Assembly: GCA_020072965.1 (NCBI GenBank)
Contig: JAIQFY010000019.1
Span: forward strand, 1-64,000
Direction of reading: 5' to 3'
Origin: Terriglobia bacterium
Lineage (GTDB): Bacteria > Acidobacteriota > Terriglobia > JAIQFV01
Length of the DNA: 64,000 nt
Below, piece by piece: positions 1 through 64,000 of this stretch. A program made the position numbers and the translations under genes. How positions within the stretch are numbered: position 1 is the stretch's first letter; each line of letters starts with the position of its first letter. The notes beneath the pieces were generated by a model. It saw only the letters and a program-made list of their open reading frames with translations, made no database searches and had not been told where the DNA came from.

Positions 1-1229
1 TCCCGCTGGCGTAGCCCGGCGGCAATATATCCAGGGCTTCGTCCGGTCCCCAATGCCAGTAATAAAGGTCGCTCATACTCAAATTGGGGTTATTGGGGTT
101 GGGCAGCCCCCCGTTGTGCGACCCGATCGTCGCGCCCCATGACGAAACGGCGGTCCGCAAACCATCGATCACGGTCGGTGAATTGCCCATCTCCACCCGC
201 ACTGTGCCGGTGCAGATATAGTAGTCCCCTTTGGCGCCCATGAGGCTCTCATACCATGCGGAGGCCTCCAGGGTATTGATTTCCCATTGAACGTTATTAA
301 AATCATGCCGCACCACATACGCGGCATTGTAGGGATAGGGCCACGGACTGACCTTGACGAGGGGAAGATTGGCCGACTCAAACGCCCATTCGATGGCATT
401 GCGGAAGATCCCGTACGCATACATCCCCGGGGCATTTCCACTGAATCCCATCAGCGGTTGCATCCCGGCATGATAGATGAACTGTCCTCTCCCGTAGGAT
501 TTCGTCGCCACATACGGGGTGCCATTCCCGCGGGCAATCACAGTGGCGTCGCCGGCATTGACCTGCCACGCATAGGTAAGCAGTTCAAGAGGCTGATAAT
601 CAGGCCAGATCCCCCACGGGATGTCCTCCGAGGTCAACGGCATCCTCCAGAACAGGTCTCCCGCTGGAATGTGCGACACCAGGCGATGCTCTGTTGTTTT
701 GCTAAAGCCCGAATTCTGATACCAGTTCTGAAGACCAGGGTTCGCCATGTGCAGGCCCATGGCATCGGCCAACGCAAAATCTCCCCTCGTGCTCCCGTCG
801 GGATTGCGCGTGAACGCGGAGGAGCCCACCAACAGAAATCCCCCTGCCGAGACATAGTTCTGCAAAGGCGTCACCTCGTCGTTACTGACAGCTTCAGAGG
901 CGAGGCTGATGACGATGGGATATCGGGGCGAGCCGTCGGGATTGAGCAGGCTACCGGCACGGATGTCGGCGTCACTGACCACCACGAACGGAGTGCCGTC
1001 GGAGCGCAGGGCTTCCTTCAGCGACTCCGGCATCACGAAGTAGTGCCAATACGGAGTCCACCACTGGTGACCCGTATACCCCGCGCCGGTGGGCGTCGCC
1101 CCACTGGCGGGCATGGTCTCCAGGGCCTGGGTCAGTTCTGAAACGTGGATTGCAACGACAGGCTCCGCAGCGGGCGCGGTGAAAGTGAAAGAAATCACCA
1201 GGACGGCTGCCAGCAACAGCTTTCGCATA
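1..1229 (-). CDS. Secreted NodB-like (polysaccharide deacetylase-like) protein, C-terminus cut by window edge
   Basis: An open frame runs on the minus strand from an ATG at 1229 to the left edge without a stop, so about 409 residues are seen and the C-terminus is missing. The N-terminus (MRKLLLAAVLVISFTFTAPA) is a good signal peptide. Residues of about 30-280 look like a gatase-like or DUF4350-like fold, with a stretch on a secured, possibly restricted state (SAGGFLLVGSSAF, GRGQFIYHAGMQPL). Near residue 305 there is YNAAYVVRHDFNN, which resembles motif 1 of NodB-type deacetylases, and about 60 residues later GATIGSHNGG, which resembles motif 2. I infer a periplasmic or outer-surface polysaccharide deacetylase-like protein. 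The substrate cannot be told. The catalytic assignment rests on two short motifs only. Confidence 0.7.
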
Positions 1230-1791
1230 CTATGCTCCCGGGCGACCCTTAAGACCGTCCATAGTCTGCGTTCTTCGCCAGACAGATTATTGAATTACAA
1301 AGATTGCGAGACCTTAAAGTACTGCGCCTCAACCGCACCACGGCAGGTCAGGCCGGGCTTGGACATTGCCACCACTGCATCCGGTACTTCCCGTAGATCT
1401 GATTGAGATGGGCACACTGGCCGAATTTTCGGATGCACCGCGCTGAAATAATCCTCCTGGATCAATGCAAAAGACGTGGCCTTTGTGCTCCCCATCACAA
1501 TCTCATTCAGAGGAACTAATACCTTCTACTTGTGTCAAAATCTTCACAATTGACACTATTCCCGTTCGGGTCGTCGGTGGGTAAGCGAAACTATTGATCC
1601 TTATGAGTGATAAAGCGCTCCTCGAGACATCGAGCCGGCAGAACTCTTCGCTTAATTTGGATCAAATAGCGAAATAGTCTCAGGGCGAGAGGGGCCTCCC
1701 TACATACCCCCATATTCTTGCTCCATTCAATCTTTTTGTCAATCGGCATGGCAGGCGACGCGCGGCTCATAGTTCTCAGTTGCCACTGGAA

Positions 1792-1882
1792 GGAAGCCGG
1801 AGGCCGGAAGCAAGAAGCCGGAGGTCAGAAGGCGAAGATCCGAAGTCGGAAGCCGGAAGTCGGAAGCCGGAAGCCGGACCTG
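1792..1882. repeat. Heptamer tandem repeat, GGAAGCC type
   Basis: Thirteen consecutive 7-base units stay in phase from 1792. Six are GGAAGCC or GGAAGTC/GGAAGCA, and the others are one to three changes away (GGAGGCC, AGAAGCC, GGAGGTC, CGAAGTC). Spacing is exactly 7 with no slip. The arrangement recalls the short tandemly repeated heptamers (STRR) known from cyanobacteria. Confidence 0.8.
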
Positions 1883-1899
1883 AAATGGGTGAAATTGCT

Positions 1900-1927
1900 A
1901 ACTTCGAACTTTAAACTTTGAACTTTG
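1900..1927. repeat. Heptamer tandem repeat, AACTTTG type
   Basis: Four in-phase 7-base units: AACTTCG, AACTTTA, AACTTTG, AACTTTG. It lies 17 bases after the GGAAGCC-type run and has a different unit sequence. Confidence 0.75.
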
Positions 1928-2164
1928 AGCCATGAACTTCCGCACCCTGGAGCCGCATGGCGTTATCATCCTCAGCAGAAGCTGTGCGACGATCAACAAA
2001 ACGAGTTTGAATTGGCCGTCAAAGGAATTAACATAGACGCCCTCAGTGCTTCCTGCTTAAAGAATCCTTGCAGGACTCGAGATCCACCAGCATTTTTTGG
2101 GGGGGCTTTCTACTCTCTGAACCGTAGCTTGCACGGAGTTAACGGACCCGATAGGGAGCTGATT

Positions 2165-2929
2165 GTGACAAATCTCGATCAACTTTGGCTTCATCCGCCG
2201 AAGGATTTACGGTTGACCGGCGCTGACGTTCACGTCTGGCGAGCGTCTCTCTCCCCGTCCGCTTCCCTTGTCGATCAGATGGCCGGGCTCCTTTCGAGTG
2301 ATGAACAGGAGAGGGCCGCGAGATTTCACTTTGAAGTGGATCGAAGACGATTCATCGTGGGGCGCGGACTTCTGCGCACCATCCTTGGACAATACCTTGA
2401 AGTTCAACCGACAGCCCTACGATTCCAATACGAACCCCAGGGTAGGCCATCCCTGGCGGCGCCGGAAAGAAAGGAAAAATTGAGTTTTAATTTGTCCGAT
2501 TCAGGAGACTTGGCGGTTTATGCGCTCGCCCTAAACCGGAGAATTGGAATCGACTTGGAACGGCTTCGGGCCGTTCCAGATATGCTGGAGATTGCCAAAC
2601 GATTTTTCGCTTCGGAAGAATTCGATGAATTGTGTTCACTCCCCGGAGGTTTACAGCGAGAAGGGTTCTTCCGGTGTTGGACCCGGAAGGAAGCTTATCT
2701 AAAGGCCATTGGAGAAGGATTAGGGGTTCCACTGGACCAATTTGTTGTGTCGCTTGCTTCCAAGGAAGTGGCAAGAGTGGTCAGTATCCTGGGGGACCCT
2801 GAGGAGGCCTCGCGATGGACTCTCACGGAACTCGCTCCCGGCGCGGATTATGTCGCTGCACTTGCCGTCGAGGGGCAGCAGGGGCGTCTCTCCTGTTGGG
2901 ATTCGAAAGCCTTCCCCCCTCTTTTTTAA
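2165..2929 (+). CDS. Sfp-type 4'-phosphopantetheinyl transferase
   Basis: Transfers the phosphopantetheine arm of CoA to carrier-protein serines, which the downstream NRPS/PKS needs for activity. I start it at GTG 2165, preceded by AGGGAG with 7-base spacing. This gives 254 residues, the usual size for the Sfp/HetI family; the open frame continues further upstream but without family-like sequence. Visible motifs are IGIDLE at residues 127-132 (the Mg-binding Asp and Glu) and CWTRKEAYLKAIGEGL at 171-186, the classic W-x-x-K-E-A signature. GRPSLAAP near residue 93 matches the family's substrate-side motif. It is separated from the NRPS genes by 1.4 kb of repeats, so it probably has its own promoter. 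It is the only carrier-protein activating enzyme in the window and the likely partner of the cluster. Confidence 0.92.
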   Translation: MTNLDQLWLHPPKDLRLTGADVHVWRASLSPSASLVDQMAGLLSSDEQERAARFHFEVDRRRFIVGRGLLRTILGQYLEVQPTALRFQYEPQGRPSLAAPERKEKLSFNLSDSGDLAVYALALNRRIGIDLERLRAVPDMLEIAKRFFASEEFDELCSLPGGLQREGFFRCWTRKEAYLKAIGEGLGVPLDQFVVSLASKEVARVVSILGDPEEASRWTLTELAPGADYVAALAVEGQQGRLSCWDSKAFPPLF

Positions 2930-3044
2930 GCGCTTTCGGAAATTGAATGTGCAGGACCAAACCTGCAGTAGCGGGTTTGCCAAGCAGGCAGCAAGTCCAC
3001 CAAGCGATCATGTATTGAACTTTCAACACGAGGGGTGCCTGGTC

Positions 3045-3720
3045 CGGCGCCTGTGCCCTGAAAGGGCCACCTTCAAAAGCCCAGGGCATCGCCCTGGGGG
3101 AACACAAAGCACAAACTTCCTGAACCCGCCTTGGCGGGTTCTCTGGATTCGCAAATCTTGACTGCGTCTTCGAGGATCAGGAGAGGACACAACGCAAAAA
3201 CGAGATCCGCGGGTCCACCCACCTCGAGTGCCGGTGATTTATAGGCTTTGAACACAGGAGCAAGATAATGGACCATCGCCCAAGCCAACACTCAGGGAAC
3301 TCGGGTTTAGGTGCCTTTCACGGTTGGTGAAAATTTCCCCTTAGGCCGCCCTTTCAGGGCAGGCCCAAAAGAGAAGATCCCCACAGACCCCAGGGCGTTG
3401 CCCTGGGCTTTTGAAGGCCGCCCTTTCAGGGCCGGAGAACTGACGATGGTTTTCTAACGCACACAATTTCCTGAGGCGCCTTTTTATTTGAAGGCCGCCC
3501 TTTCAGGGCAGGCGCAAGAGAAAAGATCCCCTCGGACCCCAGGGCGATGCCCTGGGCTTTTGAAGGCTGCCCTTTTAGGGCAGGTGAACAGACGATGGTT
3601 TTCTAACGCACACAATTTCCTGAGGCGCCTTTTTATTTGAAGGCTGCCCTTTCAGGGCCGGAGAACCGACAATGATTTTCCGGCGCATACAATTTTCGGA
3701 TGTGGCTTTTTGAGTGGATC
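3045..3720. repeat. REP-like palindrome cluster (family A)
   Basis: The repeat has two hairpins joined by a constant linker. The first is CCCAGGGC-GTT-GCCCTGGG (loop variants ATC and GAT), the linker is TTTTGAAGG, and the second is GCCCTTTCAGGGC. Copies start near 3055 (inverted orientation), 3391 and 3538; half units occur near 3350, 3496 and 3647. A longer block beginning GACGATGGTTTTCTAACGC starts at 3442 and again at 3591, a direct repeat of period 149, with a decayed third start at 3668. No transposase for this family is seen in the window. Confidence 0.8.
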
Positions 3721-4297
3721 GCGATTGATGCAATATTTGACTGGAGGAAACAGTCGTAAGCTTTTCAGAGGGAAGGTTGTCAACTTCCTTAATTCCTGGC
3801 CTCCTCATAAAAGCCCTTTTTCCCTTGGTCGCCACTGAATCTGCGTCTCACCCAACCATTGAGGGGTGAAGGCTGAGAAGACACTCCAACGACTCTAAAG
3901 TTCCACACAGGTGGACGCAAAAGCGTACCTGTGTGGGCAGGTGTCAACGGTGGTATCAAGGGTGTTTTCATGATAGGCTTTAAGCCAGTGACTGGTGGGG
4001 CTGGGAGGAAATATCCCCGCCTGAACTCAGGAGAGGGGTTTCTCAAATTTGGAAATTCTCCCGAGGCAGTTTTCGCCGCTCATCCACTGAAGAGAAGGAC
4101 ATTCCAGGCTGCGCAAGTGTCGAAGCAACGGTGCCCGTATCGGATAAGACTCGTGAAATCAGAGTTGGACCTCGGATCAGGAAGAAGGACGTCCGGAGGC
4201 GCCTTTCGTAACATTTCCTTCACAATTCATGTGTAGAATCTCTTGAGACAAGGAAGGGCCTCTTGGAGGCCAAGTCAACAATTCAACTCGTAGAAAA

Positions 4298-4323
4298 GGC
4301 CGCTCCCTGAGGGGGCGGCTTTT
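4298..4323 (+). promoter_or_regulatory. Terminator-like hairpin in the NRPS leader
   Basis: GGCCGCTCCC (4298-4307), a TGA loop and GGGGGCGGCT (4311-4320) form a GC-rich stem with a single mismatch and a G-T pair, followed at once by TTTT (4320-4323). It ends 27 bases before the first NRPS start codon. As a terminator it would stop transcription before the operon, so it may be an attenuator or the end of an upstream transcript. The function is inferred from shape alone. Confidence 0.5.
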
Positions 4324-4350
4324 CAGGCTCCAGAGAGGAGTCGACCTACC

Positions 4351-7300
4351 TTGAAAACACAGGAAAAAGAGACCAAAACAGGGCAAGGGAGGATAGAGAA
4401 TTCCTATCCCCTCTCTCCGATGCAGCAGGCCATGCTGTTCAACTATCTGGATGACCGGCACTCCGGCGTTGACATCGAGCAGATCGTTTCTACCTTGCGT
4501 GAGCGAGTGCGCTCCGACCATTTCCAGCAGGCCTGGCGGAGGGTTGTAGAGAGGCATCCTATTCTGAGAACCACCTTTGAGTGGGAAGGCCTTGCAGACC
4601 CCATTCAGATTGTCCACAGTGAAGCTCCCCCCGCTTTTAAAGAGTTCGACTGGCATTCGCTTTCCCGGGCAGAGCAGGAAGAGCGATTGATTTCCTATCT
4701 CGAATCGGACCGCCACCGCGGTTTTCTGCTCAATGAAGCGCCGCTCATGCGAATTGCCCTGTTCCGACTGGGTGATGCGGACTACCGATGCGTGTGGACA
4801 TTCCATCATGCCCTTTTGGATGGACGGTCTTTCCCGCTCGTTTTGAAAGAGGTGTTTACGTTCTACGAAGCCTTCTGCGAGGGGCGTGAAATTACACTGG
4901 ATCTTCCCCGTCCCTTTGGCGACTATATTAGGTGGCTTCAAAGCAAAGACCATTCCCAATCAGAGGCTTTCTGGAGGGAAATGCTCAAAGGGTTTCGAGC
5001 CCCCACTCCGTTTAATGTCCCTCGAGACTCGCATCAAGATTCTGACACAAGAAATCACGGCGCCCAGGAAATACGGCTATCAAAAGAATTGACAGAGACA
5101 GTGAACTCCTTCACCCAGGAGAACGGACTCACTCTGAACACGCTCATCCAAGGGGCCTGGTCGCTCCTTCTCCATCATTACAGCGGTGAGGAAGACCTTG
5201 TATTTGGCGCCACAAGAGCATGTCGCCGGACTGCTTTGGAGGGAGCTGAATCCATGGTGGGGATCTTTATCAACACGCTCCCCGTCAGGGTCCAGGTGAC
5301 CTCTGACTTGATGCTCATCCCATTTCTGAAAGGGCTCCGCACTCAGCAGGTCGGCTTGCGAGAGTATGAACACACGCCCCTTCACTTGGTCCAAGGGTGG
5401 AGTGGAGTTCCGCGGGGGAAGCCCCTGTTTGAAAGTATTGTTGTATTTGAAAATTACCTATTAAACACCGCCCTGCGTGCCGGAGGCGGCCAATGGCTGC
5501 ATCGAGAGTTCCGGTATATCGGTCACACCAATTTTCCAGTCACGGTCATCGGGTACTCGGACGCGGAACTACTGCTTAGAATCGAATATGATCGACGCCG
5601 TTTCGATGATTCAACCGTTGAGAGGATGCTAGGTCATCTCAAGACCCTCCTGGTCCATATGGCGGCGTCTCCAAACCAGAAATTGGCTGAAGTGAAGATG
5701 CTGACTCATGAGGAATACCAAATTCTGGTGGAAGATTGGAACAAGGGAACGTTGGATTTTTCAAAGGGCAAGTGCATCCACCAACTTTTTGAGGATCAAG
5801 TCACACGCTCCCCTGAGAAGGTGGCCCTGATTTGTGACGGGGAGCGTCTCACCTATTCCGAGTTGAATGCACGTGCCAACCGCCTCGCCCACGGGTTGCG
5901 CGAATTTGGAGTCAAACCTGATGTCATCGTGGGAATGTACATGGAGCGGTCGGTGGAAATGGTTTTGGGCATTCTGGCAATCCTCAAGGCGGGGGGTGCT
6001 TATTTGCCCATCGATCCGGCCTACCCCCAGGAGCGATTGAACTTTATGCTCGAGGATTCGCACGCCACCGTTCTCTTAACCCAAAAGGAATTGGCTGCCC
6101 GCGTTACTGCCCCGCAATTGCGGATTCTGTGTGTCGACGAATTTGACGCCCGGCCAGACGTTGACAATCCCCAGAGCGGCACAGGAGCGGACAATCTGGC
6201 TTATGTGATCTACACTTCCGGCTCCACGGGAAAACCCAAGGGCGTCGGGATCACCCATTACAATGTAGCTCGACTCTTCCAAGCAACTGATCCGTGGTTC
6301 CACTTCGACTCCGGTGATGTCTGGACACTGTTTCATTCCTGTGCGTTTGACTTTTCAGTCTGGGAGATTTGGGGCTCTCTCCTTTACGGCGGACGATTGG
6401 TTGTTGTTCCCTATATGGTGAGCCGATCACCCGACGCGTTTTATGAACTCGTCGCCAAGGAACAGGTGACGGTGTTGAACCAGACCCCCTCCGCCTTCCG
6501 CCAACTCATCCAGGCGGAAGAAATGGCCGAAAAGAAAAAACAACTCGCTCTCCGCCTGGTCATTTTTGGCGGCGAGGCTCTGGAGATGCAAAGCCTCAAG
6601 CCGTGGTTTGAAAGGCATGGGGACCAACGCCCCCAATTGGTCAATATGTACGGCATCACGGAAACGACCGTGCATGTGACCTATCGCCCCTTGTCCTCGG
6701 GGGATGTCAGTCGCGGCAGCGTCATCGGCATTCCGATCCCCGATCTTCAGATTTACATTCTGGACCCGCAGCGCAACCCTGTTCCCCTGGGCATTCCCGG
6801 GGAGATGCACGTAGGGGGTGCGGGGCTGGCGCGCGGCTATCTTAACCGCCCGGAATTAACGGCACAGCGTTTCATCGTCAACCCGTTTGGGAAGGACGCA
6901 AGCGAACGCCTGTACCGGACGGGGGATCTGGCACGATTCCTGCCCGGGCATGATATCGAATACCTGGGCCGAATCGACACCCAGGTCAAGATCCGTGGAT
7001 TTCGCATTGAGCTGGGTGAAATCGAGTCCCTCCTCTGTCAGCATCCTTCCATCCGCGAAGCGGTTGTCATTGCCCGAGAAGATGTCCCGGGAGACAAACG
7101 TCTGGTCGCGTACGTGGTTCCCCATGCAGCTTCCCCCGCCATTAATGAGCTGCATACCCATCTAAGGAGACATCTTCCAGATTATATGGTCCCGTCAGCT
7201 TTCGTTCCGCTCAAGACCATTCCGTTAACCAACAACGGGAAAGTGGATCGGCTGGCACTACCGGCACCTGATAAGACCCAGCGCGACCTGGAGAAACCCT

Positions 7301-7632
7301 TCGTCGCGCCGCGAACCGAACTGGAGCGGACCCTGGCCAGCCTCTGGCAAAGTGCACTCAATGTGGAAAGGGTCGGATTGGAAGACAACTTCTTCGAACT
7401 CGGCGGGCATTCCCTGCTTCTGGTTCAAATCCATGGAAAACTGCGGTCGCTTCTCCACCGCGACCTGCCCATCACCGAGCTGTTCCAATACCCAACTATC
7501 CGTGCGCTGGCCGATCACCTGACCGAGCCAGCGTCTACTGAGACTTCGACAAAGAACATACGGCGGCGCGCCGAGCGGCAAATTGCAGCCCGGTCACGGC
7601 GTGTGGAACTCGAGAAGGAACTCGACAAATGA
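4351..7632 (+). CDS. NRPS module 1: C-A(Thr)-PCP
   Basis: 1093 residues. The start is TTG 4351 with AGAGGAG ten bases upstream; the next in-frame ATG lies inside the condensation domain. Domains: condensation (about 20-440, HHALLDG near 152-158), adenylation (about 470-990, YTSGSTGKPKG near 620, GITETTVHVTY as A5, TGDLARF as A7, NGKVDRLAL as A10) and a carrier domain (DNFFELGGHSL, Ser near 1020). Aligning by eye to GrsA, the ten pocket residues read D-F-W-N-I-G-M-V-H-K, the textbook threonine code. The protein ends in a basic, helical tail (residues about 1068-1093) of the kind used for docking to a following PKS. Its stop overlaps the next start (ATGA). A condensation domain in the first module suggests either N-acylation of Thr or that another enzyme loads first. 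Confidence 0.95.
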   Translation: MKTQEKETKTGQGRIENSYPLSPMQQAMLFNYLDDRHSGVDIEQIVSTLRERVRSDHFQQAWRRVVERHPILRTTFEWEGLADPIQIVHSEAPPAFKEFDWHSLSRAEQEERLISYLESDRHRGFLLNEAPLMRIALFRLGDADYRCVWTFHHALLDGRSFPLVLKEVFTFYEAFCEGREITLDLPRPFGDYIRWLQSKDHSQSEAFWREMLKGFRAPTPFNVPRDSHQDSDTRNHGAQEIRLSKELTETVNSFTQENGLTLNTLIQGAWSLLLHHYSGEEDLVFGATRACRRTALEGAESMVGIFINTLPVRVQVTSDLMLIPFLKGLRTQQVGLREYEHTPLHLVQGWSGVPRGKPLFESIVVFENYLLNTALRAGGGQWLHREFRYIGHTNFPVTVIGYSDAELLLRIEYDRRRFDDSTVERMLGHLKTLLVHMAASPNQKLAEVKMLTHEEYQILVEDWNKGTLDFSKGKCIHQLFEDQVTRSPEKVALICDGERLTYSELNARANRLAHGLREFGVKPDVIVGMYMERSVEMVLGILAILKAGGAYLPIDPAYPQERLNFMLEDSHATVLLTQKELAARVTAPQLRILCVDEFDARPDVDNPQSGTGADNLAYVIYTSGSTGKPKGVGITHYNVARLFQATDPWFHFDSGDVWTLFHSCAFDFSVWEIWGSLLYGGRLVVVPYMVSRSPDAFYELVAKEQVTVLNQTPSAFRQLIQAEEMAEKKKQLALRLVIFGGEALEMQSLKPWFERHGDQRPQLVNMYGITETTVHVTYRPLSSGDVSRGSVIGIPIPDLQIYILDPQRNPVPLGIPGEMHVGGAGLARGYLNRPELTAQRFIVNPFGKDASERLYRTGDLARFLPGHDIEYLGRIDTQVKIRGFRIELGEIESLLCQHPSIREAVVIAREDVPGDKRLVAYVVPHAASPAINELHTHLRRHLPDYMVPSAFVPLKTIPLTNNGKVDRLALPAPDKTQRDLEKPFVAPRTELERTLASLWQSALNVERVGLEDNFFELGGHSLLLVQIHGKLRSLLHRDLPITELFQYPTIRALADHLTEPASTETSTKNIRRRAERQIAARSRRVELEKELDK

Positions 7633-10600
7633 AAGAGAACCCAAAAAGCAAATCGATCGGCGATGTGGCTATCATTGGTATGGCGGGTCGTTTTCCAGGC
7701 GCCCGGAACATCGAGTCTTTCTGGCACAACCTGAAAAATGGGGTCGAGTCCATCCGATTTTTCACCGACCAGGAACTCGCAGCCGCCGGGGTCGATGCCG
7801 AATTGCTGGCGAATCCGAGCTATGTCAAGGCCCGGGGCTTGCTTGAAGACATTGATATGTTTGACGCCGGGTTCTTCGGCATACTTCCCCGAGAAGCGGA
7901 AACGATGGACCCGCAGCAGCGTCTTTTCCTGGAGACCTCCTGGGAGGCGCTGGAAAATGCGGGATACGATTCCGAGAAGTACGACGGGGCCATTGGACTG
8001 AGTGCGGGCGTCAACATGAGTACCTACCTGTTCGCCAATCTAGGGGCCGACAGAGAGTATATTGAAAGTTTGGTCAGTTCCACGGATGCTGGCGCCTTCC
8101 AGATTTATCTAGCCAACGAAAAGGACCACCTGACCACTCGCGTCGCCTACAAACTGAACTTGAAGGGCCCTGCCATGACGGTGCAAACCGCATGCTCCAC
8201 CTCGCTGGTGGCGGTCTGCCAGGCCTGCCAGAGCCTGCTGTCTTACCAGTGTGACATGGTGCTGGCCGGCGGCGTGGCTGTGACGGTTCCGCAGATGGCT
8301 GGACATTTGTATCGGGAAGGCGCCATCCTCTCTCCGGACGGACATTGCCGAGCCTTTGACGCTCAGGCCCAAGGCACCTTGTTTGGGAGCGGTGTGGGAA
8401 TCGTCATGCTGAAGCGGTTGGAGGATGCCGTGGATGATGGCGACAGCATCCTTGCTGTCATCAAGGGGTTCGCCTTGAACAATGACGGATCTTCTAAAGT
8501 CACTTACACGGCCCCCAGCGTGGATGGCCAGGCGGATGTGATAGCGCTGGCCCAGGCCCTCGCCGGTGTGGACGCCGATACCATCAGCTACGTTGAAGCT
8601 CATGGCACGGGGACTCCGCTGGGCGACCCGATCGAGATCGCGGCGCTGACCCAGGCCTTTCGACAGAGCACCGATAAGAAAGGGTTTTGCGGCGTCGGGT
8701 CGGTGAAGAGCAACATTGGACACCTCGACTCCGCGGCGGGTGTGACGGGCTTAATCAAGACCGTGCTGGCATTACAACATAAACTGATTCCCCCGTCGTT
8801 GCATTACACTCAGCCCAATCCTAAAATTGATTTTGCCAACAGCCCCTTCTATGTGGTCGCGCGACCGACCGAATGGCCCCGCAACGACACCCCCCGCCGC
8901 GCGGGCGTCAGCTCGTTTGGAATCGGCGGAACCAACGCTCACTTGGTGCTAGAAGAAGCCCCCCCGCGCGAACCTTCAGGACCATCCCGCTCTCGACAAC
9001 TGCTGCTCGTCTCAGCCCGGTCCGACACCGCATTGGACCAGGCGACCACCGCTCTCGCGACACACCTCAGGACACACCCCGACCTGAGCCTGGCCGATAC
9101 GGCTTACACACTCCAGGTGGGCCGCCGTGCATTCCCGCATCGTCGCATGGCGGTGTGCGGCGATGCGAAGGACGCCGTGGAGGTCCTTGAGAAACGCGAC
9201 TCCAAACGTGTGTTCACTCAAACCGCTGAGCAACACGATCCGCCTGTGATGTTCATGTTTCCCGGCCAGGGCGCTCAGTACGTCAATATGGGCGCTGAAA
9301 TATACCGAACCGAACCCGTATTCAAAGAGGCCATGGACCGGTGTGCCGAGTTGCTGCACCCGCATCTGGGCCTGGATTTGCGGTCCATTTTGTATCCCCC
9401 GTCCGATCAGGTCGCCTCGATGGGAGAGCGGTTGCTGCAAACGCAGATCACGCAACCGGCGCTGTTTGCGATTGAGTATGCCCTGGCGCAGTTATGGATC
9501 AGTTGGGGAGTGCGTCCGGTGGCGATGATCGGCCACAGCGTTGGTGAGTATGTGGCCGGCTGCCTGGCGGGGGTATTTCCGCTTGAAGATGCCCTGCCCC
9601 TGGTGGCGGACAGGGCGCGATTGGTACAGGCTCAACCTCGCGGGGCCATGGTGGCCGTTCGCTTGCCCGAGAGTGAGATTCTGCGGCTACTGAACGCCGA
9701 TCTCTCCATCGCCACGATCAACTCGCCATCGCTGTGCGTGGTATCGGGTCCTTTCGGCGCCGTGGAAGCTTTCGAGCAGCGGCTGAAGGAAGCCGGAGTG
9801 GTCAACACGCGGCTACATACCTCGCACGCTTTTCACTCGGCGATGATGGAGCCGGTGCTTGCTCCCTTCACGGAAATCCTCAATAAAGTCCGGCTTCAGG
9901 AGCCGAAAATTCGATACGTCTCCAACGTCACCGGCCGCTGGGTCACCGCGGCCGAAACGACAGACCCCCACTATTGGGCGGGCCACGTGCGGCAGGCGGT
10001 GCGCTTTGCGGACGGCGTCGCCCTGTTGCTCGAGGATCCACATTCGGTGCTGTTGGAGGTCGGTCCTGGCCACACGCTAACCGCATTGACACGACAGCAT
10101 CCGGCCTGCGCGCGAAAGCAGGTGGTACTGGCTTCCCTTCCGACGGCCGAAGATCCGGAGCAGCATTCGGTCCTCACGGCGCTGGGCAGACTGTGGATGG
10201 CGGGAGTGACCGTGGATTGGCCGGCATTTTACGCTCAGGAGCAGCGGCGGCGCGTGGCTCTGCCGACCTATCCATTTGAGCGTCAACGCTGTTGGATTGA
10301 GCCCGACCGGTCAGTGGGCCATCGGGCGAGCCTGTCTCTCGCTGCTGCGGCGCCGACAGAAAGCCTCCCGGCAGCCGTCCCGGGCGAGCCGACCGGGATA
10401 ATCTCTGCGGGCCCGCCGGCGACCCGCAAGGAACAGATCGTTTTGCAGTTAAAAGACCTGCTGCGCGAGTTGTCGGGAATAGATTGCAGTGACGTGGAGA
10501 ACAACACCACGTTTGTGGAGATGGGGTTTGAATCGCTTTTCCTGACCCAGGTCAGCGCCGAAATTGAAAAACGCTTTGGCCTGCGGATCGCTTTCCGGCA

Positions 10601-13600
10601 ATTGCTTGGAGAATTTTCCACGCTCGACAAATTGGCCGATCAACTCGAGAGTGTTTCCAAGCCCGCAGTGGCAGCGCCACCGGCCCTTGCGGCCGTGAGT
10701 GCTGATCTGACGGGCCAGAGAGCGCCACTGACAGAAGCTCAACGGGAAGTTTGGCTGGCCACAATGATGGGCGACGAAGCCTCATGTGTGTTCAACCAGT
10801 CCTGCACGTTAATTCTCCGTGGGCTCCTTCGACGGGAAGCTCTCGACCGCGCGCTGGAGGGCTTAATCTCCAGGCATGAAGCATTGCGGTCCACATTTTC
10901 GGAATTGGGTGATTTCCAGCAGATTGCGACAGAGCTGATGGTGGAGTTGCCTTTCTACGACCTTTCAACGATCGAGCCGAGCCAGCGTGATGAACAGGTA
11001 GCGGCGATGTTGGCCGGGGAAGCGTCGAAGCCGTTCGACCTCGTTCACGGTCCGGTGTTGCGGGCGCGGGTGGTGAAGCTGGAAGACCAGCGCCATGTGC
11101 TGATGTTCACGATCCATCACATCGTGTGTGACGGCCGTTCGCTGGCCCTGCTGTTACATGATCTGGGCGAATTGTATTCCGCGGAATGTCAGGGGCTGCC
11201 GTCTCCACTCCCCCCTCCCCGGTCGCTCAGAGAATACGCGCAGGAGGGCGCACGGTTGATCCAAAGCCCGGAGTACGCGGAAGCCGAGGCGTACTGGCTG
11301 AAGCAATTCGTGGATGAACCGCCGGCGCTGGAGTTGCCCACCGACCGGCCGCGCCCGCCCGTGAAGACGTTTCGCGGGGCGCTCATCAACCTGGTCGTGC
11401 CACCCGCGCTGTGCCAGGAACTCAGACGCGCCAGTGCCCGTTACGGGTGCACTTTGTTCACGACGCTGTTGGCTGCATACTTTTTGTTCTTGAATCGGCT
11501 GACAGACCAGAATGAAATCGTGGCCGGTGTGCCCGTCGCCAGCCCGGGTGTTGAAGGTAAAGACCGCTTGGTCGCCCACACTGTCAATTTCTTACCAGTG
11601 CGCAGCCGCCTCGCCGACAGCATGCGGTGGACCGAGCACTTGGAGGCAGTGAAACAGGTGTTCCTGGAGGCCTACGAACACCGCCATGTCACTTACGGTA
11701 CCCTGATTCAAAAACTGAAGTTGGGACGCAATCTCAGTCGGATGCCGCTGGTGTCGGCCGCGTTCAACTTCGCCCATGGGAAACAGACGCTGCGCTTTTT
11801 TGAATTACAAACGCAACTTGGCCTCAACCCTTACAGCTTCACCAATTACGATCTCAACTTCGATTTCAGCGAAGATGAGGATTCGTTGGAACTGGATTGC
11901 ATTTATAACGCAGACTTGTTTGAACTGAATACAATCCAGCGCTGGATGGACCACCTGCAAACTCTGCTGGAATCCATCGCAGCCCATCCCACGGATCCAA
12001 TTGCGGCGCTGTCGCTATTATCGGAGAGGGATCAGCATCGATTGCTCGTCGAGTGGAATAGCACCCGAGCCGACTACCCTCGTGATGTCACCTTGACCCA
12101 GCTCTTTGAGGCTCAGGCTGCACGAACCCCGCAGAGAGTGGCCGTTGTCGCTGAGGATAAGACGCTGACCTACTCTCAGCTGAACACCCGTGCCAATCAA
12201 TTGGGTGCTGCCCTGCGAGCCTGTGGTGTTCGCCCGGATTCGATCGTCGGGCTCTACCTGGAACGATCCTCCAATCTGCTTGTCGCCCTGCTGGGTGTGC
12301 TCAAGGCCGGAGGCACCTATCTCCCCTTGGACCCAGCCTTCCCCCGCGAGCGACTGGCCTTCATGGTCGAAGACTCCCAGGCTTCGGTACTGCTCACCGA
12401 TTTACAAATGCAGCCTACCCTGCCTCCCCACTCTGCCCGGGTTCTGCTCCTCGATGATCCAGCACTGAACTCGCTGGGGGAAGAGAATCTACCCGTGGAG
12501 TCCGGCCCCGAGCACTTGGCCTATGTCCTTTACACCTCCGGGTCAACGGGCAAGCCCAAGGGCGTGCAGATTTCGCACCGCGCAGTGGTTAACTTTTTGC
12601 ACTCCATGCAACGGGAGCCCGGTTTGACTGCGGACGACATTCTGCTTGCAGTCACCACGTTATCGTTCGATATCGCCGGGTTGGAGTTGTACCTGCCCTT
12701 GATGGTGGGGGCGCGGGTCGTGGTGGCGAGCCGCGAGACCGCTGCCGATGGCATCCGGCTGGCGGATCTTATGGAGCGCTCTGCGGCAACGGTCATGCAG
12801 GCCACTCCGGCTACGTGGCGAGTGCTTGTGGAATCCGGATGGAAGGGCAACCCGTCGCTCAAGCTTCTCTGCGGCGGGGAAGCGTTGTCCCACGAGCTGG
12901 CGCAACAACTGCTCTCCCGCTGTGGTGAGCTGTGGAATCTCTACGGACCCACCGAGACGACCATCTGGTCGACAGCGGCTCGAGTCACGGCCTCGGATGA
13001 GAAGATTTCCATAGGCCGACCCATTGCCAACACCGAAATATACATTCTGGATTCAAATCTTCAACCGGTGCCGGTCGGAGTTGCAGGAGAACTTCACATT
13101 GGAGGCGACGGGCTGGCCCGGGGTTATCTCAACCGCGACGAGTTGACGGCTGAACGCTTTATCAACCATCCTTTCAACTCCGCCCCGCGGGCTCGCCTTT
13201 ACAAGACGGGTGACCTCGCCCGTTATCGTGCCGATGGCAACATAGAACACCTCGGGCGCCTGGACTTCCAGGTCAAGCTGCGCGGGTTTCGCATTGAATT
13301 GGGTGAGATCGAATCACTGCTGCGACAACAGAGCGCGGTGCGTGAAGCAGTCGTGGTCGTTCGCGAGGACACGCCCGGGGACCAGCGCTTGGTCGCCTAT
13401 CTACTCGCACAGCCTGGTCAGACACCCGATTTCGCGGAGTTGCGCCAGTACCTGCGTACCTCCCTTCCTGACTATATGGTTCCATCCTTCTTCGTCCTGC
13501 TCGACACGCTGCCACTGACGCCCAACGGTAAGATTGATCGCCGTGCCCTGCCTGTCCCGGAAGGAAAACGACTGGTGGAGATTTCATTTGTCGCACCCCG

Positions 13601-13889
13601 AACTCCCCTTGAAGAATCAGTTGCGAGTGTCTGGCAGGAGCTCCTCGGCATTGACCGTGTTGGAATCCACGACGACTTCTTTGATCTGGGGGGACATTCG
13701 CTCACGGCCATTCAGGTCAAATCGAGACTCCTCGAAAGAATGCACGTCGATTTGCCTTTACGCAGCCTGTTTGAATCTCCCACGGTGGCAAGCCTCGCGG
13801 AGCAAATCGAAGCCATTCGCTGGTCGAAACAGAGCGAGAGTGCTTCTGGAGGCAACCTGGAACACGACCGCGAGGAAGTGGAGATATGA
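7629..13889 (+). CDS. Hybrid PKS-NRPS: KS-AT-ACP-C-A(Gly)-PCP
   Basis: 2086 residues, starting at the ATG of an ATGA overlap. Ketosynthase: TACSTSL (Cys near 188), EAHGTGTPLGDP and KSNIGHLDSAAG supply the Cys-His-His triad. Acyltransferase: GHSVGEY (Ser near 637) and HAFH near 733, which points to malonyl-CoA. Acyl carrier: MGFESLFL (Ser near 969). No KR, DH, ER or methyltransferase lies between AT and ACP, so the beta-keto group should stay. Condensation: HHIVCDG near 1163. Adenylation: YTSGSTGKPKG near 1635; pocket residues read D-I-L-Q-L-G-L-I-W-K, the glycine code. Carrier: LGGHSLTAIQ near 2021. The C-terminal tail is acidic (DREEVEI), as expected for the partner of a TubC-type docking domain, which the next protein carries. 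The stop overlaps the next ATG. Confidence 0.95.
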   Translation: MKENPKSKSIGDVAIIGMAGRFPGARNIESFWHNLKNGVESIRFFTDQELAAAGVDAELLANPSYVKARGLLEDIDMFDAGFFGILPREAETMDPQQRLFLETSWEALENAGYDSEKYDGAIGLSAGVNMSTYLFANLGADREYIESLVSSTDAGAFQIYLANEKDHLTTRVAYKLNLKGPAMTVQTACSTSLVAVCQACQSLLSYQCDMVLAGGVAVTVPQMAGHLYREGAILSPDGHCRAFDAQAQGTLFGSGVGIVMLKRLEDAVDDGDSILAVIKGFALNNDGSSKVTYTAPSVDGQADVIALAQALAGVDADTISYVEAHGTGTPLGDPIEIAALTQAFRQSTDKKGFCGVGSVKSNIGHLDSAAGVTGLIKTVLALQHKLIPPSLHYTQPNPKIDFANSPFYVVARPTEWPRNDTPRRAGVSSFGIGGTNAHLVLEEAPPREPSGPSRSRQLLLVSARSDTALDQATTALATHLRTHPDLSLADTAYTLQVGRRAFPHRRMAVCGDAKDAVEVLEKRDSKRVFTQTAEQHDPPVMFMFPGQGAQYVNMGAEIYRTEPVFKEAMDRCAELLHPHLGLDLRSILYPPSDQVASMGERLLQTQITQPALFAIEYALAQLWISWGVRPVAMIGHSVGEYVAGCLAGVFPLEDALPLVADRARLVQAQPRGAMVAVRLPESEILRLLNADLSIATINSPSLCVVSGPFGAVEAFEQRLKEAGVVNTRLHTSHAFHSAMMEPVLAPFTEILNKVRLQEPKIRYVSNVTGRWVTAAETTDPHYWAGHVRQAVRFADGVALLLEDPHSVLLEVGPGHTLTALTRQHPACARKQVVLASLPTAEDPEQHSVLTALGRLWMAGVTVDWPAFYAQEQRRRVALPTYPFERQRCWIEPDRSVGHRASLSLAAAAPTESLPAAVPGEPTGIISAGPPATRKEQIVLQLKDLLRELSGIDCSDVENNTTFVEMGFESLFLTQVSAEIEKRFGLRIAFRQLLGEFSTLDKLADQLESVSKPAVAAPPALAAVSADLTGQRAPLTEAQREVWLATMMGDEASCVFNQSCTLILRGLLRREALDRALEGLISRHEALRSTFSELGDFQQIATELMVELPFYDLSTIEPSQRDEQVAAMLAGEASKPFDLVHGPVLRARVVKLEDQRHVLMFTIHHIVCDGRSLALLLHDLGELYSAECQGLPSPLPPPRSLREYAQEGARLIQSPEYAEAEAYWLKQFVDEPPALELPTDRPRPPVKTFRGALINLVVPPALCQELRRASARYGCTLFTTLLAAYFLFLNRLTDQNEIVAGVPVASPGVEGKDRLVAHTVNFLPVRSRLADSMRWTEHLEAVKQVFLEAYEHRHVTYGTLIQKLKLGRNLSRMPLVSAAFNFAHGKQTLRFFELQTQLGLNPYSFTNYDLNFDFSEDEDSLELDCIYNADLFELNTIQRWMDHLQTLLESIAAHPTDPIAALSLLSERDQHRLLVEWNSTRADYPRDVTLTQLFEAQAARTPQRVAVVAEDKTLTYSQLNTRANQLGAALRACGVRPDSIVGLYLERSSNLLVALLGVLKAGGTYLPLDPAFPRERLAFMVEDSQASVLLTDLQMQPTLPPHSARVLLLDDPALNSLGEENLPVESGPEHLAYVLYTSGSTGKPKGVQISHRAVVNFLHSMQREPGLTADDILLAVTTLSFDIAGLELYLPLMVGARVVVASRETAADGIRLADLMERSAATVMQATPATWRVLVESGWKGNPSLKLLCGGEALSHELAQQLLSRCGELWNLYGPTETTIWSTAARVTASDEKISIGRPIANTEIYILDSNLQPVPVGVAGELHIGGDGLARGYLNRDELTAERFINHPFNSAPRARLYKTGDLARYRADGNIEHLGRLDFQVKLRGFRIELGEIESLLRQQSAVREAVVVVREDTPGDQRLVAYLLAQPGQTPDFAELRQYLRTSLPDYMVPSFFVLLDTLPLTPNGKIDRRALPVPEGKRLVEISFVAPRTPLEESVASVWQELLGIDRVGIHDDFFDLGGHSLTAIQVKSRLLERMHVDLPLRSLFESPTVASLAEQIEAIRWSKQSESASGGNLEHDREEVEI

Positions 13890-16800
13890 CCCCTGTCGAG
13901 ATTCTGTCACATTTGCGCAGCCTGGATATCCGGCTCCGGGTCGAGGATGAAAAACTCCGCGTAAACGCGCCCAAGGGGGCTCTGACACCTCAACTGCGCG
14001 CAGAATTGGAGAGCCACAAGGCTGAGCTCGTTGCTTATTTGCGATCTGTCGAAGCCGCTGCGCTGTTTCAGACGCAGCCATTGCGGCCAATCCCCAGGCA
14101 GATCCACCACGTGCTTTCCTTCGCACAACAGCGCCTCTGGCTCCTTGACCAAATGGAACCCGAAAGTCCTGTCTACAACATTTCAGGCGGGACGAGTCTC
14201 GCAGGTCCGCTTAAAATAGCCGCGCTTGAACAAGCCCTCAACGAGATCATTCGACGTCACGAGGTTTTACGTACCACTTTTGGTGAATCGGACGAACAGC
14301 CTGTCCAGAACATCGCCCGAGCAATGAGGGTGGAAGTCCCTCTCGTGGATTTGGGTTCTCTCACAAGGGAGCAGCGGGAACTTGAGATCCAGAGAGTTGC
14401 AGTCGAGGAGGCTCAAAAGCCATTTAATCTAACGGTCGGCCCTCTTCTGAGAACTGTGTTGCTACGATTGGGTGATGACAACCACGTACTTCTCTACACG
14501 ATGCATCACATTGTTTCCGATGCCTGGTCCATTGGCATTTTTATGAGGGAATTGACAACTTTATACGGAGCCTATTCCGCCGGAAAGCCGTCGCCTCTCA
14601 GCGAACTCCCGATCCAGTACGCTGATTTTGCCCACTGGCAGCGTGAATGGCTGCAGGGGGAGGTATTGAATTCGCAGTTGGCATACTGGAAGCGGCAGTT
14701 GGCGGGGGCTCTCCAGGTTCTGGAACTGCCCACGGATCGGCCTCGTCCACGTGTTCAGACCTTTGTTGGCGCGGTGGCCACGCTGGACCTTCCCAAGGAA
14801 TTGTCTTACGAGCTTCGGGGCTTGGCGCGCAGTGAAGGGGTCACATTGTTCATGCTCTTGCTGGCGGCCTTCCAGACCCTGCTCTACCGCTACAGCCACC
14901 AGGAAGATGTCGTGGTGGGCTCCCCTATCGCCAATCGCAACCGAGTGGAGATCGAGCCGCTGATCGGCTTCTTCGTCAACACCCTGGTATTACGCACCGA
15001 TCTGTCCGGCAACCCGACCTTCCGCGAACTGCTGGCACGAGTGCGCGAGGTCGCCCTGGGGGCCTACTCCCATCAGGATCTGCCTTTTGAAAAACTTGTC
15101 GAAGAACTTCGACCTGAACGCAGCTTGAGTCATTCGCCCTTGTTTCAAGTTGCCTTCTCTATGGAGAATGCTCCAGGTTCCCCGCTTGAATCGGCTGGAC
15201 TGACGCTCACCCCGCTGGAGTTGGAGTGGAAAACTTCCAAGTTTGATCTCACTCTATTCATGCATGAGAGCCCCACGGCACTGCGAGGCGTCCTGGAATA
15301 CAACACTGATCTGTTCGACGGATCGACGATGGGGCGAATGCTGTCGCACTTCCAGAGTCTGCTGGAGAACTTGGTGGCCGACCCCGGACAGCGTATTTCG
15401 CAGCCGTCACTGTTAAACGACGCCGAATGGCAGAAGGTAGTAGTGGAATGGAATCAGACTGCTTCTGAATATCCTCGGGACAAGTGTATCCACCAGTTGG
15501 TTGAAGCCCAGGTGGAGCGCACGCCCGATGCTGTGGCGGTTGTTTACGGAGAGAGTGGTTTGACCTACCGGGAGCTCAACACAAAGGCCAACCAGTTGGC
15601 TCACCACCTGCGCGGCCTAGGCGTTGGGCCGGATATTGCCGTCGTCCTTTTCATGGAGCGATCCGTGGAAATGGTTATCAGCCTCCTGGCAATTCTCAAG
15701 GCTGGAGGCGCTTACGTTCCACTCGACACAACCTATCCTCCCGAACGTATAAAGGTCATGCTGGAGGATGCAAAAGGCAGAGTCTTGATCACCGATCGGC
15801 CGGTGACTGCGGAATTGCTCTCTCATCCTATCCAAATCCTGCGCCTGGACAAGGACTGGGATACGATCGGCCAAGAGCCCATCGAGAATCCAGTCAATCA
15901 GACCAATGGGGAGAGCTTGGCATATGTGATTTACACTTCGGGGTCGACAGGAAAGCCCAAAGGGACGTGCATCCCCCACTGCGCCATTAACCGCCTCCTC
16001 TCGAACACCAACTATATTGAAATTCAATCTTCGGACAATGTGGCGCAGGCGTCCAATGCTTCCTTTGACGCCGCTACGTTTGAAATCTGGGGAGCTCTGC
16101 TCAGTGGAGCACGGTTAGTCGGCATTCCGAGGGACGTCATCCTGTCACCTCAGGCCTTCGCAAAGGCGCTCCATGATCAGAATATCAGCATCATGTTCCT
16201 CACCACGGCCTTGTTCAACCAGATGGCTCGCGAGGCCCCTGGGGCGTTCGCCCGTCTCCGCTGTCTGCTGTTTGGGGGTGAGGCTGTGGATCCGCGGTGG
16301 GTACGAGAGGTTTTACACACCCACCCGCCACAGCGGCTTTTGCATGTTTATGGACCCACGGAAACTACCACGTTTGCCACATGGCATCTTGTAAACGGTG
16401 TGGAGCCGGACGCAGTAACTATTCCCATTGGCCGGCCCATATCCAACACGGAGGCTTACATCCTGGATCCAAACCTCCAGCCTGTGCCGATTGGACTGAG
16501 TGGGGAACTGCATCTGGGTGGGGATGGCCTGGCACGGGGCTACCTGAACCGTCCGGATCTCACGGCAGAAAAATTCATCCCTCATCCGTTCAACCAAGTC
16601 CACGGCGCTCGCCTCTACAAGACCGGGGACCTGTGCCGATTCCTGGAGGACGGCAGTATCGAGTTCCTGGGACGCATCGACACTCAAGTCAAGATCCGCG
16701 GGTTCCGGGTGGAGTTGGAAGAAATCGAATCCGTACTGGACCAACATCCCGGCGTGCAGGAGTGTGTAGTGGTGATGCGGGAAGATACCCCGGGAGACAA

Positions 16801-17365
16801 ACGGCTGGTCGCATATCTGGTCCCCCGGAACCAGGGGAAGCCTGTAGTCAGCGAACTTCGCTCTCTTCTGAAGCAAAAACTGCCGGACTATATGGTGCCG
16901 GGTACTTTCGTCATTCTGGATTCACTCCCGCTCTCTCCTAATGGCAAGGTAGACCGCCGCGCGCTGCCGATACCTGACGCATCGCGACCGGATCTGGAAG
17001 AAAAGTACATTGCCCCGCGCAATCCCGTCGAGGAGGTGCTGGTGGGCATCCTGGGCGAAGTGTTGGGGCTGGAGCGAGTCGGGATCCATGATAATTTCTT
17101 TGAACTGGGAGGACACTCCCTGATGGCCACCCGGGCCGTCGGTCGGATTCGTGACGCGTTTGAACTCGAACTCCCTCTTCGCCGGCTGTTCGAAGCCCCC
17201 ACCGCTGCGGAACTGGCAGACCTCCTCCTGCAGGATACATCGGTTCGCGGGAACATTGAAAAGAGAGCCCAGGTCCTGTTGAGGCTGGCGGAACTCTCCG
17301 CGGAGGAAACTCACGCGATGCTCAAAGAGAAATCCTCGGCCACGGGCAAGGGTGGTATTCAATGA
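13886..17365 (+). CDS. NRPS module: TubC docking-C-A(Ile/Val)-PCP
   Basis: 1159 residues. Residues 1-55 (VEILSHLRSLDIRLRVEDEK and on to KAELVAYL) are a TubC-type N-terminal docking domain, which pairs with an acidic C-terminal tail such as the one on the preceding protein. Condensation domain with HHIVSDAWS near 206 (Ala in place of the usual Gly after Asp, a tolerated variant). Adenylation: YTSGSTGKPKG near 685; pocket reads D-A-F-F-L-G-V-T-F-K by my alignment, a branched aliphatic pocket most like Ile or Val. Carrier: LGGHSLMATR near 1076. The C-terminus (AELSAEETHAMLKEK) has the helical shape common before a following NRPS subunit. The start and stop both overlap neighbours by 4 bases, so the four genes are probably translationally coupled. 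Confidence 0.94.
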   Translation: MTPVEILSHLRSLDIRLRVEDEKLRVNAPKGALTPQLRAELESHKAELVAYLRSVEAAALFQTQPLRPIPRQIHHVLSFAQQRLWLLDQMEPESPVYNISGGTSLAGPLKIAALEQALNEIIRRHEVLRTTFGESDEQPVQNIARAMRVEVPLVDLGSLTREQRELEIQRVAVEEAQKPFNLTVGPLLRTVLLRLGDDNHVLLYTMHHIVSDAWSIGIFMRELTTLYGAYSAGKPSPLSELPIQYADFAHWQREWLQGEVLNSQLAYWKRQLAGALQVLELPTDRPRPRVQTFVGAVATLDLPKELSYELRGLARSEGVTLFMLLLAAFQTLLYRYSHQEDVVVGSPIANRNRVEIEPLIGFFVNTLVLRTDLSGNPTFRELLARVREVALGAYSHQDLPFEKLVEELRPERSLSHSPLFQVAFSMENAPGSPLESAGLTLTPLELEWKTSKFDLTLFMHESPTALRGVLEYNTDLFDGSTMGRMLSHFQSLLENLVADPGQRISQPSLLNDAEWQKVVVEWNQTASEYPRDKCIHQLVEAQVERTPDAVAVVYGESGLTYRELNTKANQLAHHLRGLGVGPDIAVVLFMERSVEMVISLLAILKAGGAYVPLDTTYPPERIKVMLEDAKGRVLITDRPVTAELLSHPIQILRLDKDWDTIGQEPIENPVNQTNGESLAYVIYTSGSTGKPKGTCIPHCAINRLLSNTNYIEIQSSDNVAQASNASFDAATFEIWGALLSGARLVGIPRDVILSPQAFAKALHDQNISIMFLTTALFNQMAREAPGAFARLRCLLFGGEAVDPRWVREVLHTHPPQRLLHVYGPTETTTFATWHLVNGVEPDAVTIPIGRPISNTEAYILDPNLQPVPIGLSGELHLGGDGLARGYLNRPDLTAEKFIPHPFNQVHGARLYKTGDLCRFLEDGSIEFLGRIDTQVKIRGFRVELEEIESVLDQHPGVQECVVVMREDTPGDKRLVAYLVPRNQGKPVVSELRSLLKQKLPDYMVPGTFVILDSLPLSPNGKVDRRALPIPDASRPDLEEKYIAPRNPVEEVLVGILGEVLGLERVGIHDNFFELGGHSLMATRAVGRIRDAFELELPLRRLFEAPTAAELADLLLQDTSVRGNIEKRAQVLLRLAELSAEETHAMLKEKSSATGKGGIQ

Positions 17366-20300
17366 GCGGTCCTTCAAAGCGCAGCTTTGAGTTCTCGGAA
17401 GAGAAACTTGCGCTGCTCAAAGCACTGGCCCGGGAAGAAGGCCTGGAAGACTCGCTCGCCGGGAGGATTCCTCCGAGAGGAAAGGTCGGCCCTGCTCCGT
17501 TGTCTTTTGCGCAGGAGCGACTGTGGTTTCTGGAGCAACTGGAACCGGGCAGCCCCGTTTACAACGTCTCGATGAGGCTGCGGCTACTGGGTCCGCTGCA
17601 GGTGGAGGCCCTGACGCGGAGTCTGAATTCCATTGTGCAGCGGCACGACATTCTGCGAACGCACTTTGAGTCGAGGGATGGCGAGCAGACGCAAGTCGTC
17701 GAGGCGGGATGTGAGGTGACGCTGCCGGTAGTGGATTTGGAAGGGCTGGAAGCGGGACAGCGGGAGGCCGAGTTCGAGCGGCTAGCCCTGGAGGAGGCGC
17801 AGAAACCCTTTAATCTCGGCTGCGCTCCCTTGTGGCGGGTGTCGCTGGTCCGCCTGGGCAAGGCGGAACATGTCCTGCTGCTGACCCAGCATCACATCGT
17901 GTCGGACGGTTGGTCGCTGGGTGTGTTCTTTCACGAGTTGGAAGCGAACTACGAGGCCTTCTGCTCCAGCAGGCCTTCTCCACTGCCAGCTCTCTCGCTC
18001 CAATATGCCGCTTATGCGGAATGGCAGCGGCAATGGTTGCAAGGCGAATTCCTCGAAGAACAACTTGCCTATTGGAAGCACCAGTTGGCAGGGGCTCCTG
18101 CTGTTTTGGAACTTCCGATGGATCGACCTCGCCCGGCAGTGCAGAGTTTTCAGGGGACGGTGCGGGGACGGTTGTTAAGCCCCGCTCTGTTGCAGGGGCT
18201 GAAGGCGTTGAGTCAGCGACAAGGTGTGACCCTGTTCATGACCCTGCTGGCGGCGTTCGAGACCTTGTTGTCCCGCTACACCGGCCAGAGCGACATCGTG
18301 GTGGGCTCTCCCATTGCCAACCGTCACCGCCCCGAGATCGAGCCCCTGATCGGGTTCTTCGTGAACACCCTGGTGTTGCGGACGGATCTCTCGGGGGACC
18401 CCAGTTTTGAGCAGCTGTTAGGCCGGGTGCGGGAGGTGGCACTGGGGGCTTATGCCCACCAGGACTTGCCGTTTGAAAAGCTGGTGGAGGAGTTGAGGCC
18501 GGAGCGCGTCCTCAGCCACAACCCGCTGGTGCAGGTGATGTTCGCGCTCCAGAATGCCCCCCCACCCCCATTGCAGTTGGGCGATCTGAAGATGCGCCTC
18601 GAAGCGGGCAGCAGTGGCACCGCGAAGTTTGACCTGACCCTGTTTCTTCTGGAGCAGGAGAATGGTCTGCAAACGGACATCGAGTACAACACCGACCTGT
18701 TTGACGAAGCTACCATCGAGGGATGGCTCCTCCACTGGGAGACACTGCTGGAAGGAGTCGTGGCCCATCCGGAATACCGCCTCTCGCAGTTGCCCCTGCT
18801 GAGCGGGGACGAGCGGCAGCAGGTGCTGGTCGATTGGAATCAGACTGTCTCCGGATATCCCCGCGACAAATGTGTCCAGCAGTTATTCGAATCGCAGGTG
18901 GAGCAAACCCCCGATGCGGTGGCCGTGGTGTCCGGAGACGAGCAGTGGACTTACCGGGAGCTGAACCGCCGCGCCAACCAGCTGGCTCATTATTTGAAGA
19001 AGTCGGGGGTGGGCGTCGAGGTGCCGGTCGCCATGTGCCTGGAGCGGTCTCTGGACATGGTGGTGTCCACGCTGGCCATTCTGAAGGCAGGCGGGGCTTA
19101 TGTACCGTTGGACTCGGACTATCCTCGAGAGCGTCTGGAGTTCATGCTGAAAGACACCGGCTCCCCCGTGCTGTTAACCCAGAGTGCGCTGTTGGAAAAG
19201 CTTCCCTCGGACCAAGCCCGCGTCGTCTGCATCGACACCGACCGTCCGCTCATCGCCCGGGAGAGCCGCGAGAATCCAAACTGTGAAACCGGGCCCCGGA
19301 ACCTTGCTTACGTCATTTACACATCCGGTTCCACGGGCCGCCCCAAGGGCGTGATGGTGGAGCATCGGTCCGTGGTCCGCCTGGTCAAAGAGACCAACTA
19401 CGCTCACTTCGGCCCGAACGAAGTCTTTCTGCAGCTGGCGACTATTTCATTCGATGCCTCCACTTTTGAATTGTGGGGAGCTCTTCTGAATGGCGCCCGG
19501 CTCGCTTTGATGCCGGAGCAGACTCCATCCCTCGAAGAATTGGGACGGGCGATCAGGCAATTCGGTGTCACCACCTTGTGGCTCACCGCCGGGCTCTTTC
19601 ACCTCATGGTGGAACGGCGCCTGGAGGATTTGAAACCGCTGCGTCAACTCCTGGCAGGTGGAGACGTCCTGTCGCCTCCTCATGTCCGGAAGGTCATTCA
19701 GGGGCTGGAAGAATGCACGCTCATTAACGGATACGGACCCACTGAGAACACCACCTTTACCTGTTGTAACGTCATGCGGCCGGGTGATCATATCGCCGAC
19801 ACCGTGCCGATCGGGCGACCCATTTCCAACACACAGGTGTATCTGCTCGATCCTCACTTTCAGCCCGTGCCCATCGGAGTTCCCGGAGAGCTCTGCATTG
19901 GGGGCGACGGGTTGGCCCGCGGTTATCTCAACCAGCCGGAATTGACCGCCGAAAAATTCATTCCCAACCCCTTCAGTAGCGAGCCTGGCGCCCGCCTTTA
20001 CAGAACGGGAGACCTCGTCCGCTATCGGAGGAGCGGCGCCATTGAATTTCTGGGTCGGGGCGATCTGCAGGTAAAGATTCGTGGCTTTCGAATTGAACTG
20101 GGCGAGATCGAGACAGTGCTCCGGCAGTACGAGGGGGTCGCCGACGCGGTGGTGGTGGCGCGAGAAGAGAAGGCAGGCGACAAGCGCCTCGTCGCCTACA
20201 TCGTGGCGAAGGGCAAAACGCAGCCGGGCTTCGACGAGCTACGCCATTTTTTGAAGGCAAAACTGCCCGACTATATGGTGCCCTCCAGCTTTGTGCTGCT

Positions 20301-23300
20301 GGAGGCTTTCCCGCTGACTCCCAACGGCAAGGTGGACCGCCGCGCGTTGCCCGAACCCGAGGGTCCGCGCCTCGCCGCAGGTCAGGACTTCATCGCTCCC
20401 CGCAATCCTGCGGAGGAAATGCTGGCCGGACTCTGGGCCGAGGTGCTCGACATTGAGCGCGTCGGCATTCACGACAACTTCTTTGATCTCGGCGGCCATT
20501 CTCTTTTGGCGACGCGAGTGATTTCGCGAATCCGTGAGCTCATGCAGGTTGACCTGCCTCTGCAGCGCCTGTTTGAGTTTCCCACGGTCGCTGGGCTGGT
20601 GGAGTGCATCGAAGCGGCACGCCGCGGCGGTCCGGTCCGACCCACCCTCCCGCTCCAAGCAGTCCCCCGCAATCAGAATCTTCCCCTGTCGTTTGCGCAG
20701 CAACGGTTGTGGTTCTTAGAACAGTTGGAGCCGGGCAGTGCAGGCTACAACATTCCCATGGCGGTGCAACTGAACGGGCCGTTGAACGTGCAGTCTTTGG
20801 AACGGAGTCTGAACTCTGTCGCGCAACGGCACGAGGTCTTGCGGACGCACTTTGAGACGCGGGATGGTGAGCCCGTCCAAGAGGTGGAGGCCGCCTGTGA
20901 GGTGACGCTTCCCGTGGTAGATCTGAAAGGACTGGAAGCAGGACAGCGGAAGACAGAGTTCCAGCGGCTGGCCCTGGAAGAGTCACAGAAACCATTTGAT
21001 CTGCACCATGCTCCCCTGTGGCGCGCCAAGCTGGTCCGTCTGGGCGAGGCTGAGCATGTCCTGCTGCTGACCCAGCACCACATTGTGTCCGACGGTTGGT
21101 CGATCGATGTGCTCTCCCATGAGTTAGGGGTGCTCTACGAGGCCTTCTGCTCCAATAAGTCCTCTCCACTGCCTGATCTCTCGCTCCAGTATGCTGATTT
21201 TGCCGTGTGGCAGCGGCAATGGCTGCAGGGGGAAGTGTTGGAGTCACAGTTGGCGTACTGGAAGCGGCAGTTGGCGGGGGCTCCCGCTCTTCTGGAGCTG
21301 CCGACGGACCGGCCCCGTCCGCCCGTTCAGACCTTCGTTGGTGCGGTGGCCACACTGGACCTTCCCAAGGCATTGTCCGAGCAGCTTCGGAGCCTCGCGC
21401 GCAGCGAAGGCGTCACGCTGTTCATGCTCCTGCTGGCGGCCTTCCAGACCCTGCTCCACCGCTTCAGCCGCCAGGAAGATGTGGTGGTGGGCTCCCCCAT
21501 TGCCAATCGCAACCGGGCGGAGATCGAGCCACTGATCGGCTTCTTCGTCAACACTCTGGCGTTGCGCACCGATCTGTCCGGCCGCCCGACCTTCCGCGAA
21601 CTCCTGGCACGGGTGCGTGCAGTCGCCCTGGGGGCCTATTCCCATCAGGATCTGCCTTTTGAAAAACTCGTCGAAGAGCTTCGGCCTGAGCGCAGCTTGA
21701 GTTACTCACCCTTGTTCCAGGTCGCCTTTGCTTTGGAGAATGCTCAAGCTTCCCCGCTCGAGTTGGCTGGACTGACGCTCACCCCGTTGCAGGTTGAGTG
21801 GAAGAACTCCAAATTTGATCTCACGGTGTTCATGCATGAGAGCCCCGAGGGACTGCGAGGCGGAGCGGAATACAATACCGATCTTTTCGACACCTCCACA
21901 ATCGAGCGAATGCTGTCGCACTTCCAGACTCTCCTGGAGGGGATAGTGGCCGATCCCACGCAGCCGATTGCCACCTTACCCTTGCTGACCGGGGCTGGAC
22001 GCCTGCAGTTGCTCGTGGAGTGGAATCAGACCGCTACTGAGTATCCGAGAAATCGCTGTGCTCATGAGCTGTTCGAAGCGCAGGTGGAGCGGACCCCGGA
22101 GTCATTGGCTGTGAAGTTCGGAGAACAACAGCTGACTTATAGGGCGCTGAACCAGCGCGCCAATCAACTGGCCCGTCATTTGAAGCAGTGCGGAGTGGGC
22201 CCCAATGTGTTGGTAGGGATCTGCACGGAGCGCTCCCCGGAGATGGTCGTAGGCATTCTGGGCATCCTCAAAGCGGGCGGAGCATATGTCCCCCTGGATC
22301 CTGCTTATCCGAGAGAACGGCTGGCGTTCATGCTGGAGGAAACGCGGACCCCTGTGCTGTTGACACAGCAGCGATTGTGCTCACTGATCCCGCCGCTCGG
22401 GATGAAGATCCTCTGTTTGGACACAGACTGGGACTCCGTCGCCGGCGAGAGTGAAGAGAATCTCGAATGCGGGGTGACGGCGGAGCACCTGGCATATGTG
22501 ATTTATACTTCCGGATCCACGGGTCGTCCCAAGGGGGTCATGATTCAAAACTCCGGGCTGGCAAACCTGCTGAACTGGCATCAGCGCGAATATGCGGTCA
22601 CCCCGGATGACCGGGCCACCCTTCTGGCGAGCCCGGCTTTCGACGCCTCGGTGTGGGAGTTGTGGCCGTATCTCACGGCGGGCGCGAGCATTCATATCGC
22701 CGATGATGAAACCCGCCTGACCGCGCCCAAACTCGTCCAATGGCTGACAGACGAAAGAATCACTATCACCTTCTTGCCGACACCGCTGGCCGAAGTCGTG
22801 CTTCAGATCCCGTGGCCCTCGAATTCGCCCTTGCGCGCGCTGTTGACCGGCGGAGATCAACTCCGCCAACGCCCTGAGCGGTCCCTTCCCTTCGGGTTGT
22901 TCAATCATTATGGCCCGACCGAGAACACGGTTGTGACCACCTGGGGTCGAGTGGAACCGGGACAGAAAACCGACTCCCCTCCTCCGATAGGCCGGCCGAT
23001 CGCCAATACCCGGGTTTATCTACTCGACGCTTCTTTGAATCCGGTCCCCGTCGGGGTGCCAGGGGAGATGTATGTCGGCGGGGAGGGCCTGTCCTGCGGA
23101 TATTTGAACCGACCGGACTTGACCAAGGAGATGTTTTTGCCCGATCCCTTCAGTGCTGATCCGTCTTCCCGCCTCTATAAGACCGGCGATCTGGCGCGGC
23201 ATCTCCCCGACGGCAACATTGAATTTCTCGGCCGCGTCGATCAGCAAGTGAAGATTCGAGGGTTTCGCATCGAGTTGGGTGAGATCGAGACAGTGTTGCG

Positions 23301-23880
23301 GCAGCACGACCGGATCGCAGAAGCCGTGGTGGTTGCACGAGAGGATAAAACGGGGGAGAAGCGCCTGGTCGGTTATGTCGTGTCCAAGGGACCGGAGGCG
23401 CCAAGTTTCGGGGAGTTGAGAACCCTCTTGAAATCGAAACTGCCGGACTACATGATTCCCTCCAGCTTCATGCTGCTGGAGACTCTGCCGCTGACCCCCA
23501 ATGGCAAGGTCGACCGCCGCGCTCTGCCAGCGCCGGAAAGCGCACAACTGGACAGCAGTCAACACTACATCGCACCACGCACGCCGCTGGAAAGGGCCCT
23601 GGCGGAGATCTGGGCGGAGGCACTGGGGCTGGATCAGGTTGGAATCCATGATAACTTCTTTAATCTTGGCGGCCATTCTCTGCTGTCCATGAAGGTGGTC
23701 TACGAAGTGGAAAAGCGCATCGGACTGCACATCAACCCGAGGCAAATGATTTTCGAGACCGTGGAACAAATTGCAGCCGCCTGTGAATCAATGAAAAGGC
23801 AGACGCCGGAAGTGCAGGCAGAAGGATTCAAGGACAGGCTGCTGGGCGCTCTCAAGGGGGCTTTCTCACGGGGTGACTAA
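17362..23880 (+). CDS. NRPS bimodule: C-A(Val)-PCP-C-A(Leu)-PCP, no release domain
   Basis: 2172 residues, last synthetase of the operon. First module: C with HHIVSDGWS near 176, A with YTSGSTGRPKG near 654 and pocket D-A-F-W-L-G-G-T-F-K (valine type), carrier LGGHSLLATR near 1047. Second module: C with HHIVSDGWS near 1239, A near 1716 with pocket D-A-W-F-L-G-H-V-V-K, closest to the leucine code D-A-W-F-L-G-N-V-V-K, carrier LGGHSLLSMK near 2104. About 65 residues after the last carrier serine the protein ends. There is no thioesterase, reductase, terminal condensation or epimerase domain. The second condensation domain is a mosaic: its first half matches the first C domain of this protein and its second half matches the C domain of the preceding protein. 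Release must occur in trans; the hydrolases downstream are candidates. Confidence 0.94.
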   Translation: MSGPSKRSFEFSEEKLALLKALAREEGLEDSLAGRIPPRGKVGPAPLSFAQERLWFLEQLEPGSPVYNVSMRLRLLGPLQVEALTRSLNSIVQRHDILRTHFESRDGEQTQVVEAGCEVTLPVVDLEGLEAGQREAEFERLALEEAQKPFNLGCAPLWRVSLVRLGKAEHVLLLTQHHIVSDGWSLGVFFHELEANYEAFCSSRPSPLPALSLQYAAYAEWQRQWLQGEFLEEQLAYWKHQLAGAPAVLELPMDRPRPAVQSFQGTVRGRLLSPALLQGLKALSQRQGVTLFMTLLAAFETLLSRYTGQSDIVVGSPIANRHRPEIEPLIGFFVNTLVLRTDLSGDPSFEQLLGRVREVALGAYAHQDLPFEKLVEELRPERVLSHNPLVQVMFALQNAPPPPLQLGDLKMRLEAGSSGTAKFDLTLFLLEQENGLQTDIEYNTDLFDEATIEGWLLHWETLLEGVVAHPEYRLSQLPLLSGDERQQVLVDWNQTVSGYPRDKCVQQLFESQVEQTPDAVAVVSGDEQWTYRELNRRANQLAHYLKKSGVGVEVPVAMCLERSLDMVVSTLAILKAGGAYVPLDSDYPRERLEFMLKDTGSPVLLTQSALLEKLPSDQARVVCIDTDRPLIARESRENPNCETGPRNLAYVIYTSGSTGRPKGVMVEHRSVVRLVKETNYAHFGPNEVFLQLATISFDASTFELWGALLNGARLALMPEQTPSLEELGRAIRQFGVTTLWLTAGLFHLMVERRLEDLKPLRQLLAGGDVLSPPHVRKVIQGLEECTLINGYGPTENTTFTCCNVMRPGDHIADTVPIGRPISNTQVYLLDPHFQPVPIGVPGELCIGGDGLARGYLNQPELTAEKFIPNPFSSEPGARLYRTGDLVRYRRSGAIEFLGRGDLQVKIRGFRIELGEIETVLRQYEGVADAVVVAREEKAGDKRLVAYIVAKGKTQPGFDELRHFLKAKLPDYMVPSSFVLLEAFPLTPNGKVDRRALPEPEGPRLAAGQDFIAPRNPAEEMLAGLWAEVLDIERVGIHDNFFDLGGHSLLATRVISRIRELMQVDLPLQRLFEFPTVAGLVECIEAARRGGPVRPTLPLQAVPRNQNLPLSFAQQRLWFLEQLEPGSAGYNIPMAVQLNGPLNVQSLERSLNSVAQRHEVLRTHFETRDGEPVQEVEAACEVTLPVVDLKGLEAGQRKTEFQRLALEESQKPFDLHHAPLWRAKLVRLGEAEHVLLLTQHHIVSDGWSIDVLSHELGVLYEAFCSNKSSPLPDLSLQYADFAVWQRQWLQGEVLESQLAYWKRQLAGAPALLELPTDRPRPPVQTFVGAVATLDLPKALSEQLRSLARSEGVTLFMLLLAAFQTLLHRFSRQEDVVVGSPIANRNRAEIEPLIGFFVNTLALRTDLSGRPTFRELLARVRAVALGAYSHQDLPFEKLVEELRPERSLSYSPLFQVAFALENAQASPLELAGLTLTPLQVEWKNSKFDLTVFMHESPEGLRGGAEYNTDLFDTSTIERMLSHFQTLLEGIVADPTQPIATLPLLTGAGRLQLLVEWNQTATEYPRNRCAHELFEAQVERTPESLAVKFGEQQLTYRALNQRANQLARHLKQCGVGPNVLVGICTERSPEMVVGILGILKAGGAYVPLDPAYPRERLAFMLEETRTPVLLTQQRLCSLIPPLGMKILCLDTDWDSVAGESEENLECGVTAEHLAYVIYTSGSTGRPKGVMIQNSGLANLLNWHQREYAVTPDDRATLLASPAFDASVWELWPYLTAGASIHIADDETRLTAPKLVQWLTDERITITFLPTPLAEVVLQIPWPSNSPLRALLTGGDQLRQRPERSLPFGLFNHYGPTENTVVTTWGRVEPGQKTDSPPPIGRPIANTRVYLLDASLNPVPVGVPGEMYVGGEGLSCGYLNRPDLTKEMFLPDPFSADPSSRLYKTGDLARHLPDGNIEFLGRVDQQVKIRGFRIELGEIETVLRQHDRIAEAVVVAREDKTGEKRLVGYVVSKGPEAPSFGELRTLLKSKLPDYMIPSSFMLLETLPLTPNGKVDRRALPAPESAQLDSSQHYIAPRTPLERALAEIWAEALGLDQVGIHDNFFNLGGHSLLSMKVVYEVEKRIGLHINPRQMIFETVEQIAAACESMKRQTPEVQAEGFKDRLLGALKGAFSRGD

Positions 23881-24002
23881 GTAAAATGACCAACATTAGA
23901 AGGAGGCCCCGCCGCCTCCACTCGTCATTCCGTTTGCCTCAGGCCTCGATTCTTACTTATGATATCGAGCTCCAAGTCTGACCGCCTTGAGGCTGTCCAA
24001 CC

Positions 24003-24803
24003 ATGCAACCTCTTTTTTTTGGAAAACCGGACAAGCCGCTCTTTGGCATCTACCATCCCCCGTTGACGCGAGCGGACCGCGGTACAGGAGTCGTTCTTTG
24101 CAGCACCTTCGGGAGTGAGTACCTCAATTCACATCGCGCCCTTCGACAGTTCGCTGTCCGACTCTCCCGGGTCGGATTCCATGCCCTCCGTTTTGATTAT
24201 TACGGCAGCGGCGACTCGGGAGGGAACAGCGATGAGGGGGATGTGGATCAATGGAAGAAGGACATTTCATTTGCCATCGAAGAGCTGAAGAACAGGGCCG
24301 GTCTCTCAAACGTCTCACTTGTCGGCCTGCGGGTGGGCGCCACACTAGCGACTATGGTGGCCGGCGAGCGAAACGATGTGGAGAGCCTGATGCTCTGGGA
24401 ACCCGTCCTCAACACCAGGGGATACATCGAGGAATTGGGGATCCAGCACAGAGACTGGCTGGGTGAGCAATTGTTTTCGGAATTGAACTTGTCCCACCAA
24501 AAGGATGGGGGGGTCGAAATAATCGGGTTCCCCTTGACGAACCGGTTTCGGCTGGGCCTTGAATCCATTGACTTGCTGTCCCTTGAAAGGTGCGCGGCTA
24601 AACATGTTTTGATTGTGCGAAGCTCGAACGGCGCCAAGGATCAATCCTTTGTTGGCCGATTGGAAGAACTGGGCGCTTCCCCTAATTATATGGAAATTGC
24701 CACACAGAACCGATGGCTTCAAAGAGAAGGGATCGATCAAGTCGTCGTGCCGAATGAAGTATTGGATGCCATGATTCTGTGGATGACGGAAATCCACGTA
24801 TGA
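24003..24803 (+). CDS. Alpha/beta-hydrolase-fold protein lacking a Ser nucleophile
   Basis: 266 residues, ATG at 24003, 122 bases after the last NRPS gene. The fold is recognisable: an N-terminal sheet region, FDYYGSGDSGG near 64-74, then the position of the nucleophile elbow as VGLRVGATLA near 107-116. The elbow reads G-L-R-V-G, so Arg110 stands where Ser is expected. I see no C-terminal Asp-His pair either. This resembles one of the two hydrolase-like proteins that accompany exosortase systems, but no exosortase gene is present here. It may be a non-catalytic partner or a lyase-like variant. The stop overlaps the ATG of the next, better conserved hydrolase, so the two proteins are likely to be made together and may act as a pair on the NRPS product. 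Confidence 0.8.
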   Translation: MQPLFFGKPDKPLFGIYHPPLTRADRGTGVVLCSTFGSEYLNSHRALRQFAVRLSRVGFHALRFDYYGSGDSGGNSDEGDVDQWKKDISFAIEELKNRAGLSNVSLVGLRVGATLATMVAGERNDVESLMLWEPVLNTRGYIEELGIQHRDWLGEQLFSELNLSHQKDGGVEIIGFPLTNRFRLGLESIDLLSLERCAAKHVLIVRSSNGAKDQSFVGRLEELGASPNYMEIATQNRWLQREGIDQVVVPNEVLDAMILWMTEIHV

Positions 24804-25738
24804 AAGAGAGTGCTGTTCTTTTTGGAGATCACAACAACCTGGTTGGGGTCATAACCGACCCCGGTCCCGCCCCACCTCCCCAACAACCGACCGCCGTTCT
24901 CCTCCTCAACGCAGGTTTCGTTCACCGGGTGGGCCCTGCCCGCATTCACACCAAGATGGCGCGGCGCCTGGCTGAAGCGGGCTTCCCTGTTTTGCGGTTC
25001 GATTTCTCGGGCATCGGGGACAGTGAGGCCAGGAAGGATGCGTTGCCGTATGAGGTCAGCACCATCCATGAAGCCCGGGAAGCCATGGATCTCATGAGTG
25101 CGGCCAAGGGGGTCAGCCGATTCGTCCTGGTGGGAATCTGCTCGGGGGCGAGCAATTCCCTTCGCATTGCCCTCTCTGATCCTCGAGTCGTGGGCGCGGT
25201 TCCCATTGAAAGCTACCCCTTCAGCACGACGGGATACATTGTGAGCACCTATGTCCGGCGATTTTTCCGCTGGCGCATGTGGTGGAACCTTCTGACCGGG
25301 AAGTTACATCCCCGGAAGTCGCTGCAATCTCTTGCAGGCATGATCTTCTCCAAAGTCAAGCCGGGCCGTGAGGAGACGACCCCGGCGTGGCAACCCCCGT
25401 CACCAAAAGAGATTATCGCGGATCTTCGGACCCTGGTTCGGCGCGGCGTCCGACTCTGCTTCATCAACTCCGGGTTAGGCCCCGCTCATTATTACTACCA
25501 CTCCCGCCTGCAGCGTGAAGTCGAAGCTTTCAGTCATCCGGGTGAAGTTCGAGTCTTATCGTTCGACGAGACCGATCACACCTTTACTCCCCTCTCTCAG
25601 CAGGAGCTGTTAATCAAGACGATTTGCGACTGGACTTATGACAACTTCGCTGAAGGGAAGGGGATTTCGGGCCAAGGAGTGGCCATTGAGGAATCGGGCA
25701 TCAATACGCCCTTAAGGGCGCCACAATCGCGTCTATAA
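24800..25738 (+). CDS. Alpha/beta hydrolase with Cys nucleophile elbow; candidate release enzyme
   Basis: 312 residues from the ATG at 24800, which overlaps the previous stop (ATGA). An in-frame GTG at 24779 is less likely. FDFSGIGDSEA near 68-77 is the oxyanion-side motif. The elbow reads G-I-C-S-G-A (Cys114), and a C-terminal ETDHTF (Asp259/His260) completes a possible Cys-His-Asp triad. Cys elbows are known in dienelactone hydrolases and in one class of exosortase-associated hydrolases. As the synthetases carry no thioesterase, I infer that this protein may hydrolyse or cyclise the peptide from the last carrier domain. No signal peptide, so it should be cytoplasmic. It closes the biosynthetic operon; the next gene lies 224 bases on. 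Confidence 0.82.
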   Translation: MKESAVLFGDHNNLVGVITDPGPAPPPQQPTAVLLLNAGFVHRVGPARIHTKMARRLAEAGFPVLRFDFSGIGDSEARKDALPYEVSTIHEAREAMDLMSAAKGVSRFVLVGICSGASNSLRIALSDPRVVGAVPIESYPFSTTGYIVSTYVRRFFRWRMWWNLLTGKLHPRKSLQSLAGMIFSKVKPGREETTPAWQPPSPKEIIADLRTLVRRGVRLCFINSGLGPAHYYYHSRLQREVEAFSHPGEVRVLSFDETDHTFTPLSQQELLIKTICDWTYDNFAEGKGISGQGVAIEESGINTPLRAPQSRL

Positions 25739-25816
25739 TTGGGGCGACCCGAAAATCGGACAAGATGGCTCACTTATTTCCGTGAGGTGTTTGTCCGCAA
25801 TCGACAAAAATACTTG

Positions 25817-25857
25817 ATGATCCGCCACATATGATGGCGGACGCCTCGGCGGATCAT
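25817..25857. repeat. Nested palindrome, TGATCCGCC type
   Basis: Outer arms TGATCCGCC and GGCGGATCA enclose a second CCGCC/GGCGG pairing. A related GATCCGCCGGAAGTGATGGCGG sequence, split here as GATCCGCCGG and TGATGGCGG, lies near 27230. It follows the biosynthetic operon and could act in transcription termination, though it has no T-run. Confidence 0.55.
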
Positions 25858-25962
25858 CGGGGTTAACAAAACCTAGGTTGTATTCATCTGGTCAAAGCGC
25901 AACTCGCAGCCTTATGACGTGAGGACGCGGCGCACAGACCCCTTTCTGTCAAACCGAACACG

Positions 25963-27141
25963 ATGTCGATTCCAAAATCCCCACACAAAATTCTGACGCT
26001 CTTTGGAACCCGGCCTGAGGTCATCAAGCTGGCGCCGGTGATTCGGGAACTCGAGGGCCGCCCTCAAATATTTCGCACAATCAACGTGGCTTCCGGGCAG
26101 CATGCGGAACTGTTCCATCCCTTCGTCCGTCTGTTTGACATCCGGATCGATCATAACCTGGAGATCATGCGGGAGAATCAGACGCCCAATCAGGTGTGCG
26201 CGCGGGTTCTCAGTGAGTTTGAACCCATCCTGGCCCAACAAGAACCAGACCTTCTTCTCGTCCAGGGAGACACGACCACCGCCATGGCAGGGGCCCTGAC
26301 GGCATTCCATCGACGCATTCCAGTGGGCCATGTCGAAGCGGGCTTAAGGTCAGGAAATGTGCTCAGTCCTTATCCCGAAGAGATGAACCGGCGCCTCATC
26401 ACGCGCCTGGCTACCTACCACTTCGCGGCGACCGAGCACAATCGAGAGACGTTGCTCCAGGAAGGGATTGCCGCAGATTCTATCTTCGTCACCGGGAATC
26501 CGGTTGTTGATTCTTTGAACGCCATCCTCGCGCGTAAGCCACGGCTGCCCCGGATCGAAGAAATACTGTCCTCGACCAGCGGGATGAAACGTATCGTCCT
26601 CACGACACACCGCCGCGAAAGCTTCGGAGAGATCATGGAGGGAAATCTCAGGGTGCTGCGGCGGTTCGTCGAACGGCACGATGGAGTGGCGCTGATCTTT
26701 CCTGTGCATCTGAACCCCGCCGTGGTTGAGAAAGCAAAGTCGATCCTGTCGGAACATCCGAGGATCCATCTGACCTCTCCGCTTGGTTACGAGGAGTTTG
26801 TCTTTCTGCTGTCTCAGGCATGGTTGATCGTTTCAGATTCCGGCGGAGTACAGGAGGAGGCGCCGACCCTGGGCAAGCCGCTGCTCATTCTGCGGGAGAA
26901 TACGGAGCGTCCCGAGGCGATCCAGTCGGGAGTGGCACGTCTGGTGGGAGGCGACCCCCTCCGCCTCGAGGAAATGCTGGAAGAGGCGATCGGGGATGAA
27001 AGTTGGATCACAAAGGTTGGGAAGACCGAAAACCCCTTTGGCTGCGGAGACAGCGGGAAGCGCATCTGTCAAATACTGGAAAGCTTGGTGACGGGCCCGG
27101 CTTGGAAGGGACACGGACGAACACAGACGAACGCGGATTGA
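25963..27141 (+). CDS. wecB: UDP-N-acetylglucosamine 2-epimerase (non-hydrolysing)
   Basis: 392 residues, ATG 25963; no strong ribosome binding site is seen. Interconverts UDP-GlcNAc and UDP-ManNAc in the cytoplasm for surface polysaccharide synthesis. Motifs: GTRPEVIKLAPV at 14-25, QGDTTTAMAGALTAF near 104, GHVEAGLRSG near 124, THRRESFGE near 211, and the UDP-binding SDSGGVQEEAPTLGKPLL near 290, followed by RENTERPEA. All are where the family has them, and the length is normal. It stands alone after the NRPS locus, with a repeat-filled gap on either side, so a role with the peptide is not supported. Confidence 0.93.
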   Translation: MSIPKSPHKILTLFGTRPEVIKLAPVIRELEGRPQIFRTINVASGQHAELFHPFVRLFDIRIDHNLEIMRENQTPNQVCARVLSEFEPILAQQEPDLLLVQGDTTTAMAGALTAFHRRIPVGHVEAGLRSGNVLSPYPEEMNRRLITRLATYHFAATEHNRETLLQEGIAADSIFVTGNPVVDSLNAILARKPRLPRIEEILSSTSGMKRIVLTTHRRESFGEIMEGNLRVLRRFVERHDGVALIFPVHLNPAVVEKAKSILSEHPRIHLTSPLGYEEFVFLLSQAWLIVSDSGGVQEEAPTLGKPLLILRENTERPEAIQSGVARLVGGDPLRLEEMLEEAIGDESWITKVGKTENPFGCGDSGKRICQILESLVTGPAWKGHGRTQTNAD

Positions 27142-27526
27142 GCAGGGGGTTCAAGGGTTTGCTTTGGTAGCCCCGGTGAGCGTTTTTCTCACCGGGGGCT
27201 TTTGTCAGCATTCACGCAATTAACCCCGGTGATCCGCCGGAAGTGATGGCGGGCACTGGAGCTGTTTTATGTCGCCCGCCATGGCGGGCTAATTTGTCAG
27301 AGGGGGACACCTTTCCTGGGGCTTACGCCCCAGGCCATCCGCCTGCGGCGGACCGCTGCGCGGCTTAAAAAACCTTTCAACTTCGCACTTCAAGGGGGTT
27401 TTTCTCAGCATTCACGCAAAAAACCCCGGTGAGAAAAACGCTCACCGGGGCTACCAAACCTTGACGACTTCAAAATTCTTGCTTGAAAAACACTCAACCG
27501 CAAAGCCGGTGTACAAGAACTTCTTC
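27142..27526. repeat. Gap with inverted pair of family B palindromes
   Basis: Two hairpins in opposite orientation lie at about 27164-27201 and 27420-27457. The first is TTTGGTAGCCCCGGTGAG, a short loop and CTCACCGGGG; the second is its mirror, ending CACCGGGGCTACCAAA. Between them are a GATCCGCCGG-type palindrome near 27228 and the Cys-free, GC-rich text of another palindrome near 27320 (GGGGCTTACGCCCC). The gap separates two convergent genes, so these hairpins may act as terminators. No gene is seen. Confidence 0.7.
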
Positions 27527-30500
27527 TTACTTCTTCCCTTTCAGCTCTTCCTGTAATACCTCCACCGCCTTCTTCAATTGCGCATCCAAGCCAGTGAGAA
27601 AATCGGCCGGGGTGTTGTCGACATAAACGTCCGGCGGAACGCCGTAGTTTTCCAGATTCGTTCCATTCACGTTCCACAGGCCGGAGCCGGGGGTGCGGAT
27701 GGCAGAGCCGTCCATCAGGGTGTAAGAGCCGGTTCCGATGACAGCACCATAGGTGGTGACTCCAACGACCTTGCCGAGTTTCAGGGTGCGGACTCCATCG
27801 GGGAAGACCTCAGCATCCGACGTCGAGCGTTCGTTCTGCATGACGACCAGCGGGCCGAAGAAGGCGCGCAGCGGTCGCGTCACCTGGAGGGAATCGCGCA
27901 CGCGAGTGTACTGGTACTGCTTCTGCTGGAGAATCTCGAGCAGTTCCTGGTCGATTCCGCCGCCCGGGTTGAAGCGCTGATCGACGACCAGGGCCTTCTT
28001 GAAATGCAGTTCCGCGAGGTCGCGCTCGAATTTGCGGAGCGAGTCCTGGTTCATCTGGCGAATGTGCAGGTAGCCGATCTCGCCATTGGACCACTTTTCG
28101 ACCATGGCGCGCCGGTCGGCCACCCATTTGTCATATTGCAGGGTGCCATAGGCCCCGGCGTTTACCGGATCGACCTTGGTTTTCCAGGCCCCCTCCACCG
28201 CGGGCTTGGAGTTGACGGTGAATTCGAATTTGCGTCCGGCCGCCGCATTGTAATATTGAAAGTAGTTATCGCCGGCCTTCACGGGATGGTCGTTAATGGC
28301 GAGTATGAAATCCCCTTCCTTGATCTTGACATAGTCGTGGTCAGCCGGGCCTTTCTTGTAAATCCAGGACACCTTGTAGTAACCGCTCGGATCGGAGGCC
28401 AGCTCAAACCCGGGATAGCGCGTCTGGACTTCAGCGCGTCCGCCCGGTCCACCGCCGGCGCTGATGCCGGTGTGCGAGGCGTTGAGCTCTCCGATCATCT
28501 GGCTGACGATATTGTGCATTTCTTCCTGGTCCGCCGTGTAGTCAATCAGGGGCTCGTAAGTCTGCTTCATCTTGTTCCAATCGACCCCGTGCATCTGGGG
28601 ATCGTAAAAGCGGAACTTCATGACGCGCCAGCTCTCGTTGAACACCTGCTGGCGTTCGGCGCGATGATCTACTTCCACCTTTGCGGTGAAGTTCAACCGG
28701 CGGGCCGATCGTCCACCTCCGGGCCCGACGGCGCTGGGCGCCGCACCGGGTGCGCCCGCGGCGCCGGGACCTGCGCCGGCACCCGCCTCGCCGCCACCAC
28801 CTCCGATTCCAATGGAATAGATGCCGCGCGCCTGGCGGTAGAACAGGGTTCGGCCATCCTTTGAAAACTGGAGGGACGAAATTCCGCCGAAGCCACCGAA
28901 GCCGCCACCGCCCTCTTCTTCACCGGAAGGGCCCGCCTGGGTTATTTTAGTCAACCGCTCACCATCTTCCTGGATTGTATAAATCGCTTGGCTGGGACGG
29001 CCATCCACCGTGCCCACGACTACAAACGCGTAGGTCTTGCTGTCGGGAGAGACCACGACGCTCGTAATGTTATCCGACAGCCGAGTGAGCTGATGGGCTC
29101 GACGGGCGATGCCCTCCCATTCGATCTTGACATCCACCTTGCGCGGCGCCCCCTCGGGGCCGCCTCCGGCTGCTTCACCGCCGGCGGATCGGCGCATGCC
29201 TGCGGGACGGGCGGCAGCTTCGGCCGCGGCCGCCGCTTCCTCGTCATCAATGCCACGGTCGAAGTTGTTCTTCTCTTCCGGAGTCAGTGCCACGCTGAAG
29301 ATCTGGACCCTCGATTCCCCGGCCCCGCCAATATTGCCGGTGTCCATCCCTGACAAATAAACAATCTTTTTTCCGTCGGGCGCCCACACCGCATTGGCAT
29401 CACTGTAGGTGGTTTCGTCGGTGAGGCGATGTTCTGCGCCGCCGTCGGAAGAAATCACAACGGTGTGCGGTAACAAGGTCTCCTGGGCCTTGGTGAATGA
29501 AATCCACTTCCCGTCGGGAGAGAACTGGGGATTGCCGATGGCTCCGCCTCCAAACCCTGTCACCGGGCTTGAAGCGAGCACATCGGTCTTCGCCGTCTCG
29601 ATCGTGTACTTGTACAGCTTGTGATCAGTGGCAGTATAGATCAGCGATTTCGAGTCCGGCGCCCACTGGATCTGGAGCTTCTGGGAGTCGCTGCCAGAGA
29701 CCTGCTTCCAATCCTTCTCGGCGGCGCGAGGCGCGCACAACCACACTTCGTCGCGTCCCGACTTGTCGCTCACAAAAGCGATCCACTTGCCATCGGGGGA
29801 CCATTGCGGGCCGGTCTCGCGCGAGTAACTCTCCGTGATGCGGGTGACGTCGCCGCGATCGGTGGCGATGGAAAACAGCTCGCCGTGGGCGGAGATGACG
29901 GCGCGCTTGGTGGACGGGGAGAGATCAAAGCTGTCGGCTTCGCTAGTGAGGGTGAGGGTCTCGAGATTGTTCTCCTTGTCGTCCGAGGCGAGATTCAATT
30001 TGACTTCCGAAGTCTTTCCACTGGCGGTATCCAGTTTCCAGATTCCAAAGTTGTCTTCATAGACGATGACTTTTCCATCGCTCGAAATCGAAGGCCAGAA
30101 AAGCGAGCCGTCCTTGTGATGGGTTACCTGGATGGGCTTTCCGCCGTTCTCTGAGACTTTCCAAATGTTGTTGCCGCTCTTGAGGGCCTCCTTGGATCCG
30201 GCCTTCGCCACCACGTCGCGGTCGGAAACGAAATAGATGTCGCCGTTGTTTCCATACATTGGCCAGAAGTTGTTGGGCTTTTCATTGTCGGGAGTCGTGT
30301 CATCAAGGATTCGCTTGAAGGTTTTCTTCTGTGTGTCCATCACCCAGAGATCGGCGGAGTAGCTGCCACGGTAATGTTTCCGCCACCACACCATGGGATG
30401 GCGGTTGAAGGCGAACTTCGACCCGTCGGGGGAGTAACTGCCCCAGTAGCCCCAGTCGGTATCGAGGCGGGTCTCCAGGCCACCGGTCACGGGCACTTCC

Positions 30501-30922
30501 CACAGGCTGACGGTTCCGGGATAAACAATCTTTTCACCACCACGCACCGAGTTGAAGATCACCCGCTTGCTGTCGCGTGTCCATCCGACCACGATGTCGG
30601 CCGCCGTGTTGAAGGTGAGCTGTTTGGCCTCGCCTCCCTCCGCCGGGATGACAAAGACATCGTAGTTGCCATAGCGATCGGAGGAGAAGGCGATCCACTT
30701 GCCGTCCGGAGAGAAGCGCGGATAAACGTCGCGCGCCTTATGCACGGTGAGGCGGACGGGATTCGAGCCCGTCTCATCGGCCACCCAGATGTCTCCCAGG
30801 TAGCTGAACGCGATTTTTCCATTGTGATAGTCCGGATGGCGGGCCAGCTTCACTTCCTTGGCCAGGATGAAAGAAGTCATGGCACACAGGCAAATCGCCA
30901 CGAGAGTGATTTTGCGAATCAT
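27527..30922 (-). CDS. Tricorn protease homolog (PD40 propeller, PDZ, S41 peptidase)
   Basis: 1131 residues with an N-terminal signal peptide (IRKITLVAICLCAMTSFILA), so exported. From about residue 25 to 640 the sequence repeats PD40/WD40-like blades (FSPDGKWIAFSSDRYGNYDV, WSPDGKWIAFVSDKSGRDEV). A PDZ-like part follows (KIKEGDFILAINDHPV near 880). The S41-type peptidase is at the C-terminus: GYLHIRQMN, ALVVDQRFNPGGGID, then NERSTSDAE with the likely nucleophile Ser near 1029. Gly/Ala-rich low-complexity runs near 555-590 and 705-750 are unusual for the archaeal tricorn but common in bacterial homologs. Role: degradation of peptides in the periplasm, inferred from the family. The gene faces the upstream epimerase and has palindromes on both sides. 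Confidence 0.9.
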   Translation of the reverse strand: MIRKITLVAICLCAMTSFILAKEVKLARHPDYHNGKIAFSYLGDIWVADETGSNPVRLTVHKARDVYPRFSPDGKWIAFSSDRYGNYDVFVIPAEGGEAKQLTFNTAADIVVGWTRDSKRVIFNSVRGGEKIVYPGTVSLWEVPVTGGLETRLDTDWGYWGSYSPDGSKFAFNRHPMVWWRKHYRGSYSADLWVMDTQKKTFKRILDDTTPDNEKPNNFWPMYGNNGDIYFVSDRDVVAKAGSKEALKSGNNIWKVSENGGKPIQVTHHKDGSLFWPSISSDGKVIVYEDNFGIWKLDTASGKTSEVKLNLASDDKENNLETLTLTSEADSFDLSPSTKRAVISAHGELFSIATDRGDVTRITESYSRETGPQWSPDGKWIAFVSDKSGRDEVWLCAPRAAEKDWKQVSGSDSQKLQIQWAPDSKSLIYTATDHKLYKYTIETAKTDVLASSPVTGFGGGAIGNPQFSPDGKWISFTKAQETLLPHTVVISSDGGAEHRLTDETTYSDANAVWAPDGKKIVYLSGMDTGNIGGAGESRVQIFSVALTPEEKNNFDRGIDDEEAAAAAEAAARPAGMRRSAGGEAAGGGPEGAPRKVDVKIEWEGIARRAHQLTRLSDNITSVVVSPDSKTYAFVVVGTVDGRPSQAIYTIQEDGERLTKITQAGPSGEEEGGGGFGGFGGISSLQFSKDGRTLFYRQARGIYSIGIGGGGGEAGAGAGPGAAGAPGAAPSAVGPGGGRSARRLNFTAKVEVDHRAERQQVFNESWRVMKFRFYDPQMHGVDWNKMKQTYEPLIDYTADQEEMHNIVSQMIGELNASHTGISAGGGPGGRAEVQTRYPGFELASDPSGYYKVSWIYKKGPADHDYVKIKEGDFILAINDHPVKAGDNYFQYYNAAAGRKFEFTVNSKPAVEGAWKTKVDPVNAGAYGTLQYDKWVADRRAMVEKWSNGEIGYLHIRQMNQDSLRKFERDLAELHFKKALVVDQRFNPGGGIDQELLEILQQKQYQYTRVRDSLQVTRPLRAFFGPLVVMQNERSTSDAEVFPDGVRTLKLGKVVGVTTYGAVIGTGSYTLMDGSAIRTPGSGLWNVNGTNLENYGVPPDVYVDNTPADFLTGLDAQLKKAVEVLQEELKGKK

Positions 30923-31069
30923 GAGGCGTCTCCTTCAAAGGGTGTTTAGTATTGAGAGCGATTGGATGAAACGAGTGGTCTCGAGCAGAGAACCCAATGG
31001 ATGATCTGAAATCAATGCAAAGGACGTTGAGAGATGGGAAATGGTTACGGGGGATAAATCCGATTTGGG

Positions 31070-31340
31070 GAAGCCCGGTGAACCGGGCTGGGGATTATCG
31101 TTGCCCCGTGTACCCGCCGGTAAACCGGCGGGCTGTACGCATTCAGGCCCGGTGAACCGGGTCGGACCAAATCGCAGTTTCAACCGGACCCGGTGAACCG
31201 GGCCGGACCAAATCGCAGTTTCAGCCGAACCTGGTGGACCGGGTCGGACCAAATCGCAGTTTCAGCCAAACCCGGTGAACCGGACCGGCAGATGCTCACC
31301 CCAATCACGCACGGTGAACTGGGCCGGGGGGATCCTCGTT
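31070..31340. repeat. Family D palindromes, 41-base tandem array
   Basis: Palindromes of the type GCCCGGTGAACCGGGC recur at 31148, 31189, 31230 and 31271, with a strict period of 41 and the spacer TCGGACCAAATCGCAGTTTC. Just upstream (31110-31145) is the sister palindrome CCGCCGGTAAACCGGCGGG followed by CTGTACGCATTCAGG. One unit has the variant CCTGGTGGACCGGG. Confidence 0.85.
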
Positions 31341-31688
31341 ACCACTACACCCAAATAATCAGGCGGTGAAGATCCTTGCGGCGACTACGACCGATTAAGG
31401 GGCAGGGAAACTCGATTCGCTTTTTCTCCCGCGGATAGACCGGAAGGGGTACACTCTCGCACCTGTCGCCTTCAACTCGACCATGGCGAACTTTCGCGAA
31501 ACACAATTGGACTGACGCGGAGGTCTGCCAGCACGGTAATCTTTCTTGCGAACAAATGATCCGTGTGACACAATTCTTAATGAGTCTGTGGTGTTGACCA
31601 ACCCCCGGTGACCCCCGCTGTGCACTACGCATGAAAGATCGTCTCGGTGTCATGTTCGCCGAGGTGAAACGTACCTGAGCATGGAGCC

Positions 31689-31960
31689 CGCCCGGTTCAC
31701 CGGGCTTGATTACGTACAGCCCGCTGGTTTACCGGCGGGAGAGCGAGAACCCCAATCCCCCGGAATAAAACGCTAATCCCCGCCCGGTTCACCGGGCCTG
31801 ATTGCGTACAGCCCGCTGGTTTACTGGCGGGAGAGCGAGAACCCCAATCCCCCGGAATAAAACGCTAATCCCCGCCCGGTTCACCGGGCCTGATTGCGTA
31901 CAGCCCGCTGGTTTACCGGCGGGAGAGCGAGAACCCTAACCCCCCAAGGCAAAAACCTTC
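31689..31960. repeat. Family D palindromes, 92-base tandem array
   Basis: Three near-identical units start at 31689, 31781 and 31873. Each has CGCCCGGTTCACCGGGC, then TGATTGCGTACAGCC, then the arm pair CGCTGGTTTACCGGCGGG, then GAGAGCGAGAACC. The orientation is opposite to that of the 31.1 kb array. The third unit ends close to the RAYT gene. Confidence 0.85.
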
Positions 31961-32033
31961 AACCCAGCCCCGTTCACGGGGCTTGAATTCTCCCCCGCCG
32001 CGCTTGAGCGCAAACCGACCTAAAGGAGACGTC

Positions 32034-32456
32034 ATGGCCTCTCATGCCTTTTCTGAAATCTATCTTCACATCACCTGGCATACCAAGGACAATGCACAAG
32101 TCATCACCAACCACATTGAAGAACCGCTTCATCAATATCTCCAGTCGCGGGCCACCGAAACCCAGGCAGTTGAGGTCCATTCAATTGGTGGAATAGAAGA
32201 TCATGTCCATATGGTTGTTCGCGTTCCTCCGACCCTTTTGATCAGCGAGTGGATCGGTCAACTGAAGGGCGCGAGTTCCCACGAGATAAACAAGCGGGTG
32301 AGGCGTTCGTTATTGCATTGGCAGGAGGGATACGGTGTGGTCAGTTTCGGCAAGCAGGCGCTGACGAAGGTGGTGAGCTATGTCCAGAACCAGCGGGAGC
32401 ACCATGCGCGGGGGACCCTCTATCCGGCGTTGGAGCGCGTCGACGACGAGGAATAG
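32034..32456 (+). CDS. REP-associated tyrosine transposase, single-domain (IS200-like Y1 fold)
   Basis: 140 residues; ATG 32034 with AAAGGAG 5 bases upstream. An HUH single-strand nuclease of the Y1_Tnp family. It has the HUH motif as EDHVHMVV near residue 60 and a catalytic-Tyr helix as VVSYVQNQREHH near 115. Length and order are those of a standard single-domain IS200/RAYT protein. Palindromes of one family lie on both sides (31.1-31.95 kb and 32.5-32.76 kb), which fits a REP-associated transposase with its cognate REPs. There is no accessory tnpB or terminal inverted repeat. I infer a domesticated transposase that mobilises or maintains the family D palindromes. Confidence 0.87.
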   Translation: MASHAFSEIYLHITWHTKDNAQVITNHIEEPLHQYLQSRATETQAVEVHSIGGIEDHVHMVVRVPPTLLISEWIGQLKGASSHEINKRVRRSLLHWQEGYGVVSFGKQALTKVVSYVQNQREHHARGTLYPALERVDDEE

Positions 32457-33074
32457 AGATTATGAATCATGCCGCCCGTCAACGGGCGAGGGGATGAATC
32501 CAAGCCCGGTGAACCGGGCTGATTATCGTTGCCTTCTTTTCCCGCCGGTAAACCGGCGGGCTGTACGTATGCAGGCCCGGTGAACCGGGTCGGCAGAGCC
32601 TCGCCTCGTCTACGCCCGGTCAACCGGGCCGGAAGAGATTCGCCTCGTCGCAGCCCGGTGAAACAGGCCGGACCAAATCGCAGATGCAGCCGAACCCGGT
32701 GAAGAGAGTCGTCCCAAATCGCAGACTCAGCCGAACCCGGTCAACCGGGATGGGGATTTCCGTTGTCTTCGTTCGGTGCAAAGGTCACAGTTCTTTCATT
32801 CGGACCAAAGGGTGAGTTTGCTCAAATCCAATCCCCCTCGGGGGATTTGAATTCTTCCTACTGGACCGATTCCTGAGGCTGGCGTCCCGCCTGGGCGGGA
32901 CTACGACTATTCCATCCCCCAAGGGGGATTGCGCCGCAGCACAACCATCTGCCCAAGGACCATGTCAATTAGATGAGTGGGGGGATAGGATTTGTGGGGC
33001 AGACGTCCTCGTCTGCCCTTGAACACACTGCACGAAATGCGAAGGGGCAGACGGGGACGTCTGCCCCTCGACCC
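32457..33074. repeat. Gap with family D, family E and GGGCAGACG palindromes
   Basis: 32496-32545 and 32560-32760 hold at least five GCCCGGT(G/C)AACCGGGC palindromes and one CCGCCGGTAAACCGGCGGG, mirroring those upstream of the RAYT. 32828-32872 has a family E-like unit ending in TTCCTAC. A different pair lies at 32996-33021 (GGGGCAGACG, short loop, CGTCTGCCC) and 33043-33068 (GGGGCAGACG, GGGA, CGTCTGCCCC). No gene is seen. Confidence 0.75.
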
Positions 33075-34940
33075 TCATGCATGCGCGATCTTCGGGTTCA
33101 GGACCGCCATCAGGCGGACAATCATGTCAAATCGATTGGTGGGAGGATAGAAATGGAGCCCTGCGGCCATACCTTTGATCTCTTCAATAATCTGGGCCGA
33201 GATCCTGATCCCTTCTTCGATGGCCTGCTCTTCCGCCACATTCCGCATACGTTCACGAATCCAATCCGGGATGGAGATTCCCGGCACCTCATTATGCATG
33301 AATTCGGTGTGACGCGACGACCGCAGCGGCATCAGACCGAGCAACACCGGGACTTTCAAGGGTTCGACCCGTTTCAAGAATTTCTCTGCCAGCGCGGGAT
33401 CGAAGACGGGCTGCGTCTGCACAAAATCGGCGCCCGCCTCGAGTTTCTCCTCCAGCCGCGCCATCTCCTTGTTGAGGTCGCTCGCCGAAGGGGAGGCGGC
33501 GGTCCCGATTTGGAATTGAGTAGTCGTACCGATGTTTTGTCCGGCAAAATCAAAACCATTGTTCAATCCCTTGACGATCCGCACGAGGCCGGTGGAATTA
33601 ACTTCAAACACCGCGGTGCCTTTGGGGTAATCCCCGATCGTGATCGGATCGCCCGTCAGCGCCAGCACCGCGCGAATGCCCAGCGCGGCAGCTCCCAGCA
33701 AATCGGATTGAATGCCAATCACGTTGCGGTCGCGACAGGTCAACTGCCAGATGGCCTCAATCCCCACCTCGCGCTGGAGGATATGCGCCATCGCCACGGA
33801 ACTCATGCGCACGCGGGCCATGGGGTTATCGGTGATGTTCACGGCGTCCACGCCCGCGTCTTTGAGCTGCCGCGCCCCCTGCACCATTTTGGAATAGTCG
33901 AGCCCCTTGGGGGGATTGATTTCGCAGGTCGCCAGAATCTTCGTGCCGATCTTGTCGAGCAGACGGGGCGCCTCGAGCACCTCGCCGACCACTTGCGAGG
34001 AGGGTTCCTCCACGGCTTCCACTTCGACATGAACCGAGACGGCGCGCCGGCGATGCGGTTTGGGCGACTGCCCATGCACTGCCCGGGCCATCGCGCGGAT
34101 GTGCTCCGGTGTCGTCCCGCAGCAACCCCCGATGATGTTGGAGCCGCAGTTGACAAACGCCTTGGCGTATTCCTCGAGATACTCGGGCGAAGAGAGGAAC
34201 ACCGTCCTGCCATTGATGATCTGGGGATGTCCGGCGTTGGGCTGCACCGATATTTTCAGGTCCGAATGGGAGGCAAACTCATTGATCAGGTCAAAGGTCT
34301 CCTGTGGGCCGAGAGTGCAATTGACCCCGACGACATCGGCATCGGCCGCGGCGAGGGCTTCGAGGGAGCGGCGAATGTCGTCCCCGAACTTCGATTTGCC
34401 ATCCTCCCAGAACGTCATCTGGGCAACGATCGGAAGATCACAGACCGCCTTGGCCGCACGCACCGCTTCCAGCGCCTCCAGCAGCGAGGGGTGCGTTTCG
34501 ATGAGAATGAGATGGACCCCCGACTCTGCCAGGATCTGGATTTGTTCCTTGTACACCTGGCCCAAGTCATCGATGGTGAGATTGCCATAGGGCTTGACCA
34601 GCGCGCCCAGAGGGCCCACCGAACCCGCCACAAACACCTTGTCTTGCGCTGCCTCCAGCGCCACCCGGACCGCCGACTGGTTGATCTCAAGGAGGCGATC
34701 CTCCAGACCCAGTTCCCGGAGCTTCAAACGGTTGGAGGTGAAGGTGTTGGTCTCTATGATCTGTGCGCCGGCCTCAATGTACTGTTGATGGACCCACCGG
34801 ATCAGATCCGGATTGGTCAGGTTCTGCTCATCACGCTCATTCAGGGCCACCCCGCGGGAATACAGGAAGGTCCCCAGCGCCCCGTCGCAAAGCAAGACTT
34901 CTTTCTTTAATCTTTCAAGAAACTCCCGTCGCTTGACCAT
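33075..34940 (-). CDS. Bifunctional homocysteine S-methyltransferase / methylenetetrahydrofolate reductase
   Basis: 621 residues, start ATG 34940 with AAGGAGA five bases upstream; a longer frame begins at 34988 but is less well supported. N-terminal half (about 1-300): homocysteine methyltransferase barrel with DGALGTFLYSRG at 19-30, GVNCTLGP near 210 and GGCCGTTPEH near 280, giving the three Zn-binding cysteines. C-terminal half (about 320-620): MTHFR fold with CEINPPKGLDYSKM, DNPMARVRMSS, LTGDP and FVQTQPVFD. The fused type is like Bacillus YitJ. It supplies methyl-THF and can use a methyl donor on homocysteine. MetH is encoded 3.6 kb further on, so this protein is probably the MTHFR of that pathway, and may add a second route to methionine. 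No other metF is seen here. Confidence 0.92.
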   Translation of the reverse strand: MVKRREFLERLKKEVLLCDGALGTFLYSRGVALNERDEQNLTNPDLIRWVHQQYIEAGAQIIETNTFTSNRLKLRELGLEDRLLEINQSAVRVALEAAQDKVFVAGSVGPLGALVKPYGNLTIDDLGQVYKEQIQILAESGVHLILIETHPSLLEALEAVRAAKAVCDLPIVAQMTFWEDGKSKFGDDIRRSLEALAAADADVVGVNCTLGPQETFDLINEFASHSDLKISVQPNAGHPQIINGRTVFLSSPEYLEEYAKAFVNCGSNIIGGCCGTTPEHIRAMARAVHGQSPKPHRRRAVSVHVEVEAVEEPSSQVVGEVLEAPRLLDKIGTKILATCEINPPKGLDYSKMVQGARQLKDAGVDAVNITDNPMARVRMSSVAMAHILQREVGIEAIWQLTCRDRNVIGIQSDLLGAAALGIRAVLALTGDPITIGDYPKGTAVFEVNSTGLVRIVKGLNNGFDFAGQNIGTTTQFQIGTAASPSASDLNKEMARLEEKLEAGADFVQTQPVFDPALAEKFLKRVEPLKVPVLLGLMPLRSSRHTEFMHNEVPGISIPDWIRERMRNVAEEQAIEEGIRISAQIIEEIKGMAAGLHFYPPTNRFDMIVRLMAVLNPKIAHA

Positions 34941-35307
34941 GAGCTCTCCTTCGGAGAGAAATTCCAAATTCCAAAATCCAAATTCCAAATTTTATCATCG
35001 AAAAGAATCTCGACGGCACAAAGGTTCCCAATACCGACCAGAAAATGCAGCGCCACAAAGAAGCTTTGGTAGCCCCGGCGTGTTCCTGCGCCGGGGGGAC
35101 CTTGTATGAGATCGCGAAGATTCAACTGCCAAAAACGAATTCGTCAAGACTCGAAGGCCCCGATGCTTTTTCGAAGTCTCCAAAATGATTCAAAGACCTG
35201 GGATCCCGACTCCAAATCCCACGGCGCAAGAACACGCCGGGGCTACCAAACCAATCTAATTGCTTCGGCCTATGATTATCTTGTGAATCCTGCTCATCCT
35301 TGTGGCG
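34941..35307. repeat. Gap with heptamer run and family B palindrome pair
   Basis: 34960-34994 holds five in-phase heptamers (AATTCCA, AATTCCA, AAATCCA, AATTCCA, AATTTTA), just upstream of the methyltransferase start and thus in its leader. Family B palindromes lie inverted at about 35066-35100 (TTTGGTAGCCCCGGCG and CGCCGGGG) and 35220-35252 (CGGCGCAAGAACACGCCG, ending GGGCTACCAAA). No gene is seen. Confidence 0.75.
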
Positions 35308-36264
35308 CTATGGTTTTACCGACGGGGCCGGGGTTTTTGACCGGTACCACTCGACCGTGTGACGGAGGCCGGTTTCAAAATCGAATTTGGGCTCGTATCC
35401 CAAACACGCCCGCGCCTTGCTGATATCGGCCTGCGAATGCTTGATATCGCCGCTCCGTTCCGCCTCATAGCGCGCAGCCGCCTGGTTTGAGAAAATTCGA
35501 TTCAAAATCTTCAGGGTCTCGTTCAACGAATACCGGCATCCTACGGCGACATTCATCACTTCTCCAATTCCCTTTGAGGTTTCCGCCGCCAGGAGATTGG
35601 CGTGGACCACGTTTTGCACGAAAGTAAAGTCGCGTGACTGCTCCCCGTCGCCATAAATGACGGGTTGTTCGTCGCGGAGCATCGCCGTGATGAACTTCGC
35701 CAAAACCCCGGAATATTCCGAGGTCGGATCCTGTCGCGGACCAAACACGTTGAAGTATCGTAGGGTCATGGTCTCTAACCCGTACAGTCTCGTAAACTGC
35801 TGGGCATACAACTCCCCCACCCATTTCATTATGCCGTAGGGGGAGATCGGATGGGGAGCCATGCTTTCGGTTTTCGGCAAGGTCGGCGTATCGCCATAGA
35901 CGGATGAGGATCCGGCATAGATGACCCTCCGGACTCTGGCGTCACGTGCCGCCACCAGTACCGACAATGTCCCGGTGATGTTGGCCTGGTTCGACCGCAG
36001 GGGATCCAAAATGGATTTCTGCACCGAAGGGATCGCCGCCTCGTGAAACACCACATCGACCCCCGAAAAGACCTCCCGCATCCGGGCGGTGTCGCCAATG
36101 TCGGCGTTGATGAATTCGATCCTTGCGGACAGGGACTCCAGATTCTCCAGATGTCCCGTGGAGAGATTATCCACGACACGAACTCGACCGCCGCGCAAGA
36201 CCAGCGCCTCAACGAGATTCGATCCGATGAAACCCGCACCACCCGTTACACAGAACGCCGCCAT
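35308..36264 (-). CDS. NAD-dependent sugar epimerase/dehydratase, GalE/WbpP-like
   Basis: 318 residues, ATG 36264. Extended short-chain dehydrogenase: TGGAGFIGS at 7-15 binds NAD, DNLSTGHLENL near 32 is the GalE-like second strand, and the catalytic SSSVYGD and YGIMK (Tyr and Lys spaced Y-x-x-x-K near 143-147) are present. RYFNVFGPRQDP near 168 is typical of nucleotide-sugar 4-epimerases of the WbpP and UDP-glucuronate type. The exact substrate cannot be told. With the WecB-like epimerase nearby it points to surface polysaccharide precursors, but the two genes are not in an operon. Confidence 0.88.
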   Translation of the reverse strand: MAAFCVTGGAGFIGSNLVEALVLRGGRVRVVDNLSTGHLENLESLSARIEFINADIGDTARMREVFSGVDVVFHEAAIPSVQKSILDPLRSNQANITGTLSVLVAARDARVRRVIYAGSSSVYGDTPTLPKTESMAPHPISPYGIMKWVGELYAQQFTRLYGLETMTLRYFNVFGPRQDPTSEYSGVLAKFITAMLRDEQPVIYGDGEQSRDFTFVQNVVHANLLAAETSKGIGEVMNVAVGCRYSLNETLKILNRIFSNQAAARYEAERSGDIKHSQADISKARACLGYEPKFDFETGLRHTVEWYRSKTPAPSVKP

Positions 36265-37019
36265 AAGAGATCCTCAGTTGAATTACAGGTCACGAGATTC
36301 TAATCCGGACGAGCCTGAACAAAAACCAGAATCTATAAGGAAGCCAGGAAACCCGGGATCGGTCGCCAGTGGAAGGCCCGTCCTGATGGGTTAATCAGAT
36401 TGTCTCCAGACTGAAGGTTTTCAGTCTCCTGTATTCCTGGCTTCCTAATAAGGAATTTTTTTGCCCCTGTCGGCCCAAGTTCGTCTGATATGCCATAAAC
36501 TCTACGATGCGTGAATGCCAATTCTCTAACAATCGAGAATTTTCTACAACCCTGATTCGATGGGGATCCTGAGGCCGAAGGGCGCGTCCCGGTGGGCAAC
36601 ACCCGGGTTGGTTGCCTGAATTCCACCTGCGGCAGCGGGTGGACTGTTCAGGTTCAGCCTACATCCATACAGTCTACAAGGCTTCAATCCCTCCACCGGC
36701 AGGTGGGGGATGATTCAAGTTCCAGCTCCAGCGCAGATGGGAACTGGAATCCTCCACCGCCTTCCGGCGGTGGGATCCGGAGAGAGCAGAGCCGGAGGAT
36801 GTAGGCGGGAACTGAACTATCCCCCAGCTGCCGCTGGGGGAATTCCTATAGAGTTTCGGGACCTGCCGAATTTCTGCAGTGAATTCTTTCTCCCTTCAGG
36901 GCAGCCGGAATGCCTATTCAAATCTCTCTCCGGGCCGGGAATCGAGCCTCACTAAATTTCCAAATAATTTTCCGCTGTGCTAACATCACAGGCGTGGTAC
37001 CTGTCAATTGGGAGGCCGG
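36265..37019. repeat. Gap with inverted repeat and family E palindromes
   Basis: A perfect 12-base inverted repeat, GGAAGCCAGGAA (36339-36350) and TTCCTGGCTTCC (36434-36445), encloses 83 bases. Family E palindromes lie at 36619-36662 (minus orientation), around 36690-36735 and 36745-36785 (variant arms) and 36802-36845 (plus orientation, CCCCCAGC-TGCC-GCTGGGGG). No gene is seen. The start of the DnaJ gene follows with GGGAGG six bases upstream. Confidence 0.7.
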
Positions 37020-38441
37020 ATGAGCACGGACTCCACCAACAAACAAAAACAATTCCTGGACTGGCTGCGTCTCCTGGCGCTGGAATCCCGCAATGGCGTC
37101 TTGCAGGTCCAATCGAACGAAGAGGCATGGCGTTTCTATTGCCTCAATGGCGACATACGCGCCGCGACCGTCACCCCGACAACCTCTTCGGATTCCGGCC
37201 GGGCCGACCCCGCCACCTTTTTCATTAAGACTCTTATCACTCTGGCAATCGGCGGCGCGCCCCAATGTTCATTTACCGAGGGGCGGGAGCAGCCCCCGCC
37301 GCACGCCCTGGTTGCACGAGTTTCCATCGATGCGGTCCTTGCCGAACTCGCACGAACCGCCTTGGAAACCGATGCGATCCGAGCACAAATGAAGGCCTCG
37401 GGGTCCCGTTTCATTGCCTTGAAATCGACCGGTTTGGAAAATAAGGCGGGGCTTCTTTCACGCGAAGAGGTATTTCTCCTCTCCCGCTTTGACACCCCCC
37501 TGTCGGTGGAAGAGGTTCTCTCTGTTTCTCCCTTCGGGGAAGTTCAAACCGTCCGTCAAATCTACGTGCTTTACCTCCTCGGCCTGGTCGACGCCTATGA
37601 CCCAAAGGCCGCAGCAGCTGGCACAACGGGGCGCAGTCTCCCCGGATCCGCCCCGGTGACCGCTCCCCCCATGCCTCCGAGCAGAGACGAGGCGACGGAC
37701 TGGTTGTCGTTAAGACATGAAATTGAAGAGCGCAGCGCCGCAATTTCGGGAGGGGACTTCTATGATTTGCTGGGCGTCACTCGAAAATCCTCTCCCGAAG
37801 AAATCAAAGCAAAATACTACAGACTGGCTAAACGGTTTCACCCCGATCGGTATAAGGCGCGGGCGCCTGAATCCCTTCACAGTCAACTCGTGGATCTCTT
37901 TCGCCAACTTACAAACGCTTACCAGACCCTTTCAGACCAGACCCGGCGGACGGAATACGACCGCCGCCTGGTGTCGCAGCAATTCAAGAAGGACACCCCC
38001 ACCCCCAGTGCGTCACTTATTTCTGAAAAGGAGAGGGCCGAAAGAAGCTTTGCCGAAGGCAAACAGTTGTTTGAGAAGGGGGAGCACATCAAGGCACTGC
38101 CTTATTTCCGCGATGCTGCCAACCTCCAAGCCTCAAACGCAGAGTACCTGTCGTTCCTGGCCCGCACGCTTTCACAGGTGCCCCAATTCCGCAAGGAGGC
38201 GGAAGATCATTTTCTGAAAGCTGTTGACCTCGAACCTGAAAACCCCTCCCACTTCCTCGCCCTGGGGAATTTTTATAAGGAGATCAATCTCCCCTCACGT
38301 GCCCGGCGGGCATACGAGCAGGCCCTGGAGCGGGACCCTTCCAATGAGATCGCCAAGGAAGAACTGAAGAGCACCGTGGGCAGATCCAAAAGTGGAAAAT
38401 CCCTCGGCAGCCAGTTGAAGAAGATTTTCTCGAAGAAGTGA
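37020..38441 (+). CDS. DUF4388-like / DnaJ domain / TPR protein
   Basis: 473 residues, ATG 37020 with GGGAGG upstream. Residues about 8-230 resemble DUF4388/PATAN-type regulators (LRLLALESRNGVLQVQ, FYCLNGDIRAAT). A J domain follows at about 245-310 with DLLGVTRKSSPEEIKAKYY and the HPD triad near 274 (RFHPDRYKA). The C-terminal third (about 340-460) has TPR-like repeats (GKQLFEKGEHIKALPYFRDA, ALGNFYKEINLPSRARRAYE). Such fusions are frequent in Acidobacteria and delta-proteobacteria and are thought to be adaptor or regulatory proteins, but their partners are not known. No signal peptide; it should be cytoplasmic. It converges with metH. Confidence 0.82.
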   Translation: MSTDSTNKQKQFLDWLRLLALESRNGVLQVQSNEEAWRFYCLNGDIRAATVTPTTSSDSGRADPATFFIKTLITLAIGGAPQCSFTEGREQPPPHALVARVSIDAVLAELARTALETDAIRAQMKASGSRFIALKSTGLENKAGLLSREEVFLLSRFDTPLSVEEVLSVSPFGEVQTVRQIYVLYLLGLVDAYDPKAAAAGTTGRSLPGSAPVTAPPMPPSRDEATDWLSLRHEIEERSAAISGGDFYDLLGVTRKSSPEEIKAKYYRLAKRFHPDRYKARAPESLHSQLVDLFRQLTNAYQTLSDQTRRTEYDRRLVSQQFKKDTPTPSASLISEKERAERSFAEGKQLFEKGEHIKALPYFRDAANLQASNAEYLSFLARTLSQVPQFRKEAEDHFLKAVDLEPENPSHFLALGNFYKEINLPSRARRAYEQALERDPSNEIAKEELKSTVGRSKSGKSLGSQLKKIFSKK

Positions 38442-38447
38442 AGAAAG

Positions 38448-38609
38448 CAGTTGTCAGTTCCCAGTTCTCAGTTGTCAGTAACCAAAATGCCAAGATCGAA
38501 AGCAAAGTTCGGGTCTACAATGGTGAATGCAAGCAACCTAACTCGCTTACTTGCCTCGATGCCGAGGTCAAAGGCCTTTTCTGACAACTGAGAACTGACA
38601 ACTGAGAAC
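38448..38609. repeat. Inverted pair of heptamer runs between convergent genes
   Basis: Left arm 38448-38482: five in-phase heptamers (CAGTTGT, CAGTTCC, CAGTTCT, CAGTTGT, CAGTAAC). Right arm 38582-38609: four (TGACAAC, TGAGAAC, TGACAAC, TGAGAAC), the reverse complement of the left arm. About 100 bases of unremarkable DNA separate them. The pair sits exactly between two convergent stop codons and could fold into a long hairpin. Confidence 0.8.
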
Positions 38610-38614
38610 TGCTT

Positions 38615-41600
38615 TTAAACGTTAAAATATTTTGCTTCGGGATGGTGCGCAATCAGGGCCGAGGTGGACTGCTCCGGATCGAGCTGGAACCCGGTGGTGA
38701 GTTTCACACCAATGGTGCCTTCCGGATCGAGCAAGCGGAAAATCTTTTCCTGGTCTTCGAGGGATGGGCAGGCGCCATAGCCGAAGCTGTAACGGCTGCC
38801 GCGGTATTTCTGATGAAAGAGGTCGGCAATGTCCGGCGAATCTTCTCCCGCGATGCCGAGTTCCTCCCGGATTTTTTGGTGCCAGTACTCTGCCAGCGCC
38901 TCTGCGGTCTCGACGCTTAATCCGTGCAGGAAGAGGTATTTGGCGTATTCATTCGCCGCAAACAACTCCCTGGCCCTCTCACTGGCGCGCCCTCCCACGG
39001 TCACCAGCATCACACCCAACGTATCGCGCCGGCCTGAATCGGCCGGGGCGAAAAAGTCGGCCAGGCATAGGCGGCGATTGGCTCGCTGTCGGGGAAAATG
39101 AAAACGCACCTCTTCCCGAGGTAATCCCTCCGGCGAAAAAACGATGAGGTCATCTCCCTCCGAGTTGCATGGAAAATAACCGTACACTACGCGTGGCTGC
39201 AGGATGTTCTCCTGAAGGCACTCTTCCTGGAGGGCGTCGCGGATCGGGATATACTTTTCCGCCAGCGCCTTCTCATACTCATCGCGTGCCATCCCCCGGA
39301 TCTGCCACTGGTTCTTGAACAGGGCGATGGGATTCACATAGCCGTAGATTTCCCGCAGGTTGAGCTCGACTGGCGGGACGACCCGTTTTCCCCAAAAGGG
39401 AGGCTTGGGAGCAGGGACGTCTCTCGCCGTATCGGAGCGGGTCATACTGCCAGTGTGAGGGGTCGGGGCACTCTTCCCGGTGGACTCGCGGATCGACTCG
39501 GTGGAGGCCCCAGCGGCGCAGCCGGCGGCCGCGGTCGCCGGGGGGAGGCTCCCCGCCAGGTTTTCAGGGATCTTGTAAATCCCCGAGTCGACCAACTCCT
39601 CGTGCGTGGCCGGATCGGTCAGTTCATCCATCAATCTTAACCCCGCGAAGGCATCCTGCCCATAGAACACCGGCCCCCGGTATTCGGCGCGCATATCCTC
39701 TTCCACGTACTTTCGAGTCAATGCGGCGCCGCCACAAAGGACCGGCAGCCTCAGACTCATGCGTTCCAGGTCTTCAATCACGTACTTCATCTCGACGGTC
39801 GACTTCACCAGCAGGCCGCTGAGTCCGATGGCGTCGGCCTGATGTTCAATTGCCGACCGGATGATGTTGTCGGAGGGTTGCTTGATGCCGAGATTAAAGA
39901 CCCGGTATCCATTATTGGTGAGAATGATGTCCACCAGATTCTTCCCAATGTCGTGGACGTCGCCTTTCACCGTCGCCAGGACAATTCGTCCCTTGGTGGC
40001 ACTGGTGGATTTGTCCATGAACGTTTCCAGATAACTGACCGCCGTCTTCATCACCTGGGCTGAGTCCAGCACGGACGGCAATTGCATTTTTCGGGATCCG
40101 AAAAGATCACCGACCACCCTCATGCCATCCAGAAGAACCGTGTTGATGATGTCGAGGGGAGAGTATTTCTTCATGGCGTCATCGAGCAGCTGTTCGAGGG
40201 TGACCTTTTCCCCTCTTACGGTGGATACCTTTTCGCCATTAATGATGGAATTCTTCAAGCGGTCTTCCAGGGTCAACTCGGATTCTTCTTTTTGCGATAC
40301 GCTGAAGGTCTTCTTCTCAGAGCCTTCGTAAAATTGAATAAACTTCTGAAGCGGATCGCCGTCCGAGGAATCGAAATAGATCAGCTTCCGCGCCAGTTCG
40401 ACCTCCTTCGCGGGAATCTTGAACAGCGGATAAATGCGCTGCCAGTTGACAATGGCGGCATCCAAACCGTGCTCCATGGCCTCATGAAGGAACACGGAGT
40501 TGAGGATGCGCCGCGCGTACATGTCCAGGCCGAACGAGACGTTCGACACTCCCAGGATCGTGAGGGCGCCGGGAATATTCTTCTTGATCAGCTCAATCGC
40601 CTTCATCGTTTCGATAGCGGCGGTGCGGTATTCCTCCTGCCCCGTGGAAATCGGCAAGGTGAGGGCATCGTAGAGAATATCTTGCGGAGCAATACCGTAC
40701 TTTTCGGTCGCAAGACTGAAGATGCGTTGGGCCACGGCAAATTTTTTCTCTGCCGTCAGGGCCATGCCTTCCTCGTCAATGGTCAGGGCCACGACTGCGG
40801 CTCCGAACTTTTTGACCAGCGGGAGCACCTGCCCGGTCCGCTTCTCCCCATCTTCGAGGTTGATGGAGTTGACAATCGCCTTCCCCGGGATCAGCTTGAG
40901 TGCTGTTTCGATGACATCCGCCTCGGTGGAATCGATCATCAGGGGGACGGTGACGCGGGTGGCCAGCATCTGGATGGTTTCTTGCATGTAATGCTTTTCG
41001 TTGCCCCCCACGATGGCGACGCACAAATCGAGGATATGAGAGCCTTCTCCCACCAGCCGTTTCGCCATCATCAGGATGTCGTCGTACTTTTCCTCGGTAA
41101 CCAGTTGCTTGAATTTCGGATTGCGCGTCGTGGTGTTCATTTCCTCGCCCACGATCAGCGGACGCGGCTCCTGGGCCAGCGGAGTGGAAAAATAAATGGA
41201 GGCCGCCGCGCCGGCACTCTTGCGTTCGCGCCGCTTTGGCGCCATCCGGCCGATGGCTTCAACCACTTTGCCCAGGTGGGCCGGGGTTGTGCCACAACAG
41301 CCACCGACCATGTTCAATCCGTACTCCATCGAGTATCGCTTCAAGTACTGGGCCAGTTCGTCCGGGGTCAACGGATAGGCGGCGTGCCCTCCCACGTTTT
41401 TGGGGATTCCGGCGTTAGGCAGGCAGGAAATCATCTTGGTGCAGTTATCTCCCAGATAACGGACGGCGTCGTTCATCTCGCGCGGCCCGGTGGCGCAGTT
41501 CAGGCCGACGGAGATGATTTCGTAAGGCTCTAAGACCGTGAGCGCTGCTCCCACTTCGGTTCCCAGCAGCATCGTGCCCGTGTTTTCGATGGTCACCTGG

Positions 41601-42166
41601 ACCATGACCGGGATGCGTTTTCGCAACTCTCGAAGCGCACAAAGAACTCCCGCCAGGGCCGACTTGGTTTGTAGCAGATCCTGGCACGTTTCGATCAAGA
41701 GGACGTCGACGTTGCCATCAATTAAGCCCCGAGCTTGCTCGTAATAGGCCTCGCTCATGGCATCGAAAGTAATGTGCCCGAGCGAAGGCAGCTTCGTGGT
41801 CGGCCCGATCGATCCGGCAACGTAACGGCCTTCCCCACCGCCCGCTCCGTTGGAGTAATCGCCGGCTACCTCCCGCGCCAACTGCGCCGCCTTCAAGTTC
41901 AACTCGTAGGCCTTGTCGGCCAGCTCATATTCCGCAAGGACGATGCGGGTGGAGCCAAACGTGTCGGTCTCGATGACTTCGCAACCAACATCCAGGAAGC
42001 CGGCATGCACCCGACGGACCGCGTCAGGTTTCGAAAGGACAAGATATTCATTACAGCCTTCCTTGCCCCAGAAGTCGTCGGCGGTCAGGTTCTGCATTTG
42101 AAGCGAGGTTCCCATCGCCCCATCAAATATGAGGATCTTTTCTTCCAGTGTCTTAAGAAATGACAA
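38615..42166 (-). CDS. metH: Methionine synthase, cobalamin-dependent
   Basis: Full-length MetH of about 1183 residues that moves a methyl group from methyl-THF to homocysteine through cobalamin. I prefer TTG 42166 as start: AGGTGA lies five bases upstream, whereas the GTG at 42175 would overlap that site. Modules in order: homocysteine barrel (FDGAMGTSLQMQ at the start, GLNCATGP, GGCCGTTPAH), pterin domain (RGEEMNTTTRNPKF-like and EADVIE), cap and cobalamin domain with GDVHDIGKN near 737 (the Co-binding His), and activation domain (SFGYGACPSLEDQ, near the end) for AdoMet-dependent reactivation. Between the last two there is an unusual Ala/Ser/Thr/Pro-rich linker of about 55 residues. The bifunctional HMT-MTHFR 3.6 kb upstream would supply its methyl-THF. 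No B12 or SAM riboswitch was found in the leader by eye. Confidence 0.95.
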   Translation of the reverse strand: MSFLKTLEEKILIFDGAMGTSLQMQNLTADDFWGKEGCNEYLVLSKPDAVRRVHAGFLDVGCEVIETDTFGSTRIVLAEYELADKAYELNLKAAQLAREVAGDYSNGAGGGEGRYVAGSIGPTTKLPSLGHITFDAMSEAYYEQARGLIDGNVDVLLIETCQDLLQTKSALAGVLCALRELRKRIPVMVQVTIENTGTMLLGTEVGAALTVLEPYEIISVGLNCATGPREMNDAVRYLGDNCTKMISCLPNAGIPKNVGGHAAYPLTPDELAQYLKRYSMEYGLNMVGGCCGTTPAHLGKVVEAIGRMAPKRRERKSAGAAASIYFSTPLAQEPRPLIVGEEMNTTTRNPKFKQLVTEEKYDDILMMAKRLVGEGSHILDLCVAIVGGNEKHYMQETIQMLATRVTVPLMIDSTEADVIETALKLIPGKAIVNSINLEDGEKRTGQVLPLVKKFGAAVVALTIDEEGMALTAEKKFAVAQRIFSLATEKYGIAPQDILYDALTLPISTGQEEYRTAAIETMKAIELIKKNIPGALTILGVSNVSFGLDMYARRILNSVFLHEAMEHGLDAAIVNWQRIYPLFKIPAKEVELARKLIYFDSSDGDPLQKFIQFYEGSEKKTFSVSQKEESELTLEDRLKNSIINGEKVSTVRGEKVTLEQLLDDAMKKYSPLDIINTVLLDGMRVVGDLFGSRKMQLPSVLDSAQVMKTAVSYLETFMDKSTSATKGRIVLATVKGDVHDIGKNLVDIILTNNGYRVFNLGIKQPSDNIIRSAIEHQADAIGLSGLLVKSTVEMKYVIEDLERMSLRLPVLCGGAALTRKYVEEDMRAEYRGPVFYGQDAFAGLRLMDELTDPATHEELVDSGIYKIPENLAGSLPPATAAAGCAAGASTESIRESTGKSAPTPHTGSMTRSDTARDVPAPKPPFWGKRVVPPVELNLREIYGYVNPIALFKNQWQIRGMARDEYEKALAEKYIPIRDALQEECLQENILQPRVVYGYFPCNSEGDDLIVFSPEGLPREEVRFHFPRQRANRRLCLADFFAPADSGRRDTLGVMLVTVGGRASERARELFAANEYAKYLFLHGLSVETAEALAEYWHQKIREELGIAGEDSPDIADLFHQKYRGSRYSFGYGACPSLEDQEKIFRLLDPEGTIGVKLTTGFQLDPEQSTSALIAHHPEAKYFNV

Positions 42167-43518
42167 AACGATCACCTTTTTGGGACGAACCCGCCTCTCG
42201 ACGGCAAGCCTGGAGCCTCCCTATGGCAATAGGACTTCCGCGACAACCTTGTCCTGCCGTAAGCTCCATTCGATTACAACTACCCCCAAGAGAAAGGCTC
42301 AATGGGGTAGGAAGCCCCCAAAGCGACTTCCGAAGTGCGCATTCGGGTCCCCTCTCGCAAGCGATTGAACAGATTCAGATTCTAAACGGTTTGATTGCGC
42401 AACGCAACACCAGTACGTCCATTGCCTTGTCTACCGGACGCGCTGAGCTCCCTGACGGCTGAGGATGGCGCGTTCCAAAGTGTACCAGCTCCCTTTGGTG
42501 TCTCGACACTGGACCGCGGTTTCCAGGGGCCTGACTCTAACCTTGCAATGATTCCAAACCGTTTCATCGGTTTCATCCTCCATACTGATGAATCGGCGCA
42601 TTCGCAGGTGCCGGTGGGACGAATCAACGAATGATATGGATCTTTCCTCCATCGGTTACACCACCAAGGTAGAGGCTTCCGAAGGCGTTACGGGTTCGGA
42701 GGTTCCCAAACTGTTCTTGCCTCCGTGCCCGAAGGAAGAAGGCGCGTTCGAGCCTTGATCCTGGCCGATCCGGGCGAAACGCTGGTCATTTCGGAGTCCT
42801 TGGGTTTGGTAAAACAGGCCTATTATGCAACAGTCAGAGGAATGTGACAGCAGTCCTCCTGCCCCACATGGAGGCCTCGCATCTTTATCCAATTCCTCAT
42901 ATGGGCTCGATACGGCATTCCATATTCGAGGTGCTCCCAAGCAACCTGGTCTCGTCCTAACTGTAATTCATTGTAATTTATTGTATTTTCGTCGCGACTT
43001 CTTAAGGAGAGAAAGGAAATTCTCGACCCACACATAGCTTGTGAAATAAATTTCTATGTAATTCCGTATTTTCTGTTCCCATCAACTTCCGCAGAGTCAC
43101 ATAAGTCTTTACGAATAAGCTATTTGGTAAGGATGCCTCTTTGGATAAGTAATTGCTTCTAAAAATAGCGTCGCCAAACTTTTTAGGGAGCAATATTCTA
43201 GGCCTCATTTGATTCTTTCAGGTGTCCTTGATCGACGCTGGCACATCAGAGGATTCGGTTTAAAGAGAGGAGCTGTTGAGGGATCGATCCTCTCAAGTTC
43301 CTCCAGAGGTTTCGTTTGACGTCAACGGAGTTTTTCACGTATAAGCCGAGCACATATTCTCAATCCACCAATATTATTTGTCGCAGAGAGGTTTAATGGA
43401 CTTCTTCCCCGATGTCAGGAACGGGGTTGTCTCGCCTTGGTTTGAACCTGTCGGTAGCGGCTTCATCTTTGTTATTTAAATGGGAAAAACCAACAACCGA
43501 AAACAAGGAGAAGACCAA
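42167..43518. other. Gap between divergent genes; decayed coding sequence likely
   Basis: 1.35 kb between metH and the TonB-dependent protein, which are divergent. On the minus strand at about 42630-42760 one frame reads QEQFGNLRTRNAFG, then SLYLGGVTDGGKIHIIR and a stop. It looks like the tail of a decayed, perhaps sugar-dehydrogenase-like or beta-propeller protein, but adjoining sequence is broken by frameshifts and stops. A promoter at 43316-43345 is listed separately. The rest shows nothing that I recognise; A+T is higher at 42950-43200 than elsewhere. Confidence 0.45.
43316..43345 (+). promoter_or_regulatory. Sigma70-like promoter of the TonB-dependent protein
   Basis: TTGACG (43316-43321), 18-base spacer, TATAAG (43340-43345). 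It lies about 175 bases upstream of the ATG at 43519, leaving a long 5' leader. Assigned by hexamer match only. Confidence 0.45.
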
Positions 43519-46500
43519 ATGAACAATCGTTCCACTTTCTTGAAGTTTGTGATCTGGGGGGTTCTCTTTACGTTGGCCATGACGGGAATGGTCATGGCCG
43601 ACGAAGTAAACGCTAGAATTCGCGGAACGGTGACCGACCAATCGGGTGCAGTTATCCCGGGGGTCAAGGTCACCGCCACGAACATTGACACGGGCATTTC
43701 CAAGGACGTTGTGTCGGAGGAAAACGGGTCCTATGAGTTCCTTCAACTTCCGGTCGGGAACTACAAGGTCGCGGCTGAGAAGTCCGGTTTCAGAGCCTAC
43801 TCTGCCACTGGGATCCGTCTGGTGGTGAGCCAGATTTTTGTGCAGAACATCAATCTGGAAGTGGGTGATGTGACGCAGGAAGTTTCAGTCCAGGCCAATG
43901 CCGCCCAAGTGGAAACGACCAGCATGCAACTGGGGGCGGTCGTCACCGGATCGACGATTGTGGATCTGCCGCTCAACGGCCGCAACTGGGTCCAACTGCA
44001 GCAGCTCCAGCCGGGCGTGGTGGCGTCGTCGGACCGCTTTGGGAGTAACTTCGCCACGAACGGAGCCCAGTCTCAGCAGAACAGCTACATGATCAACGGG
44101 ACCGATGCCAACGACTTGCCCTTGAACACCCCGCTGATCATCCCCAGCCCCGATGCCATTGCCGAATTCCGCCTGGTGACCAATACCATCAATCCGGAAT
44201 ACGGCAGAAACTCCGGGGGCATTCTGAACGCCATCACCAAATCGGGCACGAACGGTTTTCACGGAAGCGCGTTTGACTTCTTCCGTGACACCAGTTTGAA
44301 CGCCCGGAACTTCTTTGCGGTCAAACCCCAGATTTTCCATCAGAATCAATTTGGTGGCACCATTGGGGGGCCGATCTGGAAGAACCATACGTTCTTCTTC
44401 TTCTCGTATCAGGGAGTCCGGGCGCGGCAACCCGATACGAATTCATCGGGCCAGACCACGGTGTTTACCCAGGACCAGCGAAATGGAATCTTCCCGGGAA
44501 TCGCCAAGTCGACAGTCTTGTCTCCTTTCGCTCTGACCGGTGAAGACGGAAAGCTCCACCCGGCAGGCACAGCCTACAACGTGCTCTTCCCAACGGGGCA
44601 CATTCCTTCTGCTGATTTCAATTCGATCTCGTCGAATCTGCTGAGCAAGTTCGTTCCCCTGCCCAACCTGGGAACGACGGATTTCACATTCAATCCGGTG
44701 AACAAGCAGACCACCGATCAAGAGATCCTTCGAATTGACCACACCTTCAGCGCGAGAGACTCTATTTACGGCAACTGGTTCATCCAGCGTGCCCCCAGCA
44801 TAAGTGATACTCCCTTTACGGGCTCCACCCTTCCGGGCTTTGGGCAGGTCTCCTTGAGCCATTCACAGCAGTACACGGCCGCCTGGAACCATGTGTTCAA
44901 TGATCGGATGTTGAATGAAGCCCGGTTCGGTTACACGCGTCTCAATTTCGCCGCCGTGTTCCCGCAGACCCCGACGCTTCCGTCCACCCTGGGGTTCACG
45001 ATCAACCCGCAACTGCCGGACGGCGCGGGCGCGCCTTTCATCGGACTCACGGGGTTTTTCAGTCTGGGATTCAGCACGAACGGTCCTCAACCCCGAATTG
45101 ACCAGACCTATCAGGCAACCGATAACTTCTCCATGACGCACGGCCGCCACACGCTCAAGTTTGGTTTTGACATGCGGCGGTTCGAGGTCTACAACCCCTT
45201 CTCCGCAGTCAACAATGGAAGCTTTACATTCGGCGCGGCGGGTGCTTTCACTACGGGCAATGCCGGAGCTGATTTTCTGCTGGGAATTCCGGATTCGTTC
45301 AGCCAGGGCAGTGGCGGCCTCACGGACGCCCGGGCACAACAGTATTACAGCTATGCCCAGGATCAATTCAAGGTCCGCCCGAATCTGACCCTCACCTTTG
45401 GAGTTGGCTGGCAGATTGACACGCCTATTGGTCAAAAGGCCTTTGGGGGGCACGGATTGAATGCGTTCCGTCCAGGCCAACAGTCAACGGTCTTCCCGAC
45501 CGCACCCGTAGGGTATGTCTTCCCAGGCGATACGGGCGTCAATGCCACTGGAGAAACCAAATTCAACCATTTCGGCCCCCGCTTTGGATTTGCGTGGAGT
45601 CCGGATTGGGGATGGCTCTCCGGGGGACCGGGTAAAATGAGTATCCGGGGTGGATACGGCATCTACTTCAACCGGTCAGAAGAAGAAGTCAACTTGCAGT
45701 TCGTGGGCGGACCACCTTTCGGAACGACGGCTTTCGGAGCGGAGAATCCGAGCTTTGCAAAACCCTACTGTGATATCTCGACGGGCGCCTGTGTTGCAAA
45801 CCCCTTCCCGTTCGGGGGCCCGAGTGCGAACATTGACTTCAGCCAGTTCTTCCCGATGAGCGTCTCAACGGTGGACCCGAACTTTACGTCTCCCTACGCT
45901 CAGAACTTTAACCTGACGGTGGAACGGCAACTGCCCCATGATATGATTTTTACGACGGCCTACGTCGGTTCGTTGGCCCACAAGAATACCAATATCTGGG
46001 AACTTAATCCCGGAATAAACCCCAAGGGATGCGCCGCAAGTCCTTCGTGCGTGGCGAATCGCACCGTCCAGGGACTTGTGGCCCCGCAGAATTTCATATT
46101 TGATCCCGGTATTTTCGCAAGTATCGGGAATGTTTCGGCGGGGGGAAATTCCAACTACAACGCCTTGCAGTTCTCTTTGAACAAGCATTTTTCAAGGGGG
46201 CTGCAATTCCTGGCGTCCTACACCTGGTCTCATGCGCTGGACAACAGTTCGAGCTTCGAGAACAGCGGGTTTGGTGGGGGCGCGGGACCGGGCCTCGATC
46301 CATTCAACCGGCGGAACAACTATGGGAATTCAGCGTATGATGCCCGGCAGCGTCTCGTGTTCAGCTACGTCTATGAAATTCCGAGTGTCCGGCATTTCGG
46401 CGCGTTGGAGAGACTTCCCAGTCGTTTGACGGATGGCTGGAGAATCACCGGTATCCTTTCGCTGCAAGAAGGGTTCCCGATTTATCCGATGGATACCGCG

Positions 46501-46932
46501 AGCCGCTCCTTAACCTGTCAAAGGACATTTAGCTTCTTCGAGTGTCCAGATCGACCTAATTCCCTGGGTCCACAACAAATCGTCGATGTACGATCCGGCC
46601 AATTTGTGAATGCAACGCGGGGCGGAACCACATCCAACGATCACTATTACTTTAACCCGAACACATTCGCCGTGGAACCGCTCGGAACCATCGGGAATGC
46701 AGGACGCGGCAACTTCGCTGGACCGGGAATCAACAACTTCGACTTCTCCCTGATGAAGGACACGAAGATCACGGAGACGACGAGGGTGGAACTGCGGTTC
46801 GAGTTCTTCAATCTCTTCAATCATACGCAGTTCAACAACCCGACGAACAACATCAACAGCGCCAATTTCGGGCGCGTTACCACCGCCCGTTCTCCCCGGA
46901 TAGTTCAGCTGGCTGCTAAGTTCTACTTCTAG
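43519..46932 (+). CDS. Oar-like TonB-dependent outer-membrane protein with carboxypeptidase-regulatory-like domain
   Basis: 1137 residues. ATG 43519 is preceded by AAGGAG; an earlier in-frame ATG at 43480 has no such site. Signal peptide about 1-28 (VIWGVLFTLAMTGMVMA). Residues about 30-115 form a carboxypeptidase-regulatory-like beta-sandwich (RIRGTVTDQSGAVIPGVKVT), then a plug-like region (VDLPLNGRNWVQLQQLQPGV, NSYMINGTDANDLP) and a large beta-barrel ending in aromatic strands and a terminal Phe (QLAAKFYF), as expected for an outer-membrane barrel. This Oar-type family is expanded in Acidobacteria. Ligand not known; no SusD-like partner lies beside it. A strong terminator follows. Confidence 0.9.
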   Translation: MNNRSTFLKFVIWGVLFTLAMTGMVMADEVNARIRGTVTDQSGAVIPGVKVTATNIDTGISKDVVSEENGSYEFLQLPVGNYKVAAEKSGFRAYSATGIRLVVSQIFVQNINLEVGDVTQEVSVQANAAQVETTSMQLGAVVTGSTIVDLPLNGRNWVQLQQLQPGVVASSDRFGSNFATNGAQSQQNSYMINGTDANDLPLNTPLIIPSPDAIAEFRLVTNTINPEYGRNSGGILNAITKSGTNGFHGSAFDFFRDTSLNARNFFAVKPQIFHQNQFGGTIGGPIWKNHTFFFFSYQGVRARQPDTNSSGQTTVFTQDQRNGIFPGIAKSTVLSPFALTGEDGKLHPAGTAYNVLFPTGHIPSADFNSISSNLLSKFVPLPNLGTTDFTFNPVNKQTTDQEILRIDHTFSARDSIYGNWFIQRAPSISDTPFTGSTLPGFGQVSLSHSQQYTAAWNHVFNDRMLNEARFGYTRLNFAAVFPQTPTLPSTLGFTINPQLPDGAGAPFIGLTGFFSLGFSTNGPQPRIDQTYQATDNFSMTHGRHTLKFGFDMRRFEVYNPFSAVNNGSFTFGAAGAFTTGNAGADFLLGIPDSFSQGSGGLTDARAQQYYSYAQDQFKVRPNLTLTFGVGWQIDTPIGQKAFGGHGLNAFRPGQQSTVFPTAPVGYVFPGDTGVNATGETKFNHFGPRFGFAWSPDWGWLSGGPGKMSIRGGYGIYFNRSEEEVNLQFVGGPPFGTTAFGAENPSFAKPYCDISTGACVANPFPFGGPSANIDFSQFFPMSVSTVDPNFTSPYAQNFNLTVERQLPHDMIFTTAYVGSLAHKNTNIWELNPGINPKGCAASPSCVANRTVQGLVAPQNFIFDPGIFASIGNVSAGGNSNYNALQFSLNKHFSRGLQFLASYTWSHALDNSSSFENSGFGGGAGPGLDPFNRRNNYGNSAYDARQRLVFSYVYEIPSVRHFGALERLPSRLTDGWRITGILSLQEGFPIYPMDTASRSLTCQRTFSFFECPDRPNSLGPQQIVDVRSGQFVNATRGGTTSNDHYYFNPNTFAVEPLGTIGNAGRGNFAGPGINNFDFSLMKDTKITETTRVELRFEFFNLFNHTQFNNPTNNINSANFGRVTTARSPRIVQLAAKFYF

Positions 46933-46959
46933 CCCAAACCGGCGAGTTTGAACTCCTTG

Positions 46960-47001
46960 AAGCGCTCCGATCCGTCCAAGCGGATCGGAGCGCTTTTTTT
47001 T
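46960..47001 (+). terminator. Rho-independent terminator
   Basis: AAGCGCTCCGATCCG and CGGATCGGAGCGCTT pair perfectly across a 6-base loop, followed by a run of eight or nine T. It ends the TonB-dependent protein gene 27 bases after the stop. Confidence 0.92.
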
Positions 47002-47066
47002 GTGGACCGAAGGTCATTCCACCCTTCTCACTGCAATCCGCGTCCCTCCCATTTCGCCAAAAGCGC

Positions 47067-47094
47067 TTGACAAGCGTCATGGCGCTTGTAGAAT
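47067..47094 (+). promoter_or_regulatory. Sigma70-like promoter with an inverted repeat in the spacer
   Basis: TTGACA (47067-47072), 16-base spacer, TAGAAT (47089-47094). CAAGCG (47071-47076) and CGCTTG (47083-47088) form an inverted repeat that covers most of the spacer and could be an operator. It lies about 180 bases upstream of the BNR-repeat gene. Assigned by inspection. Confidence 0.5.
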
Positions 47095-47272
47095 CCGCAG
47101 TATACCAACTGAAGCTTGTAGACTTATCCGTTCCAGCAGGATTTGAGATCGCATGCCCAAGTGAGCCCACCTTCGATGGGGTGAAGGATAGAAGGAACGG
47201 CCTGTTCGGGCCGGATCGTGTCTGTAATCCGATCCGAACTGTATGAGACTAGTTCAAGAAGGGAGAATGGTC

Positions 47273-48862
47273 ATGGCTAGTCTCCAGACGAGAGTCAGTG
47301 CCTTAATATCGAATATCATTGGAATGCGGGTTCTAGGGCTAATGGCCTTGGGGATATTGGTGTTTGCATTTCTTCCCACAACTCCGATCATCGCTCAACA
47401 GTCATCTCCTTACAAGGAGCCCCGCTGGATGGCCAAAATGCGAGCCCAACTGGCCACCTCGACCAATGCCTCGTCGGGCGCAGTCAATGTGTCCAAGAAC
47501 GTGGATGTCAGCAATGAGCCTGGGCCGCAGAGTGAAACTTTCATTGCGGTGAGCGGACAGAACTCGAGCCTGTTGGCGGGGGCTTCGAACGAAATCTTCC
47601 GCAACCCCCAGCGGACTTATTTCTCCACGGATGGAGGCAGTACATGGATCGGCCATGACCAACCCCTGGTGGATGAGGAAGGGACCCTGTGGAGCTTTGC
47701 CTCCGATCCGGGCGTCTGTTTCGACACTCGGGGCAACATTTTTTTCTCTCAAATCCTGATTGCAAGCGTCAATAACAACTTTAAAGGCGATGCGACGATC
47801 GTGAACCGCACCTCAGATGGTGGAGCGAGTTTCTCGGTCGGGAGCATTTTGAAGAAGGACCTCAACGCGGGCGCGCTCGGCCGCTTCGAAGACAAGCCTC
47901 TCATTGCCTGTGACAACAATCCGAGCAGCCCGTTTCGAGATAACGTCTACGTGGCTTGGGACACCACTGAAGGGAATGGCAACGGCGTCGTGAATCTGGC
48001 CCGGTCGACTGATCACGGGGTCACCTTTACCCGTCAGCGGATTGATGATCCCAATTCGGGGGCCAGTAACGGTGAAATTGGCGCTGATCCGGCCGTCGGT
48101 CCCACCGGTGAGGTTTACGTGGCGTGGCTTGATATTCTCAACTCGCGATTGAGGATTGATCGCTCCTTGGACGGCGGCGTTACTTTCGGTCGCGACAACA
48201 CGATCACCCCCATGATTATTCGATTTGATACCGGGATACCAGCCATCAAAATCCGGCGCGCCCTGGTCTATCCCTCGATTGATGTCGACCGCAGCACTGG
48301 ACCTCACCGAGGCCGACTCTACGCCTCCTGGACCGACCAGGCGAACCAGACTCAACCTTTCATTGATGGCGCGGAGACGGATATTTTCTTCGCCTTCTCC
48401 GATGACCAGGGTTTGAGCTGGAGTACTCCCCTTCGTGTCGCAGATGATGGGGCTCATGCCGATCAGTTTTATCAGTGGCTTTCCGTGGATCCAACGGATG
48501 GCTCGGTTAATATCAGCTGGTACGATACGCGCAATGATCCTGCCCGGCGCAAGACCGACATCTACTTTGCGCGGTCCACCAACGGAGGACTGACCTTCCG
48601 TCCCAACGTGCGCGTCACAACCGCATCCACCGATGAGAGCTGCCCGGTCTGCGAGGCCCTTCTTGCCCAAACCGGATTCACTTCGTCGACGATTAGCTTC
48701 TGCCGGCAGCAGTGCAGTGCCGAATTCTTCAACCAATATGGCGATTACACCGGCCTTGCCAGCCTGGGTGGGGTTTCCCACCCCATCTGGACAGACCGCC
48801 GCTCGGGAGAACGGCTAAACGAGGAGATCTTCACCGCAGCAGTGAAGGCCGCAAGAAGATAG
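47273..48862 (+). CDS. Secreted BNR/sialidase-type beta-propeller protein
   Basis: 529 residues. ATG 47273 is chosen because AGGGAG lies seven bases upstream; other in-frame ATGs at 47243 and 47267 fit less well. A hydrophobic segment at about 15-40 (MRVLGLMALGILVFAFLPTT) is a signal peptide or N-terminal anchor. BNR-type Asp-box motifs repeat along the chain: STDGGSTW, SLDGGVTFG, STNGGLTF, with others such as TSDGGASF and STDHGVTF. This is the fold of sialidases and of many lectin-like propellers, but I cannot point to the catalytic Arg triad, so enzymatic activity is not claimed. Cell-surface or secreted. Confidence 0.82.
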   Translation: MASLQTRVSALISNIIGMRVLGLMALGILVFAFLPTTPIIAQQSSPYKEPRWMAKMRAQLATSTNASSGAVNVSKNVDVSNEPGPQSETFIAVSGQNSSLLAGASNEIFRNPQRTYFSTDGGSTWIGHDQPLVDEEGTLWSFASDPGVCFDTRGNIFFSQILIASVNNNFKGDATIVNRTSDGGASFSVGSILKKDLNAGALGRFEDKPLIACDNNPSSPFRDNVYVAWDTTEGNGNGVVNLARSTDHGVTFTRQRIDDPNSGASNGEIGADPAVGPTGEVYVAWLDILNSRLRIDRSLDGGVTFGRDNTITPMIIRFDTGIPAIKIRRALVYPSIDVDRSTGPHRGRLYASWTDQANQTQPFIDGAETDIFFAFSDDQGLSWSTPLRVADDGAHADQFYQWLSVDPTDGSVNISWYDTRNDPARRKTDIYFARSTNGGLTFRPNVRVTTASTDESCPVCEALLAQTGFTSSTISFCRQQCSAEFFNQYGDYTGLASLGGVSHPIWTDRRSGERLNEEIFTAAVKAARR

Positions 48863-48982
48863 CGGAGAAAGGTTGAGGCTATCCTCAACAAGGGACCGTT
48901 CCGGTCAGCTGCAGTCAATGATCATTTGGAAGACCACATTACAGTCACGCTTCACCACACACACTCAGGAGGAATGACGAAT

Positions 48983-49885
48983 ATGAAGAAGAAGCTCCTT
49001 TTACCTTTTCTCGTCGCGACTTTTTTGCTGGGATCGAGCGTTTCGCAGCTCGCACAACCGGCCCCGAGCGCGGGCCCACCCAAGGTGCTTTTAATCGAGC
49101 GAGAGGAGATCAAGCCGGGAAAGGGAACGGTCCATGAGAAAGAGGCCCACGGGTTTGTCCAGCTGGCCGCCAGGGCGAAATCGGAAGCTCATTGGCTGGG
49201 GATGTCCTCCATTTCAGGGAATGAGAATGAAGCGGTATTCCTGGTCAGCTATCCTTCCTTCGAAGCCCTGGAGAAGGATCGTATGAAATTCGAGAAGGCG
49301 GAGGGAGGAGCCCTGATGGCAGACATGGAAAAGCTCGAGGCCGCGGGCGCGGACATGCACGCCAGTCAGCGCGCCATTCTGGCTGTTCTTCGGGCGGATC
49401 TGAGCTATCGCCTCAAAGACATCACTGCCGACAGTATTGCGCACTCGCGGGTCGTCGAAATCGAAACGTTTCGGGTGAGGCTCGGCCATTTCGGGGAATT
49501 TGGGGAAGGGGCAAAGCTGTATTTCAGTGCCATGGAAAAGGCCAATGTGAACACGCCCATCGCGCTCTACCAGGCCATTTCAGGAGCTCCGGGTGGCACC
49601 TACTTTGCCATTTCTGCGATGAAATCGTTGAAAGAGATGGATGTGGACAATAACAAGGCGGTTATGGCGGCGCTCGGAGAAGAAAATGGAAAGAAGCTGC
49701 AGACGCTCGAGCGCGACTCCGTCATGAACATCGAATCGAACCTCTACGCCATCAGTCCCAGGATGAGCTATGTGTCCAAGGAAATGGCGGGGATCGACCC
49801 GGGATTCTGGACGCCCAAGCCATCCGCGGCGCCAAAGGCTGCTGCCCCTGCCACACCAGCAGCAAAAGAAAGAGCAAAACAGTAA
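48983..49885 (+). CDS. Secreted protein of unknown function, NIPSNAP/dimeric barrel-like
   Basis: 300 residues. ATG 48983 with AGGAGG ten bases upstream; an ATG at 48974 sits too close to that site. Signal peptide about 1-25 (KKKLLLPFLVATFLLGSSV). The mature protein has two repeated halves, each starting with a strand then a helix: LIEREEIKPGKGTVHEKEAHG and VEIETFRVRLGHFGEF, the latter followed by EGAKLYFSAM. This is reminiscent of ferredoxin-like dimeric barrel proteins such as NIPSNAP. C-terminal tail Ala/Pro/Lys-rich. It follows the BNR gene by 120 bases and may share its transcript. I do not recognise a specific function. Confidence 0.65.
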   Translation: MKKKLLLPFLVATFLLGSSVSQLAQPAPSAGPPKVLLIEREEIKPGKGTVHEKEAHGFVQLAARAKSEAHWLGMSSISGNENEAVFLVSYPSFEALEKDRMKFEKAEGGALMADMEKLEAAGADMHASQRAILAVLRADLSYRLKDITADSIAHSRVVEIETFRVRLGHFGEFGEGAKLYFSAMEKANVNTPIALYQAISGAPGGTYFAISAMKSLKEMDVDNNKAVMAALGEENGKKLQTLERDSVMNIESNLYAISPRMSYVSKEMAGIDPGFWTPKPSAAPKAAAPATPAAKERAKQ

Positions 49886-50435
49886 AGAAATTCTCCGGTT
49901 TATGCCGGAAGGTCTACCAAAGAGGACACCGCTTGGCTGCGGGGTCTATCTTACCGCCAGCCCCGCCTGGCGGGGCGGAAGAAGGTAGCCCAGGGTGAAG
50001 CGATCCCGCGATACTCAAACGCGTCAACCTAAGACCGGAGTAACGAGCGGTCCATAATTCCCCCGGGGGAAGCCGGGGGATGATTCAGGTACAGCCTACA
50101 GCAGCGACCCCATTTTCATTATCTCCACCCCCATCCCGCGAAGCGGGATGGGGGAGTGTGGTTTATTTTTGGAGCCTGTGTTTGTGGGCTGGACTTGAAC
50201 TTTCCCCCAGCTTCCGCTGGGGGGATTCGACAGAGCCGTCCCCCTCCCCCTTTAAAATCAATCCTCTTTAGGTTGACGCCCGCCGTGGCGGGCGCAAGGC
50301 GGGATCGAGAAACCTCAGGTAAGTGAACCCTTTTCCATTTCCAAGTCCCCCTTGGGGGACGACAGAGACGAACAGGAAAAATGGCCTTGCCATCCACGTA
50401 GGGGCGAGCAACCTCCTCGCCCTACAAAATACCAC
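49886..50435. repeat. Gap with family E and other palindromes
   Basis: Family E palindromes lie at 50057-50100 (minus orientation, CCCCCGGGGGAAGCCGGGGG split by a short loop) and 50184-50227 (plus orientation, CCCCCAGC-TTCC-GCTGGGGG). Other hairpins: near 49955-49977 (CCGCCAGCCCCGCCTGGCGG, not part of the family), 50125-50155 (ATCCCGCGAAGCGGGAT) and 50398-50425 (GTAGGGGCGAG and CTCGCCCTAC). No gene is seen; two flanking genes converge here, so these may act as terminators. Confidence 0.7.
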
Positions 50436-51284
50436 CTACTTCCTCATCAATCGGATCTCAAATAATTTCGGCCACAACTTCCCTGTCACGACCAACCGAT
50501 CTTTCGCTGGGTCATAAGCGATGCCGTTGAGAACATCGACGGGTTGCCGGCGATCGTCCGCAGATAAAAGTCCCGTTAAATCAACCCACCCAAGCACCTT
50601 CCCTGATCCAGGGTCCAGGCGGACAATGTAGTCGCTTCCATAAACGTTCGCATAAATCTCGCCCTTGATATATTCGAGCTCATTAAGATTTGAAAGCGGC
50701 TGGCCATCGCTCATCACACGAATCGTGCGCTGGGTTTGAAGGCTGACCGGATCGAGAAACCGGATTTCGTTGGTCCCGTCGCTCATGATCAAAGAACGGT
50801 CATCATGCGTCAAACCCCATCCTTCGCCGCTGTACGAAAATTCCTTGAGAGGTTGAAACGACTGCCGGTCATAGACAAATCCCTTGTGGGACTGCCAAGT
50901 GAGTTGAAAGATCTTGTTCTCGAGTACCGTAATGCCCTCGCCGAAATACTCAGGCGCCAAATCATGCTGCTGGAGAACCTTTCCGCTCTCAAAATCCACT
51001 TTGCGAAGGCTGGACCTCCCGAATAGCCCCGTGCTCTCATAGAGCACCCCGTTGGAGAATTCCAGTCCCTGAGTGTAAGCGGCGGGGTCGTGAGGCCAAC
51101 TCTTGACGACCTGAAAAGTATAGAACGGGACTCCGGTCGCAGAGCCTTGGGCATCGGTGGAGACGCCGGGAGATGATTCCCTTGGGCCATTCCCAGCCCT
51201 TTCAGTACAGGCTGGAACGGTGAAGATGATGTTGAGAATGATAATTATGACAGTGATTCGTTTAAGCCTATTCTTATCTTTCAT
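50436..51284 (-). CDS. Glutaminyl-peptide cyclotransferase (glutamine cyclotransferase family), lipoprotein
   Basis: 282 residues from ATG 51284; the frame is open further up but the lipobox fixes the start. Hydrophobic segment then VPAC near residue 23, a lipobox, so the mature protein is a lipoprotein. The rest is a five-bladed propeller of the plant/bacterial glutamine cyclotransferase family: AYTQGLEFSNGVLYESTG, SSLRKVDFESGKVL, GEGWGLTHD, LNELEYIKGEIYANVYG and DVLNGIAYDP. It forms pyroglutamate from N-terminal Gln of exported proteins or peptides, known from the family. It stands alone, divergent from fumC. Confidence 0.9.
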   Translation of the reverse strand: MKDKNRLKRITVIIIILNIIFTVPACTERAGNGPRESSPGVSTDAQGSATGVPFYTFQVVKSWPHDPAAYTQGLEFSNGVLYESTGLFGRSSLRKVDFESGKVLQQHDLAPEYFGEGITVLENKIFQLTWQSHKGFVYDRQSFQPLKEFSYSGEGWGLTHDDRSLIMSDGTNEIRFLDPVSLQTQRTIRVMSDGQPLSNLNELEYIKGEIYANVYGSDYIVRLDPGSGKVLGWVDLTGLLSADDRRQPVDVLNGIAYDPAKDRLVVTGKLWPKLFEIRLMRK

Positions 51285-51604
51285 TGGATTCTGCGTCTCT
51301 GTGGTCAAGTGTTGTTGCGGTCCATCAAAATAAGGTCGAGATTCGGGATCAATCGAAAGATTACGAAGAAGGAAAAGATTCGTCAAGCGCACGGTTTAGA
51401 GAAAAACTGTTACAAGCGGAACGCTGGGTTAACCTCAAGCCCTTTGGACCGGCTGAATGATGTCCTGATTTTGGGCCCAGAGCGTATAGATGGTGAGACC
51501 TCGATCTTAGGACCTCAGGGCCGTAAGAATGTGGCCCTTTGGGCCTTTCAATTGTTAAAATGACAACACAGCCTGATATTCAATGCTGAAGAAGGAGCCT
51601 GCTT
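51285..51604. other. Gap between divergent glutaminyl cyclase and fumC
   Basis: 320 bases. A short hairpin GGGCC and GGCCC near 51519-51542 sits upstream of fumC and lies in a family A-like context. Both genes' promoters should be here but no clear hexamer pair was found. No gene is seen. Confidence 0.5.
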
Positions 51605-52996
51605 ATGAACCACCGCATTGAAACGGATACCATGGGAGAAATTCCGGTCCCCTCGGATAAATACTGGGGGGCCCAGACGCAACGGTCCTTTGAAAACTTT
51701 GTCATTGGCGGGCAAAAAATGCCCATTGAAGTGATTCAAGCCTTTGCGGTCTTAAAAAAAGCGTCCGCCATGACCAACATGGAGTTGGGTGTCTTGTCCC
51801 GGGAGAAGGCCGAGGTGATCGGTCGAGTGTGTGATGAGATTGTCGCGGGAAAGCTCGACGAACATTTTCCCCTGGTGGTATGGCAGACGGGTTCGGGGAC
51901 CCAGTCCAACATGAACGTCAATGAGGTGATTTCCAACCGGGCCATTGAGCTGCTGGGCGGCCAGATGGGCTCAAAAAAACCCATTCACCCCAATGACGAC
52001 GTCAATAAATCACAGTCTTCAAATGACACGTTCCCGACGGCCATGCATATTGCAGCCTACAAGATGATTGTGGAGCATACCGTCCCTCACATGGAACAGC
52101 TAAGACAGACGTTGGATCAAAAATCCGGTGACTTCATGAAAATTGTCAAGATTGGGCGAACTCATTTGATGGACGCCACACCGCTCACTCTCGGCCAGGA
52201 GTTTTCCGGCTATGCCTCTCAACTGAAGCACTCCCTCCATGCTATCCGGAATTCGCTGGATCACCTGGCGGAATTGGCGCTGGGGGGGACGGCGGTGGGA
52301 ACCGGATTGAACGCGCCCAAAGGATTTGCAGAGAAAGTTGCCGCCAGGATTGCGGAATTAACCGGCCACCCCTTCAAGACCGCTGAGAACAAGTTCGAAT
52401 CACTGGCCTGCCATGACGCCGTTGTCGAAACGTCGGGGGCTCTGAAGACGGCTGCGGTCAGCCTCATGAAGATCGCCAACGACATCCGCCTCCTGGCCTC
52501 GGGCCCGCGGTGCGGGATTGGCGAGATCAGCATTCCTTCGAATGAACCCGGGTCCTCGATCATGCCCGGCAAGGTCAATCCCACACAGACGGAGGCCATG
52601 ACGATGGTTTGCGCGCAAGTGATGGGAAACGACGTGGCAATCAATGTGGGGGGCCTCAGTGGCCATTTCGAATTGAATGTCTTCAAGCCGATGATGATTT
52701 TCAATCTGTTAAATTCCGCCCGGTTGCTTCGAGACGCCTGCGATTCATTTAACAAGCACTGCGTCGTAGGGATCGAGCCGAATCATGAGCGAATACGATC
52801 TCACCTGGAGAATTCCCTCATGCTGGTCACGGCGCTGAATCCCCACATCGGCTATGATAAGGCCGCCGCCATCGCAAAAAAGGCCCACCGGGAGGGTCTC
52901 ACGTTGAGACAATCCGCCATTCAACTCGGGTATGTGACCGATGAGGAGTTCTCAAAATACGTTGTCCCGGAGAAAATGGTAGGAGAGCTGTTGTGA
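51605..52996 (+). CDS. fumC: Fumarate hydratase, class II
   Basis: 463 residues, ATG 51605 with AAGGAG eight bases upstream. Converts fumarate to malate in the TCA cycle in the cytoplasm. Signature motifs: [14 protein letters not shown] near 98-111, the catalytic His region [15 protein letters not shown] near 188, and the superfamily signature [15 protein letters not shown] near 318-332, with the mobile-loop Ser at its start. Length and order are normal for FumC. REP palindromes follow from 53015. Confidence 0.96.
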
Positions 52997-53014
52997 TCTC
53001 TCCCTGACGAATAG

Positions 53015-53120
53015 AATCCCCCCAGCGGAAGCTGGGGGATCGTTCAATTCCGACCTACCCAATCGCCACCCCGGTCCTCCCGCAAATCCCACCGACGGCA
53101 GTCGGGGGATCGTTCAATTC
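53015..53120. repeat. Family E REP palindromes downstream of fumC
   Basis: Two palindromes in minus orientation. The first (53015-53058) has CCCCCCAGC-GGAA-GCTGGGGG; the second (53084-53120) has CCCACCGAC-GGCA-GTCGGGGG and abuts the truncated transposase copy exactly, at the position of the codons ELE. Confidence 0.85.
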
Positions 53121-53399
53121 CAGCTCACACACGGAAGCCAAATTGGGCTTTAGCGTCTGGATCACTTTCGAGATTGTCTGATCCGGACGCATGCTCAGGA
53201 GACAGCGAACTGAGTTGGGACACCATTTGGATTGGAGAAGATGATAGTCGTGGCGTTGGCAGATTTTGAGAAGGCGTGCCGTGAGCCTTTTCAGCGACGT
53301 TGGGGAAGTAAAAACCGCCCTCCGACGGTGAGTGCGAAAACAGATGTAGTCATGAAGCTGATAGGCCCAATTCAAGGGCTCATAAAGCTGGATATGCAT
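53121..53399 (-). pseudogene. Truncated double-domain RAYT, N-terminal domain only
   Basis: From ATG 53399 the protein matches the first 92 residues of the neighbouring intact transposase almost exactly (MHIQLYEPLNWAYQLHDYIC, then RHDYHLLQSKWCPNSVR and LLSMRPDQTISKVIQTLK). It stops matching after VCELE, where a REP palindrome begins. The part with the catalytic Tyr and the whole C-terminal domain are missing. An open frame runs into the REP, but this is not a functional enzyme. It is a truncated duplicate of the gene at 53754-54575. Confidence 0.85.
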
Positions 53400-53489
53400 G
53401 CGGGATCACTTTCCTGGGGGGAGATCGATAAAACTATTCTGCCATGCAGCGGGCAGAAGGGAAAGAAAAATTAGAGTGGGCTCTGCGGG

Positions 53490-53757
53490 GTAGGTTGGAT
53501 TTGAACGATCCCCCGACTGCCGTCGGGGGGATTGTTGTTCGGGAGGGCTTGTTTGTAGGTTGGATCTGAAAAATCCCCCGACTCCCGTCGGGGGGATTGT
53601 GGGTAGAGCACAACCTTTTCTTCTGCATCCAGCGCTTTAGAAAGAATCCCCCCAACGGAAGCTGGGGGATCATTCAAATCCAACCTACAGAAGAGCCGGC
53701 TCTGCATGGGAATAATCCCACCGACGGCAGTCGGTGGATCATTCATATCCCGCCTAA
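53490..53757. repeat. Family E REP array between two RAYT copies
   Basis: Four palindromes: 53490-53533 and 53555-53598 in plus orientation (GTAGGTTGGAT head, hairpin arms CCCCCGAC and GTCGGGGG), and 53645-53688 and 53714-53757 in minus orientation. A 45-base spacer (GGGTAGAGCACAACC and GCTTTAGAA at its ends) lies between the inverted pairs. The array recurs almost unchanged at 54665-54931. Confidence 0.88.
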
Positions 53758-54575
53758 GATCCGTCCTTCAAGAATTTCCTCATTAACGCCGTTGTGAATT
53801 CGCCGCAGGTTCCTGCATATGCCGAGTCCTCCCAGAGTCGCTCCATCCCCGCCCTCACTAACACCTCCGGAAAGTGTTTAGCCATGAAATACTGCCCGTT
53901 ATTCATCAACGCGAGTACGCAAGACTCCACGCTTGTCTTGGGCACAATTCTCATTAGCAGGTGTGCATGCTCCGGGAGAATGCTCATTTCATCAATCGCA
54001 AATTCCCGTTTCTCTGCCACCTTGAGCCAATAGTTTCCCAGCGCCTCGGCTGTGAAGGCATCAAACACCCCTCGCCGGTACTGGGTTGCCATCACCACGT
54101 GATGGCTCAACTCAAAGAAGGCATGCGCGGCCAGCAGGGGCCTTCTCTGGACGGCATGGTAACGAAATACGGGCGGATGCAGGCGCCCGGCGTATCCATG
54201 GTGCTCCGACTGCGCCTTCAAGTATTGACGCACGGCTGCCCGGTTCACACGCCCTGTACTTTTCGCCAGAAATCCACACGCCCATACCGGAGGTTCCAGC
54301 TCACACACGGAAGCCAAATTGGGCTTTAGCGTCTGGATCACTTTCGAGATTGTCTGATCCGGACGCATGCTCAGGAGACAGCGAACTGAGTTGGGACACC
54401 ATTGGGATTGGAGAAGATGATAGTCGTGGCGTTGGCAGATTTCGAGAAGGCGTGCCGTGAGCCTTTCCAGCGACGTTGAGGAAGCCAAAAGTGTCCTCCG
54501 GCGGTGAGATCGAAAACCGATGTAGTAATGAAGTTGATAGGCCCAGTTCACGGCCTCGTATAGCTGGATATGCAT
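53754..54575 (-). CDS. Double-domain REP-associated transposase with a split HUH/Tyr active site
   Basis: 273 residues. ATG 54575 follows CCAGGAAAG-type Shine-Dalgarno sequence; the frame upstream is REP-derived and not coding. Two Y1_Tnp-like halves. N-terminal half (about 1-130): ICQRHDYHLLQSQWCPNSVR shows the expected strand, but HUH is S-V-R; the Tyr helix is intact (GRVNRAAVRQYLKAQSEHH). C-terminal half (about 140-273): HUH intact as ILPEHAHLLM; the Tyr helix reads FTTALMRKFLKDGS, with Phe for Tyr. One complete HUH/Tyr set could form across the halves. Stop TAG overlaps the downstream REP. REP palindromes flank both ends. The copy at 62967 has the same pattern and length, which argues for function. 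Confidence 0.87.
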   Translation of the reverse strand: MHIQLYEAVNWAYQLHYYIGFRSHRRRTLLASSTSLERLTARLLEICQRHDYHLLQSQWCPNSVRCLLSMRPDQTISKVIQTLKPNLASVCELEPPVWACGFLAKSTGRVNRAAVRQYLKAQSEHHGYAGRLHPPVFRYHAVQRRPLLAAHAFFELSHHVVMATQYRRGVFDAFTAEALGNYWLKVAEKREFAIDEMSILPEHAHLLMRIVPKTSVESCVLALMNNGQYFMAKHFPEVLVRAGMERLWEDSAYAGTCGEFTTALMRKFLKDGS

Positions 54576-54664
54576 GCGGGACCACTTTCCTGGGGGGAAA
54601 CGATAAGACAATTTTGCCATGCAGTGGGCAGAAGGTAAATGAAATTTGGAGGAGGGCTGCGGAT

Positions 54665-54931
54665 TAGGCTGCATCTGAAGTATCCCCCGACTGCCGTCGG
54701 GGGGATTGTTGTTCGGCAGGGCTTGGTTGTAGGTTGGATCTGAAAAATCCCCCGACTGCCGTCGGGGGGATTGTGGGTAGAGCACAACCTTTTCTTCTGC
54801 ATCCAGCGCTTTAGAAAGAATCCCCCCAGCGGAAGCTGGGGGATCGTTCCTGTCCAACCTACAGAAGAGCCGGCTCTGCGTGGGAATAATCCCACCGACG
54901 GCAGTCGGTGGATATTTCAAATCCAGTCTAT
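54665..54931. repeat. Family E REP array, duplicate of 53490-53757
   Basis: Palindromes at about 54665-54708 and 54730-54773 (plus) and 54819-54862 and 54888-54931 (minus), with the same spacers as the array at 53490. The last one contains the stop codon of the decayed transposase remnant that follows. Confidence 0.85.
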
Positions 54932-55064
54932 AAGCCGTCTCTCAATAATGTCTTCATTAAGGCCAGCATGCATGTCTTCACGTTTGTTTCCTCCAGCGGC
55001 ACAGCAGAGGAGCACTCGCAGGGGACCGGGCAGACGGGAAAGAAGATTGAGAGGGGAGCGTGCC
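54928..55064 (-). pseudogene. Internally deleted double-domain RAYT remnant
   Basis: The reverse strand reads KTCMLALMKTLLRDGL then TAG (54928-54930). In the intact copies one finds SCVLALM near residue 220 and ALMRTFLRDGS at the end, so this remnant joins the two at ALM and lacks what lies between. Upstream the same DNA resembles the promoter-side leader of the intact genes (GGGCAGACGGGAAAGAAGAT and a REP head at 55065). It is a third copy reduced by deletion. Confidence 0.65.
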
Positions 55065-55174
55065 TTAGGTAGGATCTGAATAATCCACCGACTCCCGTCG
55101 GTGGGATTCTTGCTCCAGACCGCTTGTCTGGTAGGCTGAATATGAACAATCCCCCGACTGCCGTCGGGGGGATT
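55065..55174. repeat. Family E REP pair
   Basis: Two palindromes in plus orientation, 55065-55107 (GTAGG head, arms CCACCGAC and GTCGGTGG) and 55131-55174 (arms CCCCCGAC and GTCGGGGG). Confidence 0.85.
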
Positions 55175-55259
55175 CATGACAATCCATAACGGGCTCCTCC
55201 TCGAACGCTAGTCCAAGAAACTCACATATCGCTTCGAAGTCCGGGATTCACATCCGAGC

Positions 55260-55802
55260 TCACTTCCGGTTAATGGCCTCCTGAAAAATTTTAAAGGAAC
55301 GCGGATCAAACAAAACGAAGATCACATGCCCGACGCTTGACTGGGGGTGGCTCGGAGCGAAATCCCGGACTGCCCGGACCATGGCTCCTGCGCACTCGTC
55401 CGTGGGAAAACCAGCAACGCCCGTTCCCAAAGCTGGAAATGCCAGGGATTTCAGTTTGAGATCGGTGGCGACGAGGAGGCACGATTGCGTCGCCTTGTAG
55501 ATGATCTCGCCGCTGGTGAGAGAGCCGGTTCTCTTGGGCGCCCGTTCATCTTCCGTCCGGTAGCCCATAACCGCCGCATGAATGACCGCCTTGTTGGGAA
55601 GCCTTCCCGCCGTCGTCGCAACCGCTTCACCCAACCGGATCGGCCCTCTGGCCCGTGACTCCCGGTCCACAACGTCTCCCCCTTTGCGCCGTATGGCGCC
55701 TGCCACGCCTGCCCCCAAAACAAGGTCGGTGTTCGCCGCATTCACAATGGCGTCCACTTCGGTCTGCTCGGTAATGTCCCCCTCCAGCACGGAAATCTTC
55801 AT
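55260..55802 (-). CDS. Macrodomain protein (ADP-ribose / O-acetyl-ADP-ribose binding)
   Basis: 180 residues, ATG 55802. A stand-alone macrodomain of the AF1521/YmdB type: GDITEQTEVDAIVNAANTDL near 8-27 (the Asp and Asn contact adenosine and the distal ribose), LGAGVAGAIRRKGG near 29-42, and SLAFPALGTGVAGFP near 123-137 for the phosphates. Members bind ADP-ribose and remove acetyl or ADP-ribosyl groups. Length fits. It lies alone between the REP nest and lnt, divergent from lnt. Cytoplasmic. Confidence 0.9.
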   Translation of the reverse strand: MKISVLEGDITEQTEVDAIVNAANTDLVLGAGVAGAIRRKGGDVVDRESRARGPIRLGEAVATTAGRLPNKAVIHAAVMGYRTEDERAPKRTGSLTSGEIIYKATQSCLLVATDLKLKSLAFPALGTGVAGFPTDECAGAMVRAVRDFAPSHPQSSVGHVIFVLFDPRSFKIFQEAINRK

Positions 55803-56055
55803 GGCTCACCTCGAACTTCCCACCGGATCTTTTCATTTCCCGGGTGTGTCTTTCAGCGACTCTCATATGAGAAGATTCAGTGTGCTACAATTCCATCTCT
55901 GATCCAGTTCCCTATTGAGACGTGTTTCGATAATCGCTTTGCTCCATTGTACCCCAAACCCCCAAACACGGGTGGAGGTTTGCCGTGAGTCTTCTCGGAC
56001 GAATTTCCACACGGTTTACAGTTTGAGGCGGTGAATCCATGCGACAGGCCTGAAC

Positions 56056-57684
56056 ATGAATCCTCACTCCTCCACCTGGAGAGAAACGATCAAAACACTC
56101 CTGTCGAGCCCGACCGCGCGACGCGCCCAGTTAGCTGTTCTTTCGGGTTTCATGCTGGCCCTGATCTTCCCGAAGGTCAACTATGGCTGGCTCGCGTGGT
56201 TTGCGCTATTGCCCCTCTTCTTTGTTCTGCTTCAACCTATTACTCGTCGCGCCTCATTCTTGTACTCGCTCTTGTTCGGAGGGGTGTTCTACGCGTTGTT
56301 GCTTTACTGGGTCGTCGGGGTCATGCACCGATTCGGCCTTCTTCCTCTCCCGCTCGCCATCCTGTTCCTTCTCGGGTTTTCCCTTTACAATGGCCTGTTT
56401 CTCGCCCTATTCGGGATCCTGGCCCGCAAGATCCTGACGCAAAACTACCTCTTTTTGAAATGGTTTCTTCCGACCCCTCCTCAGATCGCCCTGCTGAATT
56501 CGGTGTTCGTGGCGGCCCTCTGGGTGGCCGTAGAGTTCCTCCAGACCCACCTCTTCGGCGGCTTTCCCTGGTGTCTGCTCGGTTATAGTCTTGTGAACTA
56601 CCTCGGTCTCATGCAAATGACCACGGTGACCGGAATTTACGGAGTTTCCTTCCTGGTATGCGGCATCAACGTCTTGCTGTCACATGCGCTATACCAGCGG
56701 AAACGGCCCCTGTTTGTGGGAATCGCCATTGTCCTTGGCTTGCTCCTTACGGGGGACTTCGCCGTTCGCACCTGGTGGCTGGGAGCATCGACAGAGACCG
56801 TTTCCTCGCGGCTGCAGGCAGGCCCGAGCGTTCATGACGTCGACATTCTTCAAGTGAATATCCCCCAAGACACAGATTGGACTCGACCTGTCTTTGATTC
56901 CTGGCTGTTGACGCTTGAAAAGATGATCCTCGCTTCCCATGCCGAGATTGCGGTCATGCCGGAAAACCCCGCACCTTTTTACTATCCCGATGACCGCGCC
57001 TTTACCGAGCGCCTCGAAGCGATGGCAGACCGTTCGGGGAGCTTTCTGGTGGCGGGTGTCGTGATGTCTCATGATGACGCGCAGGGTCAAGCCGGGACTT
57101 TCAACAGCGCGGCCACGCTGGCCCCCGACGGTCATCTCGTGGCGGCATATGACAAGCAACATCTTGTTCCTTTTGGAGAATACGTCCCCCTGCGAAAGTA
57201 TCTTTCATTTGCAGGGAAACTCACACGCGAGGTCAGCGATTTCACTGCCGGTGACAAGTTCACCCTCAGCCTGCTCAACGGAAACCGGGCTGGTATTTCC
57301 ATCTGCTATGAAGCCATTTTCCCGGACCTGGTCCGGCGCTTCACTGCCGCCGGCGCGGAAGTCTTGATCAATGTTACCAACGACGGCTGGTACGGGGATT
57401 CGTCTGCGCCCTATCAGCACTTTGAAATGTCCCGCGTCCGGGCCATCGAAAACCGCCGCTACCTGATTCGCGCCGCCAATACCGGGATCAGTGCTATCGT
57501 AGATCCTTACGGGCGAATCATTAAGAAGACGAAGTTGAATACGCAGGTGGTGCTTCATGGGGAATTTGAATACCGTTCTGACCAGACATTTTATGTTCGC
57601 TTCGGGGACGTCTTTGCGTGGCTGTGTGTGGTGTCGAGCGGAGGTTTCTTGATCTTCGTTTTTTTCAAGAGAAGAGAAGGTTGA
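56056..57684 (+). CDS. lnt: Apolipoprotein N-acyltransferase
   Basis: 542 residues, ATG 56056. N-acylates the N-terminal cysteine of apolipoproteins at the inner membrane, the last step of lipoprotein maturation in Gram-negatives. Residues about 20-245 contain six or so membrane segments. The nitrilase-type domain follows (about 265-500), with the Glu-Lys-Cys triad visible as VMPENPAP, DKQHLVPFGEYVPLR and GISICYEAIFPD. A final membrane segment lies at about 515-535. No strong ribosome binding site is seen. Its presence supports a two-membrane cell. Confidence 0.93.
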   Translation: MNPHSSTWRETIKTLLSSPTARRAQLAVLSGFMLALIFPKVNYGWLAWFALLPLFFVLLQPITRRASFLYSLLFGGVFYALLLYWVVGVMHRFGLLPLPLAILFLLGFSLYNGLFLALFGILARKILTQNYLFLKWFLPTPPQIALLNSVFVAALWVAVEFLQTHLFGGFPWCLLGYSLVNYLGLMQMTTVTGIYGVSFLVCGINVLLSHALYQRKRPLFVGIAIVLGLLLTGDFAVRTWWLGASTETVSSRLQAGPSVHDVDILQVNIPQDTDWTRPVFDSWLLTLEKMILASHAEIAVMPENPAPFYYPDDRAFTERLEAMADRSGSFLVAGVVMSHDDAQGQAGTFNSAATLAPDGHLVAAYDKQHLVPFGEYVPLRKYLSFAGKLTREVSDFTAGDKFTLSLLNGNRAGISICYEAIFPDLVRRFTAAGAEVLINVTNDGWYGDSSAPYQHFEMSRVRAIENRRYLIRAANTGISAIVDPYGRIIKKTKLNTQVVLHGEFEYRSDQTFYVRFGDVFAWLCVVSSGGFLIFVFFKRREG

Positions 57685-57741
57685 TACGCGCCGCAAAGAG
57701 GCTGGGAGCGCGGGACCTTGACACCGGCTCCGAGAGCCTCC

Positions 57742-58227
57742 TCACTCCTTTTCGACCAAATTGTCGACGAGCTGTGTCATTTCATCGATATGACCGCGAT
57801 CGTGCTCCACCATCATTAAGAGAATCCCTTCCAGGGTAATACGACCCACCGTTTCAAGCTCACCCTCGCGCTCCAGCGCTCCCGGCTTGATTCCTTTAAG
57901 AAGTTGCAGGCTTCGTACCCGCGCGACCCGAAAGATCTGTAAAGCTGCCATCAGGTCTTGAGCATTGTAATCGCGTTCCCGCGCCAGCCTGGCCCCGTCC
58001 ACGTCCGCAAGGCGGGGGTGCTCTTCGGTGAGCAGTTTTTCAATCCGCACGTTGTATCCTTCCGCCTCGATGTCCCGAAGGTGGCAGACATTTTCGAGAA
58101 TCGAAAAGTCCTCCGATGAGGGCTTCCAGGTTAAAGCCTGGGGATCGAGGTCCTGGGTGATTTGGAGAATCCGGTCAGGCGTCTCGCCCAGCGTCGTGAG
58201 GAAACGAACAAGCTCTTCGGGCTTCAC
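57742..58227 (-). CDS. DinB-like four-helix metal-binding protein
   Basis: 161 residues. DinB/YfiT-type fold with the three metal-ligand His positions as CHLRDIEAEGYN near 48 and MVEHDRGHIDEM near 140. The family includes metal-dependent thiol-S-transferases for bacillithiol or mycothiol, and many proteins of unknown role. It converges with lnt. The next gene upstream, the SRPBCC-like gene, is in the same direction 43 bases away, so the two may be cotranscribed. Confidence 0.82.
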   Translation of the reverse strand: MKPEELVRFLTTLGETPDRILQITQDLDPQALTWKPSSEDFSILENVCHLRDIEAEGYNVRIEKLLTEEHPRLADVDGARLARERDYNAQDLMAALQIFRVARVRSLQLLKGIKPGALEREGELETVGRITLEGILLMMVEHDRGHIDEMTQLVDNLVEKE

Positions 58228-58270
58228 CAGTGCTCTCCGTGTAAGCGTTCCGGTGGCAGCGTCCCCACCT

Positions 58271-58750
58271 TCACTTTTTTAGAGAAAGCCTTTCACCTGT
58301 CTTGAGATAATGGTTTAAGAGGGACTCCAGGATTTTCTTTTCTGTTGCATACCTCTCCTGCGAGAGACTTTCGATGAACCGGTTCCCCTCCTCGTTCAGT
58401 GCCGTGATGATCTGTTCCCATTCCGCGGAACTGGAACCGTCCGAATGGTCACGCAGAGTAATGTTGTATCGAATGACCTTGATCGCCCCGATCCGGACAA
58501 ACTGGATCGTGCGGTCGGGCTCGTACGCAATGACCACCCAGGTCTCATCACCCCCGTCTTCCGGAAAGTCTGTAGTAAAAATGCAGTTCTCTTCGGCGTA
58601 TCCGGAATCGGAATAGACCAGATGACACCGCCAGGTTTCAATCCAATCGTATTCGCGGGTGGGGCACAGGAGAGGAAAAACCTGTGAGGGGGGTGCCTCA
58701 TACTTTTGAGTGTAGGACAACCGTATGCGTTTTGCACTAAATGCAGCCAT
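58271..58750 (-). CDS. SRPBCC (START-like) family protein
   Basis: 159 residues; ATG 58750 is chosen for the AGGAGG six bases upstream. Sequence opens RLSYTQKYEAPPSQVFPLLCP, a typical helix-grip strand and first helix, then TREYDWIETWRC and later strands (TWVVIAYEPDRTIQFVRI, SAEWEQIITALNEEG), and a long C-terminal helix. This is the lipid or hydrophobic ligand-binding START-like fold. Ligand unknown. It may be in an operon with the DinB-like gene downstream and with the peroxiredoxin remnant and cupin upstream. Confidence 0.72.
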   Translation of the reverse strand: MAAFSAKRIRLSYTQKYEAPPSQVFPLLCPTREYDWIETWRCHLVYSDSGYAEENCIFTTDFPEDGGDETWVVIAYEPDRTIQFVRIGAIKVIRYNITLRDHSDGSSSAEWEQIITALNEEGNRFIESLSQERYATEKKILESLLNHYLKTGERLSLKK

Positions 58751-58785
58751 GTAAAACCTCCTCTTGGATGGCTGGGCGACAGTCA

Positions 58786-59055
58786 TCAACTCCTCTTGCC
58801 CGTCGCACCCTTCCCGTTTAACAAGAGCCATTCCGCCACTTCCCGCGCATTCTGATCCGGCGGGAATACCGGATAAAACATCTTTATTATTTTCCCCGTG
58901 TTGAGAATCATCGTCACCCGTTTAATCAGGATCATTCCCTCGACCTCAAATACAGGCAATCGCAGCGCTCCGGTGAAAGCAAGCGCCGAATCGCTCAGCA
59001 TCTCAAGTAGAGGTTGTCTTTCCTGGGTGTCATTTTGTTTTCGATCTATTCGCAA
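58786..59055 (-). pseudogene. C-terminal fragment of a peroxiredoxin-like protein
   Basis: The frame of about 89 residues opens with a TTG, and its body (LAFTGALRLPVFEVEGM, then LIKRVTMILNTGKIIKMFYP and VFPPDQNAREVAEWLL) matches the C-terminal half of peroxiredoxin/AhpC-TSA-like proteins of the LPTFEVAGM-to-YPVFPPD type. The N-terminal half with the peroxidatic Cys is absent. The fragment abuts the 3' end of the cupin gene by 6 bases. I read it as a 5'-truncated remnant that may still be transcribed. Confidence 0.6.
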
Positions 59056-59061
59056 TCCAGG

Positions 59062-59424
59062 TCATACCCTGTCCAGGTTGGGTGCCGTCAAACTGGCATC
59101 AACGACATTGCCGGTATTTCTAGTTCCAGCGGGCTCAAAAAGGAGGACCTCGACTTCTTCGTCAGCCACGGGCCTGTGTTCCACCCCGCGCGGGATGACA
59201 ATCATTTCGCCCTGTGCGAGCTCGACGACGTGATCTCGAAACTCGACGCGGAACTCTCCCTTCCACACGAGGAAAAGCTCATCCTCATGGGCATGATGAT
59301 GCCAGACGAATTCGCCCTTGAACTTGACGAGTTTGACTTCCTGTCCATTCAGGGCCGCAACTACTTTGGGTCGCCAATGGTCCGCGAAAAGAGAAAACTT
59401 CTCAGCAATGTTGGTCTTCTTCAT
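59062..59424 (-). CDS. Small cupin-fold protein
   Basis: 120 residues, ATG 59424. A single cupin barrel with metal ligands at EFVWHHHAHEDELF near 38-51 (His, His, Glu) and GVEHRPVADEE near 80 (His). Stand-alone small cupins include sugar isomerases, dioxygenase-like proteins and storage-like proteins, and no substrate can be named here. It lies 50 bases downstream of the phosphatase gene in the same direction. Confidence 0.8.
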   Translation of the reverse strand: MKKTNIAEKFSLFADHWRPKVVAALNGQEVKLVKFKGEFVWHHHAHEDELFLVWKGEFRVEFRDHVVELAQGEMIVIPRGVEHRPVADEEVEVLLFEPAGTRNTGNVVDASLTAPNLDRV

Positions 59425-59474
59425 TCCATTCCCCCAGATGCATCGATCCGGTTCAGCACACTAGTCCCGGCGGG

Positions 59475-59918
59475 TCATGGCACATCATCGCCGATGCTCA
59501 GGCGCCCCTGAATATGCTCCACGGCGGATCCGGTCCGGGAGATTCCCGCATTGCAATGCACCAGAACCGGTTTGGGAAGGCGCAGATATGCTTGCCAGAC
59601 CTGTTCGAGTTGTTCGGCGGAGAGCGGCGGCCACTGGAAATCTTTAGCCGGAATGTGGGCGACCCGAAATCCGGCGTCCTCATAATAATCCACGAGACCC
59701 GTCGGGAGTCCGGGACAGAAGGACATCTGTTCTTCCGCAAGAAGACAAAGAATCGATTTGATCCCCATGTGGCGCACCGATTCAAGCCACCGGTCGACAT
59801 CCTCCTGCGATGTTTCAGCATCCAGCCCGTCAAAACCCGGTCTGCAACTTCGAGCCAGCAGGTCCTCCATAACCCACTCGATCATATCAAGCATCCTATA
59901 ATCGAGGATCCACCCCAT
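59475..59918 (-). CDS. Dual-specificity / tyrosine protein phosphatase
   Basis: 147 residues. Cysteine phosphatase with the P-loop HCNAGISRTG (Cys near 126, Arg near 132) and a general-acid Asp upstream in IPAKDFQWPPLS near 93. The fold matches compact dual-specificity phosphatases, and the length is typical. Upstream DNA (59919-60139) shows no gene. With the cupin and remnant downstream it may form a small operon; target not known. Confidence 0.87.
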   Translation of the reverse strand: MGWILDYRMLDMIEWVMEDLLARSCRPGFDGLDAETSQEDVDRWLESVRHMGIKSILCLLAEEQMSFCPGLPTGLVDYYEDAGFRVAHIPAKDFQWPPLSAEQLEQVWQAYLRLPKPVLVHCNAGISRTGSAVEHIQGRLSIGDDVP

Positions 59919-60139
59919 GGCGCACCCTAATGCGGGCCTGCGTTCAGGAGCTGAATCCCCGAAGAATTATCACCCACCGGTTGTGTAAGATTCGCCGACG
60001 AATCATCGGGAGTATACCGCCCCTCAGATAACCGGGCAAGAAAAGGGACATTCAGGGATGAATTAATTCCTCGGAGGGAAGCGAAGCGCGCTCTGGGCCT
60101 CAGGGGTGAAATGGTGAAGTAGTGAAGCGTAGGACATGG

Positions 60140-62401
60140 TCAATTTGAAGTTACGTCATAAACCTTACCATCGAGAACGAACCTTACTTTTTTACCCAAT
60201 GAGAAGTACTCTGCGGCCTCGGGGATTTGCACCGCCAACTTGAAATATTCCTCGCTGCCAAATTCCATCTTCACCTCCGGGAGTTTATTCTGGGCATTGT
60301 ATTCGGAATCCACCCACACGCCCTCTTTCAGGATGAAGGTCTTGTTGTGAACATGGCGGACACTGCTTAGCCCGGAAACTTCGGCGCGCTCCGCGGCTTT
60401 GAGTCGTTGCAGGGTGACACTGGATTGGACCGCATTCGAGCCTGATTGTGCGGCCATGTCCACCGACATGGTGGCGGCCGGGGAGGGGGCCGATTTGGAC
60501 ATGGGCCCGCCCATGGCGCCTCCGACAACACCGCCCATCGGGACCGGCCGCATTGCCTGGCGGTCCTCTTCCGTAATCAGGAAAGAGGTGTAGGGTGTGG
60601 CGATGCCATACCGGGTCGCAAGCTCGACGATTTCGTTTTTTACTTCCTTGGTCTCACCATTCAGCCGGATCTGGTCCATCAAATAGCCCACCTTCCGGAT
60701 GGCCCACAGCCGCGGGATGAAGTCGGTTTCAGAATTCTCTGATGGGAACGCCAGGGTCCCCAGTGCAAACATGCGCCGTCCCGAATTGACTTCCCCTTCG
60801 AGCTTCGCGTTGACCGAATGGCTGCCTGTGTAACGCCCTACAATTACTAACTGGGAGCCCTTGAACAAATCAGGCAGCACCCTGGGAAAGACATCGTCGA
60901 CTTTTACATCTCCCAAGTCCAGCTTCAGGTTCGTCAGTACCGGGGAATTCACTTTCGTGAAGATATTGGAGACGCGCACCTCCAGGTCTTCCTTCGGAGC
61001 GATGTACTCGGCGACCCCGTGGTTATGTTCGGCCAGGGGATCCAGAAGATGGGTGTTGACATCGTATCCCACGCCGACTGTGAAAAGGCGCGCATGGGTA
61101 GGGTTTGCTTGTTGAGCGTTGGTGAGGATTCGGCTGATACTCTGCTCCCCCACGGTGGGCAGGCCATCGGTCAAGAAGACGATGAAGTGAGGCCGCATGT
61201 CCTCGCGGAACATTTTCAGGGCGGCGAGCAATGCCGAGTTAATATCAGTTCCCCCGTTGGCCTCCAGCTTTGACACATATTCCACGGCGCGCTCAATCCC
61301 GGCCGAATTGGCGGGCGCCAGCTCCGTTTCAAAAAGATGCTCCTCGCTCGCAAAGTGAATGATATTGAAATAATCGGAGGGGTGAAGCGAACGAATGCCG
61401 AATTTCAAAGCCTCTCGCGCCTTGGTGATCTTTCCCTCTTCACTCATAGAGCCGGAAGTGTCAAGGACAAAGACGATATCCTTGGGAACCGTCTCGCTCT
61501 GTTTCAACTCGATCCTCGGCGAGAGCAGCGCAATGAAGAATCCGTCCTTGCCCTTTTCACGATAGGTCAAAAGGCTCAAACCGAATTCCTTGTCCGAAAG
61601 CGCGTAATACAGAATGAAATCCTGGGGGGGCTTCACCATTGACAGTTCGAAGCTCGCAGAGGCCCGGTTTTCGCCCTTGCGGTTAACTTCCAGGGCGTGG
61701 GTGGGCGAGTAGATGTTTTTCAGCCCCACATTGGACGTAATTTCGACCTTTCCGGCCAGCGTTCCGATTGGCTGTGGCAAGGCATTGTGGCCGACTCCGA
61801 GAGGATACTCGAATTTCACAGTCCCCTGCTCCGCCTTGAGTATCTGGGAATAACGGATTTCGATCTTCTGTTCACTCCCGGGAGCAATAGGAAAGACGCG
61901 CGCCTGGAAAAGGTTTTTGCCCACATACTCGAGCAAGCCGGGATCGCGCAACCGGCGGACAATCTCGTTGTAGGTCTGCCGGGCCTTGTCGCGCTCCACC
62001 AGCTCTCCCACGATGCGCTTGCCCCCGGTCCACATGGCAAACTCTTCGATGGAGGCACTCTCAGGAATTGGAAAATAAAAAACCCCCTCGGCAGCCCAGC
62101 GGTTGGGATTTTCGAAGACTTGCTCGATATGGGTCCTGGCCACCTGATTGTTGATAGTTGTGGCAAACGTAATCGATTTCACCGGAAGGGGTGCTCCCAG
62201 CTCCACGCAAGGAGGCCGCTGAGGTGGCATTGGCCACGGACCTGGACAACGGCGCGGGAAAATGATTCCCTGACTGAAAACGAGCGAAGGCAGAATGCAA
62301 CCCAGGAGGAAAACAAACACGCCCGCAGTCGTGATGACCGTGCGGCATTGTTTAGCGTTTTGCGATTTCAAGCCCAGAGAAGTGGTTTGTTGCGCTGCCA
62401 C
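60140..62401 (-). CDS. VIT and VWA domain secreted protein
   Basis: 753 residues. GTG 62401 has an excellent site (GGAGGTGATC, seven bases away), so GTG is the likely start. Signal peptide about 20-45 (TAGVFVFLLGCILPSLVFSQ). A VIT domain follows at about 70-215 (HIEQVFENPNRWAAEGVFYF, FPIAPGSEQKIEIRY), then a VWA domain with an intact MIDAS (FVLDTSGSM near 310, FLTDGLPTVGEQ). A Gly/Pro/Ser/Ala/Met-rich stretch lies near 590-630, and a beta-rich C-terminal part at 640-750. This layout resembles inter-alpha-trypsin inhibitor heavy chains and the bacterial VIT-VWA proteins, which bind metal-dependent partners. Its partner is not known. Confidence 0.9.
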   Translation of the reverse strand: MAAQQTTSLGLKSQNAKQCRTVITTAGVFVFLLGCILPSLVFSQGIIFPRRCPGPWPMPPQRPPCVELGAPLPVKSITFATTINNQVARTHIEQVFENPNRWAAEGVFYFPIPESASIEEFAMWTGGKRIVGELVERDKARQTYNEIVRRLRDPGLLEYVGKNLFQARVFPIAPGSEQKIEIRYSQILKAEQGTVKFEYPLGVGHNALPQPIGTLAGKVEITSNVGLKNIYSPTHALEVNRKGENRASASFELSMVKPPQDFILYYALSDKEFGLSLLTYREKGKDGFFIALLSPRIELKQSETVPKDIVFVLDTSGSMSEEGKITKAREALKFGIRSLHPSDYFNIIHFASEEHLFETELAPANSAGIERAVEYVSKLEANGGTDINSALLAALKMFREDMRPHFIVFLTDGLPTVGEQSISRILTNAQQANPTHARLFTVGVGYDVNTHLLDPLAEHNHGVAEYIAPKEDLEVRVSNIFTKVNSPVLTNLKLDLGDVKVDDVFPRVLPDLFKGSQLVIVGRYTGSHSVNAKLEGEVNSGRRMFALGTLAFPSENSETDFIPRLWAIRKVGYLMDQIRLNGETKEVKNEIVELATRYGIATPYTSFLITEEDRQAMRPVPMGGVVGGAMGGPMSKSAPSPAATMSVDMAAQSGSNAVQSSVTLQRLKAAERAEVSGLSSVRHVHNKTFILKEGVWVDSEYNAQNKLPEVKMEFGSEEYFKLAVQIPEAAEYFSLGKKVRFVLDGKVYDVTSN

Positions 62402-62572
62402 TTGATCACCTCCGGTCCGGCTCCAGAGAAATCAGGATTCTCACCCCCACTGCATCATCGGACCTTCACCAGGTTAGACATCGGGAATCACGGAAAAGTT
62501 CGAATTATTAGATGCAACCGGGGGAAGAAGAGATACATTCTGAATAATATCATCAATGGGGGGTGGCGCCGT
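62402..62572. other. Leader of the VIT-VWA gene; nothing further seen
   Basis: No gene and no palindrome. It separates the VIT-VWA start from the REP array at 62573. Confidence 0.5.
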
Positions 62573-62970
62573 GTAGGTTGAATCTGAACGGTCCCCCGAC
62601 TCCCGTCGGGGGGATTGTGGGTCCGAGGGCTTGTTCGTAGGTTGGATCTGAACGATCCCCCGACTCCCGTCGGGGGGATTGTGGGTCCGAGGGCTTGTTC
62701 GTAGGTTGGATCTGAAACATCCCCCGACTCCCGTCGGGGGGATTGTGGCTCAGGATCGCGCGTTGGGTAGGCTGGATCTGAACGATCCCCCGACTCCCGT
62801 CGGGGGGATTCAGTGCTGAACACAACCATTTCTAGTTCATTCCAGCACCGCAGCTAGAATGCCCCCAGCGGAAGCTGGGGGATCGTTCCCGTGCAGCCTA
62901 CAAACACGTCCGTTCTGCAAGAGAGCAATCCCACCGACGGCAATCGGTGGATATTTCAAATCCGGCCTAA
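62573..62970. repeat. Family E REP array, 64-base period
   Basis: Four palindromes in plus orientation start at 62573, 62637, 62701 and 62767 (period 64, 64, 66). Each has a GTAGGTTGGATCTGAAC head and hairpin arms CCCCCGAC / GTCGGGGG; the spacer GGGTCCGAGGGCTTGTTC is conserved in the first two. Two more in minus orientation follow at 62858-62902 and 62927-62970; the last contains the stop codon of the transposase gene. Confidence 0.9.
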
Positions 62971-63788
62971 GATCCGTCCCTCAAAAATGTCCTCATCAAC
63001 GCCGTTGTGAATTCGCCGCAGGTTCCAGCATACGCCGAGCTCTCCCACAGTTGGTCCATCCCTGCTCTCACGAGGATCTCCGGAAAGTGTTGAGCCATGA
63101 AATGCTGTCCGTTATTCATCAATGAGAGTACGCAAGACTCCACGCTTGTCTTGGGCACAATTCTCATCAGCAGGTGTCCGTGGTCCGGCAGGATACTCAT
63201 TTGATCAATGGCGAATCCCCGTTTTTCCGCGACCTTGAGCCAATAGGCCCCTAATGCACGGGCAGTGGAAGCACCAAACACGGATCTCCGAGATTGGGTC
63301 GCCAACACTACATGGTGGCTCAAATCAAAGAAGGCATGCGCTGAACGCAGCGGTTTTCGATCCTGCGTCCGATAACGAAAAACGGGCGGAGCAAGGCGTT
63401 GAGCGTATCCGTGGTGCTCTGTCTGAAGCAATAGATACTGACGAACAGTCTCCCGGTTCACTCGCCCTGTACTTTTCGCCAGAAATCCACGTGCCCACAC
63501 AGGAGATTCCAAGTCACACGCCGAAACCAGATTCGGCTTGAGGGTCTGGATCACTTTTGAGATCGCTTGATCCGGACGCAAGCTCACCAGCAAGCGAACC
63601 TGATTGGAACGCCATTTGGATTGGAGGACGTGATAGTCATGGCGTCGGCAGATTTCGAGAAGGCGTGCTGTGAGCCTCTCCAGAGACGTCGAGGAACTGA
63701 AAAGTGCCCTCCGACAGTGAGAGCGAAAACAGATGTAGTAATGAAGTTGATAAGCCCAATTCAAGGACTCATAGAGCTGGATATGCAT
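62967..63788 (-). CDS. Double-domain REP-associated transposase, second intact copy
   Basis: 273 residues from ATG 63788, with AGGAAAG nine bases upstream, the same length as the copy at 53754. N-terminal half has N-Q-V-R at the HUH position (SKWRSNQVRLLVSL) and an intact Tyr helix (GRVNRETVRQYLLLQTEHH). C-terminal half has HUH as LPDHGHLLM and Phe for Tyr (FTTALMRTFLRDGS). Stop TAG (62967-62969) lies in the head of the downstream REP. Upstream, the first REP begins 93 bases before the ATG. The sequence is clearly diverged from the 53.7 kb copy in many positions, yet the residue exchanges at the two active-site motifs agree, which suggests that the pattern is inherited and kept rather than decay in one gene. 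Confidence 0.87.
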   Translation of the reverse strand: MHIQLYESLNWAYQLHYYICFRSHCRRALFSSSTSLERLTARLLEICRRHDYHVLQSKWRSNQVRLLVSLRPDQAISKVIQTLKPNLVSACDLESPVWARGFLAKSTGRVNRETVRQYLLLQTEHHGYAQRLAPPVFRYRTQDRKPLRSAHAFFDLSHHVVLATQSRRSVFGASTARALGAYWLKVAEKRGFAIDQMSILPDHGHLLMRIVPKTSVESCVLSLMNNGQHFMAQHFPEILVRAGMDQLWESSAYAGTCGEFTTALMRTFLRDGS

Positions 63789-63880
63789 GCGGGACCACTT
63801 TCCTGGGGGGAGATCGATAAGACAATTCTGCCATGCAGCGGGCACAAGTGAAAGGAAATTTAGAGGGGGGCTCTTCGGGG

Positions 63881-64000
63881 TAGGCAGGATCTGAACAATC
63901 CCCCGACTCCCGTCGGGGGGATTGTGGCTCAGGATCGCACGTTGGGTAGGCTGGATCTGAACGGTCCCCCGACTCCCGTCGGGGGGATTGTGGCTCAGGA
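63881..64000. repeat. Family E REP palindromes at the right edge
   Basis: Two palindromes in plus orientation, 63881-63924 and 63946-63989 (arms CCCCCGAC and GTCGGGGG). The array probably goes on beyond the window. They are upstream of the transposase gene. Confidence 0.88.

Follow-up and report, generated by a model that had tools for sequence, protein, structure and literature searches.

How does a peptide synthetase without a thioesterase release its finished product? The question is raised by a cluster in a Terriglobia bacterium (assembly GCA_020072965.1), found in a window of 64,000 nucleotides (contig JAIQFY010000019.1, positions 1 to 64,000 of the forward strand), in which the last synthetase is followed by two related hydrolase-fold proteins. 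One of these, protein B, has a conserved Cys where the catalytic residue belongs, and the other, protein A, has an Arg there. The original prediction was that a Cys-type release enzyme with an inactive partner takes the place of a thioesterase. This proposal fits everything that was tested computationally, and dozens of similar clusters in at least nine bacterial phyla carry the same pair at the same place, suggesting that it is probably an undescribed means of off-loading.

The gene pair and its cluster

All genes from the phosphopantetheinyl transferase, which would activate the carriers, to gene B lie on the same strand (Table 1). The last NRPS gene ends 39 aa after its second carrier (T) domain, with no thioesterase (TE) or reductase domain and no GxSxG or GxCxG motif behind it. 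The genome (5.9 Mb, estimated 100% complete) has all five of its condensation domains in this one cluster, and it contains no PF09721 exosortase and no PF00975 thioesterase over the cut-off. Genes A and B overlap by ATGA. The 122-nt gap in front of A folds better than shuffled sequences (z -3.1) and holds a strong hairpin without a T run; A and B may be separately regulated.

Table 1. Positions of the cluster genes, key codons and neighboring features in the window
Positions	Strand	Feature	Description
1925-2929	+	4'-phosphopantetheinyl transferase	Start codon uncertain
4351-7632	+	First NRPS gene	C-A-T; start codon uncertain
7629-13889	+	Hybrid PKS-NRPS gene	KS-AT-T-C-A-T
13886-17365	+	NRPS gene	TubC docking domain-C-A-T
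17362-23880	+	Last NRPS gene	C-A-T-C-A-T
23752-23778	+	Signature in the terminal T domain	FETVEQIAA
23881-24002		Gap between the last NRPS gene and A	122 nt
24003-24803	+	Gene A	266 aa; predicted pseudo-hydrolase partner
24330-24332		Arg110 codon of A	Elbow GLRVG
24801-24803		Stop codon of A	TGA
24800-25738	+	Gene B	312 aa from the ATG at 24800; predicted catalytic Cys release enzyme
24800-24802		Start codon of B	ATG
25139-25141		Cys114 codon of B	Elbow GICSG
25577-25579		His260 codon of B	
25963-27141	+	UDP-GlcNAc 2-epimerase (WecB)	Starts 224 nt after B
27527-30922	-	1131-aa protein	TolB-like propeller repeats and a C-terminal S41 peptidase domain, resembling a tricorn-type protease

Both proteins are alpha/beta hydrolases, as evidenced by sequence, structural models and structural comparison. 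Pfam assigns Hydrolase_4 to A and Abhydrolase_1 to B. AF2 models are confident (pLDDT 92.0 for A and 83.8 for B) and place residue 110 or 114 at the strand-turn-helix elbow, and both models match the thermophilic lipase TTL, feruloyl esterases and PET46 (VIA-align Z about 26 to TTL lipase for both). Profile alignments put Cys114 and His260 of B on the catalytic Ser and His of the MHETase/PET46 group, and Arg110 of A on the Ser. A and B are paralogues (hhalign probability 99.4%, E 5e-22), and where B has DHTFTP, A has NRWLQ, so A has lost both Ser and His.

Across 102 A and 102 B sequences, the Cys and His of B are invariant (102/102 for both), whereas Arg holds in 97/102 and Glu39 in 100/102 A proteins, a pattern that excludes chance for the elbows. 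The original prediction needs correction in two respects. It paired Asp with His in B, but Asp259, which adjoins His260 and is Asp in 66/102 sequences, is not the usual catalytic acid. The usual acid position after the seventh strand reads SGLGP in this protein, leaving a Cys-His pair without a clear acid, whereas part of the B family has the acid (SEGDxGLDY type). Moreover, the original prediction treated the presence of the pair on an NRPS operon as an oddity, but in this branch of the family it is the rule.

Distribution of the pair and a signature in the terminal carrier

Among 396 genomes of the phylum, only 11, including that of the window, have a close B relative, always with A beside it or fused to it, and the three closest follow a type I PKS. 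A scan of viral contigs for B found nothing. A scan of 84,980 species genomes gave 80 nearest relatives, spread over Pseudomonadota, Planctomycetota, Gemmatimonadota, Myxococcota, Chloroflexota, Acidobacteriota, Zixibacteria, Nitrospinota, KSB1 and unassigned lineages. A and B are adjacent or fused to each other in nearly all relatives, in either order, and are divergent or split in a few.

NRPS/PKS genes lie in 64 of the 80 loci, and this association is spread over the whole B tree, although the loci are not independent, as several come from sister species. In 58 loci the megasynthase is directly upstream on the same strand, and in 55 of these it ends 12-94 aa after its last T domain, too little for a thioesterase. 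In two (L056 and L101; individual loci carry the prefix L), protein A itself forms the C-terminus after the T domain, and a third such fusion is on the minus strand of L098. This is exactly the thioesterase position. Of the other 16 loci, seven end less than 1 kb upstream of the pair. The remaining nine lack a recognized NRPS/PKS gene by the strict test, although one (L052) does hold a T-bearing gene and others sit in XrtA polysaccharide loci (L075 and L109). In the Pirellulaceae, the pair lacks a neighboring NRPS in L088 and L113 (L088 has an MMPL-type membrane protein upstream), while the close relatives L081, L090 and L116 have NRPS/PKS genes.

Terminal PCP-type T domains next to the pair differ from internal ones in helix IV. 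Internal domains read LFExPTVAxLA, whereas terminal ones read TLEQIA, TLGQLA or, in the window, FETVEQIAA. The motif [not P][TSN][LV]xQ[LIVM][ASG] is present in 48/54 terminal T domains, against 4/71 internal and 1/18 TE-coupled T domains from the same set of genomes. A looser Q motif alone appears in 4 of 19 TE-coupled T domains, so the stricter motif without Pro is the discriminating one. Because the sequences are related and the motif was chosen after seeing the data, the Fisher P values (5e-23 and 1e-10) overstate the evidence. Of the four internal exceptions, two sit right before a second copy of the pair in two Gemmatimonas loci (L066:15811-17492 and L071:15866-17499), where the second pair follows a short A-T protein whose T domain also has the Q signature. 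A third is the last T of the last PKS gene in L118, a cluster in which, as in L096 (both Accumulibacter), the pair lies at the 5' end with a PPTase. These observations suggest that the pair and its carrier have evolved together, although PKS-type terminal ACPs (L021, L022/L044 and L093) lack the motif. Many NRPS/PKS clusters from uncultured and underexplored phyla lack a recognizable thioesterase, so their release step and product form cannot be predicted. A conserved pair plus a carrier signature gives a rule for finding such lines, for predicting where they end and for engineering release.

Relation to known hydrolases and thioesterases

The nearest named families are TIGR03100 and TIGR03101, hydrolases 1 and 2 of the exosortase A system, which form a homologous gene pair in the same order. 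The resemblance noted in the original prediction is a real but distant homology. Protein B scores 98.4 bits against a TIGR03100 cut-off of 168.45, and protein A scores 91.6 bits against a TIGR03101 cut-off of 202.75, with the match limited to residues 3-145. NRPS-type members checked against TIGR03100 in 15 genomes (76-110 bits) likewise did not reach its cut-off. Three genomes carry both a true TIGR03100 gene (322-338 bits) and the NRPS-type pair (87-102 bits), so these are distinct paralogous systems. The elbows are nevertheless shared, as two true-type loci (L171 and L172) have an Arg elbow in hydrolase 2 and the true hydrolase 1 of L171 has a Cys elbow (GLCDG). A reading as an exosortase-system pair was rejected because the genome has no exosortase and both proteins miss the family cut-offs. 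Similarly, 25 of 48 genomes with the NRPS-type pair have no exosortase.

Type I thioesterases (PF00975) share the fold and the place at the end of the assembly line, and the curacin TE matches the B model (Z 21.5, rmsd 2.9, 201 residues). However, neither protein matches PF00975, and here two proteins stand in for one domain, one having lost its catalytic residues and the other using Cys. Cys in place of Ser is also found in the thioesterases of SulM (PMC11298585) and ObiF, which appear to be single TE-type domains in cis without a pseudo-hydrolase partner. The tandem TE domains of lines such as those for lysobactin and teixobactin likewise place two hydrolase-fold units at the end, but both are probably PF00975-type domains fused in cis, neither being an Arg-elbow pseudo-hydrolase. 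No description of a pseudo-hydrolase/Cys-hydrolase pair with its own carrier signature was found in the literature searched, which was limited to open-access papers.

Proposed roles in off-loading

Taken together, these data are best explained by a two-protein off-loading module that replaces the C-terminal thioesterase of this NRPS/PKS line. B probably takes the chain from the terminal carrier onto Cys114, activated by His260, and then passes it on, whether by hydrolysis, cyclization or transfer. A, conserved around Arg110 and Glu39, would be the non-catalytic partner that sits where a thioesterase would sit and presents the terminal carrier, recognized by its TLEQIA-type helix, to B. The release role, the acyl-Cys intermediate and a physical complex of A, B and T are inferred from gene order, the three fusions, residue conservation and the carrier signature, without biochemical data or a model of the complex, and the absence of the usual catalytic acid from many B proteins, including this one, weighs against the proposal.

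A variant of this explanation, which remains tentative, is that the pair is an acyltransferase that moves the chain through Cys114 to an acceptor such as a sugar or polysaccharide rather than releasing a free acid or ring. Homologous pairs sit in the two XrtA polysaccharide loci and next to polysaccharide export genes after NRPS genes (in Variovorax and in L073 and L078), glycosyltransferases occur in 14/66 and polysaccharide deacetylases in 10/66 megasynthase loci, and in the window an epimerase follows B. Cys nucleophiles in this fold may also serve acyl transfer in PhaC polyester synthases, although this is an analogy only. On the other hand, most megasynthase loci show no recognized sugar genes within the flanks examined, and the epimerase may be a chance neighbor.

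Two other roles seem less likely. Free-standing hydrolases next to synthetases often act as type II thioesterases that clear wrongly loaded carriers, in which case the product would leave by another route. This is improbable here, given that seven loci carry a separate PF00975-type thioesterase as well, mostly right beside the pair, that A is fused at the terminal T position, that the signature marks the last T domain, and that the terminal genes have no other release domain. Least likely is that the pair tailors or breaks down the released product, as an esterase, deacylase or resistance enzyme, and never touches the carrier. The closest solved folds are indeed lipases and feruloyl esterases, but the fusions to the T domain and the carrier signature argue against this role, as do homologous fused A-B proteins in clusters with a free carrier protein and an amino acid--carrier ligase, where no NRPS product is expected.

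The latter clusters occur in Azospirillum, Mycetohabitans and others (L032-L034, from Mycetohabitans, Azospirillum and Rhizobium plasmids, and L024, L025 and L027). They are conserved, with the amino acid--carrier ligase or its neighbors, namely a carrier protein, acyl-CoA dehydrogenase, DUF1839 and glycoside hydrolase family 2. They have no NRPS, the loader is the ligase, and their carriers lack the Q signature. A common theme would be action on carrier-bound acyl groups, a biochemical role that is also proposed for the unexplained exosortase-associated hydrolases. More speculatively, and with less support than the module itself, a widespread two-component system with its own carrier-domain recognition code may serve NRPS/PKS lines, free aminoacyl carriers and XrtA polysaccharide loci, handing the acyl group to an acceptor such as a surface glycan rather than to water. 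In one polysaccharide locus, from Shinella (L039:7119-8891), the A half has a Ser elbow (GHSIG) instead of Arg.

Follow-up and report, generated by a model that had tools for sequence, protein, structure and literature searches.

Double-domain transposase genes at the locus

The window, a stretch of 64,000 nucleotides from a Terriglobia bacterium (contig JAIQFY010000019.1), carries two intact genes for double-domain Y1 transposases on its minus strand. Copy 1 (P0001) lies at 53754..54575 and copy 2 (P0002) at 62967..63788. As the initial annotation had it, each gene is an unbroken frame of 273 residues encoding two Y1_Tnp-like halves, and Pfam detects a pair of Y1_Tnp stretches per protein, with a summed score of approximately 107 bits against a cut-off of 23. 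The two proteins are 79% identical and copy 2 is collinear with a single copy in a genome of the same genus (G001). A third copy (53070..53399, minus strand), absent from the initial annotation, lies near the intact genes. It comprises residues 1-108 only, ending before the Tyr helix, and is joined to REP sequence.

The genes are embedded in arrays of REP hairpins with a (G)TAGG foot. For both genes the TAG stop codon is given by the TAGG foot of a REP on the minus strand, at 53714..53756 for copy 1 and 62927..62969 for copy 2. Copy 1 has two further REPs downstream (53489..53598, plus strand), two upstream (54663..54772, plus strand), one upstream in the inverted orientation (54888..54930, minus strand) and two farther upstream (55064..55174, plus strand). 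Downstream of copy 2 there is a four-REP array (62573..62810, plus strand) and upstream of it are two REPs (63880..63989, plus strand); one more REP lies just beyond the window end on this upstream side. Allowing up to 3 mismatches, the REP pattern matched the genome 60 times, 18 of these on this contig, and a reversed control 0 times. The stems covary, with 25 cells compared with 4.9 in shuffles, and none of the 500 shuffles scored as high. At homologous loci hairpin-like repeats flank the gene in nine of nine cases, and in six of these a TAGG foot was seen by eye. From this neighbourhood the REPs are probably the target that is cut or bound by the fused enzyme.

Active-site residues of the two halves

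The proteins had been labelled as RAYTs, a label that the profiles do not bear out. The window copies score 36.4 and 35.2 bits with the TnpAREP/RAYT model NF047646, missing its cut-off of 80, and 117.5 and 121 bits with the IS200/IS605 TnpA model NF033573, passing the cut-off of 55. Judged by profile they are IS200-type TnpA proteins and not classical RAYTs. The RAYT model is related to the double-domain family by sequence, matching 14 of the 15 members of our alignment (A4) at E ≤ 0.001 (best 7.5e-19), and NF033573 matches 15 of 15 at the same threshold.

The active site of IS608 forms in trans: Tyr127 and Gln131 come from one chain and meet H64 and H66, which the other chain contributes (PMC5934647). 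The N half of the window proteins has lost both His residues of its HUH motif, which reads S63-V-R65 in copy 1 (54381..54389) and Q63-V-R65 in copy 2, but retains the Tyr helix VRQYL. This helix holds the putative nucleophile Tyr118, with its codon at 54222..54224 in copy 1 and 63435..63437 in copy 2, followed by Gln122 (54210..54212 in copy 1), the fourth residue past the Tyr and comparable to Gln131 of IS608. The C half retains its HUH, as H203-A-H205 in copy 1 (53961..53969) and H203-G-H205 in copy 2 (63174..63182), but at the position of the Tyr in its last helix, MRKFL or MRTFL, it carries Phe268 (53772..53774 in copy 1, 62985..62987 in copy 2). All of these codons, positioned from the reading frames, are on the minus strand, and the residues are as first annotated. 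An overlooked Tyr in the C half was ruled out; the protein stops five residues past Phe268 with no Tyr downstream, and phmmer pairs the catalytic Tyr of ISDra2 TnpA with Phe268 itself. Among PDB chains 2xo6, a Y132F mutant, scored best.

Conservation of the residue pattern among homologs

Homologs of the double-domain protein were found in 12 genomes of the phylum Acidobacteriota, the hosts including some soil and groundwater bacteria. As the search covered a sample of 396 genomes, with no more than 5 or 6 candidates scored in each, the member total is a lower bound. Other phyla were searched with two short clade A patterns only, by which divergent members are the least reachable, so a range limited to Acidobacteriota is not implied. 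A scan of genome contigs with P0002 alone gave 24 pattern stretches and no relative. Viral contigs scanned with A2 gave 77 stretches and no relative, and with A5 two weak matches of approximately 400 bases each. Among plasmids there were no records with 80% cover for P0002 or P0009 and no match for L099. P0008 gave 28 records with 80% cover, and the 8 of these that were listed span approximately 370-525 bases, each being one domain matched by both halves.

The alignment of 15 sequences includes L024, which runs into a contig end, and L035, whose start has been lost; repeats of one gene (L013, L016-L021, L075-L078 and others, duplicating P0001-P0006, L012 and L014) were dropped. Tyr118, Gln122, His203 and His205 are each present in 15 of 15. 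The Tyr motif of the N half reads Y---Q--HH or Y---Q--RH across the members, with the first His kept in 13 of 15 and the second in all. An intact N-half HUH is found in 0 of 15 sequences; the first His is present in 6 and the second is gone from all 15. In the most divergent members residues 63-65 are aligned with less certainty, yet no H-x-H is visible there. The Tyr position of the C half, which could be read in 14 sequences, is Phe in nine, Tyr in two, Val in two and Trp in one. Of the loss pattern seen in the window, the part concerning the N-half HUH holds in all 15 sequences; the C-half Tyr has not been lost everywhere, being kept in 2 of 14. Homologs complete in both halves, or randomly decayed, which would have spoken against a composite site, were not encountered.

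Changes were counted on a tree of the 14 sequences complete at the C end, with a gap treated as a state at position 272. The mirror positions 63, 65, 268 and 272 required 7, 4, 3 and 9 changes, respectively, and the four kept residues 0. In the same set 16 of the 273 columns are invariant.

The broken or partial copies outside this count conform to the same pattern. L015/L022, which has a frameshift, reads N-L-R in the N half, with the Tyr kept, HIH and Trp, and L031/L036 reads H-L-R, with the Tyr kept, HVH and Phe. L033/L038, also with a frameshift, has T-D-V, the Tyr kept, HLH and Tyr, making it a third case with a C-half Tyr. L032 has an N half without HUH as read, the Tyr kept and HLH, its end being missing. 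L034 and L039 have HVH and HTH, respectively, each with Phe, and the third copy in the window has S-V-R and is cut before the Tyr. A remnant, L008, is found in genome G129.

Selection on the double-domain gene

The dN/dS is approximately 0.2, being 0.18 between copies 1 and 2 and 0.20 against the G001 gene. Taking the halves separately, three pairs gave values of 0.20-0.29 for the N half and 0.12-0.16 for the C half. The gene is under purifying selection. Frameshifts, stops or contig ends interrupt several of the homologous copies, and the genes are therefore dispensable; draft metagenome-assembled genomes also carry errors. These broken copies, like the truncated third copy in the window, are what would be expected if the genes were IS remnants whose residue pattern arose by chance decay. 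We regard such decay as very improbable given a dN/dS of approximately 0.2 over the full length, the same pattern in all 15 sequences, the spread over 12 genomes and the collinear gene in the same genus.

Ancestry of the two halves

In the phylogenetic tree the N halves are split off together by one branch (98/91) and the C halves by another (100/99), each split being found in 100% of bootstrap trees, and neither half nests among the 28 single-domain rows. Because the N halves and the C halves are each one clade, a single ancient fusion event would seem likely to lie behind the family. Forcing the N and C halves together gave a log-likelihood 2.9 above that of the free tree (p-AU 0.599), and, with three RAYT rows added, 1.9 below it (p-AU 0.285). 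The source of the fusion may have been a doubled gene or the joining of two different TnpA genes, both being compatible with these topology tests.

Structural modelling

An AlphaFold model of the single chain, based on the alignment of 15 sequences, had a pLDDT of 90.9 and a pTM of 0.88. Residues 124-131 have a pLDDT below 50, and because the block 121-130 averages 49 the position of Gln122 is placed without confidence. When its own last helix is included, the C half superposes on ISDra2 TnpA (2xm3_A), a crystal structure of a dimeric enzyme, with a Z-score of 12.5 and an rmsd of 1.8 over 125 residues. For the monomeric TnpAREP 4er8 the best superposition aligns 110 residues between model residues 12 and 273, a weak match (Z 7.0) given by its end points; such a span is as would be expected were the C-half helix packed at the core of the N half. 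The last helix varies among TnpA crystals, with 2xma, 2vhg, 2vjv, 2ec2 and 2f4f fitting at rmsd 3.4-5.0, and 2a6m, 2a6o and 2fyx align only up to model residue 259-261. Fold matches to 3w3s, ribosomal S6 and others, at Z ≤ 7.2, we take as common arrangements.

The fused chains might dimerise again, such that the working site would form between two polypeptides, from the N half of one and the C half of another. The residue pattern would fit this equally well. We consider it improbable, as the pTM of 0.88 suggests defined packing within the chain, a weak argument given that one chain was modelled.

Discussion

Taking residues, model and neighbourhood together, the best explanation, with a probability of roughly three in four, is that in the double-domain protein nature has joined the two subunits of an IS200/IS605-type Y1 transposase dimer into one chain, which has a single composite active site formed in trans and uses it on REPs. 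The proposal of a fused dimer in which one composite site is retained and the other lost gains support in that the residues kept in every sequence are those that form the trans site of IS608. The ordinary enzyme has two identical chains and two sites, each made from the HUH of one and the Tyr and Gln of the other. In the fused chain H203 and H205 of the C half, together with Tyr118 and Gln122 of the N half, would make the site that is maintained by selection, and the mirror site, from the N-half HUH and the C-half Tyr, would be dead.

The protein probably binds the surrounding GTAGG-footed REP hairpins, and single-stranded REP DNA would be nicked and rejoined through one 5'-phosphotyrosine at a time. 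Strand transfer in IS608 involves a swing of the helix from trans to cis. In the fused protein Tyr118 no longer has the HUH that such a swing would require, so classical two-ended excision and insertion of an IS would not be expected. The outcome would be a one-site REP-processing enzyme resembling the monomeric TnpAREP, arrived at by a different route.

The four kept residues could instead serve in binding DNA and metal without cleavage. In a related view, in which sites form in cis, both would be lost and the catalytically dead protein would survive as a regulator that binds REP hairpins. Cis sites do exist in the superfamily, as E. coli TnpAREP appears to be monomeric according to the survey PMC6006769, and in the window copies the full cis set is missing from both halves, the N half having the Tyr without HUH and the C half HUH without the Tyr. 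A dead protein nevertheless seems unlikely to us, since the four residues are invariant across clades that have diverged, their complementary counterparts being variable, and exactly the set needed in trans would be unlikely to persist. An older paper guesses that RAYTs too form dimers (PMC2817692), and the contrast with a monomeric TnpAREP therefore rests on the E. coli protein.

The proposed single-chain dimer shares features with several known systems. It is like the IS200/IS605 TnpA proteins (IS608, ISDra2; subclass 1.1 as given in PMC6006769) in fold, domain family, best NCBIfam and PDB match, and in an active site divided between the HUH of one subunit and the Tyr and Gln of the other. 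It differs from them in that the two subunits are one chain with one site of two kept, and in having REP arrays around the gene and few copies per genome. Elements of the IS200/IS605 group are mobile insertion sequences, frequently accompanied by tnpB, whose ends carry subterminal hairpins. With subclass 1.2 TnpA-Y1, found mainly in Cyanobacteria and Bacteroidetes in that survey, it shares low copy number and the Y---Q--HH signature in its N half (PMC6006769), although the single-domain genes of that type that were examined carry HUH and Tyr in one domain. Like the TnpAREP/RAYT proteins (class 2; E. coli 4er8), it has GTAG-footed REP hairpins alongside that recur genome-wide, few copies and one active site per protein. 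It has two domains, however, with HUH and Tyr in separate ones, and lacks the YxxxNP motif, the type listed for class 2 (PMC6006769). Class 3 TnpA-Y1, portrayed there as possibly intermediate between IS and REPtron, also occurs in Acidobacteria with REP-like repeats, but is described as having 178 residues, a single domain and a CnGA foot (PMC6006769), compared with 273 residues, two domains and a GTAGG foot here.

A fused or double-domain Y1 transposase was not found among the literature matches listed, which comprised titles and abstract openings of mainly open-access papers. In the survey of PMC6006769 proteins that were fused or had incomplete motifs were set aside, being regarded as fusions, misannotations or probably without function; proteins set aside in this way may conceal enzymes that are kept by selection. 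With identical chains it is difficult to test by what steps a transposase turns into a resident REP enzyme, and which part each site of an IS200-type dimer plays. In the fused protein the pairing would be locked and one site lost, so that each half could be mutated separately. We think it likely that the fused asymmetric Y1 dimer with a single composite trans site is an old Acidobacteriota family and would represent a second, independent path by which an IS transposase with two sites became a REP-processing enzyme with one, evolution having fixed the trans state, which IS608 is believed to give up in strand transfer.

Two double-domain genes and their proposed active-site residues

The window contains two intact frames on the minus strand, copy 1 (53754-54575) and copy 2 (62967-63788), each encoding 273 residues with two Y1_Tnp stretches and sharing 79% identity. 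In the N half of both, S-V-R or Q-V-R stands where the HUH histidine pair would be, with VRQYL in the last helix of that half. The C half carries HUH as HAH or HGH and its last helix reads MRKFL or MRTFL; the catalytic tyrosine of ISDra2 TnpA aligns onto Phe268 in phmmer. Re-reading of both frames confirmed these residues as reported in the initial annotation. A third copy (53070-53399, minus strand) is truncated after residue 108 and runs into REP sequence, and these three are the only genome-wide matches to the fused protein at E ≤ 0.001. The Y1_Tnp family as a whole accounts for 36 matching stretches in the genome. Also inside the window (32052-32393, plus strand) is a Y1_Tnp gene with one domain, whose motifs read Y---Q--HH and DHVH; G001, a genome of the same genus, has a similar gene (L060, L068). 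Frames resembling RAYTs, the REP-associated transposases, in their Y-x-x-L-N motif and their length (L108, L109; open frames of 293-372 aa) occur twice in the window's genome and once in G001, so the fused class shares these genomes with other Y1 classes.

Conservation of the proposed site

The pattern was followed through an alignment of 15 double-domain sequences (A4), of which 14 have a complete C end. Tyr118 and Gln122 of the N half and His203 and His205 of the C half are present in all 15, as is His126, with His125 in 13. Position 63 is His in six sequences and otherwise Gln (3), Asp (2), Ser, Asn, Arg or Lys (1 each). Since position 65 is never His (Arg 11, Gln 2, Leu 2), the N-half HUH is intact in 0/15. 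Loss of the C-half tyrosine is not universal, its position being Phe in 9, Tyr in 2, Val in 2 and Trp in 1 of 14. On the 14-row tree no change is needed at any of the four proposed site residues, against 7 at position 63, 4 at position 65, 3 at position 268 and 9 at position 272 (where a gap counts as a state). Sixteen of 273 columns are invariant; by hand arithmetic the chance of all four named columns lying among them is about 8 in a million, although conservation of catalytic columns would be expected anyway. The telling contrast is that the mirror columns of the proposed site, unlike its own columns, are not conserved.

Predicted structure

AlphaFold gave a model with pLDDT 90.9 and pTM 0.88 from the 15-row alignment, against 68.7 and 0.62 from a 6-row alignment. 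The C half of the model with its own last helix superposes on ISDra2 and IS608 TnpA with Z 12.3-12.5, at an rmsd of 1.7-2.1 over 125-128 residues for 2xm3_A, 2xo6_D, 6fi8_B, 2vic_B, 2vju_A, 2xqc_D and 2vih_B; the remaining TnpA entries gave 3.4-5.0 or aligned only to residue 259-261, short of that helix. For IS608, PMC5934647 describes the last helix as swapped, with Tyr127 and Gln131 of one chain meeting H64 and H66 of the other. A weak fit to the monomeric TnpAREP 4er8 has only 110 residues aligned (Z 7.0) and informs on range only; because it spans model residues 12 to 273 it faintly suggests that the N-half core and the C-half helix imitate a one-chain site.

Distribution, descent and selection

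Close relatives are scarce, being found in two of the 61 genomes nearest to the window, its own included. Profile searches, whose counts include the window's genome wherever it was sampled, matched 5/396 genomes across the phylum (one with a remnant only), 13/162 in the class of G310, 5/349 in the window's class and, with a profile of divergent members, 22/396, though many matches in the latter three are ordinary single-domain TnpA. When the profile was built from the two most divergent members, 5/396 matched. A scan of a genome-contig collection returned five loci, all in MAGs labelled Acidobacteria or its classes (Pyrinomonadaceae, Blastocatellia, gp4), which are the same genes as in G531, G389, G559, G522 and G426. 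The finding is real and broader than could be seen from the window alone. Double-domain genes, whole or partial, were read in 12 genomes (G000, G001, G224, G310, G389, G426, G521, G522, G531, G534, G559 and G574). In G224 there are two divergent paralogs, L079 and L099, which share 49% identity and have Val at the C-half tyrosine position and Arg in place of the first His of the HH pair.

One branch, with support 98/91, sets the N halves apart from all other rows, and another (100/99) does so for the C halves; both appear in 100% of the bootstrap trees. When three RAYT rows are included, the N-half branch has 94/87 and appears in 98%. As each half falls on its own branch, there was probably a single fusion event, and the trees are compatible both with the doubling of one gene and with the joining of two. 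The C-half tyrosine is present without an intact N-half HUH in the complete members from G426 and G574 and in a frameshifted copy from G521, and no double-domain member read has an intact N-half HUH. This suggests that the N-half HUH was lost first and that the partnerless C-half tyrosine later drifted to Phe, Trp or Val.

The fused protein is under selection. The dN/dS is 0.18 for copy 1 against copy 2 and 0.20 when the comparison is with the G001 gene. Calculated separately for the two halves over three pairs, it is 0.20-0.29 for N and 0.12-0.16 for C, and it is 0.52 for the truncated third copy against copy 1. The G001 gene and copy 2 are collinear, L004:1-2515 aligning end-to-end with window 61419-63994 at 81%.

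REP arrays beside the genes

Around the genes a 43-45 base element is repeated in arrays; it consists of GTAGG-NNGNATNTGAA and then a hairpin. Searched for without its leading G, the pattern is matched 60 times in the genome at ≤ 3 mismatches, 18 of them on the window's contig, and never in the reversed control; as it was fixed in advance, stems of greater divergence are missed. In 40 of the 60 REPs, which were aligned, 97.8% of stem pairs are standard, and stem cells changed on both sides number 25 against 4.9 in shuffles (0/500 as high). Two other covariation measures, which count pairs and types of pair, are less clear (4 pairs, 28/500 as high; 9 types, 267/500 as high). Hairpin-like repeats adjoin the gene in all nine homolog loci examined, by eye with a TAGG foot in six (L004, L005, L006, L012, L023, L030) and other feet in three (L007, L041, L099). 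L099 has its own inverted repeats in its flanks. The flanking repeats of the G426 member (L007:1197-2713), which keeps the C-half tyrosine, are unlike the others (GGAGGTAACGAACCCCGGAGG...), and the REP type may have changed along with the enzyme.

The stop codon was checked in 11 genes. In six, copies 1 and 2 included, it is a TAG that belongs to the foot of the next REP; for copies 1 and 2 it is supplied by the GTAGG-type feet of REPs at 53714-53756 and 62927-62969 (both minus strand). In two further genes a TGA stop lies inside the next REP. With the stop codon within the REP, gene and REP form one unit in these cases.

Proposed mechanism and relation to known families

The best reading, in keeping with the composite active site of the initial annotation, is that both subunits of a dimer are joined in a single chain and share one trans site, made of the C-half HUH and the N-half Tyr and Gln. 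Single-stranded REP DNA would be nicked through a 5'-phosphotyrosine and then rejoined, and the second DNA-binding face may bind another hairpin where two REPs are paired in inverted orientation. Strand transfer in IS608 uses a helix swing. A similar swing here would place Tyr118 at the N-half HUH, which is dead, and for this reason two-ended transposition is not expected.

By profile the window copies are IS200-type, scoring 117.5 and 121 bits with NF033573 (cut-off 55) against 36.4 and 35.2 bits with the RAYT model NF047646 (cut-off 80). The two models overlap, since at E ≤ 0.001 they match 15/15 and 14/15 rows of A4. The N-half tyrosine motif, Y---Q--HH, is the signature that PMC6006769 gives for subclass 1.2. 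In that survey a few proteins of unexpected length were set aside as fusions or annotation errors, and both HuH and Y were required of the proteins retained, so double-domain fusions could have dropped out of it. Other sources describe Acidobacteria tyrosine transposases with TIR flanks, HUH and Tyr being conserved in all those aligned there (PMC3733652), guess that RAYTs form dimers (PMC2817692), and discuss single copy number and domestication (PMC8266576). No description of a fused Y1 transposase was found in the literature searched, at the level of search listings. The fused protein is a new architecture inside a known superfamily, with predicted catalysis and a predicted site geometry.
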